From Methanolinea sp. (GTDB taxonomy: Archaea > Halobacteriota > Methanomicrobia > Methanomicrobiales > Methanospirillaceae): a stretch of DNA of 64,000 bases. The notes beneath the pieces were generated by a model that made no database searches, had not been told where the DNA came from, and worked only from the letters and a program-made list of their open reading frames with translations. The stretch is from positions 144,434-208,433 of the forward strand of contig JASEES010000001.1 in the NCBI GenBank assembly GCA_030019395.1. Reading direction: 5' to 3'. Every line of letters begins with the position of its first letter. Within the stretch, counting starts at the first letter, position 1. Both the position numbers and the translations under genes were made by a program. Positions 1-64,000 of the stretch are shown here, piece after piece.

Positions 1-1
1 C

Positions 2-82
2 TACAATTACGTTCCCCCGTCAGCAGAAGAGAAGTATCGTGAAGCAATCTACAGGAAGTATGAGGAGAAGGTGAAACCATGA
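2..82 (+). CDS. C-terminal end of an unidentified protein, truncated by the window edge
   Basis: Open frame YNYVPPSAEEKYREAIYRKYEEKVKP* whose TGA overlaps the ATG of the next gene (ATGA). Confidence 0.5.
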   Translation, partial: YNYVPPSAEEKYREAIYRKYEEKVKP

Positions 83-318
83 AAATCGAGATCCTTGGGA
101 CCGGATGCATGAAATGCAGAAGGCTGACAAAGAATGTTGAACAGGCTGTCGCGGAGCTGGGCGTCAGCGCGGATATCCAGAAAGTGGAAGACATCACCGC
201 GATCATGGACAGGGGGGTCATGCTCACCCCGGCGCTGATAGTCGACGGTGAACTGAAAGTCTCCGGCCGCGTCGCAGACGTCGCCGAGATCAAACGGATC
301 CTTACCGGAGGTGCCTGA
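79..318 (+). CDS. Small thioredoxin/glutaredoxin-fold redox protein (MTH895-like)
   Basis: MKIEILGTGCMKCRRLTKNVEQAV...TPALIVDGELKVSGRV; CxxC and cis-Pro motif. Confidence 0.85.
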   Translation: MKIEILGTGCMKCRRLTKNVEQAVAELGVSADIQKVEDITAIMDRGVMLTPALIVDGELKVSGRVADVAEIKRILTGGA

Positions 319-319
319 A

Positions 320-784
320 ATGGCAGAAATTCCTTCATGTACATGTGGACAGAATGAAAAGAAGCGGATCATCTTTCCCTGTGCGGGACAGGCAAATACC
401 GGCCAGATCACGAACCTCGCAGCGATCCAGCTGACCGAGGAAGGATACGGGAGTATCGCCTGCGCATCATTGCTTGCGATCGGGTCCGAGGGGCTGGTGA
501 CCAGTGCAAGGAATGTCGACGAGGTCGTGGTCCTCGACGGATGCCCGATGGAGTGTGCACGAAAGATCGCAGAAGCCCAGGGAGTTCCCATCAGTCAGCA
601 CCTTGTCATGACAGGACTGGGGATCACCAAGGGACCCTCGAGGTCATATACTGCTGACGACATCGAGAAGGTCGTCTCGGCATGCTGGGCAGGAGAGGGT
701 AAGGGTAAGGATACAAGGACAGGGTCAAAAAAAGGCGCAGGTCCGGGCACCGGCTGTGGGTGCGGATGCGGCGGAACGTGTTGA
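320..784 (+). CDS. DGC-domain (putative zinc-binding) protein with Cys/Gly-rich C-terminal tail
   Basis: MAEIPSCTCGQNEKKRIIFPCAGQANTGQITNLAA...VVLDGCPMECARK; tail GCGCGCGGTC. Start taken at the internal ATG. Confidence 0.75.
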   Translation: MAEIPSCTCGQNEKKRIIFPCAGQANTGQITNLAAIQLTEEGYGSIACASLLAIGSEGLVTSARNVDEVVVLDGCPMECARKIAEAQGVPISQHLVMTGLGITKGPSRSYTADDIEKVVSACWAGEGKGKDTRTGSKKGAGPGTGCGCGCGGTC

Positions 785-1002
785 AAAAAGAGGAGCATGG
801 TCATGCGCACCAGGAAAACGGAAAATTGTTCCGGCAACAGGTTTGGGACGAGCAGCCCCCGCGAATGTCCGGATGCCGACCTGTGCTCTGTGCACTCATG
901 CGAATACTCATCCACAGCCCAGTACCCTTTGGGACAAGTCCTTTCCGGTAAAGGAGCCCGATATCCACTGACCCGCAAAAACCCCCTTACCCCGGAGGCA
1001 TC

Positions 1003-2078
<1,076 letters not shown>

Positions 2079-2082
<4 letters not shown>

Positions 2083-2942
2083 AAATGGATTCAATGCTTG
2101 TACCACTTGAGATCCACGGCGCGGGAGAGGTGATGGTCCCTGCCGTGGAGGAGATCGCCCGCCTCGGCGTGAAGCGGGTGGAGCTGCTGTATGTGATGAA
2201 CATCCGCGAGACAGCGGGTGATCCGGGATTATATGCACACGACCGGCAGGTGATGAACGACTGGAAAAACAGGATCGAAGCCTGCGGTGTTCGGGACGTG
2301 AAGGCAGAAGTCGTCACGGGAATTCCCTGGATCGAGATCCTGGAGCGATCAGAAGCTCTCCATCCGTCCCTCATCGTGATGGGCTCGCATGGCAGGTCAC
2401 TGATCCCCCGCATGTTCCTCGGGAGCCAGACCGAGAACGTGCTCCACCATGCACGGGTCCCCCTTCTTGTTCTCCGGGTCTCGATCATGAAGGAAGGGGA
2501 TCGGGATACCTGCACGCTGAACACAGGAATCTTTCGCCGGGTCCTCTACCTCACCGATTTTTCGGCCGAGGCGGAGCGTTGCATCCCGTTTATCGAGTGG
2601 ATGGCCGGAGCAAAACCCGACCGACTGGTCATCATGCACGTCCAGGACACACGGCGGCTCTGGACTGCATCGCAGGATCAAATCTCGGAATTCAACCAAA
2701 AAGACGCGAAAAGGCTCGCTGACCTGAAGGCCAGGTTTGAGAACATGGCTGTTCCGCAGGTCGTGACCGAGCTAGTGACCGGGAATGCCATCGATGAAAT
2801 CCTGGCAGTCGAGGAAACGTTCCATCCCACCATGATCGTGATGGGAGCGAAAGGTCGGACCGGCACGGTAAGTTCTCTCCTCGGAGGTGTGGCGGAAGCA
2901 ATCGTGCACAGGGCAAAGGCGCACGTGCTGGTGGTGAGATAG
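2079..2942 (+). CDS. Tandem UspA-domain universal stress protein
   Basis: Two Usp repeats with [10 protein letters not shown] and [36 protein letters not shown]. Confidence 0.92.
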
Positions 2943-3030
2943 CACGGAGGATGGTGTTTTTCCCCCCGGATTACCCAACCATAGCGCATCTTCTCGGGAA
3001 AGCGATGTTGCCGGACCTGGCGACGAGAAG

Positions 3031-3891
3031 ATGTCGGCGACGATGGCAACCATCGAGAGGTGGCTTGGGAACCCGGTCACCCGGTTCCTCCTCCAGTGGC
3101 TGTCTTCAGATTGCTCACGGTGCGGGAACCGGCTCGAAGTGGCCCTGTTCCGGTTCACCCATGGTGGATCTGCACCCTGCATCTTCTGCCGGCTGGCATC
3201 CTGGCTTGTCGGTATTACCCTCCGGAGGAGCGGGAAGGCCTTCGGAGTGCGTGAGGATCTGATGAAGGAAGGCCTCCTTGACCCATACCTTAGGCGGGGC
3301 CTCACCACAGTCATCCGGAGTATTGCCCGCCATGGGATCACCCGCCCGCAGCGGATAAACGCGCCATTCCTCGTGGTCTGGGACGTGACACACCGGTGCA
3401 ACCTCCGCTGTATCCATTGTTACCAGGACGCCTGTCAGGCACTTCCTGATGAGCTCGACACAGGGGAAGCCAAAGGGGTCATCGACCAGCTCGCACGGGC
3501 AGGAGTGGTCGCAATCGCATTCTCGGGCGGTGAACCTCTCATGCGCCCCGATATCCGGGAGCTGATCCGATACGCGAAAGAAAAGGGCTTTTTCGTCTCG
3601 CTTGCCAGCAACGGCACCCTGATCCGTGATGCTTTGGCACAGGACCTTGCGTCCGATGGTCTTGACTACATCGAGATCTCCCTTGACGGTGCGGATGCTG
3701 CCCACCATGACCTCTTCAGGGGAATTCCCGGCGCTTTCGACCGGACGGTCACGGGTATCAGGGCCTGTGTCAGCGCCGGCCTCGACACAGGGGTTGCAAC
3801 GACCGTAACGCGCGAGACTGTTGACCATCTACCTGCCATCCACCAGCTCGCTGCCATACTGGGAGCAAGCATGCCTTTGGATTGTTCATGA
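3031..3891 (+). pseudogene. Radical SAM protein, truncated after the core
   Basis: CNLRCIHCYQDAC cluster motif, SGGEPLMRPDI, SLASNGTLI; ends abruptly at ILGASMPLDCS* with no SPASM/C-terminal region, about 100 bp before the next gene. Confidence 0.7.
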
Positions 3892-3996
3892 AGCAGCATA
3901 AGGGCGGGGACGAGGGCTCTTGTGCATCGATGTGATTTGTGACCACGAGGAGAGCAATCATAATGACGAGTGGCGGGAGAAGACCCGGGTGATGTG

Positions 3997-5031
3997 ATGA
4001 GAGCCAACGGTGTCCTTTTACGGTACGCAGTGTTTATGCGTGAACACTTTGCCATCGTCATCATCTCAACTCTTCTCCTCGCGATCGCAGTCGGCCTGGT
4101 CTCATCGGCACCGGGCCGGTTTCTCCAGCAGTACAGTGTGATTCTCATCGTGATCATGATTGGAGCGATGGGCTTTTCCATCACATACGAGAGTCTCAGC
4201 GCCTCTCTCAAGGAATGGTGTGCACGCTGTCTCTCGCTCGGCCTGGTACTGAATTTCCTCTTTGCACCGTTCCTGTGCTGGCTCCTTGCACTCCTGCTGC
4301 TCCAGGGATACCCCGATTTTGCCGTGGGCCTTGTTCTTATCGGAGCAGTTCCCTGTGCCGGGATGGCCATGGTCTGGACAGGGCTTCTGAAAGGTGACCT
4401 TCCGCTCGCGACGGTCATTAATGCCGTGACGATGGTGCTTGCACCGTTCCTCATACCGGTTATCATGCTCCTGTTTGCCGGGAGGTTCGTGGTCATTGAT
4501 ACGGCTGCCATGTTCGTTCAAGTATTCCTCACCGTCCTCCTCCCCCTCCTCATCGGCATATCCCTGCGGGAGATCCTTGAATGGCGATCCTGTATACTGA
4601 AAGGCAGGGGTGACGCCCAGAGGCCGCAGGCTGTCCGGGAGAAAGAACTAACCGTTCAGCATATACTCCCCGTCATGTCTGCCATCTCTGCGACGATGGC
4701 AGTCCTGCTCATGTTCATGGCCATTAACACAAGCATCCCGGTCATCGTAAAGAATCTTTCCGCCATCATCCCGCTCATCGCATCAACTATCCTCATATTT
4801 CCCGTCTTGTTCATCGTGGCCTACTTCATAAGCGAGCGGCTCTTTCCCCATGCCCAGAACATCGCCCTCACCTACTCAGCCGGCATGAAGAACCTCCCCA
4901 TAGCCATTGGGATTGCAACGGTCAGCTTCGGGGGACTCGCGATGTTGCCGGTGGCAGTGGGTTTTGCCTTCCAGATGCTGACCGCGGTAGGGTTTTACCA
5001 GGTCTACAGGAAATTAACGTCGGCCGCCTGA
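3997..5031 (+). CDS. ACR3/BASS-family permease (second arsenic-resistance-like transporter)
   Basis: Polytopic protein with GLVLIGAVPCAGMAMVWTGLLKGDLPLATVINAVTM and ALTYSAGMKNLPIAIGIA. Confidence 0.8.
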   Translation: MRANGVLLRYAVFMREHFAIVIISTLLLAIAVGLVSSAPGRFLQQYSVILIVIMIGAMGFSITYESLSASLKEWCARCLSLGLVLNFLFAPFLCWLLALLLLQGYPDFAVGLVLIGAVPCAGMAMVWTGLLKGDLPLATVINAVTMVLAPFLIPVIMLLFAGRFVVIDTAAMFVQVFLTVLLPLLIGISLREILEWRSCILKGRGDAQRPQAVREKELTVQHILPVMSAISATMAVLLMFMAINTSIPVIVKNLSAIIPLIASTILIFPVLFIVAYFISERLFPHAQNIALTYSAGMKNLPIAIGIATVSFGGLAMLPVAVGFAFQMLTAVGFYQVYRKLTSAA

Positions 5032-5067
5032 CAAGTGAACAGAGCATCGTGATGGGATGCACCTCGC

Positions 5068-6402
5068 TCATTTTTTCCTGCAAAGGAGCATCAATGCACC
5101 CATCAGGGCAAGGATGCCAATGCATGAGGAGAATCCCGGTGCGGCTGCACGCATGTCTTCACCGGAATCTGGAATCTCCTGTGCGAGGACGAGATCTCCA
5201 TGGAACGAGGGAAAGTGCGACTCGACCCAGATCATGCGGTCCCCGTCGATAGATACATCACACGCAATGCCGTCCAGGGATATTTTTTCCACAGCGCCGG
5301 TCTGCGGGTCACAGAGGACGATGCTCGATCGGGGCGAATTCTCCGTGTAAACCCATCCAATCCGTTTTCCATCGGTAAACGGCGAGGAAATGTCAGGACT
5401 CCTTTCGGTTCCTGCCGGCGGCTGCGATGAACCTAAAAGGGTTCCACTCACGGGATCGATGCGCTCCGTTTTACCTGTGGAAATCACGTAAAGAAAGAGT
5501 TCTTTGAGAGATCCCTTATCCTGGCCTTCGAAGGTGATACGCCGTGTCGTATAAACCAGGTAATCTCCCTTCATCGCATAATCACTGACACCGGTATTGG
5601 ACACATTTCCCGCGTTGTTGCGGAACACTTCCGTATTTATGTTGTCAGTAAGAGAATACAGGAAAAGACCATTCCTGCCAAGGTATGCAATCCTGTCACC
5701 ATTGAAGAGGACAGCGGCAGGGTTGACGATGGGAAGCGTGCACACCTCTTTTCTCTCCCCGGTGTCAATATCATAGAGGACGATACGAGTGTCCAATCCT
5801 TCACTCACGTCATTTTGCCAGATGATCTTCCCCCTGTCAATCCTTGGCCACCAGGCGTTACCTGTGTCATCGATGATCCCGGCAGATCCGTTGCGAATCG
5901 AACAGAGGAATACCCGGTTCTGTGCGATTCCTGTCGTGCCAGGTCCGAAATCGACCCGGGGGGTTTCAAACCATGTTGCATACTCCCCCGATATCTCCGG
6001 TCCCGTGATCGTCATGTTTACCGATGGCAACCCGACGGTCTTTTTCTCACCGGTGGAAATGCGATAGAGGTAGATTCGGTTTTGGGAATCGTCGGGTCCT
6101 TCCACCCTTCCGGTGAAGAGGACAAAGTCTCCGGAAATTTTTCCACCGAGGGCGTTCGTTGAATTATCAGAAATTGTTTTCGTCACCCATCCGGCATCTG
6201 CTGGTACGGAGACCATACCCAGTATTAGCGCGACGAGCACTGCCATGGTGCAAAACACCGTAAATGACCATCCATGCACAGACTGATGCCTCCCATTTTG
6301 ATTGATAATTTGATTGCCATGAAACCACATCAAAGAGATCCCAGCCCTCCGATGTTGGGCCCGGATACTCTCCATTGAAACCTGCATTGTGTAATTTGCC
6401 AC
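5068..6402 (-). CDS. Secreted beta-propeller (TolB/WD40-like) surface protein with PGF-CTERM-like tail
   Basis: Repeated ISGDFVLFTGR/YLYRISTGEKK-type blades; C-terminus PGFSSCIGILALMGALMLLCRKK. Confidence 0.75.
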   Translation of the reverse strand: MANYTMQVSMESIRAQHRRAGISLMWFHGNQIINQNGRHQSVHGWSFTVFCTMAVLVALILGMVSVPADAGWVTKTISDNSTNALGGKISGDFVLFTGRVEGPDDSQNRIYLYRISTGEKKTVGLPSVNMTITGPEISGEYATWFETPRVDFGPGTTGIAQNRVFLCSIRNGSAGIIDDTGNAWWPRIDRGKIIWQNDVSEGLDTRIVLYDIDTGERKEVCTLPIVNPAAVLFNGDRIAYLGRNGLFLYSLTDNINTEVFRNNAGNVSNTGVSDYAMKGDYLVYTTRRITFEGQDKGSLKELFLYVISTGKTERIDPVSGTLLGSSQPPAGTERSPDISSPFTDGKRIGWVYTENSPRSSIVLCDPQTGAVEKISLDGIACDVSIDGDRMIWVESHFPSFHGDLVLAQEIPDSGEDMRAAAPGFSSCIGILALMGALMLLCRKK

Positions 6403-6457
6403 GGAGAACCGGCGCTGTGCCCCTCGAAATCGTCTTGGTAAGATTTTTCGTCTTCTA

Positions 6458-6470
6458 ACAACGACGTTGT
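6458..6470. promoter_or_regulatory. Inverted repeat ACAACG-A-CGTTGT upstream of the MFS gene
   Basis: Perfect 6-bp arms, 1-nt centre, 18 bp before the MFS start. Confidence 0.45.
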
Positions 6471-6488
6471 GAATACTGACTGATCACC

Positions 6489-7922
6489 ATGTGGCAGCTG
6501 GTCGGGAAACCTCCCCTACGTCGTCACACAGGTCAGGGGGAAAACCGTGCCGACCGGCAGGCAGTCCTCCTGATTGCCATACTCACCTCGTTTCTCACGC
6601 CGTTCATGATCTCCTCGGTCAATATTGCCATTCCTGCGATCGGGTCAGAGTTTGGAGCAGATGCCGTCCTCCTCGGCTGGATACCGACATCCTACATCCT
6701 CGCATCAGCGATCTTTCTCATCCCTGTGGGACGGCTGGCTGATATCCATGGCATGCGGCGGGTCTTCTTTCCGGGAATTGTTATTTTCACCGTGGCGACC
6801 GTCTTCTGTGCGTTTTCCGTCTCAACTCCGATGCTCATCGGCCTTCGGGTGATCCAGGGGATCGGAAATGCCATGGTCTTTTCGACTGCAGTTGCGGCAC
6901 TCACGGCGGTCTATCCCCCGGGAAAGAGGGGAATGGTGCTCGGGCTCAGCGTTGCAGCCTCCTACATCGGGCTTTCCCTCGGGCCGGTGCTTGGGGGTGT
7001 ACTGACCCTGAACCTCGGGTGGCGGAGCATTTTTCTCGCTGCGGTCCCCCTGGCAGTCATCATTATCATGCTGCTCGTCAGGAACGGCCATGAATGGACC
7101 GGGACGTGCCAGGAAAAATTCGATCTCGCGGGTTCGGTCCTCTACGGTCTCATGCTCCTCTGCCTCATGTACGGGCTCTCCCTGCTTCCCGGGACAGAAG
7201 GATGGGCTCTCGTCCTTTTCAGCATGCCCCTTTTCGCAGCTCTTATTTTCTGGGAACTTCGCACGGATAGCCCGGTCATCGAGATCGACATCTTCCTGAA
7301 AAACCGTGTTTTTTCTTTCTCGAGCATCGCGACCATGATCAATTACTGTGCCACGTTTGCGATCAGTTTCCTCCTCGCCCTCTATCTCCAGTTCAACAGG
7401 GGGTTCGATCCCCAGACTGCGGGTTTTATCCTCGCAGCCCAGCCGGTCGTGCAGGCGATCTTCTCTCCGGCAGCCGGCCGGCTCTCTGACCGCGTCGAAC
7501 CCGGAGTTATTGCATCGGCCGGGATGGGTGCAACCGCACTCGGGCTTGCGATGCTTGCCTTCCTTACGGAGGAGACGCCCCTCTTCTTCCTCGTTGCAGC
7601 TCTCGTCATCCTCGGCCTCGGTTTTGCCCTCTTCTCCTCGCCAAACACCAATGCCATCATGAGTTCCGTCGGCAGGGAGTTCCTGGGTGTCGCCTCCGCC
7701 ACTGTTGCGACAGCCCGCCAGGTCGGCATGATGCTTTCCCTTGGTATAACCATGGTCATTTTCTCGCTGATCATCGGGCGTGTCCAGATTACCCCGGACG
7801 TGCATACCCCCCTCCTGGCAAGCATACGCATCGCGTTTACCCTGTTTGCCATCCTCTGCACGGTCGGAATCTACTTCTCTCTCTCACGGGGGAAGGTCAG
7901 GGAGAATGCTTTGGTCACGTGA
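6489..7922 (+). CDS. MFS efflux transporter, DHA2 (EmrB/QacA) type
   Basis: IAIPAIGSEFGADAVLLGWIPTSYILASAIFLIPVGRLADIHGMRRVF; 14-TM-like architecture. Confidence 0.92.
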   Translation: MWQLVGKPPLRRHTGQGENRADRQAVLLIAILTSFLTPFMISSVNIAIPAIGSEFGADAVLLGWIPTSYILASAIFLIPVGRLADIHGMRRVFFPGIVIFTVATVFCAFSVSTPMLIGLRVIQGIGNAMVFSTAVAALTAVYPPGKRGMVLGLSVAASYIGLSLGPVLGGVLTLNLGWRSIFLAAVPLAVIIIMLLVRNGHEWTGTCQEKFDLAGSVLYGLMLLCLMYGLSLLPGTEGWALVLFSMPLFAALIFWELRTDSPVIEIDIFLKNRVFSFSSIATMINYCATFAISFLLALYLQFNRGFDPQTAGFILAAQPVVQAIFSPAAGRLSDRVEPGVIASAGMGATALGLAMLAFLTEETPLFFLVAALVILGLGFALFSSPNTNAIMSSVGREFLGVASATVATARQVGMMLSLGITMVIFSLIIGRVQITPDVHTPLLASIRIAFTLFAILCTVGIYFSLSRGKVRENALVT

Positions 7923-8132
7923 TTCTGGCAGGGATGAACCGTTTGGTCTGAATTTGCGAGGGAGATTGAGGAAGGGCTACTGGTTTTCAGGCTCCCTCCA
8001 CCTTTGATGGTATCTCACTGCCCCGGGATGATACTTCAAAGGCGATTTGGTGATGAGGTTGGAAAAAAGAGGCAATTGGATTCTGATCCTCCCTACACAA
8101 AAGGGGAATAATGGATATGAATCCCACGTATT

Positions 8133-9542
8133 CTACCCGATCCGCACCAGCCTGTCGAGGAAGACCCCTGCCCAGAGGTACCCGATGAAACCGCCGATAA
8201 TATTCCCCACGACGATCCCGGAATAGACACCAAACTCGCCAAGCCCGAGCACCATGCCAAGGATGAATGCAAAGACGATATCGAAGGCAAGGGCCCGGAG
8301 AAGGCTGATGACGAGGGACGTAAAGCCATGCCCTGTTCCCTGGAAGACAGAGGAGGAGAACATTCCCAGGGGTATGAAGGGGTAAAAGAAGCACATGGTC
8401 TGGAAGAAGAGGATGAAGGCCGGGGAGAGGTGAGCGCTCCCGGGTGAATACGTGAAGAGTGCCGTGATCTGGGGGGAGAGCAGGTAGGTGAGGATACCGG
8501 TCACGAGACCGATGACAACCCCGATGCGTATCGAGTACCGGTGCACGATCCGGATCTTCTCATACTCCCTCGCCCCGTATGCTGCTCCTGAAACGGCAAT
8601 GACCGATGTTGCAATCCCTACCAGGGGGACGATTGCAAACATTACGATTCTCCAGCCAGAGGTATAGACAGCAACAGCATCGGTGCCGGCGATCGTGACG
8701 AGGATGAGGTTAATCGAAAGGGACATGACCGAGAGGAGGAGATACTCGAGGCTGGCCGGGATTCCCACACCGAGGATGGACCGGACAATCCGCATGTCAG
8801 GCGGGAAACCCCTGATTTTCAGGCTCACAAAGGTATCCTTTTTGACAAGGAACCAGTATGCAAGCACGACGAGAACCGAGGCTATCGAGATGACGGTTGC
8901 AATCGCTGCACCGGCTACCCCGAGTCCTGCCCCGTAGATGAGGATCGGGTCGAGGATGATGTTGAGAACCGACGAGACGGCCATTGCATACATCGTTCTC
9001 TTTGTGTCCCCTTCAGCCCGGAGAACGGCATAGGCCATCTGGACGACGAGGAAAAATACCGTCCCCAGGAAGACTATCTGCCCGTACTCCACTGCGATAT
9101 CGGTCACCGGCCCTGCACCGAGCAGTACCACGATGGGGCGGAGGAAGAGGACAAATACGATCATCAGGAACGCGGAAACGATGAAAGCGGTGAGGATGGC
9201 GTGGCTTGCTGCAGTATCCGCCCCTTCTTTGTCACGCGCCCCGATGCATCGGGCGACAACGGAGGTTGCCCCGGCACCTAACCCGTTGGAGAGAGCCATC
9301 AGGATCATGAAAAGCGGAGTGACAAAACCGACACCGGCAAGGGCATCGGAACTGATACCGGAGACCCAGATTGCGTCTGCAAGGTTGTATATCGCAATCA
9401 GGAGCATGGCAACGATCATCGGTCCGGCAAGTTTCCTGACGGCAACTTCCGGGTCCCCGCGGAGGATGCTGACTCCCTTCGTGAGCTGTTCGTCGAAGGC
9501 ACGATCAGGTGTTACCCCGCTTTTATCCGATGTATCAGTCAT
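8133..9542 (-). CDS. MATE family efflux protein
   Basis: LAGPMIVAMLLIAIYNLADAIWVSGISSDALAGVGFVTPLFMILMALSNGLGAGATSVVAR. Confidence 0.93.
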   Translation of the reverse strand: MTDTSDKSGVTPDRAFDEQLTKGVSILRGDPEVAVRKLAGPMIVAMLLIAIYNLADAIWVSGISSDALAGVGFVTPLFMILMALSNGLGAGATSVVARCIGARDKEGADTAASHAILTAFIVSAFLMIVFVLFLRPIVVLLGAGPVTDIAVEYGQIVFLGTVFFLVVQMAYAVLRAEGDTKRTMYAMAVSSVLNIILDPILIYGAGLGVAGAAIATVISIASVLVVLAYWFLVKKDTFVSLKIRGFPPDMRIVRSILGVGIPASLEYLLLSVMSLSINLILVTIAGTDAVAVYTSGWRIVMFAIVPLVGIATSVIAVSGAAYGAREYEKIRIVHRYSIRIGVVIGLVTGILTYLLSPQITALFTYSPGSAHLSPAFILFFQTMCFFYPFIPLGMFSSSVFQGTGHGFTSLVISLLRALAFDIVFAFILGMVLGLGEFGVYSGIVVGNIIGGFIGYLWAGVFLDRLVRIG

Positions 9543-9984
9543 CCCCGCAACTCTCTCCTATCAGGTGCATGCTCTGTCGCGCAAGGACCCCCAGAAGGTC
9601 CCGGACCATGTCACGTTCCTCCCTTGCAAGGACAGAAAGGAGTTCCCCCTCCCATTCTGCCTCGATGCCGAGGATCTCGGCGATTGTCTCCCTCCCCTTG
9701 TCCGTCAGGAACAGCCCCCAGGCACGTCTTTTCCCGGGTATTTTTTTCCGGGAGATGAAACCGCTCCGTTCCAGCCGCCGGACGGCACGGGCAACCGTTG
9801 CCTTGTCGAGGTAGAAGAACCGCGCAAGGGTCTCCTGCATCACGCCCTCTTTCCGGGACAGGTACATCAGGATGGGGAACTGCCCGGCGGCAAGGCCCCT
9901 TGGCACAAGGTGCCTGTTCAGGGCGATGGAGTGGTTCCGGTGAATAAGGGAGAAAAAGGCTCCCAGGGGAAGATCAGGATGCAT
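9535..9984 (-). CDS. MarR family transcriptional regulator
   Basis: Winged HTH: LAAGQFPILMYLSRKEGVMQETLARFFYLDKATVARAVRRLERSGFISRKKIPGKRRAWGLFLTDKG. Confidence 0.92.
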   Translation of the reverse strand: MHPDLPLGAFFSLIHRNHSIALNRHLVPRGLAAGQFPILMYLSRKEGVMQETLARFFYLDKATVARAVRRLERSGFISRKKIPGKRRAWGLFLTDKGRETIAEILGIEAEWEGELLSVLAREERDMVRDLLGVLARQSMHLIGESCGDD

Positions 9985-10028
9985 CGGGAATCAATAGCAG
10001 TAGATGTGAGCAGGGTTCCGGCATAAAA

Positions 10029-10042
10029 GTTGCGTATGCAAC
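10029..10042. promoter_or_regulatory. Inverted repeat GTTGC-GTAT-GCAAC upstream of marR
   Basis: 5-bp arms, about 45 bp upstream of the MarR start codon. Confidence 0.4.
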
Positions 10043-10136
10043 AATAAAAATTTTCAAAATTTCATTTCATCTGAACGAGGGAAAACGGAAGGCTTTATGC
10101 ATGCCGCTCTTGAAAAGGGGATTGGGGCTTTTTGTC

Positions 10137-10739
10137 TCAGGATACCTGCATGAAGATATCAGGAAACTCCTCTGACTTCTCGAGCGATCTCACCCGTGTT
10201 TTCAGGATCAGTGTGTGACCGATGCACCTGGTTGCAAGAAAACCGCAGTCAGCGTTGATCTGAATCGTTTCCATTCGCAAAGACCCACCCGGAAGGTCAC
10301 CGATGCACCTCTCGATGGATGGTGCCCCGTTGATGAATATCCTCTCTCCTGCATCGTTGAAGACTTCCAGGACGACACAGACAGAATGAGCCGTCTCGTC
10401 ACCCGTGTTTGCTATTGTTGCTGTCGTCTCCCGGCAGGTAAGACCGCAAACCGAGGGGGCACCGGAGTCCAGGGTGAATGCAACGGGGCGGGGGCCGGGA
10501 GTCGGAGTGACGGTTACCGGGATTGTCTCTCTGGTTTGAACAAGCGTCATCTCCGCCAACCGATCGCCTGCCGGTGTTGCTGCCGGAGTCCCGTTACCCG
10601 TGATGTCCCGTGTCGCACCCGGATCTGGTGTGACCCTTTCGCCCTCCTGAATCTGGTCACAGAACAAAAGACACATGCCAAGAAGGATGAATATCGCGAT
10701 AGCAAGGATCACTGCCAGTATTACATGGGTTTTTTTCAT
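10137..10739 (-). CDS. Membrane-anchored extracellular protein, unknown function
   Basis: N-terminal TM, TP-rich linker, Ig/CARDB-like C-terminal domain. Confidence 0.65.
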   Translation of the reverse strand: MKKTHVILAVILAIAIFILLGMCLLFCDQIQEGERVTPDPGATRDITGNGTPAATPAGDRLAEMTLVQTRETIPVTVTPTPGPRPVAFTLDSGAPSVCGLTCRETTATIANTGDETAHSVCVVLEVFNDAGERIFINGAPSIERCIGDLPGGSLRMETIQINADCGFLATRCIGHTLILKTRVRSLEKSEEFPDIFMQVS

Positions 10740-10891
10740 CCGGTCTGGTATATGACAAGAAAGGACAAGAACCCACCCATCGTACCCTGCAGGAGAGTAA
10801 TCCTATATGGGGAAACCAGATACAATAGGGAGTAGAGGAAAGTATCTCCCTGAAATGATTTTCTGGGTTATTTCAAAAGGAGCACGGGATA

Positions 10892-11617
10892 ATGGCTGCA
10901 GTAATCGAGACAAAAGGGCTTTCAAAGGTCTACGGGGACGTCACGGCCCTTGACTCCGTCTCCCTCTCGGTGGAAAAGGGGACGCTTTTTGGCCTCCTCG
11001 GTCCGAACGGGTCCGGCAAGACGACCATGATAAAGGTGCTGACCGGCCAGATCCGGCCGACCGGGGGTTTTGCCACGGTGCTTGGTCTTGATGCGGAGAA
11101 GGAAGGCATCAGGGTGAGGGAAAAAGTCGGTATCATTCCCGAACAGGAATCTCCGCCCAGTTTCCTGACGGCGATGGAATACCTGGAGTTTGTCGGGGCT
11201 GTCAGGAAGATCCCCGACATCGGGGAACGGGCAGAAAAATGGTTCGAGCTCCTCGAGTTCGGTGATAAAAAGGATGTACTGTGCAAGGATCTCTCGAGGG
11301 GTACCCGCCAGAAACTCATGTTTGCCCAGGCATTCATCCATGAACCTGTCCTCGCCCTGATCGACGAGCCGCTCATCAACCTCGATCCCGTCATGCAGGA
11401 CGTGGTCAAGGAATTCCTCTCCGACTACGTCAGGAAGGGTAACACGATCTTTGTCTCGACGCACATCCTCGAAGTCGCTGAAGAGATCTGTTCCGGGTTT
11501 GCAATCCTCCACAAGGGAAAACTCCTCCACGCGGGATCAGTTGCAGATGTGACCGCGGATGGCGGGCATCTCCCCGGGTTCTTCCTCTCGCTCGTCCGGA
11601 AGGGTGGCCATGCCTGA
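10892..11617 (+). CDS. ABC transporter ATP-binding protein
   Basis: Walker A GPNGSGKTT, signature LSRGTRQ, Walker B VLALIDEPLINLD. Confidence 0.95.
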   Translation: MAAVIETKGLSKVYGDVTALDSVSLSVEKGTLFGLLGPNGSGKTTMIKVLTGQIRPTGGFATVLGLDAEKEGIRVREKVGIIPEQESPPSFLTAMEYLEFVGAVRKIPDIGERAEKWFELLEFGDKKDVLCKDLSRGTRQKLMFAQAFIHEPVLALIDEPLINLDPVMQDVVKEFLSDYVRKGNTIFVSTHILEVAEEICSGFAILHKGKLLHAGSVADVTADGGHLPGFFLSLVRKGGHA

Positions 11618-13013
11618 CCTCTTTTCCTGCCTCATGAAAGAGGAGTGGAGGATGCACTCCACGATGTTCGGAAGCATTTCCTTTGCGCTCTTCCCGGTAA
11701 TGATCTTTGGAATCGTGTTCATGGGCTCGTTCCTGCTCCCCCTGCTCTCTGTCGCGTTCCCTGCAGGTGACCTTGCGTTTCTTGCCCATGCCTCCTTCCT
11801 TCTCCTCGGGTTCATGGTCGGTGGCTTCGGGCTCCTCGGGAACGAGATGATGAACAGGAGGTTTGGCCAGGCAAGTCTCCTCGTGTATTCAAGCCGGAGC
11901 CTGCCCCTTTCAGAGCGGTTCATCTTTACAAACTTCGTCGTAAAGGACATCGTATACTATTTCTTCCTCTGGGTTCTTCCCTTCGGGGGCGGGTACATCG
12001 CCGCATCGCCTTTTTTTGGGGTTCCCCTCACACGGGCACTCCTCCTCCTGACCCTTTCCCTTTCATTTCTCCTCGGGCTCTGCGTGGTTTTCCTCCTCTC
12101 GTCCCTCTATGTCAGGTCAAAGGCAGCCTGTCTCCTCATCGTGATCTTTCTGGGTATTGCAGGCGGGGTGTACACGATCTGGTCGGGCACAAACCCGACC
12201 CTGCTCTTCCCCCCGTATCTCCTCTACTCGGCCTTCTCGTGGATGATGTTTCTTGGGACGACCATTGCGGTTGTCACGATGTTCCTCGCTTCGGTCGTCC
12301 TCTTTTCGCCGGAAGGCACGGGTTTATCGCGGACGTACAGGCGCAGGCTCGGGCGCCTTGCACGGGTGCTGTCGTTCCTTCCCGAATCCCCCATTGTCGC
12401 GAAGGATTTCCTCGATCTCTCCCGGAGCGGCATCGGCATCGGCCAGGCCCTCTTCTCTTTCGTACTCCCTCTCGTCGTGATCTGGTTCTTCCTCTCGCTT
12501 CTCCGGAGTTCCTTTCCCCCTAACGGGTTGGTCGTCATCTTCAGCCTTACCGCGGGAATCATTGCCTCGACCATCTACACGTGGGTGACGGAATTCGATT
12601 CGTTCGGGCCCTACTCATGCCTCCCCGTTGCTGTAAGCACCCTGATTGCCGGCAAGATGACAACGTTTTTGTTCCTGCAGGTTCTCCCCGCGGTATTCAT
12701 CGGGACGGTGGCAGGCATTTCTGCCGGTCCGGAGATGATTGCCCCGGCCATCGTCCTGTGCCTCTCGATTTCCATCTATGCCGCCGCCGTGATGGCGTTC
12801 CTGTGTGGTCTTTCCCCGAGTGTCCTTGTGTATGACGTGCGTGTCCTCCTCACGTACCTGGTCCTTGACGGGGTGGCACTCGTCCTCTTTGCTGCGGTCT
12901 CCTTTGCCAGCTCCCTGTACGCCTTCCTCTCAGTCTTTCTCCTGTTTCCCGCATACCTCCTTTTCAGGGCAGCAGGGGCCCGGTGGGATGCACGGGACCC
13001 TGCCGGCATATGA
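11610..13013 (+). CDS. ABC transporter permease
   Basis: Polytopic; overlaps the ATPase stop; start chosen at MPDLFSCLMKEEW. Confidence 0.85.
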   Translation: MPDLFSCLMKEEWRMHSTMFGSISFALFPVMIFGIVFMGSFLLPLLSVAFPAGDLAFLAHASFLLLGFMVGGFGLLGNEMMNRRFGQASLLVYSSRSLPLSERFIFTNFVVKDIVYYFFLWVLPFGGGYIAASPFFGVPLTRALLLLTLSLSFLLGLCVVFLLSSLYVRSKAACLLIVIFLGIAGGVYTIWSGTNPTLLFPPYLLYSAFSWMMFLGTTIAVVTMFLASVVLFSPEGTGLSRTYRRRLGRLARVLSFLPESPIVAKDFLDLSRSGIGIGQALFSFVLPLVVIWFFLSLLRSSFPPNGLVVIFSLTAGIIASTIYTWVTEFDSFGPYSCLPVAVSTLIAGKMTTFLFLQVLPAVFIGTVAGISAGPEMIAPAIVLCLSISIYAAAVMAFLCGLSPSVLVYDVRVLLTYLVLDGVALVLFAAVSFASSLYAFLSVFLLFPAYLLFRAAGARWDARDPAGI

Positions 13014-13135
13014 ATGGTTTTGTCACCTCTTTTTTGGCGTGGATGAACGAGTGACCCTTTTTTTGGAGGATTCTAAAACTGGATGACATGTTTTCCTGTG
13101 CCAGTTGCATTTCATATTTTTTTGAATAATTTTAT

Positions 13136-13151
13136 TAGGACGATAGTCCTA
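13136..13151. promoter_or_regulatory. Inverted repeat TAGGAC-GATA-GTCCTA upstream of aor
   Basis: Perfect 6-bp arms, 4-nt spacer, 19 bp before the aor ATG and just after an AT-rich stretch. Confidence 0.45.
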
Positions 13152-13170
13152 CAGGTGGCTTGGTGGTACC

Positions 13171-14946
13171 ATGGACGCCTATGCAGGAAAGATAGCCGAT
13201 ATCGATCTGACCAGGAAAAAAGTGACAATTACCGCGACGCCCTCTGACTGGAAGAAGCGGTATCTTGGCGGGAGGGGATTTGGCGCCCGTGTCGTGACTG
13301 ACCGGGTCAACCCCCGCGACGACCCGCTGGGGGAGAAAAATGTATTCGTGCTCGCGTCGGGTCCCACGACGGGAACAGGGATCCCGCTGGGATCGCGGTA
13401 CGAGATAAGCGCGAAATCTCCCCTGAACGGCACCCTGATGTCCTCGAACTCCGGGGGAGTCTTCGGGTGGAAGCTCAAGAGGGCAGGGTTTGACGCGGTC
13501 ATCCTGAACGGGAAGGCAGAAAAGCCCTCTTACATCTACTTAAACGAAGGAAAGGCCGAGATCCGGGACGCATCCCCGTACTGGGGCAAGACGACCCACG
13601 AGGCGACCGAAATGATCCTCTCGGATCTCGGGGACACGAAGGCAAAGGTTGCCTGCATCGGTCCCGCGGGAGAGAGAAAGAGCCTCCTTGCCTGCGTGAT
13701 CAACGACATGGACAGGGCTGCCGGCCGGTCCGGTGGCGGGGCCGTCATGGGATCAAAGAACGTCAAGGCCATCGTTGCAGCCGGCGACCTTTCCATCGGG
13801 ATAGCCGACGAGGAGCGCCTCAACACAGTCAAGGAACGCGTCAGGGAGAAACTCGAGAAAAACGGCATCTGCCAGGCACTGACAAAGTACGGGACGGCCG
13901 TCCTCGTCAATATCATCAACGAAGCCGGAATCCTCCCGACGCGCAACTTCCAGTCGGCACACTTCGCGGACGCCGAGAAGGTTTCTGGAGAGGCTCTCGC
14001 CGAGAAGTACTTAAAGAAGAACAAGGGATGCTATGCCTGCATCGTCCGGTGCAGCAGGGTGACAGAGGTCGATGGAGAGATCCACGAGGGACCGGAGTAC
14101 GAACCTCTCTGGGCATTCACTGCCGACCTGGGTATAAATGACCTCGCGTTTGCCACAAAAGCCACGTGGCTCTGCAACAAGCTGGGGCTTGATGCAATCG
14201 GCACTCCGACCGCGATTGCATGTGCAATGGAGATGAAGGAGAAGGGATACATCAGGGACGGCCCGCAATTTGGCTCTGCGGAGGGGATCCTCGATCTTAT
14301 CCGCCAGATGGCATACCGGGAGGGGTTCGGTGCTGAACTCTCCGACGGGTCCTACAGGTTTGCCGAAAAGCACGGTCACCCCGAGCTCTCGATGAGCGTG
14401 AAAAAGCAGGACATCCCGGCATACGACCCGCGCGGGCTCCAGGGTCACGGCCTTGAATACGCGACATCGGTCCGGGGTGCAGACCATGTCTACGGTTACA
14501 TGGTCTCGCCTGAAGTGCTCGGTGCTCCTGTCAAACTCGATCCCTACACGAGCGAGGGCAAGGCGCAGTGGACAAAGACCTTCCAGGACCTCACGGCGGC
14601 AATCGATGCATCGGGTATGTGCCTCTTCTCCTCGTTTGCCCTCGACGCCGATGACTATGCAGACCTGATCTCCGCAGCAACGGGGATGTCCCTGACAGGC
14701 AAGGGACTGCTCCACATCGGGGAGAGGATCTGGAACCTCCAGAGGCTCCATAACCTGAAGGCGGGGTATACCAAGGACGACGACACACTTCCCCCACGCC
14801 TCCTGAACGAACCGCTCCGCGAGGGTGCCCCCAAGGGAAGGGTGTGGCAGCGCCAGCCCCTTCTTGACGAGTACTACGAACTCCGGGGCTGGGACAAAAA
14901 CGGCGTCCCGACCAGACAGAAACTGGAAGAACTGGGTCTTGCGTGA
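13171..14946 (+). CDS. aor: Aldehyde:ferredoxin oxidoreductase family tungsten enzyme
   Basis: LGGRGFGARVVTDRVNPRDDPLG...GPTTGTGIPLGSRYEISAKSPL; DMDRAAGRSGGGAVMGSKNVKAI; Cys motif CYACIVRC. Confidence 0.95.
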   Translation: MDAYAGKIADIDLTRKKVTITATPSDWKKRYLGGRGFGARVVTDRVNPRDDPLGEKNVFVLASGPTTGTGIPLGSRYEISAKSPLNGTLMSSNSGGVFGWKLKRAGFDAVILNGKAEKPSYIYLNEGKAEIRDASPYWGKTTHEATEMILSDLGDTKAKVACIGPAGERKSLLACVINDMDRAAGRSGGGAVMGSKNVKAIVAAGDLSIGIADEERLNTVKERVREKLEKNGICQALTKYGTAVLVNIINEAGILPTRNFQSAHFADAEKVSGEALAEKYLKKNKGCYACIVRCSRVTEVDGEIHEGPEYEPLWAFTADLGINDLAFATKATWLCNKLGLDAIGTPTAIACAMEMKEKGYIRDGPQFGSAEGILDLIRQMAYREGFGAELSDGSYRFAEKHGHPELSMSVKKQDIPAYDPRGLQGHGLEYATSVRGADHVYGYMVSPEVLGAPVKLDPYTSEGKAQWTKTFQDLTAAIDASGMCLFSSFALDADDYADLISAATGMSLTGKGLLHIGERIWNLQRLHNLKAGYTKDDDTLPPRLLNEPLREGAPKGRVWQRQPLLDEYYELRGWDKNGVPTRQKLEELGLA

Positions 14947-15218
14947 GGTACGTGGATGGTCGCAACTCCCGGACAGGTGCATAGTCCCTGGCACGATGGA
15001 CCAAAGGAAGAGATTGTCCGGCATCCGGTAGTCGAAGGGAACAACGGGATAAGTTGCGGCTCCTGTTCCTTCACCGGCGAAAATGGAGTGTACTGGTTTG
15101 ACCGGGAACGGAAAAACCGGGCACCATCTACCCTGAAAACCCTGTTTGTAGCGGCCAGGACTGCGCAAACCTCTGCCCCGACGTAAAAGACCATGGCCCG
15201 GGTGAAAAGGTAAAGAAC

Positions 15219-15956
15219 ATGCTGTCCCTTGTTGAACGGGAGCGCTACCTCCGCCAGATCCCCCTGCTTGGAGAAGGGGGCCAGGAGAGGCTGAGAGATG
15301 CAGCAGTGCTCATTGCCGGTGCCGGGGGTCTTGGATCGGTCTGTGCCCAGATGTGCGCCTGTGCAGGGTTCGGGAAGATCCGGATCGTGGACAATGACGT
15401 CGTGGAGCGCCACAACCTCAACCGTCAGGTCCTGTACGCAGCAAGGGACCATGGGCTCTTCAAGGTGGACGTCGCCGCCCGGCGGCTCCGGGAGAACAAC
15501 CCCTTAATCTCGGTCGAACCGGTCCGGGAGACGATCACACGCGGGAGTATCGGCAATCTTGCGAAGGGAATCGATGTGATCATAGACGGAATGGACAATT
15601 ACGATGCCCGTTACATCCTCGACGATGCCGCGTTCGGGGAGGGCATCCCCCTCGTCCACGGAGCGGTCAACGGTTTCTATGGGCAGGTCTCGTCTGTCAT
15701 CCCGGGGAAGACTCCCTGCCTGCATTGCATCGTCCCCCATCCGCCACCTTCCGGGAATATTCCCATCCTCGGCGTCACAGTCGGGACGGTCGGGAGCATC
15801 CAGGTTGCAGAGGCGATCAAGCTGGTGACGGGGCTTGGAAAACCGATCGCAGGACGGATGCTGCTTTGGGACGGGCTCATGGGCGAAGCGGAAGTCATAC
15901 CCGTCAGCAGGGATCCTTCCTGCACCCGGTGCAACGGGAGAGGTGTTGTCCCATGA
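15219..15956 (+). CDS. ThiF/MoeB/HesA family adenylyltransferase
   Basis: LIAGAGGLGSVCAQMCACAGFGKIRIVDNDVVERHNLNRQVLY; ELGI-like GVTVGTVGSIQVAEAIK. Confidence 0.93.
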   Translation: MLSLVERERYLRQIPLLGEGGQERLRDAAVLIAGAGGLGSVCAQMCACAGFGKIRIVDNDVVERHNLNRQVLYAARDHGLFKVDVAARRLRENNPLISVEPVRETITRGSIGNLAKGIDVIIDGMDNYDARYILDDAAFGEGIPLVHGAVNGFYGQVSSVIPGKTPCLHCIVPHPPPSGNIPILGVTVGTVGSIQVAEAIKLVTGLGKPIAGRMLLWDGLMGEAEVIPVSRDPSCTRCNGRGVVP

Positions 15957-16231
15957 AGGTCCGGGTGAAGTCTTTTGCCATCCTCCGGCAGTTCCTGCCT
16001 CGGGAAACAGAGGTAGAGATTAAAGAAGGGGCTTTGGTCCGGGACCTCCTCGGGCTCCTCGTGAAACAGGCCCCGCCCCTTGCCGCGGAGCTGTTCAACG
16101 AACAGGGAGAACTGAAAGACTTCGTGAACATCCTCCTGAACGGGAGGAACATCCACTTCATCTCCGGGCTGGATTCACCCCTCCGGGAGGGCGATCTCGT
16201 TGCCCTCTTTCCCCCTGCAGGAGGAGGGTAG
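15953..16231 (+). CDS. MoaD/ThiS family sulfur carrier
   Basis: MKVRVKSFAILRQFLPRE...; ends GDLVALFPPAGGG (di-Gly C-terminus). Confidence 0.92.
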   Translation: MKVRVKSFAILRQFLPRETEVEIKEGALVRDLLGLLVKQAPPLAAELFNEQGELKDFVNILLNGRNIHFISGLDSPLREGDLVALFPPAGGG

Positions 16232-16295
16232 AATAAGGAAGGATTCATTGCGATCCATCCCCCGGGTTGGCCATCACCTGTTCAGAGTGATAGTT

Positions 16296-16526
16296 ATGGT
16301 TCATGTCAGTATCAAAAGGGAAGACTGCACGGCGTGCAGTACCTGCTGGGAGACCTGCCCGGAGGTGTTCGAAGAGAATGGTGACGACAGCTTCAGCCAG
16401 ATACGGGAAAAGTACCGCGCAGGCGGGAGTATATCCGAAGGAGAGGTTCCCGACAGCCTGAAAGGCTGCGTCGGGGAGGCAGCCGCTCTCTGTCCCGTCC
16501 GGATCATCTCTGTTACGGAGGAATGA
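16296..16526 (+). CDS. Single-cluster ferredoxin
   Basis: REDCTACSTCWETCPEVFEENG ... LCPVRII. Confidence 0.88.
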   Translation: MVHVSIKREDCTACSTCWETCPEVFEENGDDSFSQIREKYRAGGSISEGEVPDSLKGCVGEAAALCPVRIISVTEE

Positions 16527-16705
16527 GGAAGGGTTTTTTCTCCTCGTTTTCTCTAAAAAGGGGGTTCGTTCTTAACAGGGGGTCCGTGACAGCTTGCCGG
16601 ACGGGTCCAACAGGTGGGAAAATGCTATATCTCATCAGACCAACTATTTCAATATAATTTGTATAAGTCCGGCAGCCCCGGTGGGCCCGGGAGAAAAGTG
16701 ATTGA

Positions 16706-17899
16706 ATGGCAGGCAATGAAAAAAGAAGAGAAACCCGGTTTTTCATTCTCCTTTTTGCAACTCTCCTGATCCTTGCATGTATCTTTCCAGTAACAGCCCG
16801 GGAAGAAACAGACCAGGGGTTTCCGTCTCCCTCCGCCGGAGAAGAGCAGCCTGCACTCCCGGTGAGTCCCGACCACCGGTTCACGGACAAGGGTCCTGTT
16901 ATCGTGATGTTCTACAACACGAACTGCGGCGACTGCATGAGGACTCTCCCCTTCGTCCAGCAGTATGTCAGTGAACACCCGGAACTCGAAACACACCTGC
17001 TGAACATTAAGGAGAATTTCGATTACTGGAAGCTCTTTTCGGTCTATAAAGATGCGTACAATACAGGACCGATCCCTGTTCCCTCCATCTTCGTGGGGGA
17101 CAGGGTACTTACCGGTTACGACGAGATAACCGGGTCACTCGGGGAAGTGGTAAAAGAACAGAGCCACGGTCCTGCCCCAGGGACCACCCCCGGATTCCCT
17201 TCGCTTGAAAATATATCAGCACAGGAAATGACCATCCCGCTGGTCATCGTGGCAGGTCTTGCAGACGGGATAAATCCCTGCGCATTCTCTGTGCTGATCA
17301 TCCTCCTCTTCACCCTTTCTGTTGCAGGGTCGAGGAAAAAGATGGTTACCGTTGGAGCCTGCTTCATCGGGACCGTTTTTGTCTTTTATTTCCTCTCCGG
17401 CCTCGGCATATTCTATCTCATCCAGCTCGCGGAGATATCGCGGGCGATTGGAATTATTGCAGCAGGAATCGCATTCATCCTGGGAGCAATAAGCCTCTTT
17501 GAAGGTGTTTTTGACCGGGAAAAGCCCACCCTTGCCATCCCCGGTTCGAAAAAAGGCATAATCGGGGATTATATCCAGAAGGCATCAGTCCCGGCATCCA
17601 TTATCCTCGGCGTACTGGTGGGCATGTTCGAGCTGCCCTGCACGGGGGGCATCTACCTGGCAATCCTTTCCCTGATATCCGATAAAATGACGATGGCAGA
17701 AGGAATCCCCCTGCTCCTCGTCTACAACGTCTTCTTCGTACTGCCCCTCGTTCTGATCCTCTGTGCCGTCGTGTTTGGCCTCCCCCTGGAGAGAGTTGAC
17801 CGCTGGAGGCAGGAACACCGGAGGGCCGTCCGCATCATCATGGGACTTGTCCTGCTGGGACTCGGTGTCCTGCTTATCAGATCGTTTCTTGCCTGGTAA
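16706..17899 (+). CDS. Thioredoxin-fold domain fused to CcdA/DsbD-like membrane domain
   Basis: VIVMFYNTNCGDCMRTLPFVQQYV followed by GLADGINPCAFSVLIILLFTL...GMFELPCTGGIYLAIL. Confidence 0.85.
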   Translation: MAGNEKRRETRFFILLFATLLILACIFPVTAREETDQGFPSPSAGEEQPALPVSPDHRFTDKGPVIVMFYNTNCGDCMRTLPFVQQYVSEHPELETHLLNIKENFDYWKLFSVYKDAYNTGPIPVPSIFVGDRVLTGYDEITGSLGEVVKEQSHGPAPGTTPGFPSLENISAQEMTIPLVIVAGLADGINPCAFSVLIILLFTLSVAGSRKKMVTVGACFIGTVFVFYFLSGLGIFYLIQLAEISRAIGIIAAGIAFILGAISLFEGVFDREKPTLAIPGSKKGIIGDYIQKASVPASIILGVLVGMFELPCTGGIYLAILSLISDKMTMAEGIPLLLVYNVFFVLPLVLILCAVVFGLPLERVDRWRQEHRRAVRIIMGLVLLGLGVLLIRSFLAW

Positions 17900-18016
17900 G
17901 GCCTGAATGGTGAAGATGGGAACTGGTTCCCAAAACACAATTATAATCAGGGAAAAGATGGACATTTAAACAATCCGAAAATAGCCGGGTTTTTCGATCT
18001 CCGAGGTAATTGCAGG

Positions 18017-19771
18017 ATGAAAATCCGTTCAAGTGTCACTCTCACTTTCATCATAGTAATCGTCATTTCCCTGCTGATTGTTGCAGTGGCAACGCAGCTG
18101 GCACTCTATCCTGCAGTAAAAGATATTGAAAAAAGGGAAGCAGAGAATGCGGTTCTGAAAGTTATCCGGATTATCGAATACGATCTTGGAACACTCGGAG
18201 GTACCTGCGAAGACTGGGGAAAATGGGATGATACGTATTATTTTGCAAAAGGGGAGAATGAGGGTTATCCGGCGGAAAACCTGGTCAATGAAACATTTCT
18301 TTCCCTCCGTCTCGACCTGATGCTCTTCTACGACACCAATGGAACACTCGTTTACGGAAAGGGGTTTGACTATTCAAGGCAGGTCGCACTTTCCATCCCT
18401 GATGATTTATCGCATATCCCCGCCATTCCGGAACCTGACTCAAACAACTCCGGAGATGATGTTCCACCCCTCAGCGGGGTCATCAGCACTTCCCGCGGAC
18501 CGCTCCTCGCAAGTATCGGGCCGATCCTCCCCAACGACCGGACCGGACCGGCAGCAGGCTACCTCCTCATCGGGCGCTATCTCGATGGGGACGAGACCAC
18601 GCATTATGCATCCCTGGCCATGGCAAACCTCACTTTCAGGGAAGCCGGGCCCGCTGATGAACCGGGCTTTGCCCTGTCCCCGGTTTTCCACGAGGTAATC
18701 CCGATTACCATACGACCCCCGGCTGACGGTGATTACCTCGTCGCGGAGTCGACCATCAACGATATTTCCGGCTCCCCTGCTTTTATTACCAGCGTCACCA
18801 TCGAAAGGACTGTGTTCCAGATAGGCAGAAACAGCTTCATCCTTTTCTTCGTCATCGTGGTACTCGCAGGAGGGGCCATCGGAATAACAGCAATCCGTTT
18901 CCTGGACAGGAAAGTCCTCTCGCGGGTATCCCTGCTTGAAAAAACTGTGAGAGAGATTACGGAACAGAAGGATTTCAAGGGGAGGACTGCACTTTCAGGC
19001 GACGACGAAATCTCCTCACTCTCCACGAGCATCGACAGGATGCTGGATGCACTTGATGAACACGTTGCGGCAGAGACTGCCGCAAAGGACGATGCCCGCC
19101 TTGCGAATGCAAAACTGACACTCCTTTCCCGCATCACGCGACACGACGTCCTCAACCAGGTCACAATAGTGCGGGGATTTGCCGATCTCCTCTCCGAGAG
19201 TATCCCACAGGACTCTGCTGGCATTGAATACCTTAAAAAGATCAAATCTGCAGCAAAGACAATTGAGCACCAGCTGGCCTTCATGAGGGAGTACGAACTT
19301 GAGGCTTCACCGTCCTCTGTGGGATGGATCGACGTGAGAAAACTATTCCTGGAGGTGGCGATGGGAATGGGACTTTTCGGTGTGAAGGCCGAGGTACTCT
19401 TCGATAATCTTTTCATCTATTCCGATCGCCTTCTGGCAAAGATCTTTTCCACGCTGATCGATAACTCGGTATCGCATGGTGAGAGAGTTGACAGGATTAC
19501 CCTTTCATTTTACGAATCAGGGGACAAGGGGATCCTCGTTTACGAGGATAACGGTATCGGGATTCCCCCTGACCAGAAAGAGCTGATCTTCGAGCAGGGA
19601 GTCGGCAGGAACCTCGGCATCGGCCTGTTTCTCGCCCGTGGCATCCTCTCCGTGTACGGCATGGAAATCCGGGAGACCGGGGAATACGGCAAAGGTGCAC
19701 GCTTCGAGATCCTCGTTCCCCGGAATAAATACAGGAAAACGGAAGGCGGAAATCCTCCGCCCTCTCCATGA
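18017..19771 (+). CDS. Membrane sensor histidine kinase with CHASE4-like extracellular domain and HAMP
   Basis: DLGTLGGTCEDWGKWDDTYYFA (CHASE4-like), H-box TRHDVLNQ, G-boxes VYEDNGIGIPPDQKELIFEQGVGRNLGIGLFLARGIL. Confidence 0.9.
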   Translation: MKIRSSVTLTFIIVIVISLLIVAVATQLALYPAVKDIEKREAENAVLKVIRIIEYDLGTLGGTCEDWGKWDDTYYFAKGENEGYPAENLVNETFLSLRLDLMLFYDTNGTLVYGKGFDYSRQVALSIPDDLSHIPAIPEPDSNNSGDDVPPLSGVISTSRGPLLASIGPILPNDRTGPAAGYLLIGRYLDGDETTHYASLAMANLTFREAGPADEPGFALSPVFHEVIPITIRPPADGDYLVAESTINDISGSPAFITSVTIERTVFQIGRNSFILFFVIVVLAGGAIGITAIRFLDRKVLSRVSLLEKTVREITEQKDFKGRTALSGDDEISSLSTSIDRMLDALDEHVAAETAAKDDARLANAKLTLLSRITRHDVLNQVTIVRGFADLLSESIPQDSAGIEYLKKIKSAAKTIEHQLAFMREYELEASPSSVGWIDVRKLFLEVAMGMGLFGVKAEVLFDNLFIYSDRLLAKIFSTLIDNSVSHGERVDRITLSFYESGDKGILVYEDNGIGIPPDQKELIFEQGVGRNLGIGLFLARGILSVYGMEIRETGEYGKGARFEILVPRNKYRKTEGGNPPPSP

Positions 19772-19800
19772 GGCCCGGAACTTTGGAATGCCCGCGGGAA

Positions 19801-21123
19801 TCAGGGGGCAGCTGCCGGCCCCGGTACGTACCAGTCGGGAAGCACGAAGTCAGCCTCCTTCATGTGGTCCGGCCAGACGATCCGCGGCCTTAATTCGCCT
19901 GCAGTCTCGTTCCATACCAGCTGCTCCATGAAGAGATCGAATTTTGCCTCCCTGTAATCTCGTGAAAACTTAATTACGCCGTCTTTCATGGCTTCGACCA
20001 TCTGGGGCATCTCGAGGGTGGCAAGCGCCCGTGTCACGGCTGCCTTATCCCGGGTCCCTGCTTTCTCGACGGCATGTGCGGCGATATAGATACCCTCGTA
20101 CGTCGAGGCGCCCATCATTCCGGGATACGAACCCCAGCGCTTGTGGAAGTTTTCCCGGAACGCAACCATGTCATCGGCAACAGGCCCTTTCGGGACTGCA
20201 TAGGGACTGAACCGGGTCTCGATGACGGAGTATTCCCCGTACTTTCCAAGGCCGGCATAATAGTCAGGGTCATCGTTGCATTCGACCGCAAGGAAGATGG
20301 TATCGAGCCCCACATCCCTGCGTGCCTGGGTCACCATCGGGATCTGCTCGTTGAGGAATGCGGCGGGATAGACCACATCGGGTTGCGCTGCCTTGATTGA
20401 CGTGAGCTGGGTCCGGAAGTCAGTCTCTCCCATCTTGTACGTCTCCTCTGCCACGATCACGATGGGGAGGTTCTTCTTTTCGATTGTCTCCTTCACGGCC
20501 TTCTGGACACCCTTCCCGTACGGGCTGTCCTGGATGATGAGTGCCATGCGCAGAGGCCGGGAATCGGGGTATCCGAACTTTTCATTGACGGCTTTCCTGA
20601 TGACTTCGTACGCAAAGAGCGTCGTCTGTTCCCCGTAATCGTCAGTTGTCGGGCAGTAGTGGAACATCGTGCCCGTATCGATATCGGTCCGCTGTGTGAT
20701 CGTCGGTGTCGAGGCACCGGTGATGATGTAGGGGACCTTGTACTCGGAGACGGTTGCCTGGTGGGCCGATACGACGGCGCTCGAGAAGCCACCGACGAGG
20801 ATATCCACGCCATCCTGGGTAATCAGGCGGGATACTGCCTTCTGGCCGCCCTCCCTTGACGATTCATCATCACCCTGGATGAGTGTGATCGGGACCCTGG
20901 CATTGATGTCTTTTATGTAAACACCGCCCCGTGCGTTGATCTCTTCTGCGGCAATGACTGCAGACTGCCAGATGTCCTTTCCCGTCGTGCTCGCGGCCCC
21001 GGTCATCGAGGCCACGACACCGATCTTGAGTGTCTCCTGTGTCTGTGCCTTCTGCTCGGTGCATCCTGCCATAAGTGCGAGGACGAGCAGGAGAACTGCA
21101 CCAATATATACTGGTCTGACCAT
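19801..21123 (-). CDS. livK: Branched-chain amino acid-type ABC substrate-binding lipoprotein (paralog 1)
   Basis: Lipobox LMAGC; TLKIGVVASMTGAASTTGKDIWQSAVIAAEEINARGGV. Confidence 0.92.
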   Translation of the reverse strand: MVRPVYIGAVLLLVLALMAGCTEQKAQTQETLKIGVVASMTGAASTTGKDIWQSAVIAAEEINARGGVYIKDINARVPITLIQGDDESSREGGQKAVSRLITQDGVDILVGGFSSAVVSAHQATVSEYKVPYIITGASTPTITQRTDIDTGTMFHYCPTTDDYGEQTTLFAYEVIRKAVNEKFGYPDSRPLRMALIIQDSPYGKGVQKAVKETIEKKNLPIVIVAEETYKMGETDFRTQLTSIKAAQPDVVYPAAFLNEQIPMVTQARRDVGLDTIFLAVECNDDPDYYAGLGKYGEYSVIETRFSPYAVPKGPVADDMVAFRENFHKRWGSYPGMMGASTYEGIYIAAHAVEKAGTRDKAAVTRALATLEMPQMVEAMKDGVIKFSRDYREAKFDLFMEQLVWNETAGELRPRIVWPDHMKEADFVLPDWYVPGPAAAP

Positions 21124-21160
21124 TTCTGTCTCCCCCGAAGGATATGTTTAATATGCTGTA

Positions 21161-21190
21161 TGCTAACATATATCATGCTATTTGTTAGCA
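21161..21190. promoter_or_regulatory. Inverted repeat TGCTAACA-N14-TGTTAGCA between divergent livK and livG
   Basis: Perfect 8-bp arms in the divergent intergenic region. Confidence 0.45.
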
Positions 21191-21201
21191 GGGTGCATGG
21201 A

Positions 21202-21930
21202 ATGCTGACAGTCAGAGGTGTGACCAAGTCGTTCGGGGGTCTCGTTGCAGTCAACCAGGTCAGCCTCACTCTCAACGAGGGTGAGATCCTGGGACTGGTA
21301 GGCCCCAACGGTGCCGGCAAGACAACACTCCTGAACCTGATCTCGGGTATCTACCGGCCGGACGCCGGGGGAATTGTCTTCTGCGGTGAGGATATCACCC
21401 GCCTCTCCCTCGACGCTGTCTGCAAGAAGGGGATATCCAAGACGTTCCAGCATCCCCGATCATTCCCTGCACTCACTGCCCGCCAGGGCGTGATGATCGG
21501 TGCCCTGTACGGGAATGGCCGCCGCCCTACTGTCAGGGAAGCATCCCGGGAGGCAGAGGAGTGCCTGCGTATGGTTGGTTTTCCCGAAGACAAGATTGAC
21601 AGCCCGATCACGAACCTCAACACGTTCGAGCTCCGCCGCACCCAGCTGGCACGGGCCCTTGCGTCCCATCCGAAGGTCCTCCTCCTCGACGAGCTGACAA
21701 CCGGCCTCACCCCGAGCGAAGGGAAAGAAGCTGTTTCCCTGATTAGGAAACTCCGTGACGAGGGAATGACCATCCTGATGATCGAGCACGTCATGCGGAT
21801 CATCATGGGGGTTTCCGACCGGATAGTGGTCCTTGACCATGGAGAGAAGATCGCAGAGGGAGAGCCCGCTGAGATCGTTACAAACGAAAAAGTCATAGAT
21901 TCATATCTCGGGGAGCGCTACCATTTCTAA
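21202..21930 (+). CDS. livG: Branched-chain amino acid-type ABC ATPase LivG
   Basis: GPNGAGKTTLLNLISGIYRPDAG; FELRRTQLARALASHPKVLLLDELTTGL. Confidence 0.93.
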   Translation: MLTVRGVTKSFGGLVAVNQVSLTLNEGEILGLVGPNGAGKTTLLNLISGIYRPDAGGIVFCGEDITRLSLDAVCKKGISKTFQHPRSFPALTARQGVMIGALYGNGRRPTVREASREAEECLRMVGFPEDKIDSPITNLNTFELRRTQLARALASHPKVLLLDELTTGLTPSEGKEAVSLIRKLRDEGMTILMIEHVMRIIMGVSDRIVVLDHGEKIAEGEPAEIVTNEKVIDSYLGERYHF

Positions 21931-21942
21931 AAGGGAAGGACC

Positions 21943-22644
21943 GTGCCCCCCATGCTTCACATAGAAGACCTCAACGTCTCTTACTCCTACCTCCAGGTGT
22001 TGTGGGACGTGTCCCTGCACGTCGACAGGGGCGAAGTCGTCACCCTGATCGGGTCGAACGGTGCAGGAAAGACGACGCTCGTATCAGCGCTTTTTGGCCT
22101 CGTCCCCGCAATCGGAGGGCGGATAGAATTCGAGGGCGAGAATATAAGCGGCATGGCACCGTTCGAGATCGTGAGGCGCGGTCTCTCCCTCGTCCCCGAA
22201 AAGAGGGAGCTCTTTCCCCGCATGACCGTCCGGGAAAACCTGGAACTCGGGGCATTTGCGACCGGCAGGAAAGGCGATCCTGACCGGGTTTTCGAGCTCT
22301 TCCCCCACCTTGCCGAACGCCAGGACCAGGACGCCGGCACGCTATCGGGGGGAGAACAGCAGATGCTTGCGATTGCGCGGTGCCTGATGGCCAACCCGCG
22401 GATGATCGTTCTTGATGAACCGTCCCTTGGCCTCTCCCCCAAGCTTGTCCACACAGTCCTCGAAGCAGTGGAACGGCTCAACAGTGAAGGCATCACCATC
22501 CTTCTCGTCGAACAGAACGTGAGAAGGGCTCTTGAGATTTCCCACCGGGCCTACGTGATCGAGGCAGGAAGGATAACCCGTTCAGGACGCTCGTCAGAGA
22601 TCCTGCACGACGAGCAGATCCGCGAGGCATACCTCGGGTTATAA
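21943..22644 (+). CDS. livF: Branched-chain amino acid-type ABC ATPase LivF
   Basis: GSNGAGKTTLVSALFGL; LSGGEQQMLAIARCLMANPRMIVLDEPSLGLSP. Confidence 0.94.
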   Translation: MPPMLHIEDLNVSYSYLQVLWDVSLHVDRGEVVTLIGSNGAGKTTLVSALFGLVPAIGGRIEFEGENISGMAPFEIVRRGLSLVPEKRELFPRMTVRENLELGAFATGRKGDPDRVFELFPHLAERQDQDAGTLSGGEQQMLAIARCLMANPRMIVLDEPSLGLSPKLVHTVLEAVERLNSEGITILLVEQNVRRALEISHRAYVIEAGRITRSGRSSEILHDEQIREAYLGL

Positions 22645-22677
22645 AAAGGGATCTCCTGCCTCTTTTCCCCTGCTGCC

Positions 22678-23643
22678 TTACTTCCCTTTTCTCCCCCACT
22701 TTTTTCCAATTTCCTCCGGGAGGGATACGAGTCCCCGGGGCAGGAAGATGATGATGAGAACCAGGAGCACGCCGATGATGATGAACCGCCCATACGTGAG
22801 ACCGAGCACGTTGAGCCCGTCCCAGAGAAGGGTGACGACAATCGTCCCGATGACCGGACCCGCCAGTGTCCCAAGGCCCCCTGTAATCGAGTAGATGATC
22901 GGCCAGAACGAGAGGTCGATCCCGAAGATCTCGGGAGTGATGTACCCGAAATGGAAGATCTCGAGCCCGCCTGCGATACCGCTCACGAACGCGGAAAGGC
23001 CGAACGCGAACAGCTTGAACGGGACCGGGTTGATGCCGGCAGCCCGTGCCTCGGTCTCGTTCTCGCGGATTGCCGCAAGAGCTAGGCCGATGCGGGAACG
23101 AAGGAGCAGGTAAAACAGGACCAGGACAAGGACGGCAATGAGGAAAACAACGTAGTACTCGAGGACGAGGTAACCCGGGATCGTGGTGGGGACGATCTTT
23201 TGGACTGCAAAGCCATCCCATCCCCCTGTTACGGGTGCGAGCTGGCTCACGACGAGGGTCTGGATGATCACGGCGAAACCGAACGTCACCATCGCGAGGA
23301 ACCACTCGCGCAGGCGCACGCACGTGATCCCGATCAGGATGCCGATGAAGGCAGAGAACAAGCCCCCCAGCACGAGCGTGAGCAGCGGGGGGAGACCGAG
23401 GCGGACGGTCGCAAGCGAGGCCGCGTACCCGCCGAGCCCGAGGAATGCCGCATGCCCGAGCGATCCCTGTCCGGAGAAGGTGAGGAAGTTCCAGGCGGAC
23501 GAATAGATGATGAAGATGAGCATCAGCACGAGGACGGTCAGGAGGTACAGGTTCTGGCCGACGAGGAACGGCAAGGCGAGTGCAAGGATCAGGATGGCTG
23601 CCGCAAGCAGGTTCTTTGGTGTTCGCACCTGCGCAAGGTTCAT
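22678..23643 (-). CDS. livM: Branched-chain amino acid-type ABC permease LivM
   Basis: FSGQGSLGHAAFLGLGGYAASLA; ENETEARAAGINPVPFKLFAFGLSAFVSGIAG. Confidence 0.92.
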   Translation of the reverse strand: MNLAQVRTPKNLLAAAILILALALPFLVGQNLYLLTVLVLMLIFIIYSSAWNFLTFSGQGSLGHAAFLGLGGYAASLATVRLGLPPLLTLVLGGLFSAFIGILIGITCVRLREWFLAMVTFGFAVIIQTLVVSQLAPVTGGWDGFAVQKIVPTTIPGYLVLEYYVVFLIAVLVLVLFYLLLRSRIGLALAAIRENETEARAAGINPVPFKLFAFGLSAFVSGIAGGLEIFHFGYITPEIFGIDLSFWPIIYSITGGLGTLAGPVIGTIVVTLLWDGLNVLGLTYGRFIIIGVLLVLIIIFLPRGLVSLPEEIGKKWGRKGK

Positions 23644-24521
23644 TCCCCGGCCTCCCCAAAGAGCCCCGTCGGCCTGACGAGGAGGACGACGATCAGGAGG
23701 ATGAACGAGATCGCGTCCTTCCACGACCCCCCGAGGAAAAATGCAGTGAAGTTTTCAACCATCCCGATGGCAAGGCCGCCGATGATCGCCCCCGGGATAC
23801 TCCCGAGGCCGCCGAGGATGATGATTGCAAACCCCTTGATGGCCGGCACCGATCCCATGTAGGGATTGAAGACCTGGCCGCTCACGGCCCAGAGGGTCCC
23901 GGCTGCCCCGGCGAGTCCCGCACCGATCCCGAAGGTGAGCATGTCCATCCGCTCCACGTTTATTCCCATCAGCATCGCGCCTTTCCTGTTCTGGCTGGAC
24001 GCCCGGATCGCCTTTCCCGTCGTGGTCCTGTCGAGAAAGACGGAGAGGCCAACGAGGATGATCGCGGTGATCACCACGATGATGATGTAGTCGAGGGGCA
24101 GCTGGATGGGCCCGATCCCTATGGTCAGGTCTGCAAAGGGACTTTTCATCGAACGCCACTCGTCGGTAAAGACCATTGCGACGCCGTTCTGGAATATGTA
24201 GATCAGCCCGAGGCTGATGAATATCTCGTTCAGTTTTCCCGTCCCGAGGATGGGCCGGAAGCAGAGGCGTTCCACGATGATCCCGGCCCCTATCAGGATG
24301 GGGATTGACAGGAAGAGGAGGAGGTAGGGGTTGAAGCCGCTTATCACGAAGAAGAAGAACGTGATGTACGTCCCGAGCATCAGGAACTCGCCGTGGGCGA
24401 AGTTGACGACCTTCATCACCCCGAAGATCAGGTTGAGTCCTGTGGCGAGCAGGATGTAGATGCACCCCGAGTAGAGCCCCCAGAATGCGACCTGGCCAAG
24501 TACTGCGATGCCGCCATCCAT
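23640..24521 (-). CDS. livH: Branched-chain amino acid-type ABC permease LivH
   Basis: YILLATGLNLIFGVMKVVNFAHGEFLMLGTYITF; stop overlaps the livM ATG. Confidence 0.93.
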   Translation of the reverse strand: MDGGIAVLGQVAFWGLYSGCIYILLATGLNLIFGVMKVVNFAHGEFLMLGTYITFFFFVISGFNPYLLLFLSIPILIGAGIIVERLCFRPILGTGKLNEIFISLGLIYIFQNGVAMVFTDEWRSMKSPFADLTIGIGPIQLPLDYIIIVVITAIILVGLSVFLDRTTTGKAIRASSQNRKGAMLMGINVERMDMLTFGIGAGLAGAAGTLWAVSGQVFNPYMGSVPAIKGFAIIILGGLGSIPGAIIGGLAIGMVENFTAFFLGGSWKDAISFILLIVVLLVRPTGLFGEAGE

Positions 24522-24555
24522 CCTGTATTACCTCTCCCTGTCCCAAAATAAAGAT

Positions 24556-25881
24556 TCAGGGAGATCCGGGGGTATACCAGTCCGGAATGGAAAACTCCCC
24601 TGCCTTGAGGCTTTCCGGCCAGACGATCACCGGCCGGGGTTCTCCCGACTTCTGGTCCATGGCAAGCTGCACGACGTACAGCTCAAACTTGCTCTCCCGG
24701 AACTCCGGGGAGAAGGAAATCGTCCCATTCTTCATGATCTCCATCATCTGGGGCACCCGGATGGTGGCAAGGGCGTCCCTGATCTTTGCGCGGTCGAGGC
24801 TGCCTGCCTGTTCTATGGCCGCGGCAGCAACATAGACCGATTCGTACGTTGCCGCACCCATCATGCCCGCAAATCCGCCGTACTTCTTGTCGAAGTCAGA
24901 GAGGAATTTCCGGGTTGCTGCCTCCGTCGATCCTGCGGGGACGGCGTAGGGGGAGAACCTGCTCTCCATGATCATGCCGTCACCGTAGACACCGACCCCG
25001 CTGTAGTAATCGGGGTCATCGTTGTTCTCGATCGCCATGATCACCGTATTGAGACCAACGTCCCTCCGGGCCTGCTGGGTCATGGGAACGAGTTCGTTGA
25101 GGAACGTGACCGCGTAGATGACGTCGGGGTTCTTTGCCCTGACCGAGGTGAGAACCGTCCTGAAGTCGGATTCACCCATCTTGAAAGGTTCTTCTGCCAC
25201 GATCTCGATCGGGAGGTTCTTTGCCGGAATCAGTGCCTTCACGGCATCGAGCTGGCCCTTTCCAAACGGGCTGTCCTGGTAGATGACGGCGACGCGGAGT
25301 TTCCGGTCGTTGGAAAACCCGAATTTTTCGTTGATTGCCGGCCGGAAGACATCTGTCAGGAACTGGATGCTCGCCTCGGCAGAGTCATCCGTGTTTGGCC
25401 TGTGGAAGAACATGTAACTCGTATCGAGGTCCGTCCTCCGGGAGACCGCACTGCTGGACGCACCCGAGATGATGTACGGGACCTTGTTGTCGGCAACGAT
25501 CGACTGGTGTGCAGAAACGACCGCACTCGAGTAACCTCCCACGAGGACGTTGACCTCGTCCTGCGTGATGAGCTTTGTCACTGCCTTCATGCCCCCTTCA
25601 CGGGTTGATTCGTCGTCCCCCTGGATCAGCCGGACAGGCAGGGAACGCCCTAATTCCCTGACGGGAACGCCTCCTTTGGCATTGATCTCGTTGGCAGCAA
25701 GTTCTGCAGACTGCCAGATGTCCTTTCCGGTTGTGCTTGCAGGCCCCGTCATGGAGGCGACAACTCCGATTTTTATCTCGGAGGGCCCTGTTGCGGACGG
25801 CGTCTGCGTACAGCCGGCCCCGAGGAGCAGCGCGATCAGGAGCAAACCAAGTATCGTGTAAATAATGCAATCGGTTCTCAT
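24556..25881 (-). CDS. livK: Branched-chain amino acid-type ABC substrate-binding lipoprotein (paralog 2)
   Basis: Lipobox LLGAGC; EIKIGVVASMTGPASTTGKDIWQSAELAANEINAKGGV, closely parallel to paralog 1. Confidence 0.92.
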   Translation of the reverse strand: MRTDCIIYTILGLLLIALLLGAGCTQTPSATGPSEIKIGVVASMTGPASTTGKDIWQSAELAANEINAKGGVPVRELGRSLPVRLIQGDDESTREGGMKAVTKLITQDEVNVLVGGYSSAVVSAHQSIVADNKVPYIISGASSSAVSRRTDLDTSYMFFHRPNTDDSAEASIQFLTDVFRPAINEKFGFSNDRKLRVAVIYQDSPFGKGQLDAVKALIPAKNLPIEIVAEEPFKMGESDFRTVLTSVRAKNPDVIYAVTFLNELVPMTQQARRDVGLNTVIMAIENNDDPDYYSGVGVYGDGMIMESRFSPYAVPAGSTEAATRKFLSDFDKKYGGFAGMMGAATYESVYVAAAAIEQAGSLDRAKIRDALATIRVPQMMEIMKNGTISFSPEFRESKFELYVVQLAMDQKSGEPRPVIVWPESLKAGEFSIPDWYTPGSP

Positions 25882-25891
25882 GGAGAATCAC

Positions 25892-25910
25892 CATGCTATG
25901 ATATAGCATG
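25892..25910. promoter_or_regulatory. Inverted repeat CATGCTAT-GAT-ATAGCATG upstream of the second livK
   Basis: Perfect 8-bp arms, 3-nt spacer, 10 bp between the repeat and the start codon. Confidence 0.45.
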
Positions 25911-26031
25911 ACATAGAAAGAGCTGGGATGAAAAAGTTTATAGGATTTTTGCTTTTTCCCTGTGAAAAACGTAGGAAGGATGAAATGACCAGACAGGGGA
26001 GAATATGGTCATCACGGGGAAAATCCGTGGT

Positions 26032-26313
26032 TCAAATCGTTTCTTTCTCTGTCCCTTCCATGGTCCCGGAGTGCGACTTTTCGCGGGCATGGAAATCATG
26101 TAACTGTTGCATGGAGGCAGCATACGCGGTATCGAGGGCTTTCTCGTTGAGGTCTCGTTCTTCGGGAGAAAGATTCCTGACTGCAGCGTACCCCATTTTG
26201 CGGTACGAGTCCAGGCTCTTTTGGGTTGCCTCAACTGCCGGGCGTGTCCGGATATGCCTCTCGATGAGTTTCGGAAAAGTCTCTTCGATGATTAACCTGA
26301 CTTTCGGGTTCAT
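26032..26313 (-). CDS. Small helical hypothetical protein
   Basis: 93 aa frame MNPKVRLIIEETFPKLIERHIRTRPAVEATQKSLDSYRKMGY; plausible composition only. Confidence 0.45.
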   Translation of the reverse strand: MNPKVRLIIEETFPKLIERHIRTRPAVEATQKSLDSYRKMGYAAVRNLSPEERDLNEKALDTAYAASMQQLHDFHAREKSHSGTMEGTEKETI

Positions 26314-26477
26314 TTTTTATGCAACCAGGTTTTTTCCCGTCCAGTTTTTCCCGCGGTCGGAGATAAACCTCACCTTCAGGGTAGGCGGACCCCTCTCCCC
26401 TCCGTGTCACATTGCCCACCCGGAATCGCAAAAGACAAAAAGAGGATGGGAAAAACAAGAAACCTCTGCGTTTTCCC

Positions 26478-27038
26478 CTAGGGAGGCAGTACTGTCTTTG
26501 CTGTTGTCTGGACGAGGGTATAGGTTCCGGAGACCGAGGGGGTCAGGGATGCAGCCTCTTCCATGGCAAGGATGATGATTCGCAGGGCATCGGCAGGAGT
26601 CCCCCCGGTATCACTCCAGTGAGAGCGAATGCAGCGGTGTGCTATTTCCTGCGTCGTTTTGTTGCCGAGGACAATGAAGCGGCTTGCGCATCCCCGTGTG
26701 ACCTCCCTTTTGATGCTTTCCTGCACCTCCGTGATAACGTAGTTCCCGCAGGAGACACACAGCCTCCGCGAACGCGTGGAAAGCCCGTCCCTCTCGCTCA
26801 CCTGTCCGATGAGAATCCCGTCCTCCTCCCAGGCCTTGCACCTGTCGTCATGGATCCAGAGATCGATTCCGAGTTCCCGGGCCCTCTCGTGGAGAGCATC
26901 CCTGCTCCGTATCCGTCCGGAATAGAGTTCGTCTTCCAGTGTCCTCGTGCGCAGGTCATCTCCCCGAAAGACTATCTCCCTCCTGTCGCCGGCCATGAAG
27001 GAGCGATCTCTGCCACAGAATGCAATGACGAGGCTCAT
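26478..27038 (-). CDS. DUF2121-like archaeal protein (proteasome-like fold predicted)
   Basis: MSLVIAFCGRDRSFMAGDRREIVFRGDD start resembles the DUF2121 family of methanogens. Confidence 0.6.
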   Translation of the reverse strand: MSLVIAFCGRDRSFMAGDRREIVFRGDDLRTRTLEDELYSGRIRSRDALHERARELGIDLWIHDDRCKAWEEDGILIGQVSERDGLSTRSRRLCVSCGNYVITEVQESIKREVTRGCASRFIVLGNKTTQEIAHRCIRSHWSDTGGTPADALRIIILAMEEAASLTPSVSGTYTLVQTTAKTVLPP

Positions 27039-27093
27039 GGGATCATCCCTCCAGCATGGACATGGGAAATGAATGATAAAAAAGATCCGTCAC

Positions 27094-27777
27094 TCACCTG
27101 TTCTTCCACCTGTAGAAGGAATAGGAGATAACGAGGGTTGCAATGACTGCGACGAGGGCGAGAATTCCTGCCGCGGGGTTCGAGAGGAGGAGGTCCCTGA
27201 TTGCCTGGGAACCGATGGCAATCAGCGTGCACCCGAGGAATGCCCCGATGGTAATGGCAAGGAGCGTGCGGCCGGGGGACAGCCCGATCATCCAGCCCAC
27301 GAGCGAACCACCGATACCGCCGCTTCCCTGGAGGGGAAACATCACGAAGAGGACGACGCCGGAGAAGTAGAACTTCTCGAGCCAGGGACGTTTGCGCACA
27401 AAGTCATTGCCCTTTTCGAGGAACCGCCGGATCCAGCGGCCGAGGAGGGGGATCTTCACCGCGACGTCGCAGTTTAAGGCCATGAATATCCCTGCGAGCA
27501 CGTCCATTAAGCCGATCGAGAAAGCTATCAGCCACCAGGGAAAGCCAAGGGCAATTCCCAGCGGGACGATGCTTTCCTTTCCTGCCGGGGGAACGAGGTA
27601 CCCAAGCATCAGGCCGCCGAGCAAAAGGGCGCTGTCGGAGGGCAGGAAGAGAAAGCAGAGGAGGATATAGAACCCCCCAATCACGAAGGGAATGGCGATT
27701 CTGATGAGCCTTTCGGAGAGTGGGACCCCCTTTGCCGGACATATCTCGAACAGGGAGGTCTTCAGTGGAACGTCCAT
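27094..27777 (-). CDS. Small multidrug export protein-like membrane protein
   Basis: LVPPAGKESIVPLGIALGFPWWLIAFSIGLMDVLAGIFMALN; PLQGSGGIGGSLVGWMIGL. Confidence 0.7.
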   Translation of the reverse strand: MDVPLKTSLFEICPAKGVPLSERLIRIAIPFVIGGFYILLCFLFLPSDSALLLGGLMLGYLVPPAGKESIVPLGIALGFPWWLIAFSIGLMDVLAGIFMALNCDVAVKIPLLGRWIRRFLEKGNDFVRKRPWLEKFYFSGVVLFVMFPLQGSGGIGGSLVGWMIGLSPGRTLLAITIGAFLGCTLIAIGSQAIRDLLLSNPAAGILALVAVIATLVISYSFYRWKNR

Positions 27778-27923
27778 GGAAAACACGTGACCCGGTAATG
27801 CGTTGCATGAGCTCTCTTCCCCGAAAACCAAAAAATGTGCCCATGTATCTCCGGTATGATCGCCGGCCTGCACCCCCCGATCATCGCATTTTATCTCTCC
27901 GTGAAACCAGAACACGCTATTCA

Positions 27924-28604
27924 ATGGAGATTATCGGTCACAGGGGTGCGGCTGCCGCAGCACCCGAAAATACCCTGGCGGCCATCCGCATCGGGATGGA
28001 ATGTGCCGATTACGTGGAGGTGGACGTGCGGCTCTCCCGGGACCATGTCCCTGTCCTCATGCATGACCCGACCGTCGACAGGACGACCAACGGGAACGGG
28101 CGCGTCGCAGAGTTTTCGGCTGCCGATCTCAGGCTCCTCGATGCAGGGAAAGGCGAGCCCGTCCCGACACTCGAAGAGGTATGCCTGCTCATCGGGGGAA
28201 AAACAGGCCTCTGCGTAGAGATAAAGGAGCCCGGGAGTGAACTTGAAGTGTGCGAGGTCCTCGACCGGGTGGCGGGGGAACCCCTCCTCGTGGTCTCGTT
28301 CCACCGCGCATCCCTTGCGATGGTCCATGACGTCATGCCCGATATCCCCCTCGGGCTCATCCACACCCAGCCCGTGCCCCCGACTCCACGGAAGAGTGAA
28401 GATCCTCCGTTCCGGGTATACCTGCCGAAGTTCGATACCCTCACCCGGGAAGCCGTTGAAGAGGTCCACGCACGGGGCATGCGCGTGATACCATGGACAC
28501 TCGGTTCGACTGCCGAATGGGACCGGGCCCGCGGGATGGGGGTCGACGGTTTTGCAACGGACGACCCCTGCAAGGCCCGCAGGTGGAGGGACACGGTGCA
28601 ATGA
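27924..28604 (+). CDS. Glycerophosphodiester phosphodiesterase
   Basis: MEIIGHRGAAAAAPENTLAAIRIGMECADYVEVDVRLSRDHVPVLMHDPTVDRTTNGNG. Confidence 0.95.
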   Translation: MEIIGHRGAAAAAPENTLAAIRIGMECADYVEVDVRLSRDHVPVLMHDPTVDRTTNGNGRVAEFSAADLRLLDAGKGEPVPTLEEVCLLIGGKTGLCVEIKEPGSELEVCEVLDRVAGEPLLVVSFHRASLAMVHDVMPDIPLGLIHTQPVPPTPRKSEDPPFRVYLPKFDTLTREAVEEVHARGMRVIPWTLGSTAEWDRARGMGVDGFATDDPCKARRWRDTVQ

Positions 28605-28712
28605 TTGCTGGAATCTTGTTCCGGATATCCCGGTTTCAATTCCCGCCCTCTTTTCCGTGACGCTGGGGGAACCTTTTTGGCAGCCTTTGCCCACACCTGC
28701 CTGTGAAGGCAG

Positions 28713-30491
28713 ATGGACACCCAGATCCTCCTCGTGTCGGCCATCGTTGTCGGGACGCTCGTCCTGTTCGCAAGCGACCTGATACGGGTGGACCTCGTTG
28801 CAATCCTCGCGTGCCTTGCGGTTGCGTGGTCCGGCCTTGTCACGCCGCAGGAGGCAATTTCCGGTTTTTCCTCAAATGCCGTCGTTGCCATGGCAGCCGT
28901 CATGGTCCTGGGAACCGGCCTCGAGCGTGCGGGTGTCACATCACGTCTCGCCGCCTTCATCGTCCGTTATGCCGGGGCAGCCGAGCAGCGGGTTGTTGCC
29001 GCGACTTCCCTGACAGTCGGCCTCCTGTCATCAGTCATCCATAACGTCGGTGCAGCAGCAATCTTCCTCCCGGCAGCAGGCAGGATCGCGAGGCGGACGG
29101 GCATTCCCGTTTCCCGTCTGATGATGCCGATTGGGTTTGCAGCGATCCTCGGGGGAACAGTGACGATGATTGGGTCAGGACCCTTAATAGTCCTCAATGA
29201 CCTGCTCCGCCAGGGAGGGGCAGAACCCTTCTCCCTCTTTGCGGTCACTCCCATCGGGATTGTCCTTCTCCTGGCGGGAGTCGCACTCTTCTCCCTTGCA
29301 GGACACCGGGTCATCCCCGGTACAGGGGGAGAAGTCCCCCGGCCATCCGTCCCGGAGATCTGGAATATAAACCAGCCCATCCTGACCTGCCGGATCAGTG
29401 AATCCTCCCCCCTGTCCGGAAAGACCCGTGAGGAGGTCTTTTCGGGGAACCCGCACGGTCTTTTTCTCCTTGCAATCCGGGATGGAGACGACATCCAGGT
29501 AGCGCCCTCCCGCTGGTTCCGGTTCGAGCCCGGCCAGGAACTCGCAATCCTCGGCCCAAAGGAAGGTTTCGAGCAGTTTGCCAGAAAAACGGGATGTATC
29601 CCTGCCGGGGAAACGGGCAGTTTCGCTGAAATTCTCACCGGAGGGGGATACGGGTTTGCGGAACTCGTTGTCAGGCCACGTGCATCCATCATCGGAAAGA
29701 CACCGCGGGAGATCATGTTCCGCAAGACTTTTGCCATCGAACCCATCGTCCACGTGAGGGGGGAGACCGAAACCCGGGCTGACTTCTCTGACATGCCCCT
29801 TGCTGCAGGCGACATCATCGTTGCGTTCGGATCCTGGGAGAACCTCAGGGTTCTTGCACGGCACACCGACCTGCAGCTGATTTCCCAGCCGGAGGGAGAC
29901 CCCGTGCATTACCGGAAGGGCTTCCTCGCCGTGCTGATCTTCGCTTCTTCCCTTGCACTCACGCTGACCGGAGTCCCCCTCTCCCTTGCACTTCTCACGG
30001 GTGCGTTGGCCATGGTCCTTTCCCGGGTACTCGGTCCTGCTGACGTGTACAGGGCGATCGACTGGAAGACCATCGTCCTCATCGGGGGACTGATCCCCCT
30101 GGGAATAGCCGTTGAGAAGACCGGGGCAGCCGCCCTCCTCGCAGGATCGCTTGCGGGAGTGCTTTCCGGCACACACCCGCTCGTGGTCATGCTCGTCGTC
30201 GCAGCGATTGCAACCTGCCTCTCCCTCGTCATCTCGAACGTTGCTGCAACGATCCTCCTCGTCCCTCTCGTGATGGTCACGGGGCAGGACATGGGTGTTG
30301 ATCCAAGGGCCCTTGCCCTCCTCGTGGCAGTCTGTGCCCAGAACAGCTTCATACTCCCCACGCACCAGGTCAATGCACTCCTGATGGGGCCGGGGGGATA
30401 CCGCCCGTGGGACTATATCAGGGCAGGAAGCATCATGTCGGTCATGTTCATTGCCATTGCCGTTACCCTCATGTATCTCCTTGTTCTATAA
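28713..30491 (+). CDS. SLC13/DASS-type anion permease with two central TrkA_C (RCK_C) domains
   Basis: ISGFSSNAVVAMAAVMVLGTGLERAGV; SVIHNVGAAAIFLPA; LSGKTREEVFSGN / IIGKTPREIMF RCK_C segments; ISNVAATILLVPLV. Confidence 0.85.
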   Translation: MDTQILLVSAIVVGTLVLFASDLIRVDLVAILACLAVAWSGLVTPQEAISGFSSNAVVAMAAVMVLGTGLERAGVTSRLAAFIVRYAGAAEQRVVAATSLTVGLLSSVIHNVGAAAIFLPAAGRIARRTGIPVSRLMMPIGFAAILGGTVTMIGSGPLIVLNDLLRQGGAEPFSLFAVTPIGIVLLLAGVALFSLAGHRVIPGTGGEVPRPSVPEIWNINQPILTCRISESSPLSGKTREEVFSGNPHGLFLLAIRDGDDIQVAPSRWFRFEPGQELAILGPKEGFEQFARKTGCIPAGETGSFAEILTGGGYGFAELVVRPRASIIGKTPREIMFRKTFAIEPIVHVRGETETRADFSDMPLAAGDIIVAFGSWENLRVLARHTDLQLISQPEGDPVHYRKGFLAVLIFASSLALTLTGVPLSLALLTGALAMVLSRVLGPADVYRAIDWKTIVLIGGLIPLGIAVEKTGAAALLAGSLAGVLSGTHPLVVMLVVAAIATCLSLVISNVAATILLVPLVMVTGQDMGVDPRALALLVAVCAQNSFILPTHQVNALLMGPGGYRPWDYIRAGSIMSVMFIAIAVTLMYLLVL

Positions 30492-30497
30492 CCCGGT

Positions 30498-31865
30498 ATG
30501 ATAATCCGGCAGTTCTTCGTCCCCGGAATAGCCCACAGTTCCTACATCGTTGCCGGGAACAGAGCATGTGCGGTCATTGACCCGAGCCGCGATACCGCGA
30601 GGTACATCACTTTTGCACGCAGCATGGGTCTTTCCATCACCCACATCCTCGAGACACACCTCCATGCAGATTTCGTATCGGGCCACCTCGACCTGGCCAA
30701 TGAAACCGGCGCCGGAATATACGCACCCCGGGCAGGACACTGCTCTTTTCCCCATGAAGGAGTCGTCGAAGGCGACGAGATACAGATCGAGGATATGACG
30801 TTCCGGGTCATCGAAACTGCAGGACATACCCCGGAGCATGTCTGCTACGTGGCAACCGACTTGTCCCGGGGAAAAACGCCGGTCGCGCTCTTCTCGGGTG
30901 ACACACTCTTTGTCGGCGACGTCGGCCGCCCCGATCTCTTTCCCGGCCGGGCAGAGGAACTTGCCACAGCACTCTTCGGGAACCTGCAGGCCAAGATACT
31001 CACGCTCCCGGACGAGTGCGAGCTGTATCCCGCGCACGGCATGGGCTCGCTCTGTGGCAGGGCGATGGCTGCAAAGAGGACGAGCACGATTGGATACGAA
31101 AGGAAATACAACTACGCGCTCCGGATCAGGGATCGGGAGGAGTTTGTCCGGGCGCTCACGTCCGGCATGCCTGCTGCCCCCGACCATTTTTCCCGCTGCT
31201 CGGAGATAAACCGGAAAGGACCTGCCCTGATGCGCAATCTCCCTGAACCTCTCCCGCTTGGCCCGGAGCCGTTCAGCCAGCGTGCCCGCGGAGGCGGGGC
31301 CGTGCTCCTGGACGTGCGGAGCTATCCCGCGTTTTCCGGTCTCCACATCCCGGGATCGTGGCACATCGACCTTTCCGGGAACTTCGCCACCCAGGCAGGA
31401 TGGATCCTTCCCCCCGGGCAGGATATCTGTCTCGTCGCCGAGAACAGGGAACAGGCCATGGAAGCCGCACTCCAGTTAAGGCGCGTGGGATTCGACAGTA
31501 TAGCAGGGTACCTCGATGGCGGGATGCTCCCCTGGAGTGCTGCCGGTCTCCCCGTCGACCGGGTCCCGGTCATTGCACCGGCCGATGCGCATGCACTCCT
31601 CGAAAAAGGTGATGCGGTCCTTGTCGACGTCAGGTCGCGGGAGGAGCGGACTGCCGCTTCCGTGAAAGGTTCAGTCCATATCCCGTGGCACGATCTCCGT
31701 TCCCGGTATGTCGAGCTTGACCCCGGGATGCATACCATCGTCATGTGCAGGGGGGGTCAGCGGGCGAGCATCGCGGCGAGTATCCTGAAGATGAAGGGAT
31801 TCAAAACGGTGTCCAACCTCGCCGGGGGATTTTCGGCGTACCAGAAGGCAGGTTTCGTATCCTGA
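30498..31865 (+). CDS. MBL-fold metallohydrolase fused to two rhodanese domains (persulfide dioxygenase-like)
   Basis: ETHLHADFVSGHLDLA metal motif; first rhodanese lacks the Cys (VAENREQAM), second has VMCRGGQRAS. Confidence 0.9.
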   Translation: MIIRQFFVPGIAHSSYIVAGNRACAVIDPSRDTARYITFARSMGLSITHILETHLHADFVSGHLDLANETGAGIYAPRAGHCSFPHEGVVEGDEIQIEDMTFRVIETAGHTPEHVCYVATDLSRGKTPVALFSGDTLFVGDVGRPDLFPGRAEELATALFGNLQAKILTLPDECELYPAHGMGSLCGRAMAAKRTSTIGYERKYNYALRIRDREEFVRALTSGMPAAPDHFSRCSEINRKGPALMRNLPEPLPLGPEPFSQRARGGGAVLLDVRSYPAFSGLHIPGSWHIDLSGNFATQAGWILPPGQDICLVAENREQAMEAALQLRRVGFDSIAGYLDGGMLPWSAAGLPVDRVPVIAPADAHALLEKGDAVLVDVRSREERTAASVKGSVHIPWHDLRSRYVELDPGMHTIVMCRGGQRASIAASILKMKGFKTVSNLAGGFSAYQKAGFVS

Positions 31866-31916
31866 TGGGAGGGCTTATCAGGGTGGAATGCTCCTCCTAG
31901 TGATCAGGGAATCCCG

Positions 31917-32441
31917 ATGTCCGACTGGTTATTATCTGCGACCTGGTCGCCCTATGTCGTCGGTGCAGGGATTGGCATCCTGATCTGGATGACATTTCTC
32001 TTCTCCGACCGGCCGCTCGGAGTGTCTACTGCATACGCAAAGACGGCAGGCATGATAGAGAAGGCATTATCCCGGAAGAATGTTGCATCGATGCCGTACT
32101 ACCGCCAGGTGACCCCGGAAGCGGACTGGCAGTGGACCATCATCATCGGGGTGATTGCAGGCGGGTTCATCTCGGCGTATACCGCGGGGACGTTTGCCCT
32201 TTCTGCCGTCCCCCCGCTGTTTGCGGAAACTTTCGGGGCTGACACCCTCTTCCGTTTCGCTGTTGCACTCGCAGGCGGAATCATCATGGGTATCGGTGCC
32301 CGCTGGGCCGGCGGGTGCACGTCGGGCCACGGTATCTCCGGTACGCTCCAGCTCTCGCTTGCGAGCTGGGTCGCGGTGATCTGCTTCTTTGCCGGGGGAA
32401 TCCTTGCGGCAGGACTCCTCTTTGGTTTTCGGTTCCTGTGA
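31917..32441 (+). CDS. YeeE/YedE family sulfur transport membrane protein, half 1
   Basis: GGIIMGIGARWAGGCTSGHGISGTLQLSLASWVAVICFFAGGI. Confidence 0.88.
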   Translation: MSDWLLSATWSPYVVGAGIGILIWMTFLFSDRPLGVSTAYAKTAGMIEKALSRKNVASMPYYRQVTPEADWQWTIIIGVIAGGFISAYTAGTFALSAVPPLFAETFGADTLFRFAVALAGGIIMGIGARWAGGCTSGHGISGTLQLSLASWVAVICFFAGGILAAGLLFGFRFL

Positions 32442-32453
32442 GGTGGAAACGCC

Positions 32454-33011
32454 ATGCCATTCGAAGGGATAAGGCAGAACAAGTCTCTGCAGGCGCTCCT
32501 CGGGCTCGTTTTCGGCACTGTATTCGGTTTTCTCCTCCAGAAGGGAGGAGTGACGCTGTACGACGTGATCATCGGGCAGCTCCTGCTCACCGACTTCACC
32601 GTTGTCAAGGTGATGCTCTCTGCCATCCTCGTCGGGATGGTCGGGGTCCATGCCATGAAGGCTGCGGGGCTGGTCCGTCTCCACGTCCGGGCAGGCTCGG
32701 TTGGCTCGACTGTCATCGGCGGTCTCATCTTCGGTGTCGGTTTTGCGGTCCTCGGGTACTGTCCCGGGACGGCCGCCGGGGCACTCGGATCGGGAGCACT
32801 CGATGCAGCAGTCGGCATGGCAGGGATCGTGATCGGTGCAGGTATCTTTGCCCGGCTCTACCCGGTCCTCGAACGATCTGTCCTGAACCGCGGGAAGTTT
32901 CCGGCAGAGACCATTCCCCAGCTCCTCGGGGTCTCTCCCATGCCGGTTGCCTGTGCAGTCGCCATCATGATCCTCGTCATCCTTGCCTTTTTTGCGACCA
33001 TGGGCTTGTGA
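32454..33011 (+). CDS. YeeE/YedE family sulfur transport membrane protein, half 2
   Basis: GLVFGTVFGFLLQKGGV; GGLIFGVGFAVLGYCPGTAAGALGSGALDA. Confidence 0.88.
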   Translation: MPFEGIRQNKSLQALLGLVFGTVFGFLLQKGGVTLYDVIIGQLLLTDFTVVKVMLSAILVGMVGVHAMKAAGLVRLHVRAGSVGSTVIGGLIFGVGFAVLGYCPGTAAGALGSGALDAAVGMAGIVIGAGIFARLYPVLERSVLNRGKFPAETIPQLLGVSPMPVACAVAIMILVILAFFATMGL

Positions 33012-33042
33012 GACCAAGGATTTGGTCCGGGGAAGAGACGCA

Positions 33043-33486
33043 ATGGTCAATATCCTCCTTGGTGTCGGAAATCCCCTTCGCCGGGACGACGGGGTGGGAA
33101 ACTACGTCGCGGCGGGCTTCCGCCGGCAGGGCTGGATGTCGCTTGACTGCGGGACCGTTCCGGAAAATTTCACGGGGATCGTCAGGAGAGAGCACCCCGG
33201 CCTCCTCGTCATCGTCGACGCGGCAGAGATGGGGAGGTCGCCCGGGGAGTTCTGCGTGGTTCCAAAAGAGCGTCTGCGGGACGTCTCCTTCGGGACGCAC
33301 CAGCTTCCGCTCGACGTCATCGTGGATTACCTTGCACATTCGGCCGGACGGATAGTCATTATCGGAATCCAGCCCCTCGTTGTGGAGACAGGGGAGGGGC
33401 TCTCCCCTCCCGTCCGGGAAGGGGCTGACAGGCTCATCGGGTACCTGGAACGGGGAGAACCGGACAGGATCCCGGTGTTCCGGTAA
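33043..33486 (+). CDS. Hydrogenase maturation protease (HycI/HyaD family)
   Basis: MVNILLGVGNPLRRDDGVGNYVA; LLVIVDAAEMGRSPGE. Confidence 0.9.
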   Translation: MVNILLGVGNPLRRDDGVGNYVAAGFRRQGWMSLDCGTVPENFTGIVRREHPGLLVIVDAAEMGRSPGEFCVVPKERLRDVSFGTHQLPLDVIVDYLAHSAGRIVIIGIQPLVVETGEGLSPPVREGADRLIGYLERGEPDRIPVFR

Positions 33487-33724
33487 CGGGGGTACAGGGA
33501 TCGCTTTAGAGGGACCGGAATTTTCCCGGTGCAACCCCCGGTGTGCCAATGACTTCTTCTGCCTCTTTTTTTTTGAAAAAACAGACGGATTTCATCCGGG
33601 CTGAAAGATTCAGAATGAAAAAACCGCAGAAATTTTTTACAGAAACCTCCCATGGCTGCCGTTTGGTCAGGCATACGGCTTGAAAAAGGCGAAGTGATTC
33701 TCAGTCAAAAAAAGTGGCTTTTTC

Positions 33725-34129
33725 CTACTCCACGATCAGGTCTTCGGCATACCTGTCCTCGCCGGCGAGGAGGAATGCATCCGTCATGGAGAGGCAGCTC
33801 TTCGGGCAGATGCTCGTGCACTGGGAACAGAAGATGCACTGGTCGACCCAGACCCTGATCTTCTTTATATCCGGGATGAATTCGATCGCATGGGCCGGAC
33901 AGACCTTCACGCAGAGCGTGCACCCGATGCAGGAGTCCCTGTCATACGCAATCTTTCCCCGGAACCGTGGCGGTGTGGGGACCGGAGGGTTTACGGCTGC
34001 CCGGCCGGCCTGCACGTCCCGGAGGAAGGCCCGGATGGATGGCGGGAGGTACTTGGCAGGGAACCGGTTGGTGGCAGGTCTCCGGAAGAGCTGGCGCACG
34101 AGTTCGGGGACGAGCGGCAGCGCCCTCAT
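33725..34129 (-). CDS. mbhN: Mbh-type hydrogenase 2x[4Fe-4S] ferredoxin subunit (NuoI-like)
   Basis: CIGCTLCVKVCP and CIFCSQCTSICP; last gene of the operon. Confidence 0.88.
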   Translation of the reverse strand: MRALPLVPELVRQLFRRPATNRFPAKYLPPSIRAFLRDVQAGRAAVNPPVPTPPRFRGKIAYDRDSCIGCTLCVKVCPAHAIEFIPDIKKIRVWVDQCIFCSQCTSICPKSCLSMTDAFLLAGEDRYAEDLIVE

Positions 34130-35145
34130 ATCCCCACCCCCGCGAGGGGTCCTGCAATAACGTCGGCCATCAGGAGGAGGAGTCCGGCAAGCCCGATGAC
34201 AGAGAGGTAGACCCAGTAGAACGAGACGAGCTCGTTGATCCGGAACCGCGCCATCGCGACCCGGACGAGGGTGACGGCAAAGAAGAGGACGAGGACTGCC
34301 TTGAGGAGGAAGAAGAGGAGGTCGGCAGCCAGGGCAACGACAGGAGGCATCGCGAGGAACGAGGAGAGTGTCCAGGGGAAGAAGACAGCCACGATGATCG
34401 CGGCAAGGACGAGTGTCTTTGCAGCCTGGGCCAGGGAGAACATCGCGAGGTTCCTGCCGGAATACTCGACCAGCAGGCCGCCTGCAAGCTCGGTCTCGGC
34501 CTCCTGCGTGTCGAACGGGATGCGGGAGAGCTCGGCGGGAGTAATGGCAGCAAGCACGACGAGGAGGATGAAAACCCCGGCGAGCCCGAGCGGTCCTGTG
34601 ACAGACCATACCGGGTTTGCAGCAATGGACTGGAGTGCAAACGGGTGGGAGATACCTGCTGCGCCGAGCCTCCAAGCAACGCCGATGACAACGATTGCCA
34701 GCGGGAACTCGTACGCGATCATGGTCACCATCTCGCGCTGTGCCCCGACGGTCGCATACGGTGATCCGGATGCAAACCCACCCGCAACGAGTGCGAGGGC
34801 AGGAACCGTCAGGAGGTACATCACGAGGACGAGGTCACCGTAAGCCCCGAGCACGGGCATCGTGCTTCCGACCGGTATGTAGAAGAGGACGAGTACACTC
34901 GAGACGAGTGCAACGACGGGTGCAGCGTTAAAGAGCCAGGGGATGGCATTGGCCGGGACCACGGTATCCTTCTGGAGGAGCTTGACCGTGTCGATGAAAG
35001 GCTGCCTGATGGGAGGCCCGATCCGGGCCTGCATGTGTGCCGCAAGCTTCCTGTCGATTCCCGAGAGGAGGAGACCCCCTGCGAGTGCAAAGAGGGAGAG
35101 GGCGGCACACCATGCGGCTAGGAGGGCGATCTCTGCCGGGGTCAT
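34126..35145 (-). CDS. mbhM: Mbh-type hydrogenase membrane subunit (NuoH-like)
   Basis: GIDRKLAAHMQARIGPPIRQPFIDTVKLLQKD; TQEAETELAGGLLVEYSGRNLAMF. Confidence 0.93.
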   Translation of the reverse strand: MTPAEIALLAAWCAALSLFALAGGLLLSGIDRKLAAHMQARIGPPIRQPFIDTVKLLQKDTVVPANAIPWLFNAAPVVALVSSVLVLFYIPVGSTMPVLGAYGDLVLVMYLLTVPALALVAGGFASGSPYATVGAQREMVTMIAYEFPLAIVVIGVAWRLGAAGISHPFALQSIAANPVWSVTGPLGLAGVFILLVVLAAITPAELSRIPFDTQEAETELAGGLLVEYSGRNLAMFSLAQAAKTLVLAAIIVAVFFPWTLSSFLAMPPVVALAADLLFFLLKAVLVLFFAVTLVRVAMARFRINELVSFYWVYLSVIGLAGLLLLMADVIAGPLAGVGI

Positions 35146-36371
35146 CCCTGCAACCTCCTCGTCTTCTCCACGGAGAGACGGTGGAGGTCATCCTTGGAAA
35201 GGATGGACCTCCGGCTGTCCCGGACGATGGCAACCCTGTCGGTGCAGGAGAGGCACGGGTCAATGGAGGCCACGATAATGGGAATATCGGCAATCTGCGA
35301 TCCGCGGAGCATGGGTATCCAGGACATCAGGTTCGAGTAGGACGATGCCTTGACCTTCCACGAGGCGGGCGAGTCCTTCCCCTCCATCCTGACGTAGTGG
35401 AGGCACTCGCCCCGGGGCGCCTCGACCCTCCCGATACCCTCTCCCGTCGCCTTTTTACACGTCGCAAGGAGCTTGACCAGCTTCTCCTCGGCCGTGATCG
35501 GCCCTGCCGGCATCTCCGAGAGGCACTGCCGGATGATCTGGCAGGACTGGCCGACCTCGAGCAGCCGCACGACGATCCTGTCGTACACATCGCCGTGGGT
35601 CTCGCCCAGGTACCGGTCGGGCAGCACGGCTTTGACGTCGAGGTCTCCGTATGCAGCGTACGGGTAGTCCTGGCGGAGGTCAACGTTGACCCCGGATGCC
35701 CGTGCCGTCGGGCCGACAGTGCACAGCTCGAGTGCATCTTTGCGGGAGAGGACACCGACGTCGCGGCACCGCATCCGGATGGTCCTGTCGTCCAGGAAAA
35801 AGGAGAGGAGGGTGTCGAGCAGCCCCTCGTAGGTGGCAAGGCACTTCTCGATGATTGCGTGCTGTTCCGGCACGATATCCCTCCTGACTCCCCCGACCTG
35901 CACGATACCGTAGTTGACGCGGTTTCCTGTCAGGTTCTCGATGACGTCCATCGCCTCCTCCCGAACCCTCCATGTAAGGTGGAGGAGAGAGTCAAACCCG
36001 AGTTCGTGGGCTGCAACACCCGCCCAGAGGAGGTGCGACTGGATGCGCTCGAACTCGTGCACGATCGTCCGGATGTAGTCCGCTCTCTCCGGGACCTCGA
36101 TGCCGGCGATCTGTTCGACGGCCAGGGAGAAGGAGAGCGAGTGGACGACCCCGCATATCCCGCATATCCTGTCCGTGAGGTGGACGATCTGGACCGGGTT
36201 CCGGCGCATCCCCATCCACTCGATCCCCCGGTGTGCCTGTCCGGGGGCGAAATCGACGTCCCTGACGACCTCTCCCTCCAGCTCGAAGGTGAACATCACG
36301 GGTTCCTTGAGAGCAGGGTGGTTCGGGCCTATGGGTACCCGGTACGGTGCTTTCTTCGACTCGCCACTCAT
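35142..36371 (-). CDS. mbhL: Mbh-type [NiFe]-hydrogenase large subunit (NuoD-like)
   Basis: GIEWMGMRRNPVQIVHLTDRICGICGVVHS (N-terminal CxxC) and ASIDPCLSCTDR (C-terminal CxxC). Confidence 0.95.
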   Translation of the reverse strand: MSGESKKAPYRVPIGPNHPALKEPVMFTFELEGEVVRDVDFAPGQAHRGIEWMGMRRNPVQIVHLTDRICGICGVVHSLSFSLAVEQIAGIEVPERADYIRTIVHEFERIQSHLLWAGVAAHELGFDSLLHLTWRVREEAMDVIENLTGNRVNYGIVQVGGVRRDIVPEQHAIIEKCLATYEGLLDTLLSFFLDDRTIRMRCRDVGVLSRKDALELCTVGPTARASGVNVDLRQDYPYAAYGDLDVKAVLPDRYLGETHGDVYDRIVVRLLEVGQSCQIIRQCLSEMPAGPITAEEKLVKLLATCKKATGEGIGRVEAPRGECLHYVRMEGKDSPASWKVKASSYSNLMSWIPMLRGSQIADIPIIVASIDPCLSCTDRVAIVRDSRRSILSKDDLHRLSVEKTRRLQG

Positions 36372-37015
36372 CTCTCTCCCTCCTTTGCCGATCCCCCGGC
36401 CGGTGCAGACGCGGGAGGGGTCTCACCGCCCACCGTACCGGGTCCCTTCTCTTTTACCGGCGGGGCAGGCCGGTCTTTGGGCCGCTTCGATTCCCAGAGT
36501 TCCCTGACCATTCCCTCCGGCACGCCCGTTTCGTCCTTGCGCCATGGGAAGACACCTTCGGGGAAATCTTCGGGCAGGAAGAGGCGCCTGCTGTCAGGGA
36601 TACCCGTCACCCGTATGCCGAAGAACTCCTGCTTCTCCCTCTCCGAAAAGACGGCACCCGGTATGAGGTCCGAGATGGTCGGGACCGTCAGGTCGGATTT
36701 CGGCAGCGCGATCGCGAACGTGACCATGTACTCGCTCTTCGGGCTTCCGTACTGGACGGAGAAGATGTAGAGGAGGCGGATTGCATCGCCGAGGTCAGCC
36801 CCCGCGATCACGGAGAGGTGGGGGAACTGGATCTCCATCAGTGCCCTGATTGCAGGTTTGAGGAAGTCGCGTTCGAGATCGACCCAGAGGGTATAGTGCG
36901 GCACCTTCTTTCTGCCCTGCTCCCACTTCCTGATGGACGTGTCCCTGATGCCTCCTGAAAGGCGCGAGGTCAGGTGAGCCATGACCTCTTCCGGGGTAAG
37001 GGTTCCTTCCTTCAT
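36368..37015 (-). CDS. mbhK: Mbh-type hydrogenase NuoC-like subunit
   Basis: FSVQYGSPKSEYMVTFAIALPKSDLTVPTISDLIPGAVFSEREKQEFFGIRVTGIPDSRRLFLPEDFPEGVFPWRKDE. Confidence 0.88.
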   Translation of the reverse strand: MKEGTLTPEEVMAHLTSRLSGGIRDTSIRKWEQGRKKVPHYTLWVDLERDFLKPAIRALMEIQFPHLSVIAGADLGDAIRLLYIFSVQYGSPKSEYMVTFAIALPKSDLTVPTISDLIPGAVFSEREKQEFFGIRVTGIPDSRRLFLPEDFPEGVFPWRKDETGVPEGMVRELWESKRPKDRPAPPVKEKGPGTVGGETPPASAPAGGSAKEGER

Positions 37016-37446
37016 GCCTCCACCCCCTGGAGCCGTTCCAGTTTTTCAAGTGCTTTCACGACGCCGTGGATGATTGCTTCGGGCCGCGGCGGGCAGCCCG
37101 GGACGTAGACATCGACAGGGATCACCTCGTCCACGGGACCGTCCAGGTTGTACGATTCGTAGAAGACACCGCCGGAGATCCCGCACGCCCCGATGCACAT
37201 CACGATTTTCGGGTCGGGAATCTGCTGGTAGACCCGGAGGAGCCTGTCTTTCATCCTGTGGACGACAGGCCCGGTCACGAGCATGACGTCTGCATGCCGC
37301 GGGCTGCCGACGAGCCTGATCCCGAACCGCTCGGGATCGTACCGGGGTGTCAGGGTGGCCACGATCTCGATCTCGCACCCGTTGCAGGACCCGGAGTTGA
37401 AGTGGTAGACCCACAGCGACCGGTTGAACAGTGCATTCAGTTTCAT
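37012..37446 (-). CDS. mbhJ: Mbh-type hydrogenase small subunit (NuoB-like)
   Basis: NSGSCNGCEIEIVATLTPRYDPERFGIRLVGSPRHADVMLVTGPV; GVDVYVPGCPPRPEAI-type end. Confidence 0.95.
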   Translation of the reverse strand: MKLNALFNRSLWVYHFNSGSCNGCEIEIVATLTPRYDPERFGIRLVGSPRHADVMLVTGPVVHRMKDRLLRVYQQIPDPKIVMCIGACGISGGVFYESYNLDGPVDEVIPVDVYVPGCPPRPEAIIHGVVKALEKLERLQGVEA

Positions 37447-37790
37447 CGGAAGACCACCACCACGACGAGGAACAGGGCCGTCATTCCCATGTACCAGAGG
37501 ACGTAGTCATGGAGATCCCCGGTGTGCAGGGGGACGAGCCGCCGGTAATACCCGTTCATCGCATCGAGGAACCCCCAGTAGAGGTTTCCGGAGCGGACGT
37601 GGACGAGTCCCTTCTCCGGTTCCGGGTTCCCCGATATGAAGGGGTCTTCCTGTGCGGTCCCTTTCCTGTAGCCCTTTTCACCGAGGGAATAGAGGATGAG
37701 GGCGATGACGCCGGCGACAGCGGCCCCGAGGATCCAGAGGACAGGGTTCCAGAAGCCGGCACCGGTATCGAGGGTAAAGAGCATGTCCAT
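37443..37790 (-). CDS. mbhI: Mbh-type hydrogenase small membrane subunit
   Basis: 115 aa TM protein NLYWGFLDAMNGYYRRLVPLHTGDLHDYVLWYMGMTALFLVVVV between mbhH and mbhJ. Confidence 0.8.
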   Translation of the reverse strand: MDMLFTLDTGAGFWNPVLWILGAAVAGVIALILYSLGEKGYRKGTAQEDPFISGNPEPEKGLVHVRSGNLYWGFLDAMNGYYRRLVPLHTGDLHDYVLWYMGMTALFLVVVVVFR

Positions 37791-37794
37791 CGTC

Positions 37795-39372
37795 TCACAC
37801 TCCCCCGCCGATAACGGCAGCGATATACATCCCCTGGTCCGCAAGCGCGTGTGCTGCAGGCGCAACGAGGGTCTCCACCACGAGGGAGGGGAAGATGCCG
37901 AACAGGATGACCACGAGGGCGAGGATACCCATCCCGGCGAGCATCGGGCGGGGCACTTCCCTGACATCCTTATACTCGGGCAGGACGGGACCCATGAAGA
38001 TCGAGTGGAACACCTTGACGAACGAGGCAAGGGTCAGGATACTCACCACCATGGCAATCACGGAAAGGACGGGATTGAAAGCAAACACTGACTCGTATAT
38101 CATGAGTTTCGAGGCAAACCCGTTAAAGGGGGGTATCCCGGCAATCGCGAGCGCACCAATGATGAAAAAGATCATGGTCCACTTCATGGAATGCCCAAGC
38201 CCTCCCATTTTGTTCAGGTCATAGGTCCCGATCCGGAAGAAAATCGCTCCGGCCGTCAGGAAGAGCAGCCCCTTGTACATGGCATGGTTGATGATGTGGA
38301 AGATTCCCCCCTCCATGGCCATGTACCCGAAGGCATCCAGGAGTGGCTGGTTGCCGAGCACAGCAAGCCCGACTCCCACGCCGAGGAGCATGTACCCCGT
38401 CTGCGAGATGGCGTGGTAGGCCATCAGGCGTTTCACGTTCTTCTGGGGGATCGCCATCGTCACTCCCACAACCATCGAGAGGACACCGAGGATGATGATC
38501 AGCCAGCCGACGCAGGCGGCGTTCAGGGCGATGTTATAGAGGGAAAACACCGTCCGGAACAGCCCGTAAAGGCTTGCCTGGCTTGCAACGACAAGGAGGG
38601 CCGTGATCGACGATGGCGCCATCGAATAGGCATCGGGAGTCCAGAAGTGCATGGGGACAGCCCCGCACTTCATGGCGAGGGCAGCGATGATCAGGACGAG
38701 GGCGAGCTGGTCGAGGAGTGTAAACTGCATCCTCTGGGCGATGAGGGCCATGTTCAGGGCGTTGTACTCCCCGTAGTAGATGCCGATTGCAAAGAGGATG
38801 GCGAGTGCACCGATGGTGCTCAGGACGAAGTACTTGATGGCCGCTTCCACGGCGACACCCCCGTCGATGCGGAATGCAATCAGGCCCGCGGACGCAATGG
38901 AAAGGATCTCGAGGAAGACGAAGAAGTTGAAGATGTCGCCTGTCGAGACCATCCCGAGGATCCCGGTAACCATCAGGAGGAAGAGCGTGTAGTAACTGCC
39001 GAGGCCCGAGTGGTGCCTCTCGCTCGTCAGCGAGTAGAGGACGACTGCAAACGCCGAAATGGCGGTGATCACGAGCATGAGGGCGCTCATCGGGTCCACG
39101 GTGAACATGATCCGGACGGGGATGCCGCCCGAGTCCGGGGGCACTGCCAGCGTTGCCGCCTGTGCCCCGAACACGTAGAGCCGCGTGCCGTGTGCGTACA
39201 CGTCGGACGCGAGGAGGAGCGTGATCGCGGACGTGATGGCCATTGCTCCCCCGACGACCAGTGCCCGGAGGGCGGGTGCAACCCTGCCCGAAAACGGCGC
39301 GATGAACGCTGCGACGAACGGCACGATGACCATCAGGGCAGGCGAGTTTTCGATGACAAACGGGGGGATCAT
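37795..39372 (-). CDS. mbhH: Mbh-type hydrogenase MrpD/NuoN-like antiporter subunit
   Basis: KYFVLSTIGALAILFAIGIYYGEYNALNM; LALVLIIAALAMKCGAVPMHFWTPDAYSMAPSSITALLV. Confidence 0.92.
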   Translation of the reverse strand: MIPPFVIENSPALMVIVPFVAAFIAPFSGRVAPALRALVVGGAMAITSAITLLLASDVYAHGTRLYVFGAQAATLAVPPDSGGIPVRIMFTVDPMSALMLVITAISAFAVVLYSLTSERHHSGLGSYYTLFLLMVTGILGMVSTGDIFNFFVFLEILSIASAGLIAFRIDGGVAVEAAIKYFVLSTIGALAILFAIGIYYGEYNALNMALIAQRMQFTLLDQLALVLIIAALAMKCGAVPMHFWTPDAYSMAPSSITALLVVASQASLYGLFRTVFSLYNIALNAACVGWLIIILGVLSMVVGVTMAIPQKNVKRLMAYHAISQTGYMLLGVGVGLAVLGNQPLLDAFGYMAMEGGIFHIINHAMYKGLLFLTAGAIFFRIGTYDLNKMGGLGHSMKWTMIFFIIGALAIAGIPPFNGFASKLMIYESVFAFNPVLSVIAMVVSILTLASFVKVFHSIFMGPVLPEYKDVREVPRPMLAGMGILALVVILFGIFPSLVVETLVAPAAHALADQGMYIAAVIGGGV

Positions 39373-39722
39373 TCTTTCAGCCTCCGGAGGAACCCGATCT
39401 CGATGCTCCCGTATTTTTTCCAGATGACGATGGCAAACGAGAGGAGGAGGGCAGTTGTGGCAACCCCGATAACGATCGATGTCAGCGTCAGGGCCTGGGG
39501 CGTCGGGAGCACCATCAGCCTGTCCGGTGCGTTGGTGTAGATAGGCGCAATGCCGCCCTCCCGGTACCCGAGCGAGACGAGGAAGAGGTTGACTGCAGAT
39601 TCGAGGATCGTGATGCCGAGGAATATCTTGATGAGGTTTCGTTTGAGGACGATCGTGGCAAGACCGATGATGGTGAGCACGACAACGGCCACGAACGGGA
39701 GATTGTAAAGCACCGGGGTCAC
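39369..39722 (-). CDS. mbhG: Mbh-type hydrogenase MrpC/NuoK-like subunit
   Basis: LKRNLIKIFLGITILESAVNLFLVSLGY; DRLMVLPTPQALTLTSIVIGVATTALLL. Confidence 0.92.
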   Translation of the reverse strand: MTPVLYNLPFVAVVVLTIIGLATIVLKRNLIKIFLGITILESAVNLFLVSLGYREGGIAPIYTNAPDRLMVLPTPQALTLTSIVIGVATTALLLSFAIVIWKKYGSIEIGFLRRLKE

Positions 39723-40180
39723 GCCCCCTCACCCCCGGTCGCGGAGAACAGGTACATGAGGATAATCGCAAGACCACCCCAGACCTCCACCCCGACTGCG
39801 ATGTTCATGATCGGGATGACACCCGCGGTGTTCAGGTCGCCGGGGTTTGATCCCGGGGGGACCGCCAGCCCGAAGAGGAGACCGCTGTTGGCAAGGATGT
39901 TGGCAAAGAACGGTGCTCCTGCAAGGAGGCCCAGTATCCCGGCACCGATGAACAGGAGGAGGCCGAGCGATTCCTGCGCCGAGAAGACAATTTTCCTGAC
40001 CATACCGGCGATATCCGCGTGCGAGAACGCGACGAGGACGAGGGCTGCGGCAGTCGCGATGACTGCCCCGCCCTGGAAACCCCCGCCCGGTGTCAGGTGG
40101 CCGTGAACGACCACGTAGAGCCCGAAGACGATGATGAGCGGGTAGAGGATACATGCGCCGGTCCGCACGATCTTACTCAT
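39719..40180 (-). CDS. mbhF: Mbh-type hydrogenase MrpB-like subunit
   Basis: FGLYVVVHGHLTPGGGFQGGAVIATAAALVLVAF. Confidence 0.92.
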   Translation of the reverse strand: MSKIVRTGACILYPLIIVFGLYVVVHGHLTPGGGFQGGAVIATAAALVLVAFSHADIAGMVRKIVFSAQESLGLLLFIGAGILGLLAGAPFFANILANSGLLFGLAVPPGSNPGDLNTAGVIPIMNIAVGVEVWGGLAIILMYLFSATGGEGA

Positions 40181-40457
40181 CCTCATGGTCCTCACCCTCC
40201 TTCCTTGCCCGGAACATGAGTGCGACGCCTGTCACGGCTGTAAAGAGCACCACGGACTCCCCGAGGGTATCGAACCCCCTGAAGTCGAACACGACGGATG
40301 TGACGATGTTGTTTGCGGCGGCAGCTGCCTGCCCGGTCCTGATGAAATAGGTGTCCATGTCTGTTGCAGCAGGGTTCCCGAACGAGAGGAAGAGGGGTAT
40401 GGCACACAGACCTGCTGCCCAGACGAGGAATATGGCGGCAACGAGGACCTTTTTCAT
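40173..40457 (-). CDS. mbhE: Mbh-type hydrogenase subunit E (MrpB-N/DUF-like)
   Basis: NIVTSVVFDFRGFDTLGESVVLFTAVTGVALMFR. Confidence 0.88.
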   Translation of the reverse strand: MKKVLVAAIFLVWAAGLCAIPLFLSFGNPAATDMDTYFIRTGQAAAAANNIVTSVVFDFRGFDTLGESVVLFTAVTGVALMFRARKEGEDHEDE

Positions 40458-40708
40458 GGCGTCTCCTCCTCGAACCGGGTCGTGGACCGGATCGCGATGA
40501 TGAAGATTGCCGTCGTCAGTCCGGCACCGATCGCTGCCTGCGAGATCGCGACGTCGGGAGCCTGCAGGATATAGAACTCGAGGGAGACGAGGAACGAGAA
40601 GAATCCCCCGGCAAGTGCAGCGGCAAGCAGGTCCCGGAAGGAATAGACCAGGATGGCAGAAGCGATCAGCCCGCCGATGACCGCAACCTGGATGAGGAAC
40701 TCGATCAT
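40454..40708 (-). CDS. mbhD: Mbh-type hydrogenase subunit D (MrpA C-terminal-like, DUF4040)
   Basis: VYSFRDLLAAALAGGFFSFLVSLEFYILQAPDVAISQAAIGAGLTTAIFIIAI. Confidence 0.88.
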   Translation of the reverse strand: MIEFLIQVAVIGGLIASAILVYSFRDLLAAALAGGFFSFLVSLEFYILQAPDVAISQAAIGAGLTTAIFIIAIRSTTRFEEETP

Positions 40709-41061
40709 GGGGGCACCTCCCCGAGGCGGTCGACCACAGCCTGTGCCGGCTTGATCCCTGACCGGTGCGCACCGCGCGCGATGGCATGGGACCCGATTGC
40801 GTTCGTGACCGCAAGCGCGAGTGCTGCAAGGAGGGTGTGCACGGCCAAAGTGACATACTGCCCGTCGCCCGTTCCGATGAACTGGGCGGCACCATAAATG
40901 ATGACGGAAAGAGCCGTGAAGACGGACCCGAACGTCGTCATCTTTGTCGTTGCATGCATCCTCGTGTAAACATCGGGGAACCGCAGGAGACCGATGATCC
41001 CGAGGCAGTTGAAGGCAGTGCCGATGACGAGGCATGCAACGACCAGGACGTCGGCGATCAC
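40705..41061 (-). CDS. mbhC: Mbh-type hydrogenase MrpG-like subunit
   Basis: GTAFNCLGIIGLLRFPDVYTRMHATTKMTTFGSVF. Confidence 0.92.
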   Translation of the reverse strand: MIADVLVVACLVIGTAFNCLGIIGLLRFPDVYTRMHATTKMTTFGSVFTALSVIIYGAAQFIGTGDGQYVTLAVHTLLAALALAVTNAIGSHAIARGAHRSGIKPAQAVVDRLGEVPP

Positions 41062-41315
41062 AGTTCACCCCCGATGTACTTTGCAACGTAGAGCGTGCTC
41101 ACGAAGGAGAGGAGTGCATACACGATTGCGACATCGATGAAGATGATCTGCTGGTAGACCACGCCGAGAACGATGAGGGCAGCGACAACGAGGGTATTGA
41201 CGGTATCGACGGCAACGGCACGGTCGGCGATGGTCGGCCCGAGGACGAGCCGGACGAGGGCGAGGCAGACGAGCACGAGGAGGATGAAGACAGCAATATC
41301 GAACGGAGCAGTCAT
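41058..41315 (-). CDS. mbhB: Mbh-type hydrogenase MrpF-like subunit
   Basis: LVRLVLGPTIADRAVAVDTVNTLVVAALIVLG. Confidence 0.92.
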   Translation of the reverse strand: MTAPFDIAVFILLVLVCLALVRLVLGPTIADRAVAVDTVNTLVVAALIVLGVVYQQIIFIDVAIVYALLSFVSTLYVAKYIGGEL

Positions 41316-41839
41316 TCTGCAATCCTCCGGATCCATGCCGGGATGTTTGCAAGCCCGAACAACTCCCGCGCTTCCACCGTGTCGCGTGTCTCCCAGCCCG
41401 CGGGCACGTTGATGTTATGGACGAAGAGGTCGTTTGTCTCCTCGCTGATGTCAACCGTTATCGTCCCGGGGGTGAGGGTGATGGAATTGGCCAGGAGAAA
41501 GGCACCGAAGTCCGTCTTCATGCCGGACGGCACCCTGATAATGCCCGGCCGGATCTTTCCCGTGATGACCCTGTATGCCACGTCGAGGTTGGCCCGTGTC
41601 ACCTCGATAAAAAAAGGCCCGAGAATGTAGACAGGCAGGATGAGCAGGCGGACAGGGTTTGCCATCCGGTAGTCCTTTCCCCGGCAGAGAACCTTTCCTG
41701 CGACTGCTGCCGTGAGAAGGGAGAGGAGGAATCCTGCCAGAAGTTCAGAGGGCGACCACAGCCAGAGCGTCCCGCTCCCGGCTGAAAAGACGAGGTAGAG
41801 GAGGAAGGCCATGATGAAGGTGACAAGGTAGGCTATCAT
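41312..41839 (-). CDS. mbhA: Mbh-type hydrogenase MrpE-like subunit
   Basis: FFIEVTRANLDVAYRVITGKIRPGIIRVPSGMKTDFGAFLLANSITLTPGTITVDI. Confidence 0.92.
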   Translation of the reverse strand: MIAYLVTFIMAFLLYLVFSAGSGTLWLWSPSELLAGFLLSLLTAAVAGKVLCRGKDYRMANPVRLLILPVYILGPFFIEVTRANLDVAYRVITGKIRPGIIRVPSGMKTDFGAFLLANSITLTPGTITVDISEETNDLFVHNINVPAGWETRDTVEARELFGLANIPAWIRRIAE

Positions 41840-42176
41840 CCGGGCCCTCCGCACCGATGCTGTTTTGGTCCTGTGTGTGCCTTGATCGTCATGGGAATCA
41901 CGGAGGAGTCTTGGATGCCGGGAGCCTGTTTGTCCCCGTGTTCCACCGGGGGCCACCCGACATTCTTTCGCGGGAACAATACATCATGATTGATAATGAA
42001 GATACCGGAAAGAATCCGCTCTTCCGGCAAATGGTGTCATTATTCTGCTTTTGCCGGCAGAAGGGGACGTCCATTCCGGCATGTCACTGTACCGGGTCTT
42101 TTCCCGGAAATGTCCCGGAAGGGGACGCACGTACCCGTGGATATTTATGGAAAGATCGGCACACGTCTAAGGAGCG

Positions 42177-43589
42177 ATGCCGTCGCCCCTCTCGTTCCGG
42201 GGAATGCTCTGGTGGTGCGACACGTGCCACACACCCGTCCTCTCCCGCGGGTGTTCGCGGTGCGGTGGAGTGACACGGAGGGTCATGCTCACGCCACCCG
42301 GTGATCCGCGACCTGCATTCCCTGCCGACGTTGACCTTGTGAACAAGGTCTATTCCGATCACTTTGGGTCTCCCCTCATCCCGGACGGGCACCTCGCCCT
42401 CCTCAACAAGGTCCCCGACACGGACCGCATGGAAGAGGTGATCGTGGGGGGCGGGGTGGTCGGCGCGATACGCTACATCCCGGAGGAAGGGCGATGGGAA
42501 GCGATCCCGCGGAAGGAAGCTTTCGGACTGTCCGCCCCGCCCAGGAAGTGGGTGGTCGCTGACGCCGGGGCAGCAGCGGCGATCAGGGACCGTTCGGCAA
42601 GCCTGCTTGCCCCGGGCCTCGTTGCCATCGAGCCCTCGGTCAGGAAGGGCGACGAAGTCTTTGTACTCGACGAAGAGGGAGAGTGCATTGCCGTCGGACG
42701 GGCACGGGTGGACGCGGATGCTGCAGGATCGATGGAACGGGGACTCGTCGTCAGGACCCGGCGGACATTTGCATCCGCCTGCGTGCCCGGGAAGGCAACA
42801 TGGGATGATGCCGTGGCAGCGAACGCCGGGCCTCTCTCCGAACACGAGGAGGAGGCAATCGGTTTCATACGGAACGTGGGGCAGGGCCACGAGGGTTTCT
42901 CCCAAAACGTCTCCTATTCGGGTGGAAAGGACAGCCTCGTGACACTGATCCTCGTTACGAAAGCCCTCGGAAAAGTCCCCCTCCTCTTTGCAGACACGGG
43001 GCTTGAATTTCCCGAGACATACGACAACGTCCGGGAAGTGGCAGCACGCTATGGCCTCCCCGTGACCGTGGCCCAGGGCAGCGAGGCGTTCTGGGAAGCC
43101 TTTTCGACCAGGGGGCCGCCTGCACGCGACTTCCGGTGGTGTTGCCGGGCGGCAAAACTGACACCTGTGGACAGGGTCATCAGGAACACGTGGGGCGAAT
43201 GCCTCTCCTTTATCGGGCAGCGGAAGTTTGAATCGTCCCGGAGGATGGCAAGCCACCGCGTGTGGAGGAACCCGCACATCCCGGCCCAGGTCTCGGCGGC
43301 ACCCATCCACAACTGGACGGCCCTGCATGTCTGGCTGTACCTCTTCCGGGAGAAAGCGCCCTATAACAGGCTTTACGAGCAGGGTGTCGACAGGATTGGG
43401 TGTTTCATGTGTCCTTCGAGCGACCTTGCCGTCATCCGCCACGTCATCTCCCGCTACCCGGCCCTCTGGGAGACGTGGGATGCGAGGCTGAAGGAGTGGC
43501 AGAAAGCCAACAGTCTCCCCGACTCCTGGGTGGAGGACGCAGGGTGGCGGGTCCGGGGTGGTTCCGGTGAAGAAGATTACAATTGTTGA
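42177..43589 (+). CDS. Zinc-ribbon + PUA-like + PAPS-reductase-family (ATP pyrophosphatase) protein
   Basis: WWCDTCHTPVLSRGCSRCG; SYSGGKDSLVTLILV; FADTGLEFPETYDNV; GCFMCPSS near the C-terminus. Confidence 0.88.
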   Translation: MPSPLSFRGMLWWCDTCHTPVLSRGCSRCGGVTRRVMLTPPGDPRPAFPADVDLVNKVYSDHFGSPLIPDGHLALLNKVPDTDRMEEVIVGGGVVGAIRYIPEEGRWEAIPRKEAFGLSAPPRKWVVADAGAAAAIRDRSASLLAPGLVAIEPSVRKGDEVFVLDEEGECIAVGRARVDADAAGSMERGLVVRTRRTFASACVPGKATWDDAVAANAGPLSEHEEEAIGFIRNVGQGHEGFSQNVSYSGGKDSLVTLILVTKALGKVPLLFADTGLEFPETYDNVREVAARYGLPVTVAQGSEAFWEAFSTRGPPARDFRWCCRAAKLTPVDRVIRNTWGECLSFIGQRKFESSRRMASHRVWRNPHIPAQVSAAPIHNWTALHVWLYLFREKAPYNRLYEQGVDRIGCFMCPSSDLAVIRHVISRYPALWETWDARLKEWQKANSLPDSWVEDAGWRVRGGSGEEDYNC

Positions 43590-44175
43590 TTACGGCCTTG
43601 GAAACTTGCGGTCGGTCTCAAGGGGCCTCGAAAAAGCCGGGGGAAGACCGGTCATCACCACGGACCCGGCAGACGTTGCTTCTGCCGACGGGATCGTCCT
43701 GCCGGGAGTCGGGGCGTTCCGCGACGGCATGGAGCAGCTTGGAGAACTCCGGACCGTCATCCTCGAAGCATCACGGTCGGTCCCGCTGCTCGGGATATGC
43801 CTGGGGATGCAGATGATGCTCGAATGGAGCGAGGAGCAGGGACTGCACAGGGGGCTCTCGCTCGTTCCCGGGACCGTGCGCCGGTTCCCGCGGGTCAGCG
43901 GATTCAAGGTACCCCACATGGGGTGGAACTCGCTCTCCTCGGTGCGGCAGGATAATCCTCTTTTCGAGGGGATACGGCCCGGCGATTACATGTATTTTGT
44001 CCATTCCTACTATGCCGATACGAAAGATCGGTATACCCTTGCCCAGACAGAATACATCCTCCCGTTTGCGTCTTCGATATGGGACGAACGGTATGTCTTC
44101 GGAGTCCAGTTTCACCCCGAGAAGAGTGGTTCACGCGGCCTCTGCCTCCTGAAAAATTTCCTCGGGCTCCTGTGA
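43567..44175 (+). CDS. hisH: Imidazole glycerol phosphate synthase glutamine amidotransferase subunit
   Basis: DYGLGNLRSVSRGLEKAGG; LLGICLGMQMMLEWSEE; VFGVQFHPEKSGSRGLCLLKNF. Confidence 0.96.
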   Translation: MKKITIVDYGLGNLRSVSRGLEKAGGRPVITTDPADVASADGIVLPGVGAFRDGMEQLGELRTVILEASRSVPLLGICLGMQMMLEWSEEQGLHRGLSLVPGTVRRFPRVSGFKVPHMGWNSLSSVRQDNPLFEGIRPGDYMYFVHSYYADTKDRYTLAQTEYILPFASSIWDERYVFGVQFHPEKSGSRGLCLLKNFLGLL

Positions 44176-44347
44176 CAAAAACGGGCAATAAGAACCTGCA
44201 CGGTTATTTTCTGTCGGAATCCCTCACCGGTTTTCTGTTTTCCTGCCCTTCCTTGACATGCACCGTGCGATCCCCGGGTGTTTTTTCCGCCGGGGATTTC
44301 CCGTTGCATGGGCAAACCATATCAGAGATACCGGCCAACCTGTCACC

Positions 44348-44902
44348 ATGTTTCCCTGGCTCCGGTCCCACGTGCGTGTGCTGGTGGAGCTCTCGCGGGC
44401 GATTCTCTTCCTTTTCACCTTCGTACTGGTGGTCCCTCTCCTCATCGGTGCCGTCCTCGGGATACCGGAGAGCAGGATCCTCCCCCTCATCGCATCCGCA
44501 TTCATCCTGCAGGGCGCAGCCCCACCCCTCGGCCATCCCCTCGGGCTGGCTGACCCGGTCATCATCGTCCTGATGGCATCCTTTGCAGTCGGTGTGGTGA
44601 CGTGCATCCTCGAGGTCTGCGACGCACTCTCCCTGACATCGGAACGTGTTGCACGGTGGATCAGGAAAGTCGGGGAGAGCATGGAGAAACACCCGTCGAT
44701 CCGCTCGTACGGCGCCATCTCCTGCATCTTCATCGCGTGGATACCCGGGATCGGGCTCTACGGCACTCCCGTGATCGCCTGGATCCTGGGATGGCAAAAG
44801 ATCCCCACTGTCATCTTCACGACGGCAGGTTTCGTGATCGCTTCCGGGCTCGTCCTCACGGTGACACTCGTTGCCGAGAATATCCACCACGTCTTCTTCT
44901 GA
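44348..44902 (+). CDS. Small multidrug export-like integral membrane protein
   Basis: Polytopic; SCIFIAWIPGIGLYGTPVIAWILGWQKIPTVIFTTAGFVIASGLVL. Confidence 0.6.
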   Translation: MFPWLRSHVRVLVELSRAILFLFTFVLVVPLLIGAVLGIPESRILPLIASAFILQGAAPPLGHPLGLADPVIIVLMASFAVGVVTCILEVCDALSLTSERVARWIRKVGESMEKHPSIRSYGAISCIFIAWIPGIGLYGTPVIAWILGWQKIPTVIFTTAGFVIASGLVLTVTLVAENIHHVFF

Positions 44903-45241
44903 ACCATCTCCGGCACATGGTTCCCGGGGGAAAGGAGCCATCCGGAGAAATGCAGGAACCGTTATTTTCACCGGAACTCCAGGGAAAAAAGGTCTCTTTA
45001 CCAATGTGAGCGTGTTGCGAGAGACAATCGGGAGGGGGGTGCACACCCCCCCGCATCGCCGGAAAAAAGATTACTCCGCCCTCATCCATGAAAATAAACG
45101 CTACTCAGGCTGTTTTTTTCAATCAATTCATTGAAAAGGCACATTCCTTCTTTTTTATCGGCCAATCCGGAACTGGTGGTGGCCGGACAAATGCACGCTG
45201 ATGTCCCGCCTGGAATAGCGAAGGGGGTAAAAAGAGGTTAT

Positions 45242-45553
45242 TCACTCACCCGGCTTGTCCGTTGTGAGGTGGAGGGTAATGATCCCGTTGCATGCCTTGC
45301 ATGCATAGTACTTTTCCGTCCAGCAGGACGCGCAGGCCCACCTCCCGCAGAGGGCACATTGCCTTAGGTCTTTTTTGGGGAAGGTGTCGTTGCACAGGTC
45401 GCAGGAGTAGCGGGAGAAACTGGCAGGGTCGCGCGTGGGGGAATCCCCCTGTCTCCTCACCCTCTGGATATCCTTCCTGATCCGGGAGATGAAGTCCTCT
45501 TCCTTCTTTTTTTCCGGACGGCTACCTGGGGACCTGCTTTTCCAGAGCCTCAA
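45242..45553 (-). CDS. Small zinc-ribbon/treble-clef-like protein, unknown function
   Basis: YSCDLCNDTFPKKDLRQCALCGRWACASCWTEKYYACKACN: four Cys pairs; distal gene of the coiled-coil cluster; exact start uncertain. Confidence 0.65.
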   Translation of the reverse strand: MRLWKSRSPGSRPEKKKEEDFISRIRKDIQRVRRQGDSPTRDPASFSRYSCDLCNDTFPKKDLRQCALCGRWACASCWTEKYYACKACNGIITLHLTTDKPGE

Positions 45554-45860
45554 TCCTCTCCTCCAGCCTTGTCAATTCTTCGCCGAAATCCTTTTCGAAA
45601 GCCTTGAGCGCTGCCATCCTCTCCTCGTCTTTTGCAAGGAGCGGCATCTTTTCATCCCTGAACTGCTCGGCCTGGGAACGGCGGATGAGCGACCATTCCT
45701 CGATGAGCATGTCGAACTTCCGGTCGAGGTACTCGTCGATCCGGCTCTCCAGCGGGCGGGAGATATCCAGCCTGCCGGTAGACCCCCTGAAGTAATAATA
45801 GAGGGTAAATGCTATGACAGCGATGAGAATGAGGACGAGGAGCCCTTCGATGATCGTCAT
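45522..45860 (-). CDS. Single-TM coiled-coil protein, unknown function
   Basis: N-terminal TM then RIDEYLDRKFDMLIEEWSLIRRSQ...FGEELTRLEERIEALEKQV. Confidence 0.72.
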   Translation of the reverse strand: MTIIEGLLVLILIAVIAFTLYYYFRGSTGRLDISRPLESRIDEYLDRKFDMLIEEWSLIRRSQAEQFRDEKMPLLAKDEERMAALKAFEKDFGEELTRLEERIEALEKQVPR

Positions 45861-46078
45861 TTCCGCCTCCCCCTGATATACTCGAGCCTCTTTTCAAGTT
45901 CGGTAAGCTTTGCCGACGCAGTCGCCTCGAACCCTGCACACAGCCGGGACTCCTCCTCGAGGGAGGAGAGGCGGGATACGAGGTCCCCGAGATCCCGCCG
46001 GGTTGCGAGATCCCATTCCTCGATCAGGTACTTCATGCGACGGTCCACGTAGGAACCAAGGTAGTCCGGGCGCCTCAT
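45857..46078 (-). CDS. Short coiled-coil protein, unknown function
   Basis: MRRPDYLGSYVDRRMKYLIEEWDLATRRDLGDLVSRLSSLEEE...LTELEKRLEYIRG; 4-nt overlaps at both ends. Confidence 0.72.
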   Translation of the reverse strand: MRRPDYLGSYVDRRMKYLIEEWDLATRRDLGDLVSRLSSLEEESRLCAGFEATASAKLTELEKRLEYIRGRRK

Positions 46079-46392
46079 CGTCCCTCGAGCCCCCTCAGCT
46101 CTTTATCGAGGGCGGCAGCCCTCTTTTCGAGTGCTTTTTGGTTCTTCTCGAGGACATCGATCTGCCTGTGCACACGGTCAAGCCTCCGTTCCAGGTTTTT
46201 CAGGTGAATGGAGGTCACGAGCCCCCACTCGCTGATGATCGCCGGGAAATGCCGGTTGAAATATTCGTCGAGCCCCTTGTCCATCGTCGGGAGATGCTCA
46301 TCGATGACTGCCGGTATTTCCTTTATCGATTCCAGCAGGGGATACTTCTCTGTCGTCCTGCCCGGAGTCTCGTATTCGGTCACCTGTCTCAC
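46075..46392 (-). CDS. Short coiled-coil protein, unknown function
   Basis: LDEYFNRHFPAIISEWGLVTSIHLKNLERRLDRVHRQIDVLEKNQKALEKRAAALDKELRGLE; 4-nt overlaps at both ends. Confidence 0.72.
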   Translation of the reverse strand: MRQVTEYETPGRTTEKYPLLESIKEIPAVIDEHLPTMDKGLDEYFNRHFPAIISEWGLVTSIHLKNLERRLDRVHRQIDVLEKNQKALEKRAAALDKELRGLEGR

Positions 46393-46772
46393 CCCAGCCT
46401 TTCCTCTTCGCGTTTTATCTTTTCTATCATCCGGTCGAGCTTTGTGAGAGCGACCCTGCTCTCGAGCCGCTTCAACCTCTTTTCAACGGCAGTGTGCCGT
46501 GCAAATATATCGGTCTCCAGTTCCACGTTCTCCTCGTCGAGCCTTTTTAACTCCTCGAGATCCTGGGGAGATACCCGGTAGAACGGTCGTCCCCGCTGTT
46601 CCAGGTCTGCCTTGAGGAGGTTGATCTTCTCCCGTTCGAGTTCGAGCTGCGCGAGCCGTGTCCTCGAGTACATCAGGCGGAACTCCCTGATAATGAAATA
46701 CACGATGATCAGGCCGATGAAAACGAGGAGATAGGGGAGGATCCCTTCGAAAATCACCCACATGTCTGTCAT
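46389..46772 (-). CDS. Single-TM coiled-coil protein, unknown function
   Basis: ILPYLLVFIGLIIVYFIIREFRLMYSRTRLAQLELEREKINLLKADLEQRG...ETDIFARHTAVEKRLKRLESRV. Confidence 0.75.
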   Translation of the reverse strand: MTDMWVIFEGILPYLLVFIGLIIVYFIIREFRLMYSRTRLAQLELEREKINLLKADLEQRGRPFYRVSPQDLEELKRLDEENVELETDIFARHTAVEKRLKRLESRVALTKLDRMIEKIKREEERLG

Positions 46773-46790
46773 TGATCTGGTCTCCCGGGA

Positions 46791-47219
46791 TTAGAGGTCT
46801 TTTTCATGGAGGCTTTTTTTCGCAGATTCGACACCTTTTTCCATCGATTCTTTTGCTTCCGACGATTTTTTCGAGATGACTTCCTTTGCCTTCTTTACAT
46901 CCTTTGCGACGCTCTCTTTTGCCTTGTCTGCTGTCTTTTTGACACGTTCGGAAACGGGGGGAACCCGTGTCACCGTCACCACAGCGCCAGACATGGCACC
47001 TGCCTGTGCGATATCTTCCGGGCTTAACCTGATGTACCCCTCTTCGACCAGCTTGTCTGCAAAGACAGTGACGACAACGGGTTTCTTATCCGATCCTGCA
47101 GAGACCTCGACACTGTCGCCTTCGCTGATCCCGAGGGTCTTTAAATGCACCTCGTTGATCCTGGCCCTCCCCCTGCTTGGAAAGGCCCTTTCCTGAACTT
47201 TCAGAGTGATGGACTCCAT
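46791..47219 (-). CDS. Double-psi beta-barrel-like (Cdc48-N/AbrB-like) domain with Lys/Ala-rich helical tail
   Basis: LKVQERAFPSRGRARINEVHLKTLGISEGDSVEVSAG; tail VKKTADKAKESVAKDVKKAKEVISKKSSEAKESMEKGVESAKKSL. Confidence 0.7.
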   Translation of the reverse strand: MESITLKVQERAFPSRGRARINEVHLKTLGISEGDSVEVSAGSDKKPVVVTVFADKLVEEGYIRLSPEDIAQAGAMSGAVVTVTRVPPVSERVKKTADKAKESVAKDVKKAKEVISKKSSEAKESMEKGVESAKKSLHEKDL

Positions 47220-47374
47220 ACGTGAAGAAGATGCGCTCGCATATTATATAGTATCTGCCGGGATCCCCTGACGGAAAGAGCATGCCGGCCGCTGTTCCTT
47301 GCCGGAATTCCTCCGGCCCGGTGCATGCCATCCGGGGCAGAAACTAATTATCGTCAGCCCGCCCAGACGATCCC

Positions 47375-48181
47375 ATGAAAAGTGCGGTTTTTTCCCTGCT
47401 CTGCATCCTCTGCCTTGTCCAGGGTGTGCTGGCGTACGAACTCACGATCCAGGCACCAAAGGAAGTCCGGGCCGGTGTCCCGATCGAGGTCACGGGGAAC
47501 ACGACCTTCCCGGTCGGTTACGAGTTTGACCTGGTATTGTACCGGATCCAGACGACGATGCCGGAACCTGTCTTTGAAAAGACAGTCGTTGTGAGCGATT
47601 CAAAGTCATTCGAAATCACCTTCCCGACGATGGGGCTTTCTCCCGGCGAATACAAGGTCGAGGTCAGGTTCCGCTCCGACCCGGGCTCGAAACTGAGTTC
47701 AGGCTCGGTCACGACGCGGATGCTTACAATAACGGACAGGTCGGGGGAGATCGTGATCACTTCGGCAAAAGACCAGGTGATCGGCGAAGCGCTCCGGATC
47801 GAGGGATACGTCCCGCGGGGCGGGGTTGTCACCCTGACGATGAAGGTTACCGGGCCGCAGGGCGCAGTCATCCCGCCGGAGGACATCAGGACAACGACAG
47901 TTCTTGGAAAGGACGATGGTTTCTTCAGCAGGACGATTCCCGTCAGCGAGAAGGGGAACTATTACGTGGACTTCTCCGACGTGAAGGGCTACATCACAAC
48001 CGTGAGGTTCACGGTCAGTGAACCGGGCGCGACAGCAGTTCCATCCACGGAGATAACCCATGGGACGACCACGGAATCTCCGTCTCCGACAGCCACTGCA
48101 GTCTCTCCCTTCCCTGTTGCGGGAGCAATTGCCGGTCTGATCATCATTGCGCTTGTTTTTTGCGTGCACAGGAAGAAGTGA
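47375..48181 (+). CDS. Secreted, C-terminally membrane-anchored surface protein with Ig-like domains
   Basis: Signal peptide MKSAVFSLLCILCLVQGVLA; beta-rich repeats; TTTESPSPTATAVS linker; C-terminal TM plus HRKK. Confidence 0.75.
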   Translation: MKSAVFSLLCILCLVQGVLAYELTIQAPKEVRAGVPIEVTGNTTFPVGYEFDLVLYRIQTTMPEPVFEKTVVVSDSKSFEITFPTMGLSPGEYKVEVRFRSDPGSKLSSGSVTTRMLTITDRSGEIVITSAKDQVIGEALRIEGYVPRGGVVTLTMKVTGPQGAVIPPEDIRTTTVLGKDDGFFSRTIPVSEKGNYYVDFSDVKGYITTVRFTVSEPGATAVPSTEITHGTTTESPSPTATAVSPFPVAGAIAGLIIIALVFCVHRKK

Positions 48182-48199
48182 CAGGCAGGGGAAACCCGG

Positions 48200-48859
48200 T
48201 CACTTCATCCTGCGCCAGACGGAGACCTCGTAGAGCAGGAGGATGATGAGGACGAGCACACCCCCGAAAAAGAACGCGAGTGCAATATCGGCAGGGAGTG
48301 CCTGTGAGAAGGGATAGGGTTCAGGTGTCGGTGCCGGGGTCGGGGCTGCGAGAATGCCGACTGTTTTCTCTGCCTGGAAGTTTGCCCTGTCCCCCTCGCC
48401 GAATCCTGCTGTCGTGAGGCGCGACGCGGCGATAACCGCGTACGCTGCAAGCGAGGAGAGGGCAACGACACTGAAAAGGGCCGCATACCGCAGGAGGATG
48501 GATCGGATGTTCCGGACCCTCGGGGCCATGATCAGGAGCTGGTTGCGCAGCCCGTACACCTTGACCTGCCGGCCTTTCACGCTGTACTTTGTGTCCCTGA
48601 CTTCGATTAACCCTGCTTCGAGGAGGTTTTCGATGTGGTATTTCACGGTCCCCATCGGCATGGCAAGGGCAGAGGCAAGGTCCCCTGCCGTTCTGGGTCC
48701 CCTCTCGAGGGCATGGAGAATATCGCCTGCTGCCTGGCTCGAGATAGCCTTTGCAATCTTCTGGGAACGCTCGTCACCGGGGACGAGTATGACCACCTCG
48801 CCATCGGGTGCGTTGGGATCCGGCTGACCGGAACCCGTATCCTCGCTGCTGCTCTCCAT
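48200..48859 (-). CDS. Winged-helix (ArsR-like) regulator with C-terminal TM helices
   Basis: ISSQAAGDILHALERGPRTAGDLASALAMPMGTVKYHIENLLEAGLIEV; two C-terminal TM segments. Confidence 0.82.
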   Translation of the reverse strand: MESSSEDTGSGQPDPNAPDGEVVILVPGDERSQKIAKAISSQAAGDILHALERGPRTAGDLASALAMPMGTVKYHIENLLEAGLIEVRDTKYSVKGRQVKVYGLRNQLLIMAPRVRNIRSILLRYAALFSVVALSSLAAYAVIAASRLTTAGFGEGDRANFQAEKTVGILAAPTPAPTPEPYPFSQALPADIALAFFFGGVLVLIILLLYEVSVWRRMK

Positions 48860-48876
48860 ATTTTCCTCCTCCCCGC

Positions 48877-51618
48877 TTACGTTCCGAGTGATGCGATAAT
48901 CTTCTGCTTTCCGATGGCGAGTGCTTCCTCGATCTTCTCGACAGCGGGGCCGCCACCCCTCGCCATTGCGGGGGATCCTCCGCCTTTCCCTCCGAGGACC
49001 GCACACACATCCTTTATGAGCTCACCGGCATTGACCCTGTCTGACCCTGACATGAGCAGGACGGTAGCCTGGTCTGAACCGCTGGCAAGGAGTGCAACGC
49101 CGCCGCGGGCCGCAATTTCTTGACCGATCGTGGCAAGTTCCTTGCCTGAAAGGTCGATCCGCCTGACAAGGACAGGGGTATTGCCCACGACCTCGGCAGC
49201 AAGGGATTTCTTCTCGAGTTCAGCGATACGCTGGCGAAGCCGCTCTATCTCCTTCTTCTGGGCCTTCCACTCGGAGAAGAACCTGTTCACGGTTGCAGGC
49301 AGGTACTCGTTCTGGACGGAGAGGATTTCTGCTGACCCGGAGAGGATCTTCTCGATACGGTGCACGTACTCGACTGCTGCAAGGCCGGCGGCGAACTCGA
49401 GACGCTCGATCCCGTCCTGGATGTGTTCCACCCTGATGACCTTGATGAACCCGACATCCCCCGTGCTGCGGCAGTGTGTTCCTGCACAGGCCTCGACATC
49501 TCCTGCCACCCGCACGACGCGGATCTCCTTTCCGGGGGGGACGCCGCCCTGGTAGAGGGAGAACCCGTACATCTGCTCTGCCTTCGTCCTGTCGAGGTAC
49601 TTGACATCGATGGGGAGGTCTGCCATGACCATCCGGTTTGCAGCGATCTCTATCTTGCGCAGTTCATCCGGCGTGATGTGCTTGTAGTGCCTGATATCGA
49701 GGCGCGAGCTCTCCGGCCCCTTCTGTGCACCGGCCTGGTGGATGTGGGCCCCGAGAACCTCCTTTGAGGCATGCAGGAGGATGTGGGTTGCCGTGTGGTG
49801 GCGCATCAGGGACCACCGGCGTTCCTCGTCGATGATACCCTTCACGTGGTCTCCCCGGCGAAGGACCCCGCCGGTCACGTGGTGGAGGATGACGTCTCCT
49901 ACCTTCCGGACATCGTCGACCTTGACCATGTTCTCTGCAGAGATCAGCATCCCCGTATCGGAGGGCTGCCCACCCCCCTCGGGGTAGAAGAGGGTCTGGT
50001 CCATGACCGCGTAACCGTCGAAGAAGTCGATGACCATGGCATCGAACTCCATGTCGGAAGGCTGCTCGTAGTAGAGCCTCCTCGTTGCAGGAAGCATCGA
50101 AATCCTCTCGCTGTACCGGGCAAAGGGATCCTCCTCCTCTTCCGGCTCGGACTCCGAGTGCATCTCGGCGATGAGCGAGTAGAAGTTGTCCGGGAGTTCG
50201 ACAACGGCTCCTTCCGCGGTTGCAACCTCCCTGATGATCTCGGGCGGGATACCATGGGAGTCGTAGAGCGTGATCACCTCCCGGAGGGGGACACGTTCAC
50301 GCCTCGATTTATACGTCCGGGCAATCCTCTGGACGATCTTTGTTCCCCTCTCGAGCGTGGCATTGCTCTTTTCCACCTCGCGCTCGACGATCTCGCGGAC
50401 GATGCAGATGTCCTGCTCGAATGCACCCGTTCCGACAATTTTCATCTGCTCCTCGATCAGGTCAGCAAGGGACTCCTTTATCCCGAGTTCCTTCATCATC
50501 CGGAGCGTGCGGCGCAGGACGAGCCGGACGAGGTAGCCCTCCCGCACATTCGAGGGGACGATGCAGTCCCCGAGCATGTACGCGAGGCACCGGGTATGGT
50601 CCACGATGGCGTATACCTTCTCCACCGGGGCAATCATCCGGTCGAGCCGCTCGATGGGCACGTCGATTGCGGTTGCAACCTTCTTGCGCAGCTGCCAGAG
50701 GTTTGTCCCGGATATATCCATCACCCCGGCAAACCGCGCATTCAGGGAGAGGATCTTGGTGTACTCCTTGTCCTCGAGGGCGTGTGCAAGGCCGGCTGCT
50801 TCCATCACCCTGCTGACCATCTCCGGGAAGACTGCATCGTATATGGTCGGGGAACCCCTCGATGCCCAGACGAACCTCTCCAGTCCGTAACCCGTGTCCA
50901 CGATGTAATTGGACATGGGGTAGTACGTCTCCCCGCCGAGATCGATACCGGGCTTGCCGGTCTTTGTCCGCCCGAGGTTCATGAACACGAGCGTGGCGAC
51001 CTCAAGTCCCCCTATCAGGACTTCGAGGCTCGGCCCTGCGTTCCCGCCGCCTATCCAGGGGTGCTCCTTGTAGGTCACGCGCGAGAGATCCGCGCCGATC
51101 GACGAGAGGAACTTTTCGCAAAGCTCGACTGTCCTTTCCTTCCAGTATATCTCCTCGCCCTCGCGGTTGAACGCATGGTGCGCCATCATCTCGAAGAGGG
51201 TGAGGTGGCGCCCCGACCTGCCGACCGAGTCGAGGTCGTTGAGCCTGATGCAGGGCTGGGAGATGGTCAGCGGGTTGGCGGGTGGTGGCACGATACCGCT
51301 CGTTACCCACGGCTGGAAATCGGCGATGGAGGCTATGGTGAGATAAATATCGTCCCTCCACCGTGCTGCAACAGGGTACCTCGCAATCCGGGTGTGACCG
51401 TTCTGCTCGAAGAAGGAGAGGAACGCCTCCCGCATCTCGTCGACGGTGTGGCACCTGAAAACCGGTGCCCCGATGAACCTGTATGTCTCGCACGGGGCAT
51501 CGCCACACGTCAGGGTATCAGGGTCCCGTGTCCAGAACGCTGCACCACACCTGGAGCATATTTTGCGGGTGAGCCCCTGGGTCTTGAAATATTCGAGCTG
51601 GTACTCCTCTTCGAGCAT
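48877..51618 (-). CDS. alaS: Alanyl-tRNA synthetase (archaeal type)
   Basis: 913 aa; FLSFFEQNGHTRIARYPVAARWRDD; HHTATHILLHAS; CAGTHCRSTGDVG; C-terminal GGKGGGSPAMARGGG. Confidence 0.97.
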   Translation of the reverse strand: MLEEEYQLEYFKTQGLTRKICSRCGAAFWTRDPDTLTCGDAPCETYRFIGAPVFRCHTVDEMREAFLSFFEQNGHTRIARYPVAARWRDDIYLTIASIADFQPWVTSGIVPPPANPLTISQPCIRLNDLDSVGRSGRHLTLFEMMAHHAFNREGEEIYWKERTVELCEKFLSSIGADLSRVTYKEHPWIGGGNAGPSLEVLIGGLEVATLVFMNLGRTKTGKPGIDLGGETYYPMSNYIVDTGYGLERFVWASRGSPTIYDAVFPEMVSRVMEAAGLAHALEDKEYTKILSLNARFAGVMDISGTNLWQLRKKVATAIDVPIERLDRMIAPVEKVYAIVDHTRCLAYMLGDCIVPSNVREGYLVRLVLRRTLRMMKELGIKESLADLIEEQMKIVGTGAFEQDICIVREIVEREVEKSNATLERGTKIVQRIARTYKSRRERVPLREVITLYDSHGIPPEIIREVATAEGAVVELPDNFYSLIAEMHSESEPEEEEDPFARYSERISMLPATRRLYYEQPSDMEFDAMVIDFFDGYAVMDQTLFYPEGGGQPSDTGMLISAENMVKVDDVRKVGDVILHHVTGGVLRRGDHVKGIIDEERRWSLMRHHTATHILLHASKEVLGAHIHQAGAQKGPESSRLDIRHYKHITPDELRKIEIAANRMVMADLPIDVKYLDRTKAEQMYGFSLYQGGVPPGKEIRVVRVAGDVEACAGTHCRSTGDVGFIKVIRVEHIQDGIERLEFAAGLAAVEYVHRIEKILSGSAEILSVQNEYLPATVNRFFSEWKAQKKEIERLRQRIAELEKKSLAAEVVGNTPVLVRRIDLSGKELATIGQEIAARGGVALLASGSDQATVLLMSGSDRVNAGELIKDVCAVLGGKGGGSPAMARGGGPAVEKIEEALAIGKQKIIASLGT

Positions 51619-51670
51619 AAAACCACGTGTTCTGATTTAATTCGGCTTGAAACGATAAAAATTGTTGGCT

Positions 51671-52003
51671 TTACCCACGCTTTTGTATCCACCTCTCCTG
51701 GTACCATTCCGCAACCTGCCGGAACCCGCCGGCAGTTGCTGCCAGGCGGACCGCGAGGAGGTGCCAGCAGAGTCCCCGGCGGTAGAGGTGATCGTGGCAC
51801 GTGCAGAAATCGTCCTCCACGATGTACTGGTCCGACTTCCCGGCAACAACGACGAAGTCCCTGTACTGCATCACCCGGCCGGAATCGATGGCTTCGAGTG
51901 CCTTTTTTCCCCGCTCACCGTATATCCGGAGGAGTTCCTCCCGGAGCCGGGGGGTCAGGCAGCGCTCCTCTTTTAGTCGTTCCCAGAACTCGTCGGGTTC
52001 CAT
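51671..52003 (-). CDS. SWIM zinc-finger protein
   Basis: DFCTCHDHLYRRGLCWHLLAVRLA (CxCx(n)CxH). Confidence 0.82.
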   Translation of the reverse strand: MEPDEFWERLKEERCLTPRLREELLRIYGERGKKALEAIDSGRVMQYRDFVVVAGKSDQYIVEDDFCTCHDHLYRRGLCWHLLAVRLAATAGGFRQVAEWYQERWIQKRG

Positions 52004-52701
52004 GTCCTGACAACCGGCGGATCGTCGATGTATGTCCACCCCATCCGCTCCGCAAGCGCCCTCATGCCCGGGGACTCGAGGGCATAGTGGGTTGCTTCGA
52101 GCAGCGGGAGGGGAGATTCCCGAGCAACGGAATGTTTCAGATCGGCAGACAGGAATGCACGTGCACCTTTGCGGGCAGCCTCCGAGATGAGATCCGGGGA
52201 GAATGCGGATCCCCCTGCAAGGGCAAGTCTCCCCGGAAGGTCCGGGTTGCCCCACGTGACAACAGGGCAGTCCAGAATCCCTGCAATGTCCCCAGGGGAG
52301 AGGGGGCAGTCGCCGACGACACCAAGGGAAAGGGGTTGGACGTTCTCCATCCGGAGAAGTTTTGCGAGTGCATCGTTGATCCCGCCGGGTGCGTGGTCTA
52401 AATTGGAATGGATGACGTAGATGTGCATCCCTGACGAAAGGACAGGCCGGAGGAGTGATGCGAGGGCCCCTGCCACGGATGTCACGGGTGTCCAGAGGGG
52501 CGTATGATGCACGACAAGCATATCCGAGCCGGAACCAACCGCTTCCCGGAGGACAGCGGGGGTCGCATCGAGTGCACAGGAGATCCTTTCTATGTCCCTG
52601 TCACCCTCGACAACGAGTCCTATCCGTCCCAGATCCCACTCCTCGGCAAGGCCGGGAGGTGCAATGTCCTCCATGAGGGCGAGGAACTGCGAAATATCCA
52701 T
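51973..52701 (-). CDS. NIF3/DUF34 family metal-binding protein
   Basis: LAEEWDLGRIGLVVEGDRDIERISCALDATPAVLREAV; LVVHHTPLW; VIHSNLDHAPGGINDALA. Confidence 0.9.
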   Translation of the reverse strand: MDISQFLALMEDIAPPGLAEEWDLGRIGLVVEGDRDIERISCALDATPAVLREAVGSGSDMLVVHHTPLWTPVTSVAGALASLLRPVLSSGMHIYVIHSNLDHAPGGINDALAKLLRMENVQPLSLGVVGDCPLSPGDIAGILDCPVVTWGNPDLPGRLALAGGSAFSPDLISEAARKGARAFLSADLKHSVARESPLPLLEATHYALESPGMRALAERMGWTYIDDPPVVRTWNPTSSGND

Positions 52702-52736
52702 CACTATGGTGTGTGCACGGGGGATAATCAAAGGTT

Positions 52737-52770
52737 TATTACTATGAGTAATACGAAACATCTATAAATA
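52737..52770 (+). promoter_or_regulatory. Inverted repeat TATTACT-ATG-AGTAATA followed by TATA box (TATAAATA) for the DUF39 gene
   Basis: 7-bp perfect arms at 52737-52753; TATAAATA at 52763-52770, 29 bp from TATA start to ATG. Confidence 0.5.
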
Positions 52771-52791
52771 TTCATTTTAAAACATCATGCC

Positions 52792-54300
52792 ATGCGCAAG
52801 ACCATCCAGGAGATAAACGAACGGATTAAGGAGGGTAATGCACGGGTGGTCACTGCCGAGGAGATGCCGCAGATCGTCGCGGAACTCGGCGAAGAGGGAG
52901 CCCTTGCAGAGGTAGACGTGGTCACGACAGGGACTTTCGGGGCAATGTGTTCCTCGGGATGTTTTTTCAACTTCGGCCATGCCGACCCCCCGATCCGGAT
53001 GGAGAAGGTCTGGCTCAACGACGTGGAGGCATATGCAGGTATCGCAGCCGTCGATGCGTACCTGGGAGCGACCGAGAAGTCCACGACGAGGGAGGAGAAC
53101 TACGGGGGAGCCCATGTCCTCGAGGATCTCGCTGCCGGAAGGTCGGTGGAACTGCGGGCCATATCGAGGGGAACCGACTGTTACCCCCGGCGCACCATCA
53201 CGACCGAGATCCTGCTCGAGAACTGTAACCAGGCCATCATGGTCAACCCGAGGAACGGGTACCAGAGATACAATGCTGCCGGCAACTCGGGTGACCGTGT
53301 CCTGCACACGTACATGGGCATGCTCCTCCCGTCCCTTGGAAATATCACCTACTCGGGGGCGGGTGTACTCAACCCGCTCGCAAACGACCCGCACTTGCGC
53401 GTCATCGGGCAGGGAGTTCCCTGTTTTCTCGGCGGTGCAGAGGGGATGGTCGTTGGCGAGGGGACGCAGGCCTCCCCGGCGACCGGGTTTGGAACCCTCA
53501 TGGTAACCGGGGACCTCAAAAAGATGAAAACCGAGTACCTCCGGGCAGCCACGATGACAGGGTACGGGGTCACGCTCTACGTGGGGCTCGGAATTCCTAT
53601 CCCCGTCCTGGATATTGAGACCGTGCGGAGCACAGCCGTGCGCGACGAGGACATATGGGTCGATATTATCGATTACAGCGTCCCCTCGCGTTCCCGACCG
53701 TCCCTCGGGCGTGTCTCCTATGCCATGCTCCGGAGCGGGCGGGTGGAGATCGGCGGAGAAGAGATCCGCACGTCGTCCCTGTCGAGTTTCCGCCGGGCGA
53801 GGATGGTCGCAGCGGAGCTGAAGGGATGGGTAGAGTCCGGCAGGATGACACTCGCACTCCCCACGAGACCGCTCGATCCCGGGCGGAAGGCAGAACCGAT
53901 GAAGGAGACGGTCCAGGGCCCGCGCGTTCTCCAGATCATGGAGAGGCGTGTCGCGACGATCGGGGAAGACGAACCCATCAGGGACGCGGCAGCAAAGCTC
54001 CTGAAGGGAGAGACCAACCATCTCCCGGTCGTCAACGGAAACGGGGTCCTCGTCGGTATCGTGACGACGTATGACATCTCGAAAGCCGTGGTCAACCCGG
54101 GGAAAGGGAACTTTGTCAGGGACATCATGAAACGGAAAGTGATAACCACGACTCCGGAGGAGTCTGTCGATATCGCGATCCGCAAGCTCGAAAAGTACAA
54201 TATCAGTGCCCTCCCCGTCGTTGACAGGGAGATGCACGTCGTCGGGATACTCACGGCAATGGACCTTGGCAAGCTCTTCGGGGGGAGGTGGCTCAAGTGA
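52792..54300 (+). CDS. Homocysteine biosynthesis protein: DUF39 domain + two CBS domains (MA1821-like)
   Basis: ITAEEMP-like VVTAEEMPQIV; TGTFGAMCSSGCFFNFGHADPPIRM; CBS: RRVATIGEDEPIRDAAAKLLKGETNHLPVVNGNGVLVGIVTTYDI. Confidence 0.94.
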   Translation: MRKTIQEINERIKEGNARVVTAEEMPQIVAELGEEGALAEVDVVTTGTFGAMCSSGCFFNFGHADPPIRMEKVWLNDVEAYAGIAAVDAYLGATEKSTTREENYGGAHVLEDLAAGRSVELRAISRGTDCYPRRTITTEILLENCNQAIMVNPRNGYQRYNAAGNSGDRVLHTYMGMLLPSLGNITYSGAGVLNPLANDPHLRVIGQGVPCFLGGAEGMVVGEGTQASPATGFGTLMVTGDLKKMKTEYLRAATMTGYGVTLYVGLGIPIPVLDIETVRSTAVRDEDIWVDIIDYSVPSRSRPSLGRVSYAMLRSGRVEIGGEEIRTSSLSSFRRARMVAAELKGWVESGRMTLALPTRPLDPGRKAEPMKETVQGPRVLQIMERRVATIGEDEPIRDAAAKLLKGETNHLPVVNGNGVLVGIVTTYDISKAVVNPGKGNFVRDIMKRKVITTTPEESVDIAIRKLEKYNISALPVVDREMHVVGILTAMDLGKLFGGRWLK

Positions 54301-54689
54301 AGCTCCTTGTCACTTTCTCCCGGAAGGAGGGCAGAAAACCCATCATCGCGCAGGTCGTCAGGGACACCGGTGTCCTTGTCAACGTCGAGCGCGCCCTGAT
54401 CGATTCGAGCGAGGGCGAGGCCCTCATCGACATTCCCGACGAGTCGTGTCGCATCGTGAAGGACAGGCTCACCGATCTCGGTGCATCAGTCCGCATCCTC
54501 GAGGAGGAGATCATCCTCGACGAGACCGAGTGCGTGGACTGCGGTGCGTGCATCAGCATCTGTCCCCAGGAGGTCTTCTCCTTCGACAGCGATTTCAGGC
54601 TGCAGATGGACGCCAGAAAATGTGTCCTCTGCGGAAGGTGCATCGAGATCTGCCCTCACCGTGCCCTGTCGCGGAAAGGACCGGCCTGA
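54297..54689 (+). CDS. NIL domain + 2x[4Fe-4S] ferredoxin (MA1822-like)
   Basis: CVDCGACISICPQEVF and CVLCGRCIEICPHRAL; GTGA overlap with the DUF39 gene. Confidence 0.93.
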   Translation: MKLLVTFSRKEGRKPIIAQVVRDTGVLVNVERALIDSSEGEALIDIPDESCRIVKDRLTDLGASVRILEEEIILDETECVDCGACISICPQEVFSFDSDFRLQMDARKCVLCGRCIEICPHRALSRKGPA

Positions 54690-54720
54690 GAGCCGCCCGG
54701 AATGACGGAGAGGAGATAAT

Positions 54721-55389
54721 TTACCTTCTCCCGCGTTTTTCTGCTTCGAACAGTCCGTTCCGGCCAATCCACTTTTTCTGGAAGAGGTCGTACGCCTTCC
54801 ACAGGGCACCCCTGCGGATGAGAGCCATGCGCGTGATCCGGGGAGGCGTCTCCCGGAAGAGCAATTCTTTCTCCCTGCCCGGTTTCCCGCCGGGGTCTGC
54901 AAGTTTCGAGAAGACGAGTTCTCCCTTTTGCCGGGGGAGGTTGACCGCGACCGAGATGTGAAGGATCCGCTTCGACGGGGGTATATCGATGGGATTGCTT
55001 TTTTTGGAAAACGGGGCAAGGGCATCGCTCACAGCGCGGGCAAACGCGGTGAGTGTCGCATCCTCCTGCAGGAGGAGCGAGACTGCAAGTCCCCGTTTTC
55101 CCCTGAAGAGATGGAGATCCACCGGGTGGACGACCCGGGTCATGGAAAGGGACGCAACAGCCCGGTCGAGAACTGCCACGATATCCGTGCCGGGGTGGAG
55201 CAGAAGTGGGCCGCAGAGGGTGACATGAGGGAAGAAACGCTGGTCACGGGCCAGTCCCACCTCCTGTGCGACCAGATCCTGCAACCTCTCCAGTCCGGGC
55301 CACTCGACGCAGAGGACGACGATATAGGCCGGGAGCCGGCGGACCCCGGTGCGGGACCGGCGATGGCCCGCATGCATCCATGACACCAT
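54721..55389 (-). CDS. 2'-5' RNA ligase/LigT-like 2H phosphoesterase
   Basis: FFPHVTLCGPL and ILHISVAVNL: two HxT/HxS motifs. Confidence 0.75.
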   Translation of the reverse strand: MVSWMHAGHRRSRTGVRRLPAYIVVLCVEWPGLERLQDLVAQEVGLARDQRFFPHVTLCGPLLLHPGTDIVAVLDRAVASLSMTRVVHPVDLHLFRGKRGLAVSLLLQEDATLTAFARAVSDALAPFSKKSNPIDIPPSKRILHISVAVNLPRQKGELVFSKLADPGGKPGREKELLFRETPPRITRMALIRRGALWKAYDLFQKKWIGRNGLFEAEKRGRR

Positions 55390-55490
55390 CTCTCTCCCAG
55401 AGGTCTTGATTGCGGGTGTGAATAACCTGTTCGGAATACACCGGGGTACACTCGAGGTTTTTTCCCCTGCAGGGACAATACCAGACTGTT

Positions 55491-56201
55491 GTGATTCGTC
55501 ACCGGTTTGCCTTCAGGGAGACAATCGCCACGATCCTTGCAGAACGGGACGAGGACGTGGAGGCCGCGCGGCGGGGGCTGATGAGTGCCCGGCAGGACCT
55601 GGAACGGTATATCGCAGGTGACCCTTTTTTCGTGGCAACCCTGGAACCATACCCTCTCCATACCGGGATTGCCATCGTGGACAGGATGGCGGATGCCGGT
55701 GTATCGGCAGGTGTCGGTCCCATGGCAGCAGTGGCCGGTGCGATAGCCCGTGCAGGTGTCGAGGAGATGATCCGGGGAGGAGCACGCCTCGCAGTCATCG
55801 ACAACGGCGGGGATATCGCGCTCGTCTCGGACCGGACCCTCACAGTCGGTATCCATGCCGGGACATCCCCCTACAGCGACACCATTGCCTTCCGGGTTCC
55901 CCCGCAGGACCGTATCCTCGGGATATGCACGTCTTCTGCAACGGTGGGACCGTCGATATCCTTCGGGTCTGCGGACGCCGTCTGCGTCATCTCCCCTGAC
56001 CCGTGCCTTGCCGATGCATGGGCAACGGCGCTCTGCAATTCTGTCTCGCGAGAAGACCAGCACATGCTCGGGCGTGTCCCCTGGGATCGCATAGAGGGAG
56101 TCCTCGTGATCGAGGGGAACTGGATACACAAGGAAGGGACGCTTCCCCCCATCGTCAGGGCACGCGTCGACCGGGACCTCGTCACAGGTGGTCCCTGGTA
56201 G
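55491..56201 (+). CDS. UPF0280 (ApbE-like) family protein
   Basis: VGPMAAVAGAIARAGVEEMIRGGARLAVIDNGGDIAL; GICTSSATVGPSISFGSADAV. Confidence 0.92.
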   Translation: MIRHRFAFRETIATILAERDEDVEAARRGLMSARQDLERYIAGDPFFVATLEPYPLHTGIAIVDRMADAGVSAGVGPMAAVAGAIARAGVEEMIRGGARLAVIDNGGDIALVSDRTLTVGIHAGTSPYSDTIAFRVPPQDRILGICTSSATVGPSISFGSADAVCVISPDPCLADAWATALCNSVSREDQHMLGRVPWDRIEGVLVIEGNWIHKEGTLPPIVRARVDRDLVTGGPW

Positions 56202-56211
56202 GAAAAGAACG

Positions 56212-56424
56212 ATGGCACAAAAGATTCTTGTCGTGGACGATAACCCGGGAATAACCGGTATCCTCAAAATGTTCTCCGGGATGGAAGGAGCCATCGTTCA
56301 TACTGCCGCAGGCGGAGAGGAATGCCTTGCCATGGTCTCCCGCGAAAAACACGCCATTGTCCTCCCTGACATTGTCATGTGCATTCATGCGGATTCGTCG
56401 ATGAACCGGAGAGCTTTATCGTAG
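56212..56424 (+). pseudogene. Response regulator receiver domain, truncated
   Basis: MAQKILVVDDNPGITGILKMFSGMEGAIVHTAAGGEECLAMVSREKHAIVLPDIVM then unrelated CIHADSSMNRRALS*; second half of the receiver missing. Confidence 0.75.
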
Positions 56425-56798
56425 GCGTCCTTCTCCCGGAAGTTGGCAAGGATTCTCTCCCCGTCACCGACACTGATGATCGGCCGGCCTTCTTCCACCC
56501 GGAACATGACCACGAAAAGGTCCAGCTCGGTGAGAAGAACACCATGGGCAAGCGCAGATGCGGGCTGGAGGAGAAGCCTCTCCAGTTCGAGTTCACCCGG
56601 GGCCTTCCTGTAAAAGTAGTAATACACCTGGAATGCATTCAGGAAATCGGAGACAAGGAGCTGGCGGCGGACGGCCGGGTCAAGCATGTCGAGTTCCCCT
56701 GCAAGGGCATCGACATCTTCCCCGACCCTCTCGAGGATATCATCCGCGATGTCTGCAAGTTCACCCTGGGACAGCTTCCCCTCGTCCTCCTGCTGCAT
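56385..56798 (-). CDS. Hypothetical protein
   Basis: MQQEDEGKLSQGELADIADDILERVGEDVDALAGELDMLDPAVRRQLLVSDFLNAFQVYYYFYRKAPGELELERLLL. Confidence 0.65.
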   Translation of the reverse strand: MQQEDEGKLSQGELADIADDILERVGEDVDALAGELDMLDPAVRRQLLVSDFLNAFQVYYYFYRKAPGELELERLLLQPASALAHGVLLTELDLFVVMFRVEEGRPIISVGDGERILANFREKDAYDKALRFIDESA

Positions 56799-56965
56799 GA
56801 CTGGGAGGTGGACTCTCCGGATGCATATAGGTAGTGCGACCGCTGGAGACATGCAAGACCGTGGGATCGGGTTTTTCCCTGTGCATACAGGCAGTGCAGA
56901 GGGAAAAGGGGAACCGTGAACGTGCAGGGGACGCGGTAGGGGTACCACGAGAATTATCATTTCGG

Positions 56966-57283
56966 ATGCGGTACCTTATGCACCAGCAGGCCATGAGGGA
57001 AGAAGATCTGGACTGGGAGGTTTACCACCTCATCGTGGCAGACCCTGCGCGCGATGCCGGGTTCCTTGCTGCTCACCTCGGGCGTTCACCGTCCGAGATC
57101 CAGGCATCGCTCCAACGGCTCGAGAGGGCATTCCTCATCGAACAGGGGGATGGAGGTAGTTTTCGGGTTCTCTCCGTCCAGGAGATGCTCATCCGCTGCC
57201 AGGCACGTTACTGCAGGGATATCCCGTTTGTCATCGAGGGAGGCGTCATCAAGCTGAAAAATGACCGGGAGCCGGACGAATGA
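56966..57283 (+). CDS. Winged-helix DNA-binding protein
   Basis: [45 protein letters not shown]. Confidence 0.78.
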
Positions 57284-57804
57284 AGGATGTCCGCGTGCTC
57301 CGCCTCGGGCACCGCCCCGAAAGGGACCAGAGAGTGACAACGCACGTCGGCCTGACAGCCCGCGCCCTCGGCGCCCGGGGGATGTACCTCGCGGGACGGG
57401 ATGCAGGAATTGTTGCAGGGATTCGGGACGTTGTCTCCCGCTGGGGCGGCGATTTCTTCGTCGAGGACGGCGTCCCGTGGAAGAAGTGCATCCGGGAATG
57501 GAAGGCGTCCGGCGGGGTCGTTGTCCACCTGACGATGTACGGCGAGCCTGTCCAGGAACGGGTGGCGGATATCCGGGAGAATGACCGGATACTCGTCGTC
57601 GTCGGTGCCGAGAAGGTACCCGGGGAGATCTACCTTCTTGCCGATTACAACATCGCGGTGACGAACCAGCCGCACTCGGAAGTTGCAGGGCTCGCTGTCT
57701 TTCTCGATCGCCTGTTCGAGGGAAGGGAACTCGCGTGGGAGTTTCCCGGGGCACGGATCAGGGTTGTTCCCTCGCCGAGGGGGAAACGGTGCGAGGAGAT
57801 ATGA
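57280..57804 (+). CDS. tRNA (cytidine-56 2'-O)-methyltransferase, aTrm56
   Basis: [57 protein letters not shown]. Confidence 0.94.
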
Positions 57805-58877
57805 ACCCTTCCATCCTCGTGATGGGTTTTTCCACGCGCCACGTGGCTCAGTCCGCGCACGAGGCCGGGTACACCGTGTATGCAGTCGACCATTTCTGTG
57901 ACCAGGACCTTTCCTGGTATACCCGGGACAGGATACGCTTCGATGAGCTGGCTGATCTGCCCTCGGCCGTCCAGGAAATGTGCAGCAAGTACCGGATCGA
58001 CTGGGCAGTTCCCACATCGGGCGCAGAAACCCTTGCACACGGGTTGCCCGTTCTTGGAACATCCCCGGAGGTGGCGGCAAGGTTCCTCGACAAGGTGTCC
58101 ACGCAGGAGTTCTTCGAATCACTCGGGGTTCCTGTCCCCCGCTTGCTCCCCGATGGCCAGTATCCTGCCATGATCAAGCCGCGGTCCGGTTCGGGAGGGT
58201 GGAGGAACAGGGTCGTGTGTTCCCGTGAGGAAGAATCCCTGTGGCACGAAGAGTTCGAAGGGATGGAATCGATATCGCAGGAAATCGTCAGCGGCATACC
58301 GGCGTCCGTTTCGTGCCTTGCGGACGGGAAGGGAAACGCCCGTGCACTCGCTGCAAACAGGCAGATCCTCCGGGATGAAGGAGTGTCGGCATTTGGGTTC
58401 TGCGGGTCGCAAACACCCCTCGAACATCCCCTCGCGCCACGGATGATCGCGTATGCGGAAAAGGTCGCAGCATCATCCGGGTGTTGCGGGTCCCTCGGTG
58501 TCGACTTTGTCATCGGGGAGGATATCCACGCGATCGAGGTAAACCCCCGGTTCCAGGCAACTCTCGATACCGTGGAGAGATCTCTTGGCCTTAACCTCTT
58601 TTCAGCCCATGTCCGGGCCTGCCGGGGAGAGCTTCCGGACAAGGTACCAAACCCGTCCTGTTTTTGCATCCGTCGCATCCTCTTTGCCGAAAGGGACTGC
58701 ACAATAAGCGGGGATCTCTCCGGACTCTCCCCTGCCGTCTCCGATATACCGTGGCCGGGCACGTTTTTCGAGGAGGGCCAGGCGGTGGTCAGCGTGTACG
58801 GGTGGGGACCCACACCGGAGAGTGCCATGCACCACCTGGATAGACATATCAGGAGAGTAAGACAATACATTCGGTGA
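57801..58877 (+). CDS. ATP-grasp ligase (COG2232-like)
   Basis: [73 protein letters not shown]. Confidence 0.88.
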
Positions 58878-58884
58878 AGGTCCT

Positions 58885-59397
58885 ATGGAAGATATACTCG
58901 CTATTCCGGCGATCCACACGTACCTGGACCGGCTGGTCGGGGAGGAGGGGATCTCCCTCATCGAGAGCTTTCCGGGAGACGGGGAGTACTCCGATGAGGA
59001 ACTTGCAGAAAAGACCGGGATTAACCTCAATTCCGTCAGGCATACACTTTACACGCTTTACGAGAAACGGCTCGCGGAGTACCGCCGGATCAAGAACAAC
59101 GAGACCGGGTGGCTCACGTACCTCTGGCAGCTGCGGATGGACAGGATTTACGAGGTGATCGCAGAAGACATGGCACAGGTCCTCGAAAAACTCGAGGCCC
59201 GTGCACGGTTCGAGGAAGAGAACGATTTCTATATCTGCAAGTCCTGTGGCGATATATTTACGTTTGACATGGCAATGGACTCGGAATTCAAGTGTCCCTC
59301 CTGCGACAATCCCCTCGAACACTTCGACAACGAAATCCTCCTCCGGGCCCTGAAAAAGAGGATCCAGGCCATCAAAGAATCACTGTGCAATGCCTGA
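58885..59397 (+). CDS. tfe: Transcription factor E alpha subunit
   Basis: KTGINLNSVRHTLYTLYEKRLAEYRRIKNNETGWLTYLW; zinc ribbon YICKSCGDIFTFDMAMDSEFKCPSCDNPLEHFDN. Confidence 0.96.
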   Translation: MEDILAIPAIHTYLDRLVGEEGISLIESFPGDGEYSDEELAEKTGINLNSVRHTLYTLYEKRLAEYRRIKNNETGWLTYLWQLRMDRIYEVIAEDMAQVLEKLEARARFEEENDFYICKSCGDIFTFDMAMDSEFKCPSCDNPLEHFDNEILLRALKKRIQAIKESLCNA

Positions 59398-59890
59398 CCG
59401 GCGTGACGAGTGGCGGGAACTCCTGGAGAGGGCCGGGTGCAGCCGGAGAGTTATCCGGCATTGCGATACAGTCTGTGACCTTGCCCTCGGTTTCTTTGTA
59501 CCCGGTATCATGGACCGGGAGATTCTTCTTGCAGGTGCAATGCTCCATGATATCGGCAGGGGTTTCACGCACGACCTCACCCACGCTCAGAAGGGTGCAG
59601 CGTACTGCCGGGAACAGGGCCTCCCGGACGGGATTGTGCGGATCGTCGAGTGTCATACCGGGGCAGGGCTGACAGCAGACGAATGCACGCTCCTCCGCCT
59701 CCTGCCCGTCGACTGCATCCCCCGGACACCCGAGGAGAAGGTGGTTGCCAATGCGGACAACCTCGTTGCCGATGCGCATGTCATCGGGATCGGAGAAAGG
59801 ATGATGAGGGCCTGCAACCTCCCCCGGAAGGTGAAAAGGCGGATCTTCCGCCTGTGGCTGGAGATGGAGCTTTTCCGGGACTGTGCATGA
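59390..59890 (+). CDS. HD-domain phosphohydrolase
   Basis: RRVIRHCDTVCDLAL; AGAMLHDIGRGFTHDLTHAQKGAAYCREQGLP; VVANADNLVADA. Confidence 0.9.
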   Translation: MPDRRDEWRELLERAGCSRRVIRHCDTVCDLALGFFVPGIMDREILLAGAMLHDIGRGFTHDLTHAQKGAAYCREQGLPDGIVRIVECHTGAGLTADECTLLRLLPVDCIPRTPEEKVVANADNLVADAHVIGIGERMMRACNLPRKVKRRIFRLWLEMELFRDCA

Positions 59891-59976
59891 CGGGGAGTCA
59901 TGTCCCTGGGGACCCACTCCTGAAACGTCGCTTACCCGCTCGGATTAACCGGGTGTGATTCCACTGTTCCCAATAA

Positions 59977-60477
59977 TCACAGGACGATCTTCCTGACCTG
60001 GGGAAGGTGCCGGACACCCTCGATGACCCGGGGCGGGAAATCACCCTCGATGATGATCACGAGTTTCGGGTCCTCGGAGAGGAGAGGGTCCGTGACGTAT
60101 ATCTGCCTGATGGAGAGCCCGGCTTCCGATATGACACGCACGGCTTCGCTGACGATCCCCTTTTCCGTTGCATCCCGCGGATAGATCGTCATCACCGAGA
60201 GACCGAGGTGGTCAGCCACACGGGAGAGGTCGGGAGTCACCCGCATGTGGGAAAAAACTGTCCGGTGGAGGGGGAGGGAGAGGATACGCTGCGCTGTCGC
60301 ATCAACGACCCGCCTGTCCGTGTGGATTGCCTTTGCCACCTGCGTGGACGGTATCTCGAGTCCGTTGCAGTTTATCCGGCCCCGTTCGTTCACCGAGAAC
60401 CCGTTTTCAAGGAGAAAAGTAACGACTTTTGCCTGGGAGGGGGAATCAGAAAATTCCCGGATGATCTCCGACCACAT
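59977..60477 (-). CDS. HTH + ACT-domain predicted regulator of amino acid metabolism (COG2150-like)
   Basis: SQAKVVTFLLENGFSVNERGRINCNGLEIPSTQVAKAIHTDRRVVDATAQRIL; ACT-like EAGLSIRQIYVTDPLLSEDPKLVIIIEGDFPPRVI. Confidence 0.8.
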   Translation of the reverse strand: MWSEIIREFSDSPSQAKVVTFLLENGFSVNERGRINCNGLEIPSTQVAKAIHTDRRVVDATAQRILSLPLHRTVFSHMRVTPDLSRVADHLGLSVMTIYPRDATEKGIVSEAVRVISEAGLSIRQIYVTDPLLSEDPKLVIIIEGDFPPRVIEGVRHLPQVRKIVL

Positions 60478-60665
60478 AATGATTGAGTATTCGCGCGTGA
60501 GAATAAATATACACCACTGAGTGTTTCCATTCATCGATGTCCTTCCGGGCATGCTGGTGGGCGTTTTTCTCCGGTCCCATGCGGGGAGCCGGGTGCAGGT
60601 GCCATCCCGCCAAGCAGGTGATGGATAACCTTATTTTGAAAACGCATCCATGTATTATGGCACGC

Positions 60666-60750
60666 GCGAGGGTTGCCGAGCCAGGTCAAAGGCGCCAGCT
60701 TGAGGGGCTGGTCTCGAAGGAGTTCTTGGGTTCAAATCCCATCCCTCGCA
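60666..60750 (+). tRNA. tRNA-Leu (anticodon GAG)
   Basis: Acceptor GCGAGGG...CCCTCGC, anticodon stem CCAGC-TTGAGGG-GCTGG, long variable arm, T-loop GGGTTCAAATCCC; no encoded CCA. Confidence 0.95.
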
Positions 60751-61129
60751 TTTATGCAAATTGACGTTTTTTCTGCTAATTTATCAGCTCCTTTTTCCCT
60801 TTTCTCATAGAACCAACCACATCCATCAACCAAGTCTTTCATTCTATCAAGCATGAATACCCATTTCGAGTCATCGATTCCGCCCTTTTTTAAATGAAAC
60901 CGTTATTATACGTGATGCCCAGCTCATCCGTTAGATCATTGTGAAAGATGTTCCTGTGTCGGAATCAGTGTGGGACGGGCAAAAAAACCAGTCTTCAACC
61001 TTCCTAGGTGGTGTCGTTTTGTTGGAGAATTTTCCCGAAAAATACAATCGCCGATCTTTATGCGGGAGTGCCGGTCCTGAAAAGCGATTTGAAGCTCCGG
61101 TGGCGGCCGTTAAAAGAACATAATCAGTG

Positions 61130-62029
61130 ATTATGTGGCCATCCTGAAGCAGTTCTGGCTCTGGCTCATTGAGAACGAATATTCGTTCATCCAAGAGAAA
61201 AAATTGAGAAAAAAGCAGACTCCCCGGAAAAATCTATAACGAAAACGGCATCTGCTCTCCTGACTCCTGATGAGGTCCGGTCTATTATCAAGGCCTGCAT
61301 CCGGAGCATCGACAAGGCCCTCATCACCATGCTCTATGAAGGAGGATTTCGGGTCGGTATAATCGGGACCATGCGATGGGGAGATGTCAAGTTTGACCGG
61401 TATGGAGTAATTGTCAACGTCAACTTCAAAACCGGTATTCCCCGGTATGTTCGTATCATCATGGGAAAGGAATACCTGGCACAGTGAAGACATGATTATC
61501 CCAATGTTGCAGAAGTAGATGCCCGGGTTTTCCTGAACCGGAATGGAAAGCCCCTTAACCACGCCATGATCTGTGAATAGCTGGAACGATTGGAGGATGG
61601 GCCAGGGTCACCAAATGCATCACAACCCCTCTCTTCAGGCACAGCAGAATCACTCACCTGATCCAGGAAGGGGTGTCTGAGAGCGTGATTAAGCAGATGA
61701 TGTGGGGGTCGATGAACTCGAAGATGTTCCAGATGTATGCTCGTTTATCCGGCTCGGGCATCGACACCGAGCTCCTTCAGGTATATGGGATAGCTCCTGA
61801 CACTACCAGAGGAAAAGATTCTCGCTTGGAACCCCGCCAGTGTGCTCATTGCCAGACTATCAATTCGCCAGTGGCCAACTATTGCATCGTCTGCGGGCAT
61901 TCATTCACTGAAGATGCAGCGGATGAAGAAGAGAAGATCCAGAACTACATTCTGAACAATCCTAAGGCTTTGAAAGAGTACGTCGACCGGTTGGTAAAAC
62001 AGTCAGTCAATGCACCCCTCCAATCCTAA
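61130..62029 (+). pseudogene. Degenerate tyrosine recombinase/integrase with C-terminal zinc ribbon
   Basis: Fragments in several frames: VAILKQFWLWLIENEYSFIQEKKLRKKQTPRKNL | ITKTASALLTPDEVRSIIKACIRSIDKALITMLYEGGFRVGIIGTMRWGDVKFDRYGVIVNVNFKTGIPRYVRIIMGKEYLAQ* | FRHSRITHLIQEGVSESVIKQMMWGSMNSKMFQMYARLSG...; in-frame stops at 61485 and 61578. Confidence 0.88.
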
Positions 62030-62105
62030 TATTCCATTTTCACAGCATGCACGAAAGGTCAAATATGTTCGTTAGAGAAATAGTCCTAGGAATCGTGAAT
62101 ACATT

Positions 62106-62525
62106 ATGAGTCTCAATTTGAATTTGAAAGAACGAATTGTTCTCAAATTTCTTCAGAGGGAGGAATTCCCTCCCCTCTCTACAACGGTCGCAGACAGGAC
62201 CGGTCTTGAGAATTCCGAGGTGATGGATGCCTTTGCATCGCTCGCTGAGAAAGAGCTCTTCATTGCCGTTGATAGAACCGCGGGAGAACTCTCTCCGTTA
62301 GGGTGGAGATACAATTTGTTCGATGATGAGAGCATCGACGAATTATATGAGAAAGTGCATGCAGATACAAAGACTGTCCTGCAATATTTCCTTGATGATC
62401 CGGACGCGGCTCCTTCCTTCCGTGAGATCGAAGCCACCTACGGTTTAACTCCGGAGCAGATCGAAAAGGCGATTGAAGAACTGGAAAGCTGGGGCTATCC
62501 GGCAGAGTCGCGGATCAAACTGTAA
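62106..62525 (+). CDS. Hypothetical winged-helix-like protein
   Basis: 139 aa: LSTTVADRTGLENSEVMDAFASLAEKELFIAV and a second HTH-like segment SFREIEATYGLTPEQIEKAIEELESWGY. Confidence 0.65.
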   Translation: MSLNLNLKERIVLKFLQREEFPPLSTTVADRTGLENSEVMDAFASLAEKELFIAVDRTAGELSPLGWRYNLFDDESIDELYEKVHADTKTVLQYFLDDPDAAPSFREIEATYGLTPEQIEKAIEELESWGYPAESRIKL

Positions 62526-62635
62526 CTTTCCGATCTTTTTTATATTTTCACTTTCACAGAGTCCAACCGATTACCTATTATGATAAGTCGTACCAGTGTA
62601 TGCGTGCTCAGTGATCACATCATCCGGGGGCTACC

Positions 62636-63889
62636 ATGACACTGAAGAACCGATTTTATGGGCACAGTCTTTCCGTAATAGAGAAGGAGCTGATCTTCTC
62701 TCGTGAGGACACCGGTTTTGTCCGGCCGATACATTCCTCTGGGGCCATTTTCTATCTTGATCCTTCTCCGTTCTTGCAAACACCCAAACGGGAGGTGTAC
62801 ATCGCCCATTGTCCGCCGCCTGAAAACGGTGCCCTGGTCCATGCATCTGTCTCGGCGGTCAAACAGGATGTCATGAAAGACCGTGCCGGGTATTACACCC
62901 TCGTGATAAAATATGTCGACTCATGGTCTCCGGTCGATCCCAATATGCTCTATACAAGAAAGGGAATCATCAGCCCGGAGGAGATTCATCATTACTTTAC
63001 AAAACCCTACCTTGGAGAAGAGGAAGTTGTGGATGGGATCGCTCTCTGCTCCGCCCTCTATGCGGTCTCATCGCCCCCGCTCATCGAAGAGAAGGGGGGT
63101 GTATTTGCCGCTATCCTCGGGAAAAGGAAGCCATGGCTTGGTTTTAAAAAGAGCCTGAGTGTCATCCCGCAGGAATTCAGGAAGGGCACCTCACCGTTTT
63201 ACTACACCATATCAGAGACGGAAAAAAGGGTAGAAAATACCAGGGCCGATGAGATCAATCTCGCGTATCTAAACCCTGAAAAGATTCCCATGCATATCCC
63301 CGTGGTGTTGGATGAAGTTGAAGTCCGGCCTTCGAAAAGCTATGCTCTGGACATGCAGAGCCTCAACCCCATGGTGACGGCATTTATCCTCGATTCACTC
63401 ATCTTGAAACCCGAGATGCCACAGTCCCTGGAGTCGTATGTGACCGATACGTTCCATACCGTTATCGAGGAGTTCAAGGGGTCAGGCTGGGTCCCCTACA
63501 AGCAGGACTTCGGTTCCCTTGTGCCCCGGCTGAGCCGGTCGTTTGCCAGGTATCATGCGCACCTGAAATTGTCGAAGAAGGATGTGACTGGGGCGGTCGA
63601 TCTCTGGTCGGATATGTATTATCGGGCAAAGAAGGTGGTGAGCACGCAGTACGAGGTCTCACGGCTTTACCGCCTCGATGATAGGTCACGGAAGCTCTAC
63701 CTCGATCTCGTTGACTCCTTCGGACTGGAGATCCCAATCCCCCTGCAGGAAGTCCGCTCGCAGATCACGTCGTTCAAGAACGAAGGGGACTTTGAAGAGG
63801 CTCTCGATATCCTCAACCGGTATGGATTATTGATAAAGCCCGGGCACGACAGCATCAAAATTCTTGACAACCGCCCGGTAAAGGTCTGA
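62636..63889 (+). CDS. Hypothetical protein, 417 aa, unknown function
   Basis: Intact ORF with balanced composition; C-terminus suggests a winged helix (LQEVRSQITSFKNEGDFEEALDILNRYGLLIKPG). Confidence 0.7.
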   Translation: MTLKNRFYGHSLSVIEKELIFSREDTGFVRPIHSSGAIFYLDPSPFLQTPKREVYIAHCPPPENGALVHASVSAVKQDVMKDRAGYYTLVIKYVDSWSPVDPNMLYTRKGIISPEEIHHYFTKPYLGEEEVVDGIALCSALYAVSSPPLIEEKGGVFAAILGKRKPWLGFKKSLSVIPQEFRKGTSPFYYTISETEKRVENTRADEINLAYLNPEKIPMHIPVVLDEVEVRPSKSYALDMQSLNPMVTAFILDSLILKPEMPQSLESYVTDTFHTVIEEFKGSGWVPYKQDFGSLVPRLSRSFARYHAHLKLSKKDVTGAVDLWSDMYYRAKKVVSTQYEVSRLYRLDDRSRKLYLDLVDSFGLEIPIPLQEVRSQITSFKNEGDFEEALDILNRYGLLIKPGHDSIKILDNRPVKV

Positions 63890-64000
63890 ATTCTCCATCC
63901 TCCCGTTCCACTTTCACCCTCCCCATGCCACTCCCGCATATCTCTTTAGCCCCCTTACCAACTCACCATTCAGAGAGCCTCTGTAAATCGATCTTTTTAT

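Follow-up and report, generated by a model that had tools for sequence, protein, structure and literature searches.

Within the 64,000-nucleotide stretch of archaeal DNA analysed here (the window; from a Methanolinea genome of 1.8 Mb in 50 contigs) we see six short genes, P1 to P6 in order of transcription, following one another on the minus strand; on balance, we take these to be a single, vertically inherited operon, specific to the Methanomicrobiales, that encodes one complex sited at the cytoplasmic face of the membrane. All six of the open reading frames that the original prediction had placed between 45242 and 47219 are present, and all are real genes under purifying selection, with a dN/dS of 0.09–0.28 for each (window versus two relatives). 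Their positions are collected in Table 1.

Table 1. Genes, domains, motifs and putative expression signals of the six-gene cluster (window positions)
Feature	Position	Strand	Description	Sequence or basis
TATA-like box	47243..47250	-	Putative single promoter, 24–31 nt before P1 start	TATATAAT
P1	46791..47219	-	Predicted Cdc48 N-domain-type double-psi beta barrel with 11-residue-repeat amphipathic tail	
P1 barrel	46962..47204	-	Residues 6–86	Pfam CDC48_N E 7.6e-8
P1 tail	46806..46943	-	Residues 93–138	VKKTADKAKES/VAKDVKKAKEV/ISKKSSEAKES/MEKGVESAKKS
P2	46389..46772	-	N-terminal single TM helix with predicted cytoplasmic helical/coil domain	
P3	46075..46392	-	Predicted soluble EW-family coiled-coil subunit; start possibly 46383	
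EW motif of P3	46219..46263	-		YFNRHFPAIISEWGL; paralogue alignment
P4	45857..46078	-	Predicted soluble EW-family coiled-coil subunit	
EW motif of P4	46007..46051	-		YVDRRMKYLIEEWDL; paralogue alignment
P5	45522..45860	-	Predicted TM-anchored EW-family coiled-coil subunit	
EW motif of P5	45687..45731	-		YLDRKFDMLIEEWSL; two alignments
Shine-Dalgarno-like sequence	45559..45565	-	Inside P5, before P6 TTG	TGGAGGA
P6	45242..45553	-	Prok-RING_2 (PF14445) protein with predicted FYVE-like double-zinc module	
Double-zinc module of P6	45290..45403	-	Eight Cys, residues 51–88	CX2C-X11-CX2C-X4-CX2C-X7-CX2C

Three of the junctions had been read as 4-nt ATGA overlaps; this is so for P3/P4 and P4/P5, junctions at which 4-nt overlaps are found in most orthologous loci, the overlap between P2 and P3 reading GTGA instead. 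P3 may begin at the next GTG, nine bases on, because several orthologues start there, leaving a gap of +4 to +6 after P2. P6 starts at a TTG located within P5, giving an overlap of 32 nt that recurs, at 32–35 nt, in most relatives (20 loci); the start codon is TTG in 12 and ATG in 8 of these 20, and a TGGAGG-type ribosome-binding site precedes it in most. At the other end of the cluster, a TATA-like motif turns up 21 times within the 120 nt preceding P1 (53 loci), and in 18 cases it lies at −40 to −21.

The six genes travel together. Using profile matches for each protein in a sample of 150 Methanomicrobiales genomes, P5 is matched in 44, one of which we discard as coiled-coil noise (G015, where the match falls in a frame of 754 aa at E 0.008); P2 is found in exactly the 43 that are left, and P1 in the same 43 plus one further genome (G129), which carries two stand-alone P1 genes with P2–P6 absent. 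P6 accompanies the others in all 41 cluster genomes covered by the class search, its counterparts in the remaining two being found in GTDB records (L119, L120). The order P1–P6 is identical in 20/20 first loci, drawn from several families, and, of 71 named loci from GTDB, 56 have it complete, the others either running off contig ends (8/71) or missing P6 only (7/71); this conservation, taken with the dN/dS of each gene, excludes chance. Beyond the six, no flanking gene is shared by more than 15 of 79 loci. Scattered genes and independent loss, looked for as the pattern that would speak against a co-inherited unit, gave way to co-occurrence in a fixed order, in keeping with the original prediction; both the order and the all-or-none co-occurrence are read from sequence. 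Saying this, not every part is obligatory, as seen from the solitary P1 genes of G129 and from seven copies that lack P6 despite having room for it (L133, L134, L140, L142, L145, L108 and L113); for six of these seven, another copy with P6 is present in the same MAG.

Clear matches are confined to three families of the order, with named records from Methanolinea, Methanoregula, Methanospirillum and Methanogenium; the best named relatives of the window cluster belong to Methanolinea. Most genera of Methanomicrobiales are without it, so that methanogens of this kind can evidently live without whatever it does. Outside the order, profiles for P6 and for the coiled-coil (EW) family described below return coiled-coil or short zinc-finger noise only (298 genomes of the phylum).

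Some neighbouring genes deserve a mention in their own right. A divergent plus-strand gene at 47375–48181 encodes a secreted, C-terminally anchored protein with no Pfam match, and a minus-strand gene (48200–49006) encodes a regulator of helix-turn-helix (ArsR-like) type that has TM helices; related genes recur mainly near Methanolinea clusters. Further away, a run of minus-strand genes at 33725–41956 has, by eye, the look of a [NiFe] hydrogenase of the membrane-bound kind, Mrp-type antiporter subunits included, and a metallo-beta-lactamase/rhodanese-like gene is followed by two YeeE/YedE-like membrane genes (30498–33011, plus strand), a set possibly concerned with sulfur uptake, again as judged by eye.

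At the downstream end of the cluster, P6 matches Prok-RING_2 (PF14445; E 1.3e-25), scoring 89.8 bits where the gathering threshold is 22.4. The same family is found in all 55 P6 orthologues, and in a 199-genome sample of the class it occurs in the same genomes as the cluster; matches in 14 control genomes number zero. P6 had been put down as a zinc ribbon, a description that does not survive its eight conserved cysteines, invariant in a 20-sequence alignment, which make two zinc sites rather than one ribbon. Their spacing is nearer to that of FYVE/PHD domains than to a C3HC4 RING; the RING ligand order (C3HC4/C3H2C3) does not apply, all eight ligands being Cys, and none of the 55 orthologues matches a eukaryotic RING family, with 23 of them matching FYVE_2. 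The AlphaFold2 model (pLDDT averaging 84.7 and exceeding 95 over most of the core) returns mostly FYVE-type domains as its top Foldseek matches (Hrs, endofin, RUFY, EEA1, CARP2), together with the zinc domain of melanophilin, at E-values of at least 0.24 that are not significant. The RRHHCR-type phosphoinositide motif is absent, the aligned stretch reading LRQCxLCGRW. Judged by cysteine spacing and predicted fold, P6 is probably a double-zinc protein of FYVE-like character. The Prok-RING families reportedly go back to work by Burroughs, Iyer and Aravind in 2011, and we take PF14445 to have stood so far as a predicted RING domain only.

P1, the first gene, had been described as barrel-like with a helical tail; this is right as far as it goes, but misses both the class of the barrel and the strictness of the repeat that follows it. 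The window protein scores 32.9 bits against CDC48_N, under the Pfam gathering score of 35.1, and the domain is matched by all 20 aligned orthologues at E 0.01 or better (best 4.9e-8). A P1 profile, in turn, matches solved Cdc48 N-domains and designed double-psi barrel (DPBB) structures. In cluster-free genomes, as well as outside the order (where nothing else is found; 278 genomes), this profile picks up long frames of ATPase length (544–825 aa), as expected for Cdc48. Within the 142 aa of the window P1 there is no Pfam match to an AAA ATPase module, and we assign it, by sequence, as a probable stand-alone double-psi barrel of the Cdc48 N-domain type.

The tail of P1 repeats every 11 residues, with identity against shuffles reaching a z of 33 at lag 11 and 28 at lag 22, and its hydrophobic moment peaks at 98–99 degrees, as for an 11/3 helix. 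Methanolinea-type P1 proteins are 120, 142, 153, 164 or 175 residues long, that is, they differ in steps that are multiples of 11; such differences arise between close relatives. The tail is rich in Lys (20%), Ala (18%), Gly (12%) and Glu (9%). Apolipoprotein families are among the matches to P1 (Pfam and profile searches), and there are weak matches to Senescence; alpha-synuclein and the group-3 LEA proteins also belong to the 11-residue-repeat class. A different ending, a TrkA_C (RCK_C) domain, is found in the Methanospirillum P1 and in that of a few other relatives, identified by Pfam in L044 and L049 (E 2.6e-9 and 3.4e-6); the window P1 and most others are without it. These two belong to a set of forms of ~235–275 aa with a longer C-terminus (also L114, L116, L118, L127, L130, L142, L144, L146, L152 and L153), the TrkA_C likeness of the remainder being judged by eye. 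One of the solitary P1 genes of G129 (L160:1956-5186) lies ~190 bp downstream of a Cdc48 AAA ATPase gene, and has a very long lysine-rich repeat tail.

Between these two proteins sit the four coiled-coil proteins, of which, as originally proposed, P2 and P5 are anchored and P3 and P4 soluble. A single TM helix lies at the N-terminus of both P2 and P5 (the Kyte-Doolittle maximum of P2 is 2.3–3.3 across 20/20 orthologues) and, because basic residues lie only C-terminal to this helix, the coils should face the cytoplasm according to the positive-inside rule. P3, P4 and P5 had been listed simply as coils; they are tandem paralogues of one new family, which we call ‘EW’. Local alignment against shuffles gives a z of 8.5 for P3 with P4, 7.4 for P3 with P5 and 11.3 for P4 with P5, and each forms its own clade in a tree (support of 100/99 for P3, 88/90 for P4 and 92/87 for P5). 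As each clade spans families f1, f2 and f3, the triplication must predate their divergence. All three share a helix carrying the motif Y-[LFV]-[DN]-R..-I-x-E-W-x-L, then a turn, then a coil with heptad periodicity at 102–105 degrees (z 10–25). In the AlphaFold2 model of P5 (pLDDT 76.5, pTM 0.30; no Foldseek match) these correspond to helices at 37–57 (EW) and 62–109 (coil), preceded by the TM helix at 2–26. We found no Pfam or NCBIfam family that covers P3–P5; phasin (PF05597) matches 9 of 38 EW members, at best with E 0.0037 and below the gathering score, and generic coiled-coil families match as often. Like P3–P5, P2 probably represents a new family. The statement that none of the six proteins belongs to a nameable family accordingly holds for P2–P5, and has to be given up for P6 (PF14445) and for P1 (Cdc48 N-domain class).

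With its composition and co-inheritance observed, and its topology and helix type computed, we infer how the complex might be assembled, bind lipid and serve the cell. Contacts between EW helices and between coils would bind P3, P4 and P5 to one another in a fixed hetero-oligomer, with P5 and P2 serving as its membrane anchors. The tail of P1 may rest on the membrane, or on some other lipid surface, in the manner of apolipoproteins and alpha-synuclein, so offering the barrel as a protein-docking module, and P6, stabilised by zinc, could be an adaptor seated on the coils. The whole would then scaffold, stabilise or tether the membrane: of the options first put forward (filament, scaffold or tether), a scaffold or tether seems to fit best and nothing points to a filament. 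Against this reading, the parts are not all obligatory, the best Foldseek match of P6 falls short of significance and the pTM of the P5 model is low; against lipid binding by P1, repeats of 11 residues are known from LEA proteins too, and these need not bind membranes.

The main rival to a membrane complex is a Cdc48-linked system for membrane-protein quality control, in which the complex would feed substrates to the archaeal Cdc48/proteasome, P6 acting as a ligase of RING type or as an adaptor, and the P1 barrel competing for, or recruiting, Cdc48 partners. The Pfam label of P6 is that of a prokaryotic RING, the P1 profile also finds true Cdc48 N-domains in other genomes, and there is the gene next to Cdc48 in G129; yet the CX2C-X11-CX2C-X4-CX2C spacing of P6 suits FYVE/PHD rather than C3HC4 RING, P1 comes without the AAA module and Cdc48 is its neighbour in one genome only. 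Moreover, genes for E1, E2, Ubl or JAB are not among the recurring neighbours (79 loci), and on this ground we reject a ubiquitin-type operon. The Cdc48 link is, in our estimation, unlikely. More doubtful again is a ligand-sensing regulator of membrane transport, whereby the TrkA_C domain of P1 would sense a small molecule or ion and relay this through the membrane coils: the domain does end P1 in some lineages, Methanospirillum among them, but it is missing from the window protein and most others, and no transporter gene recurs nearby (79 loci).

P1 might instead be the active part of an LEA-like stress set that guards membranes, or else proteins, when cells are chilled, dried or exposed to salt. 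Whilst the composition of its tail, the 11-residue repeats and the Senescence matches are in line with this, we think it improbable, as it leaves the fixed core of three paralogous coils, the two anchors and the zinc protein without explanation. Least probable of all, to our minds, is an accessory of a larger envelope machine (archaellum, A-type ATP synthase or chemosensory array) or a mobile or defence element. Some coils give weak matches to FlaC, but three genomes with the cluster have no archaellin (G133, G073 and G125) and many cluster-free genomes do have it, and we reject an archaellum accessory (ArlC/FlaC). In a Methanospirillum-like MAG (L113:199-2392, JAAYCY010000038), the genes for A-type ATPase subunits C and D (Pfam E 6.7e-63 and 1e-37) come next, on the same strand, after a second P4–P5 copy that lacks P6; being a neighbour in one MAG only, the ATPase link is likewise dropped. 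As for a defence or viral module, the six proteins match no PADLOC defence model and give two PHROG matches only, both weak and function-less, there are no recurring mobile neighbours, and we discard this too; the paralogue tree, for its part, bears no sign of recent transfer.

A membrane complex of this composition would, as a whole, be new, with the domains of P1 and P6 already known. No characterised system matches the six-gene set, as originally suggested, and we know of none composed in this way. A search found no published description of the cluster, although it did not extend to the 2011 Prok-RING paper; the part of a 2009 comparison of Methanomicrobiales used here gives 26 hypothetical signature clusters, without detail (PMC2686161). 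That five or six genes are retained together or missing together throughout an archaeal order, whilst their neighbours are not shared, is strong evidence for an unrecognised machine, and provides PF14445 with a defined set of partners for testing. Much methane is produced by Methanospirillum, Methanoregula, Methanolinea and Methanogenium, genera with a cell biology that is little known.

Compared with known systems, the cluster borrows familiar pieces in unfamiliar company. Small single-pass and coiled-coil proteins likewise make up the Psp system (PspA/B/C) and flotillin scaffolds, proposed for the inner face of the membrane; none of the six proteins matches PspA, PspC, SPFH or NfeD in Pfam, and the one match to PspB is insignificant (E 0.5). 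The EW module, with its short helix, N-cap and coiled coil, resembles the C-terminal module of phasins (PF05597). Prok-RING_2, common to P6 and its orthologues (55/55), is a domain label only. With the FYVE domains of Hrs, EEA1 and CARP2, and with melanophilin, P6 shares the CX2C-X11-CX2C-X4-CX2C core spacing and a predicted fold, but differs in having no RRHHCR motif and a short last loop. P1 has a predicted double-psi barrel like that of the N-domains of Cdc48, p97 and VAT, and departs from them in standing alone, with a helical tail after the barrel and no AAA ATPase; that tail is like apolipoproteins, alpha-synuclein and LEA proteins in its strict repeat of 11 residues and its 11/3 amphipathicity, but is here joined to a Cdc48-type barrel, and its lipid binding is presumed. 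A FYVE-like zinc finger, alpha-synuclein/apolipoprotein repeats and a Cdc48 N barrel, united in this one cluster, are sited at membranes in eukaryotes. Tentatively, then, and as a possibility that we hold well short of the operon itself, triplicated coils, a FYVE-like adaptor, a Cdc48-type barrel and an apolipoprotein/alpha-synuclein-like helix might together form a lineage-specific membrane-organising machine, an independent prokaryotic counterpart of the membrane-tether and coat complexes of eukaryotes.
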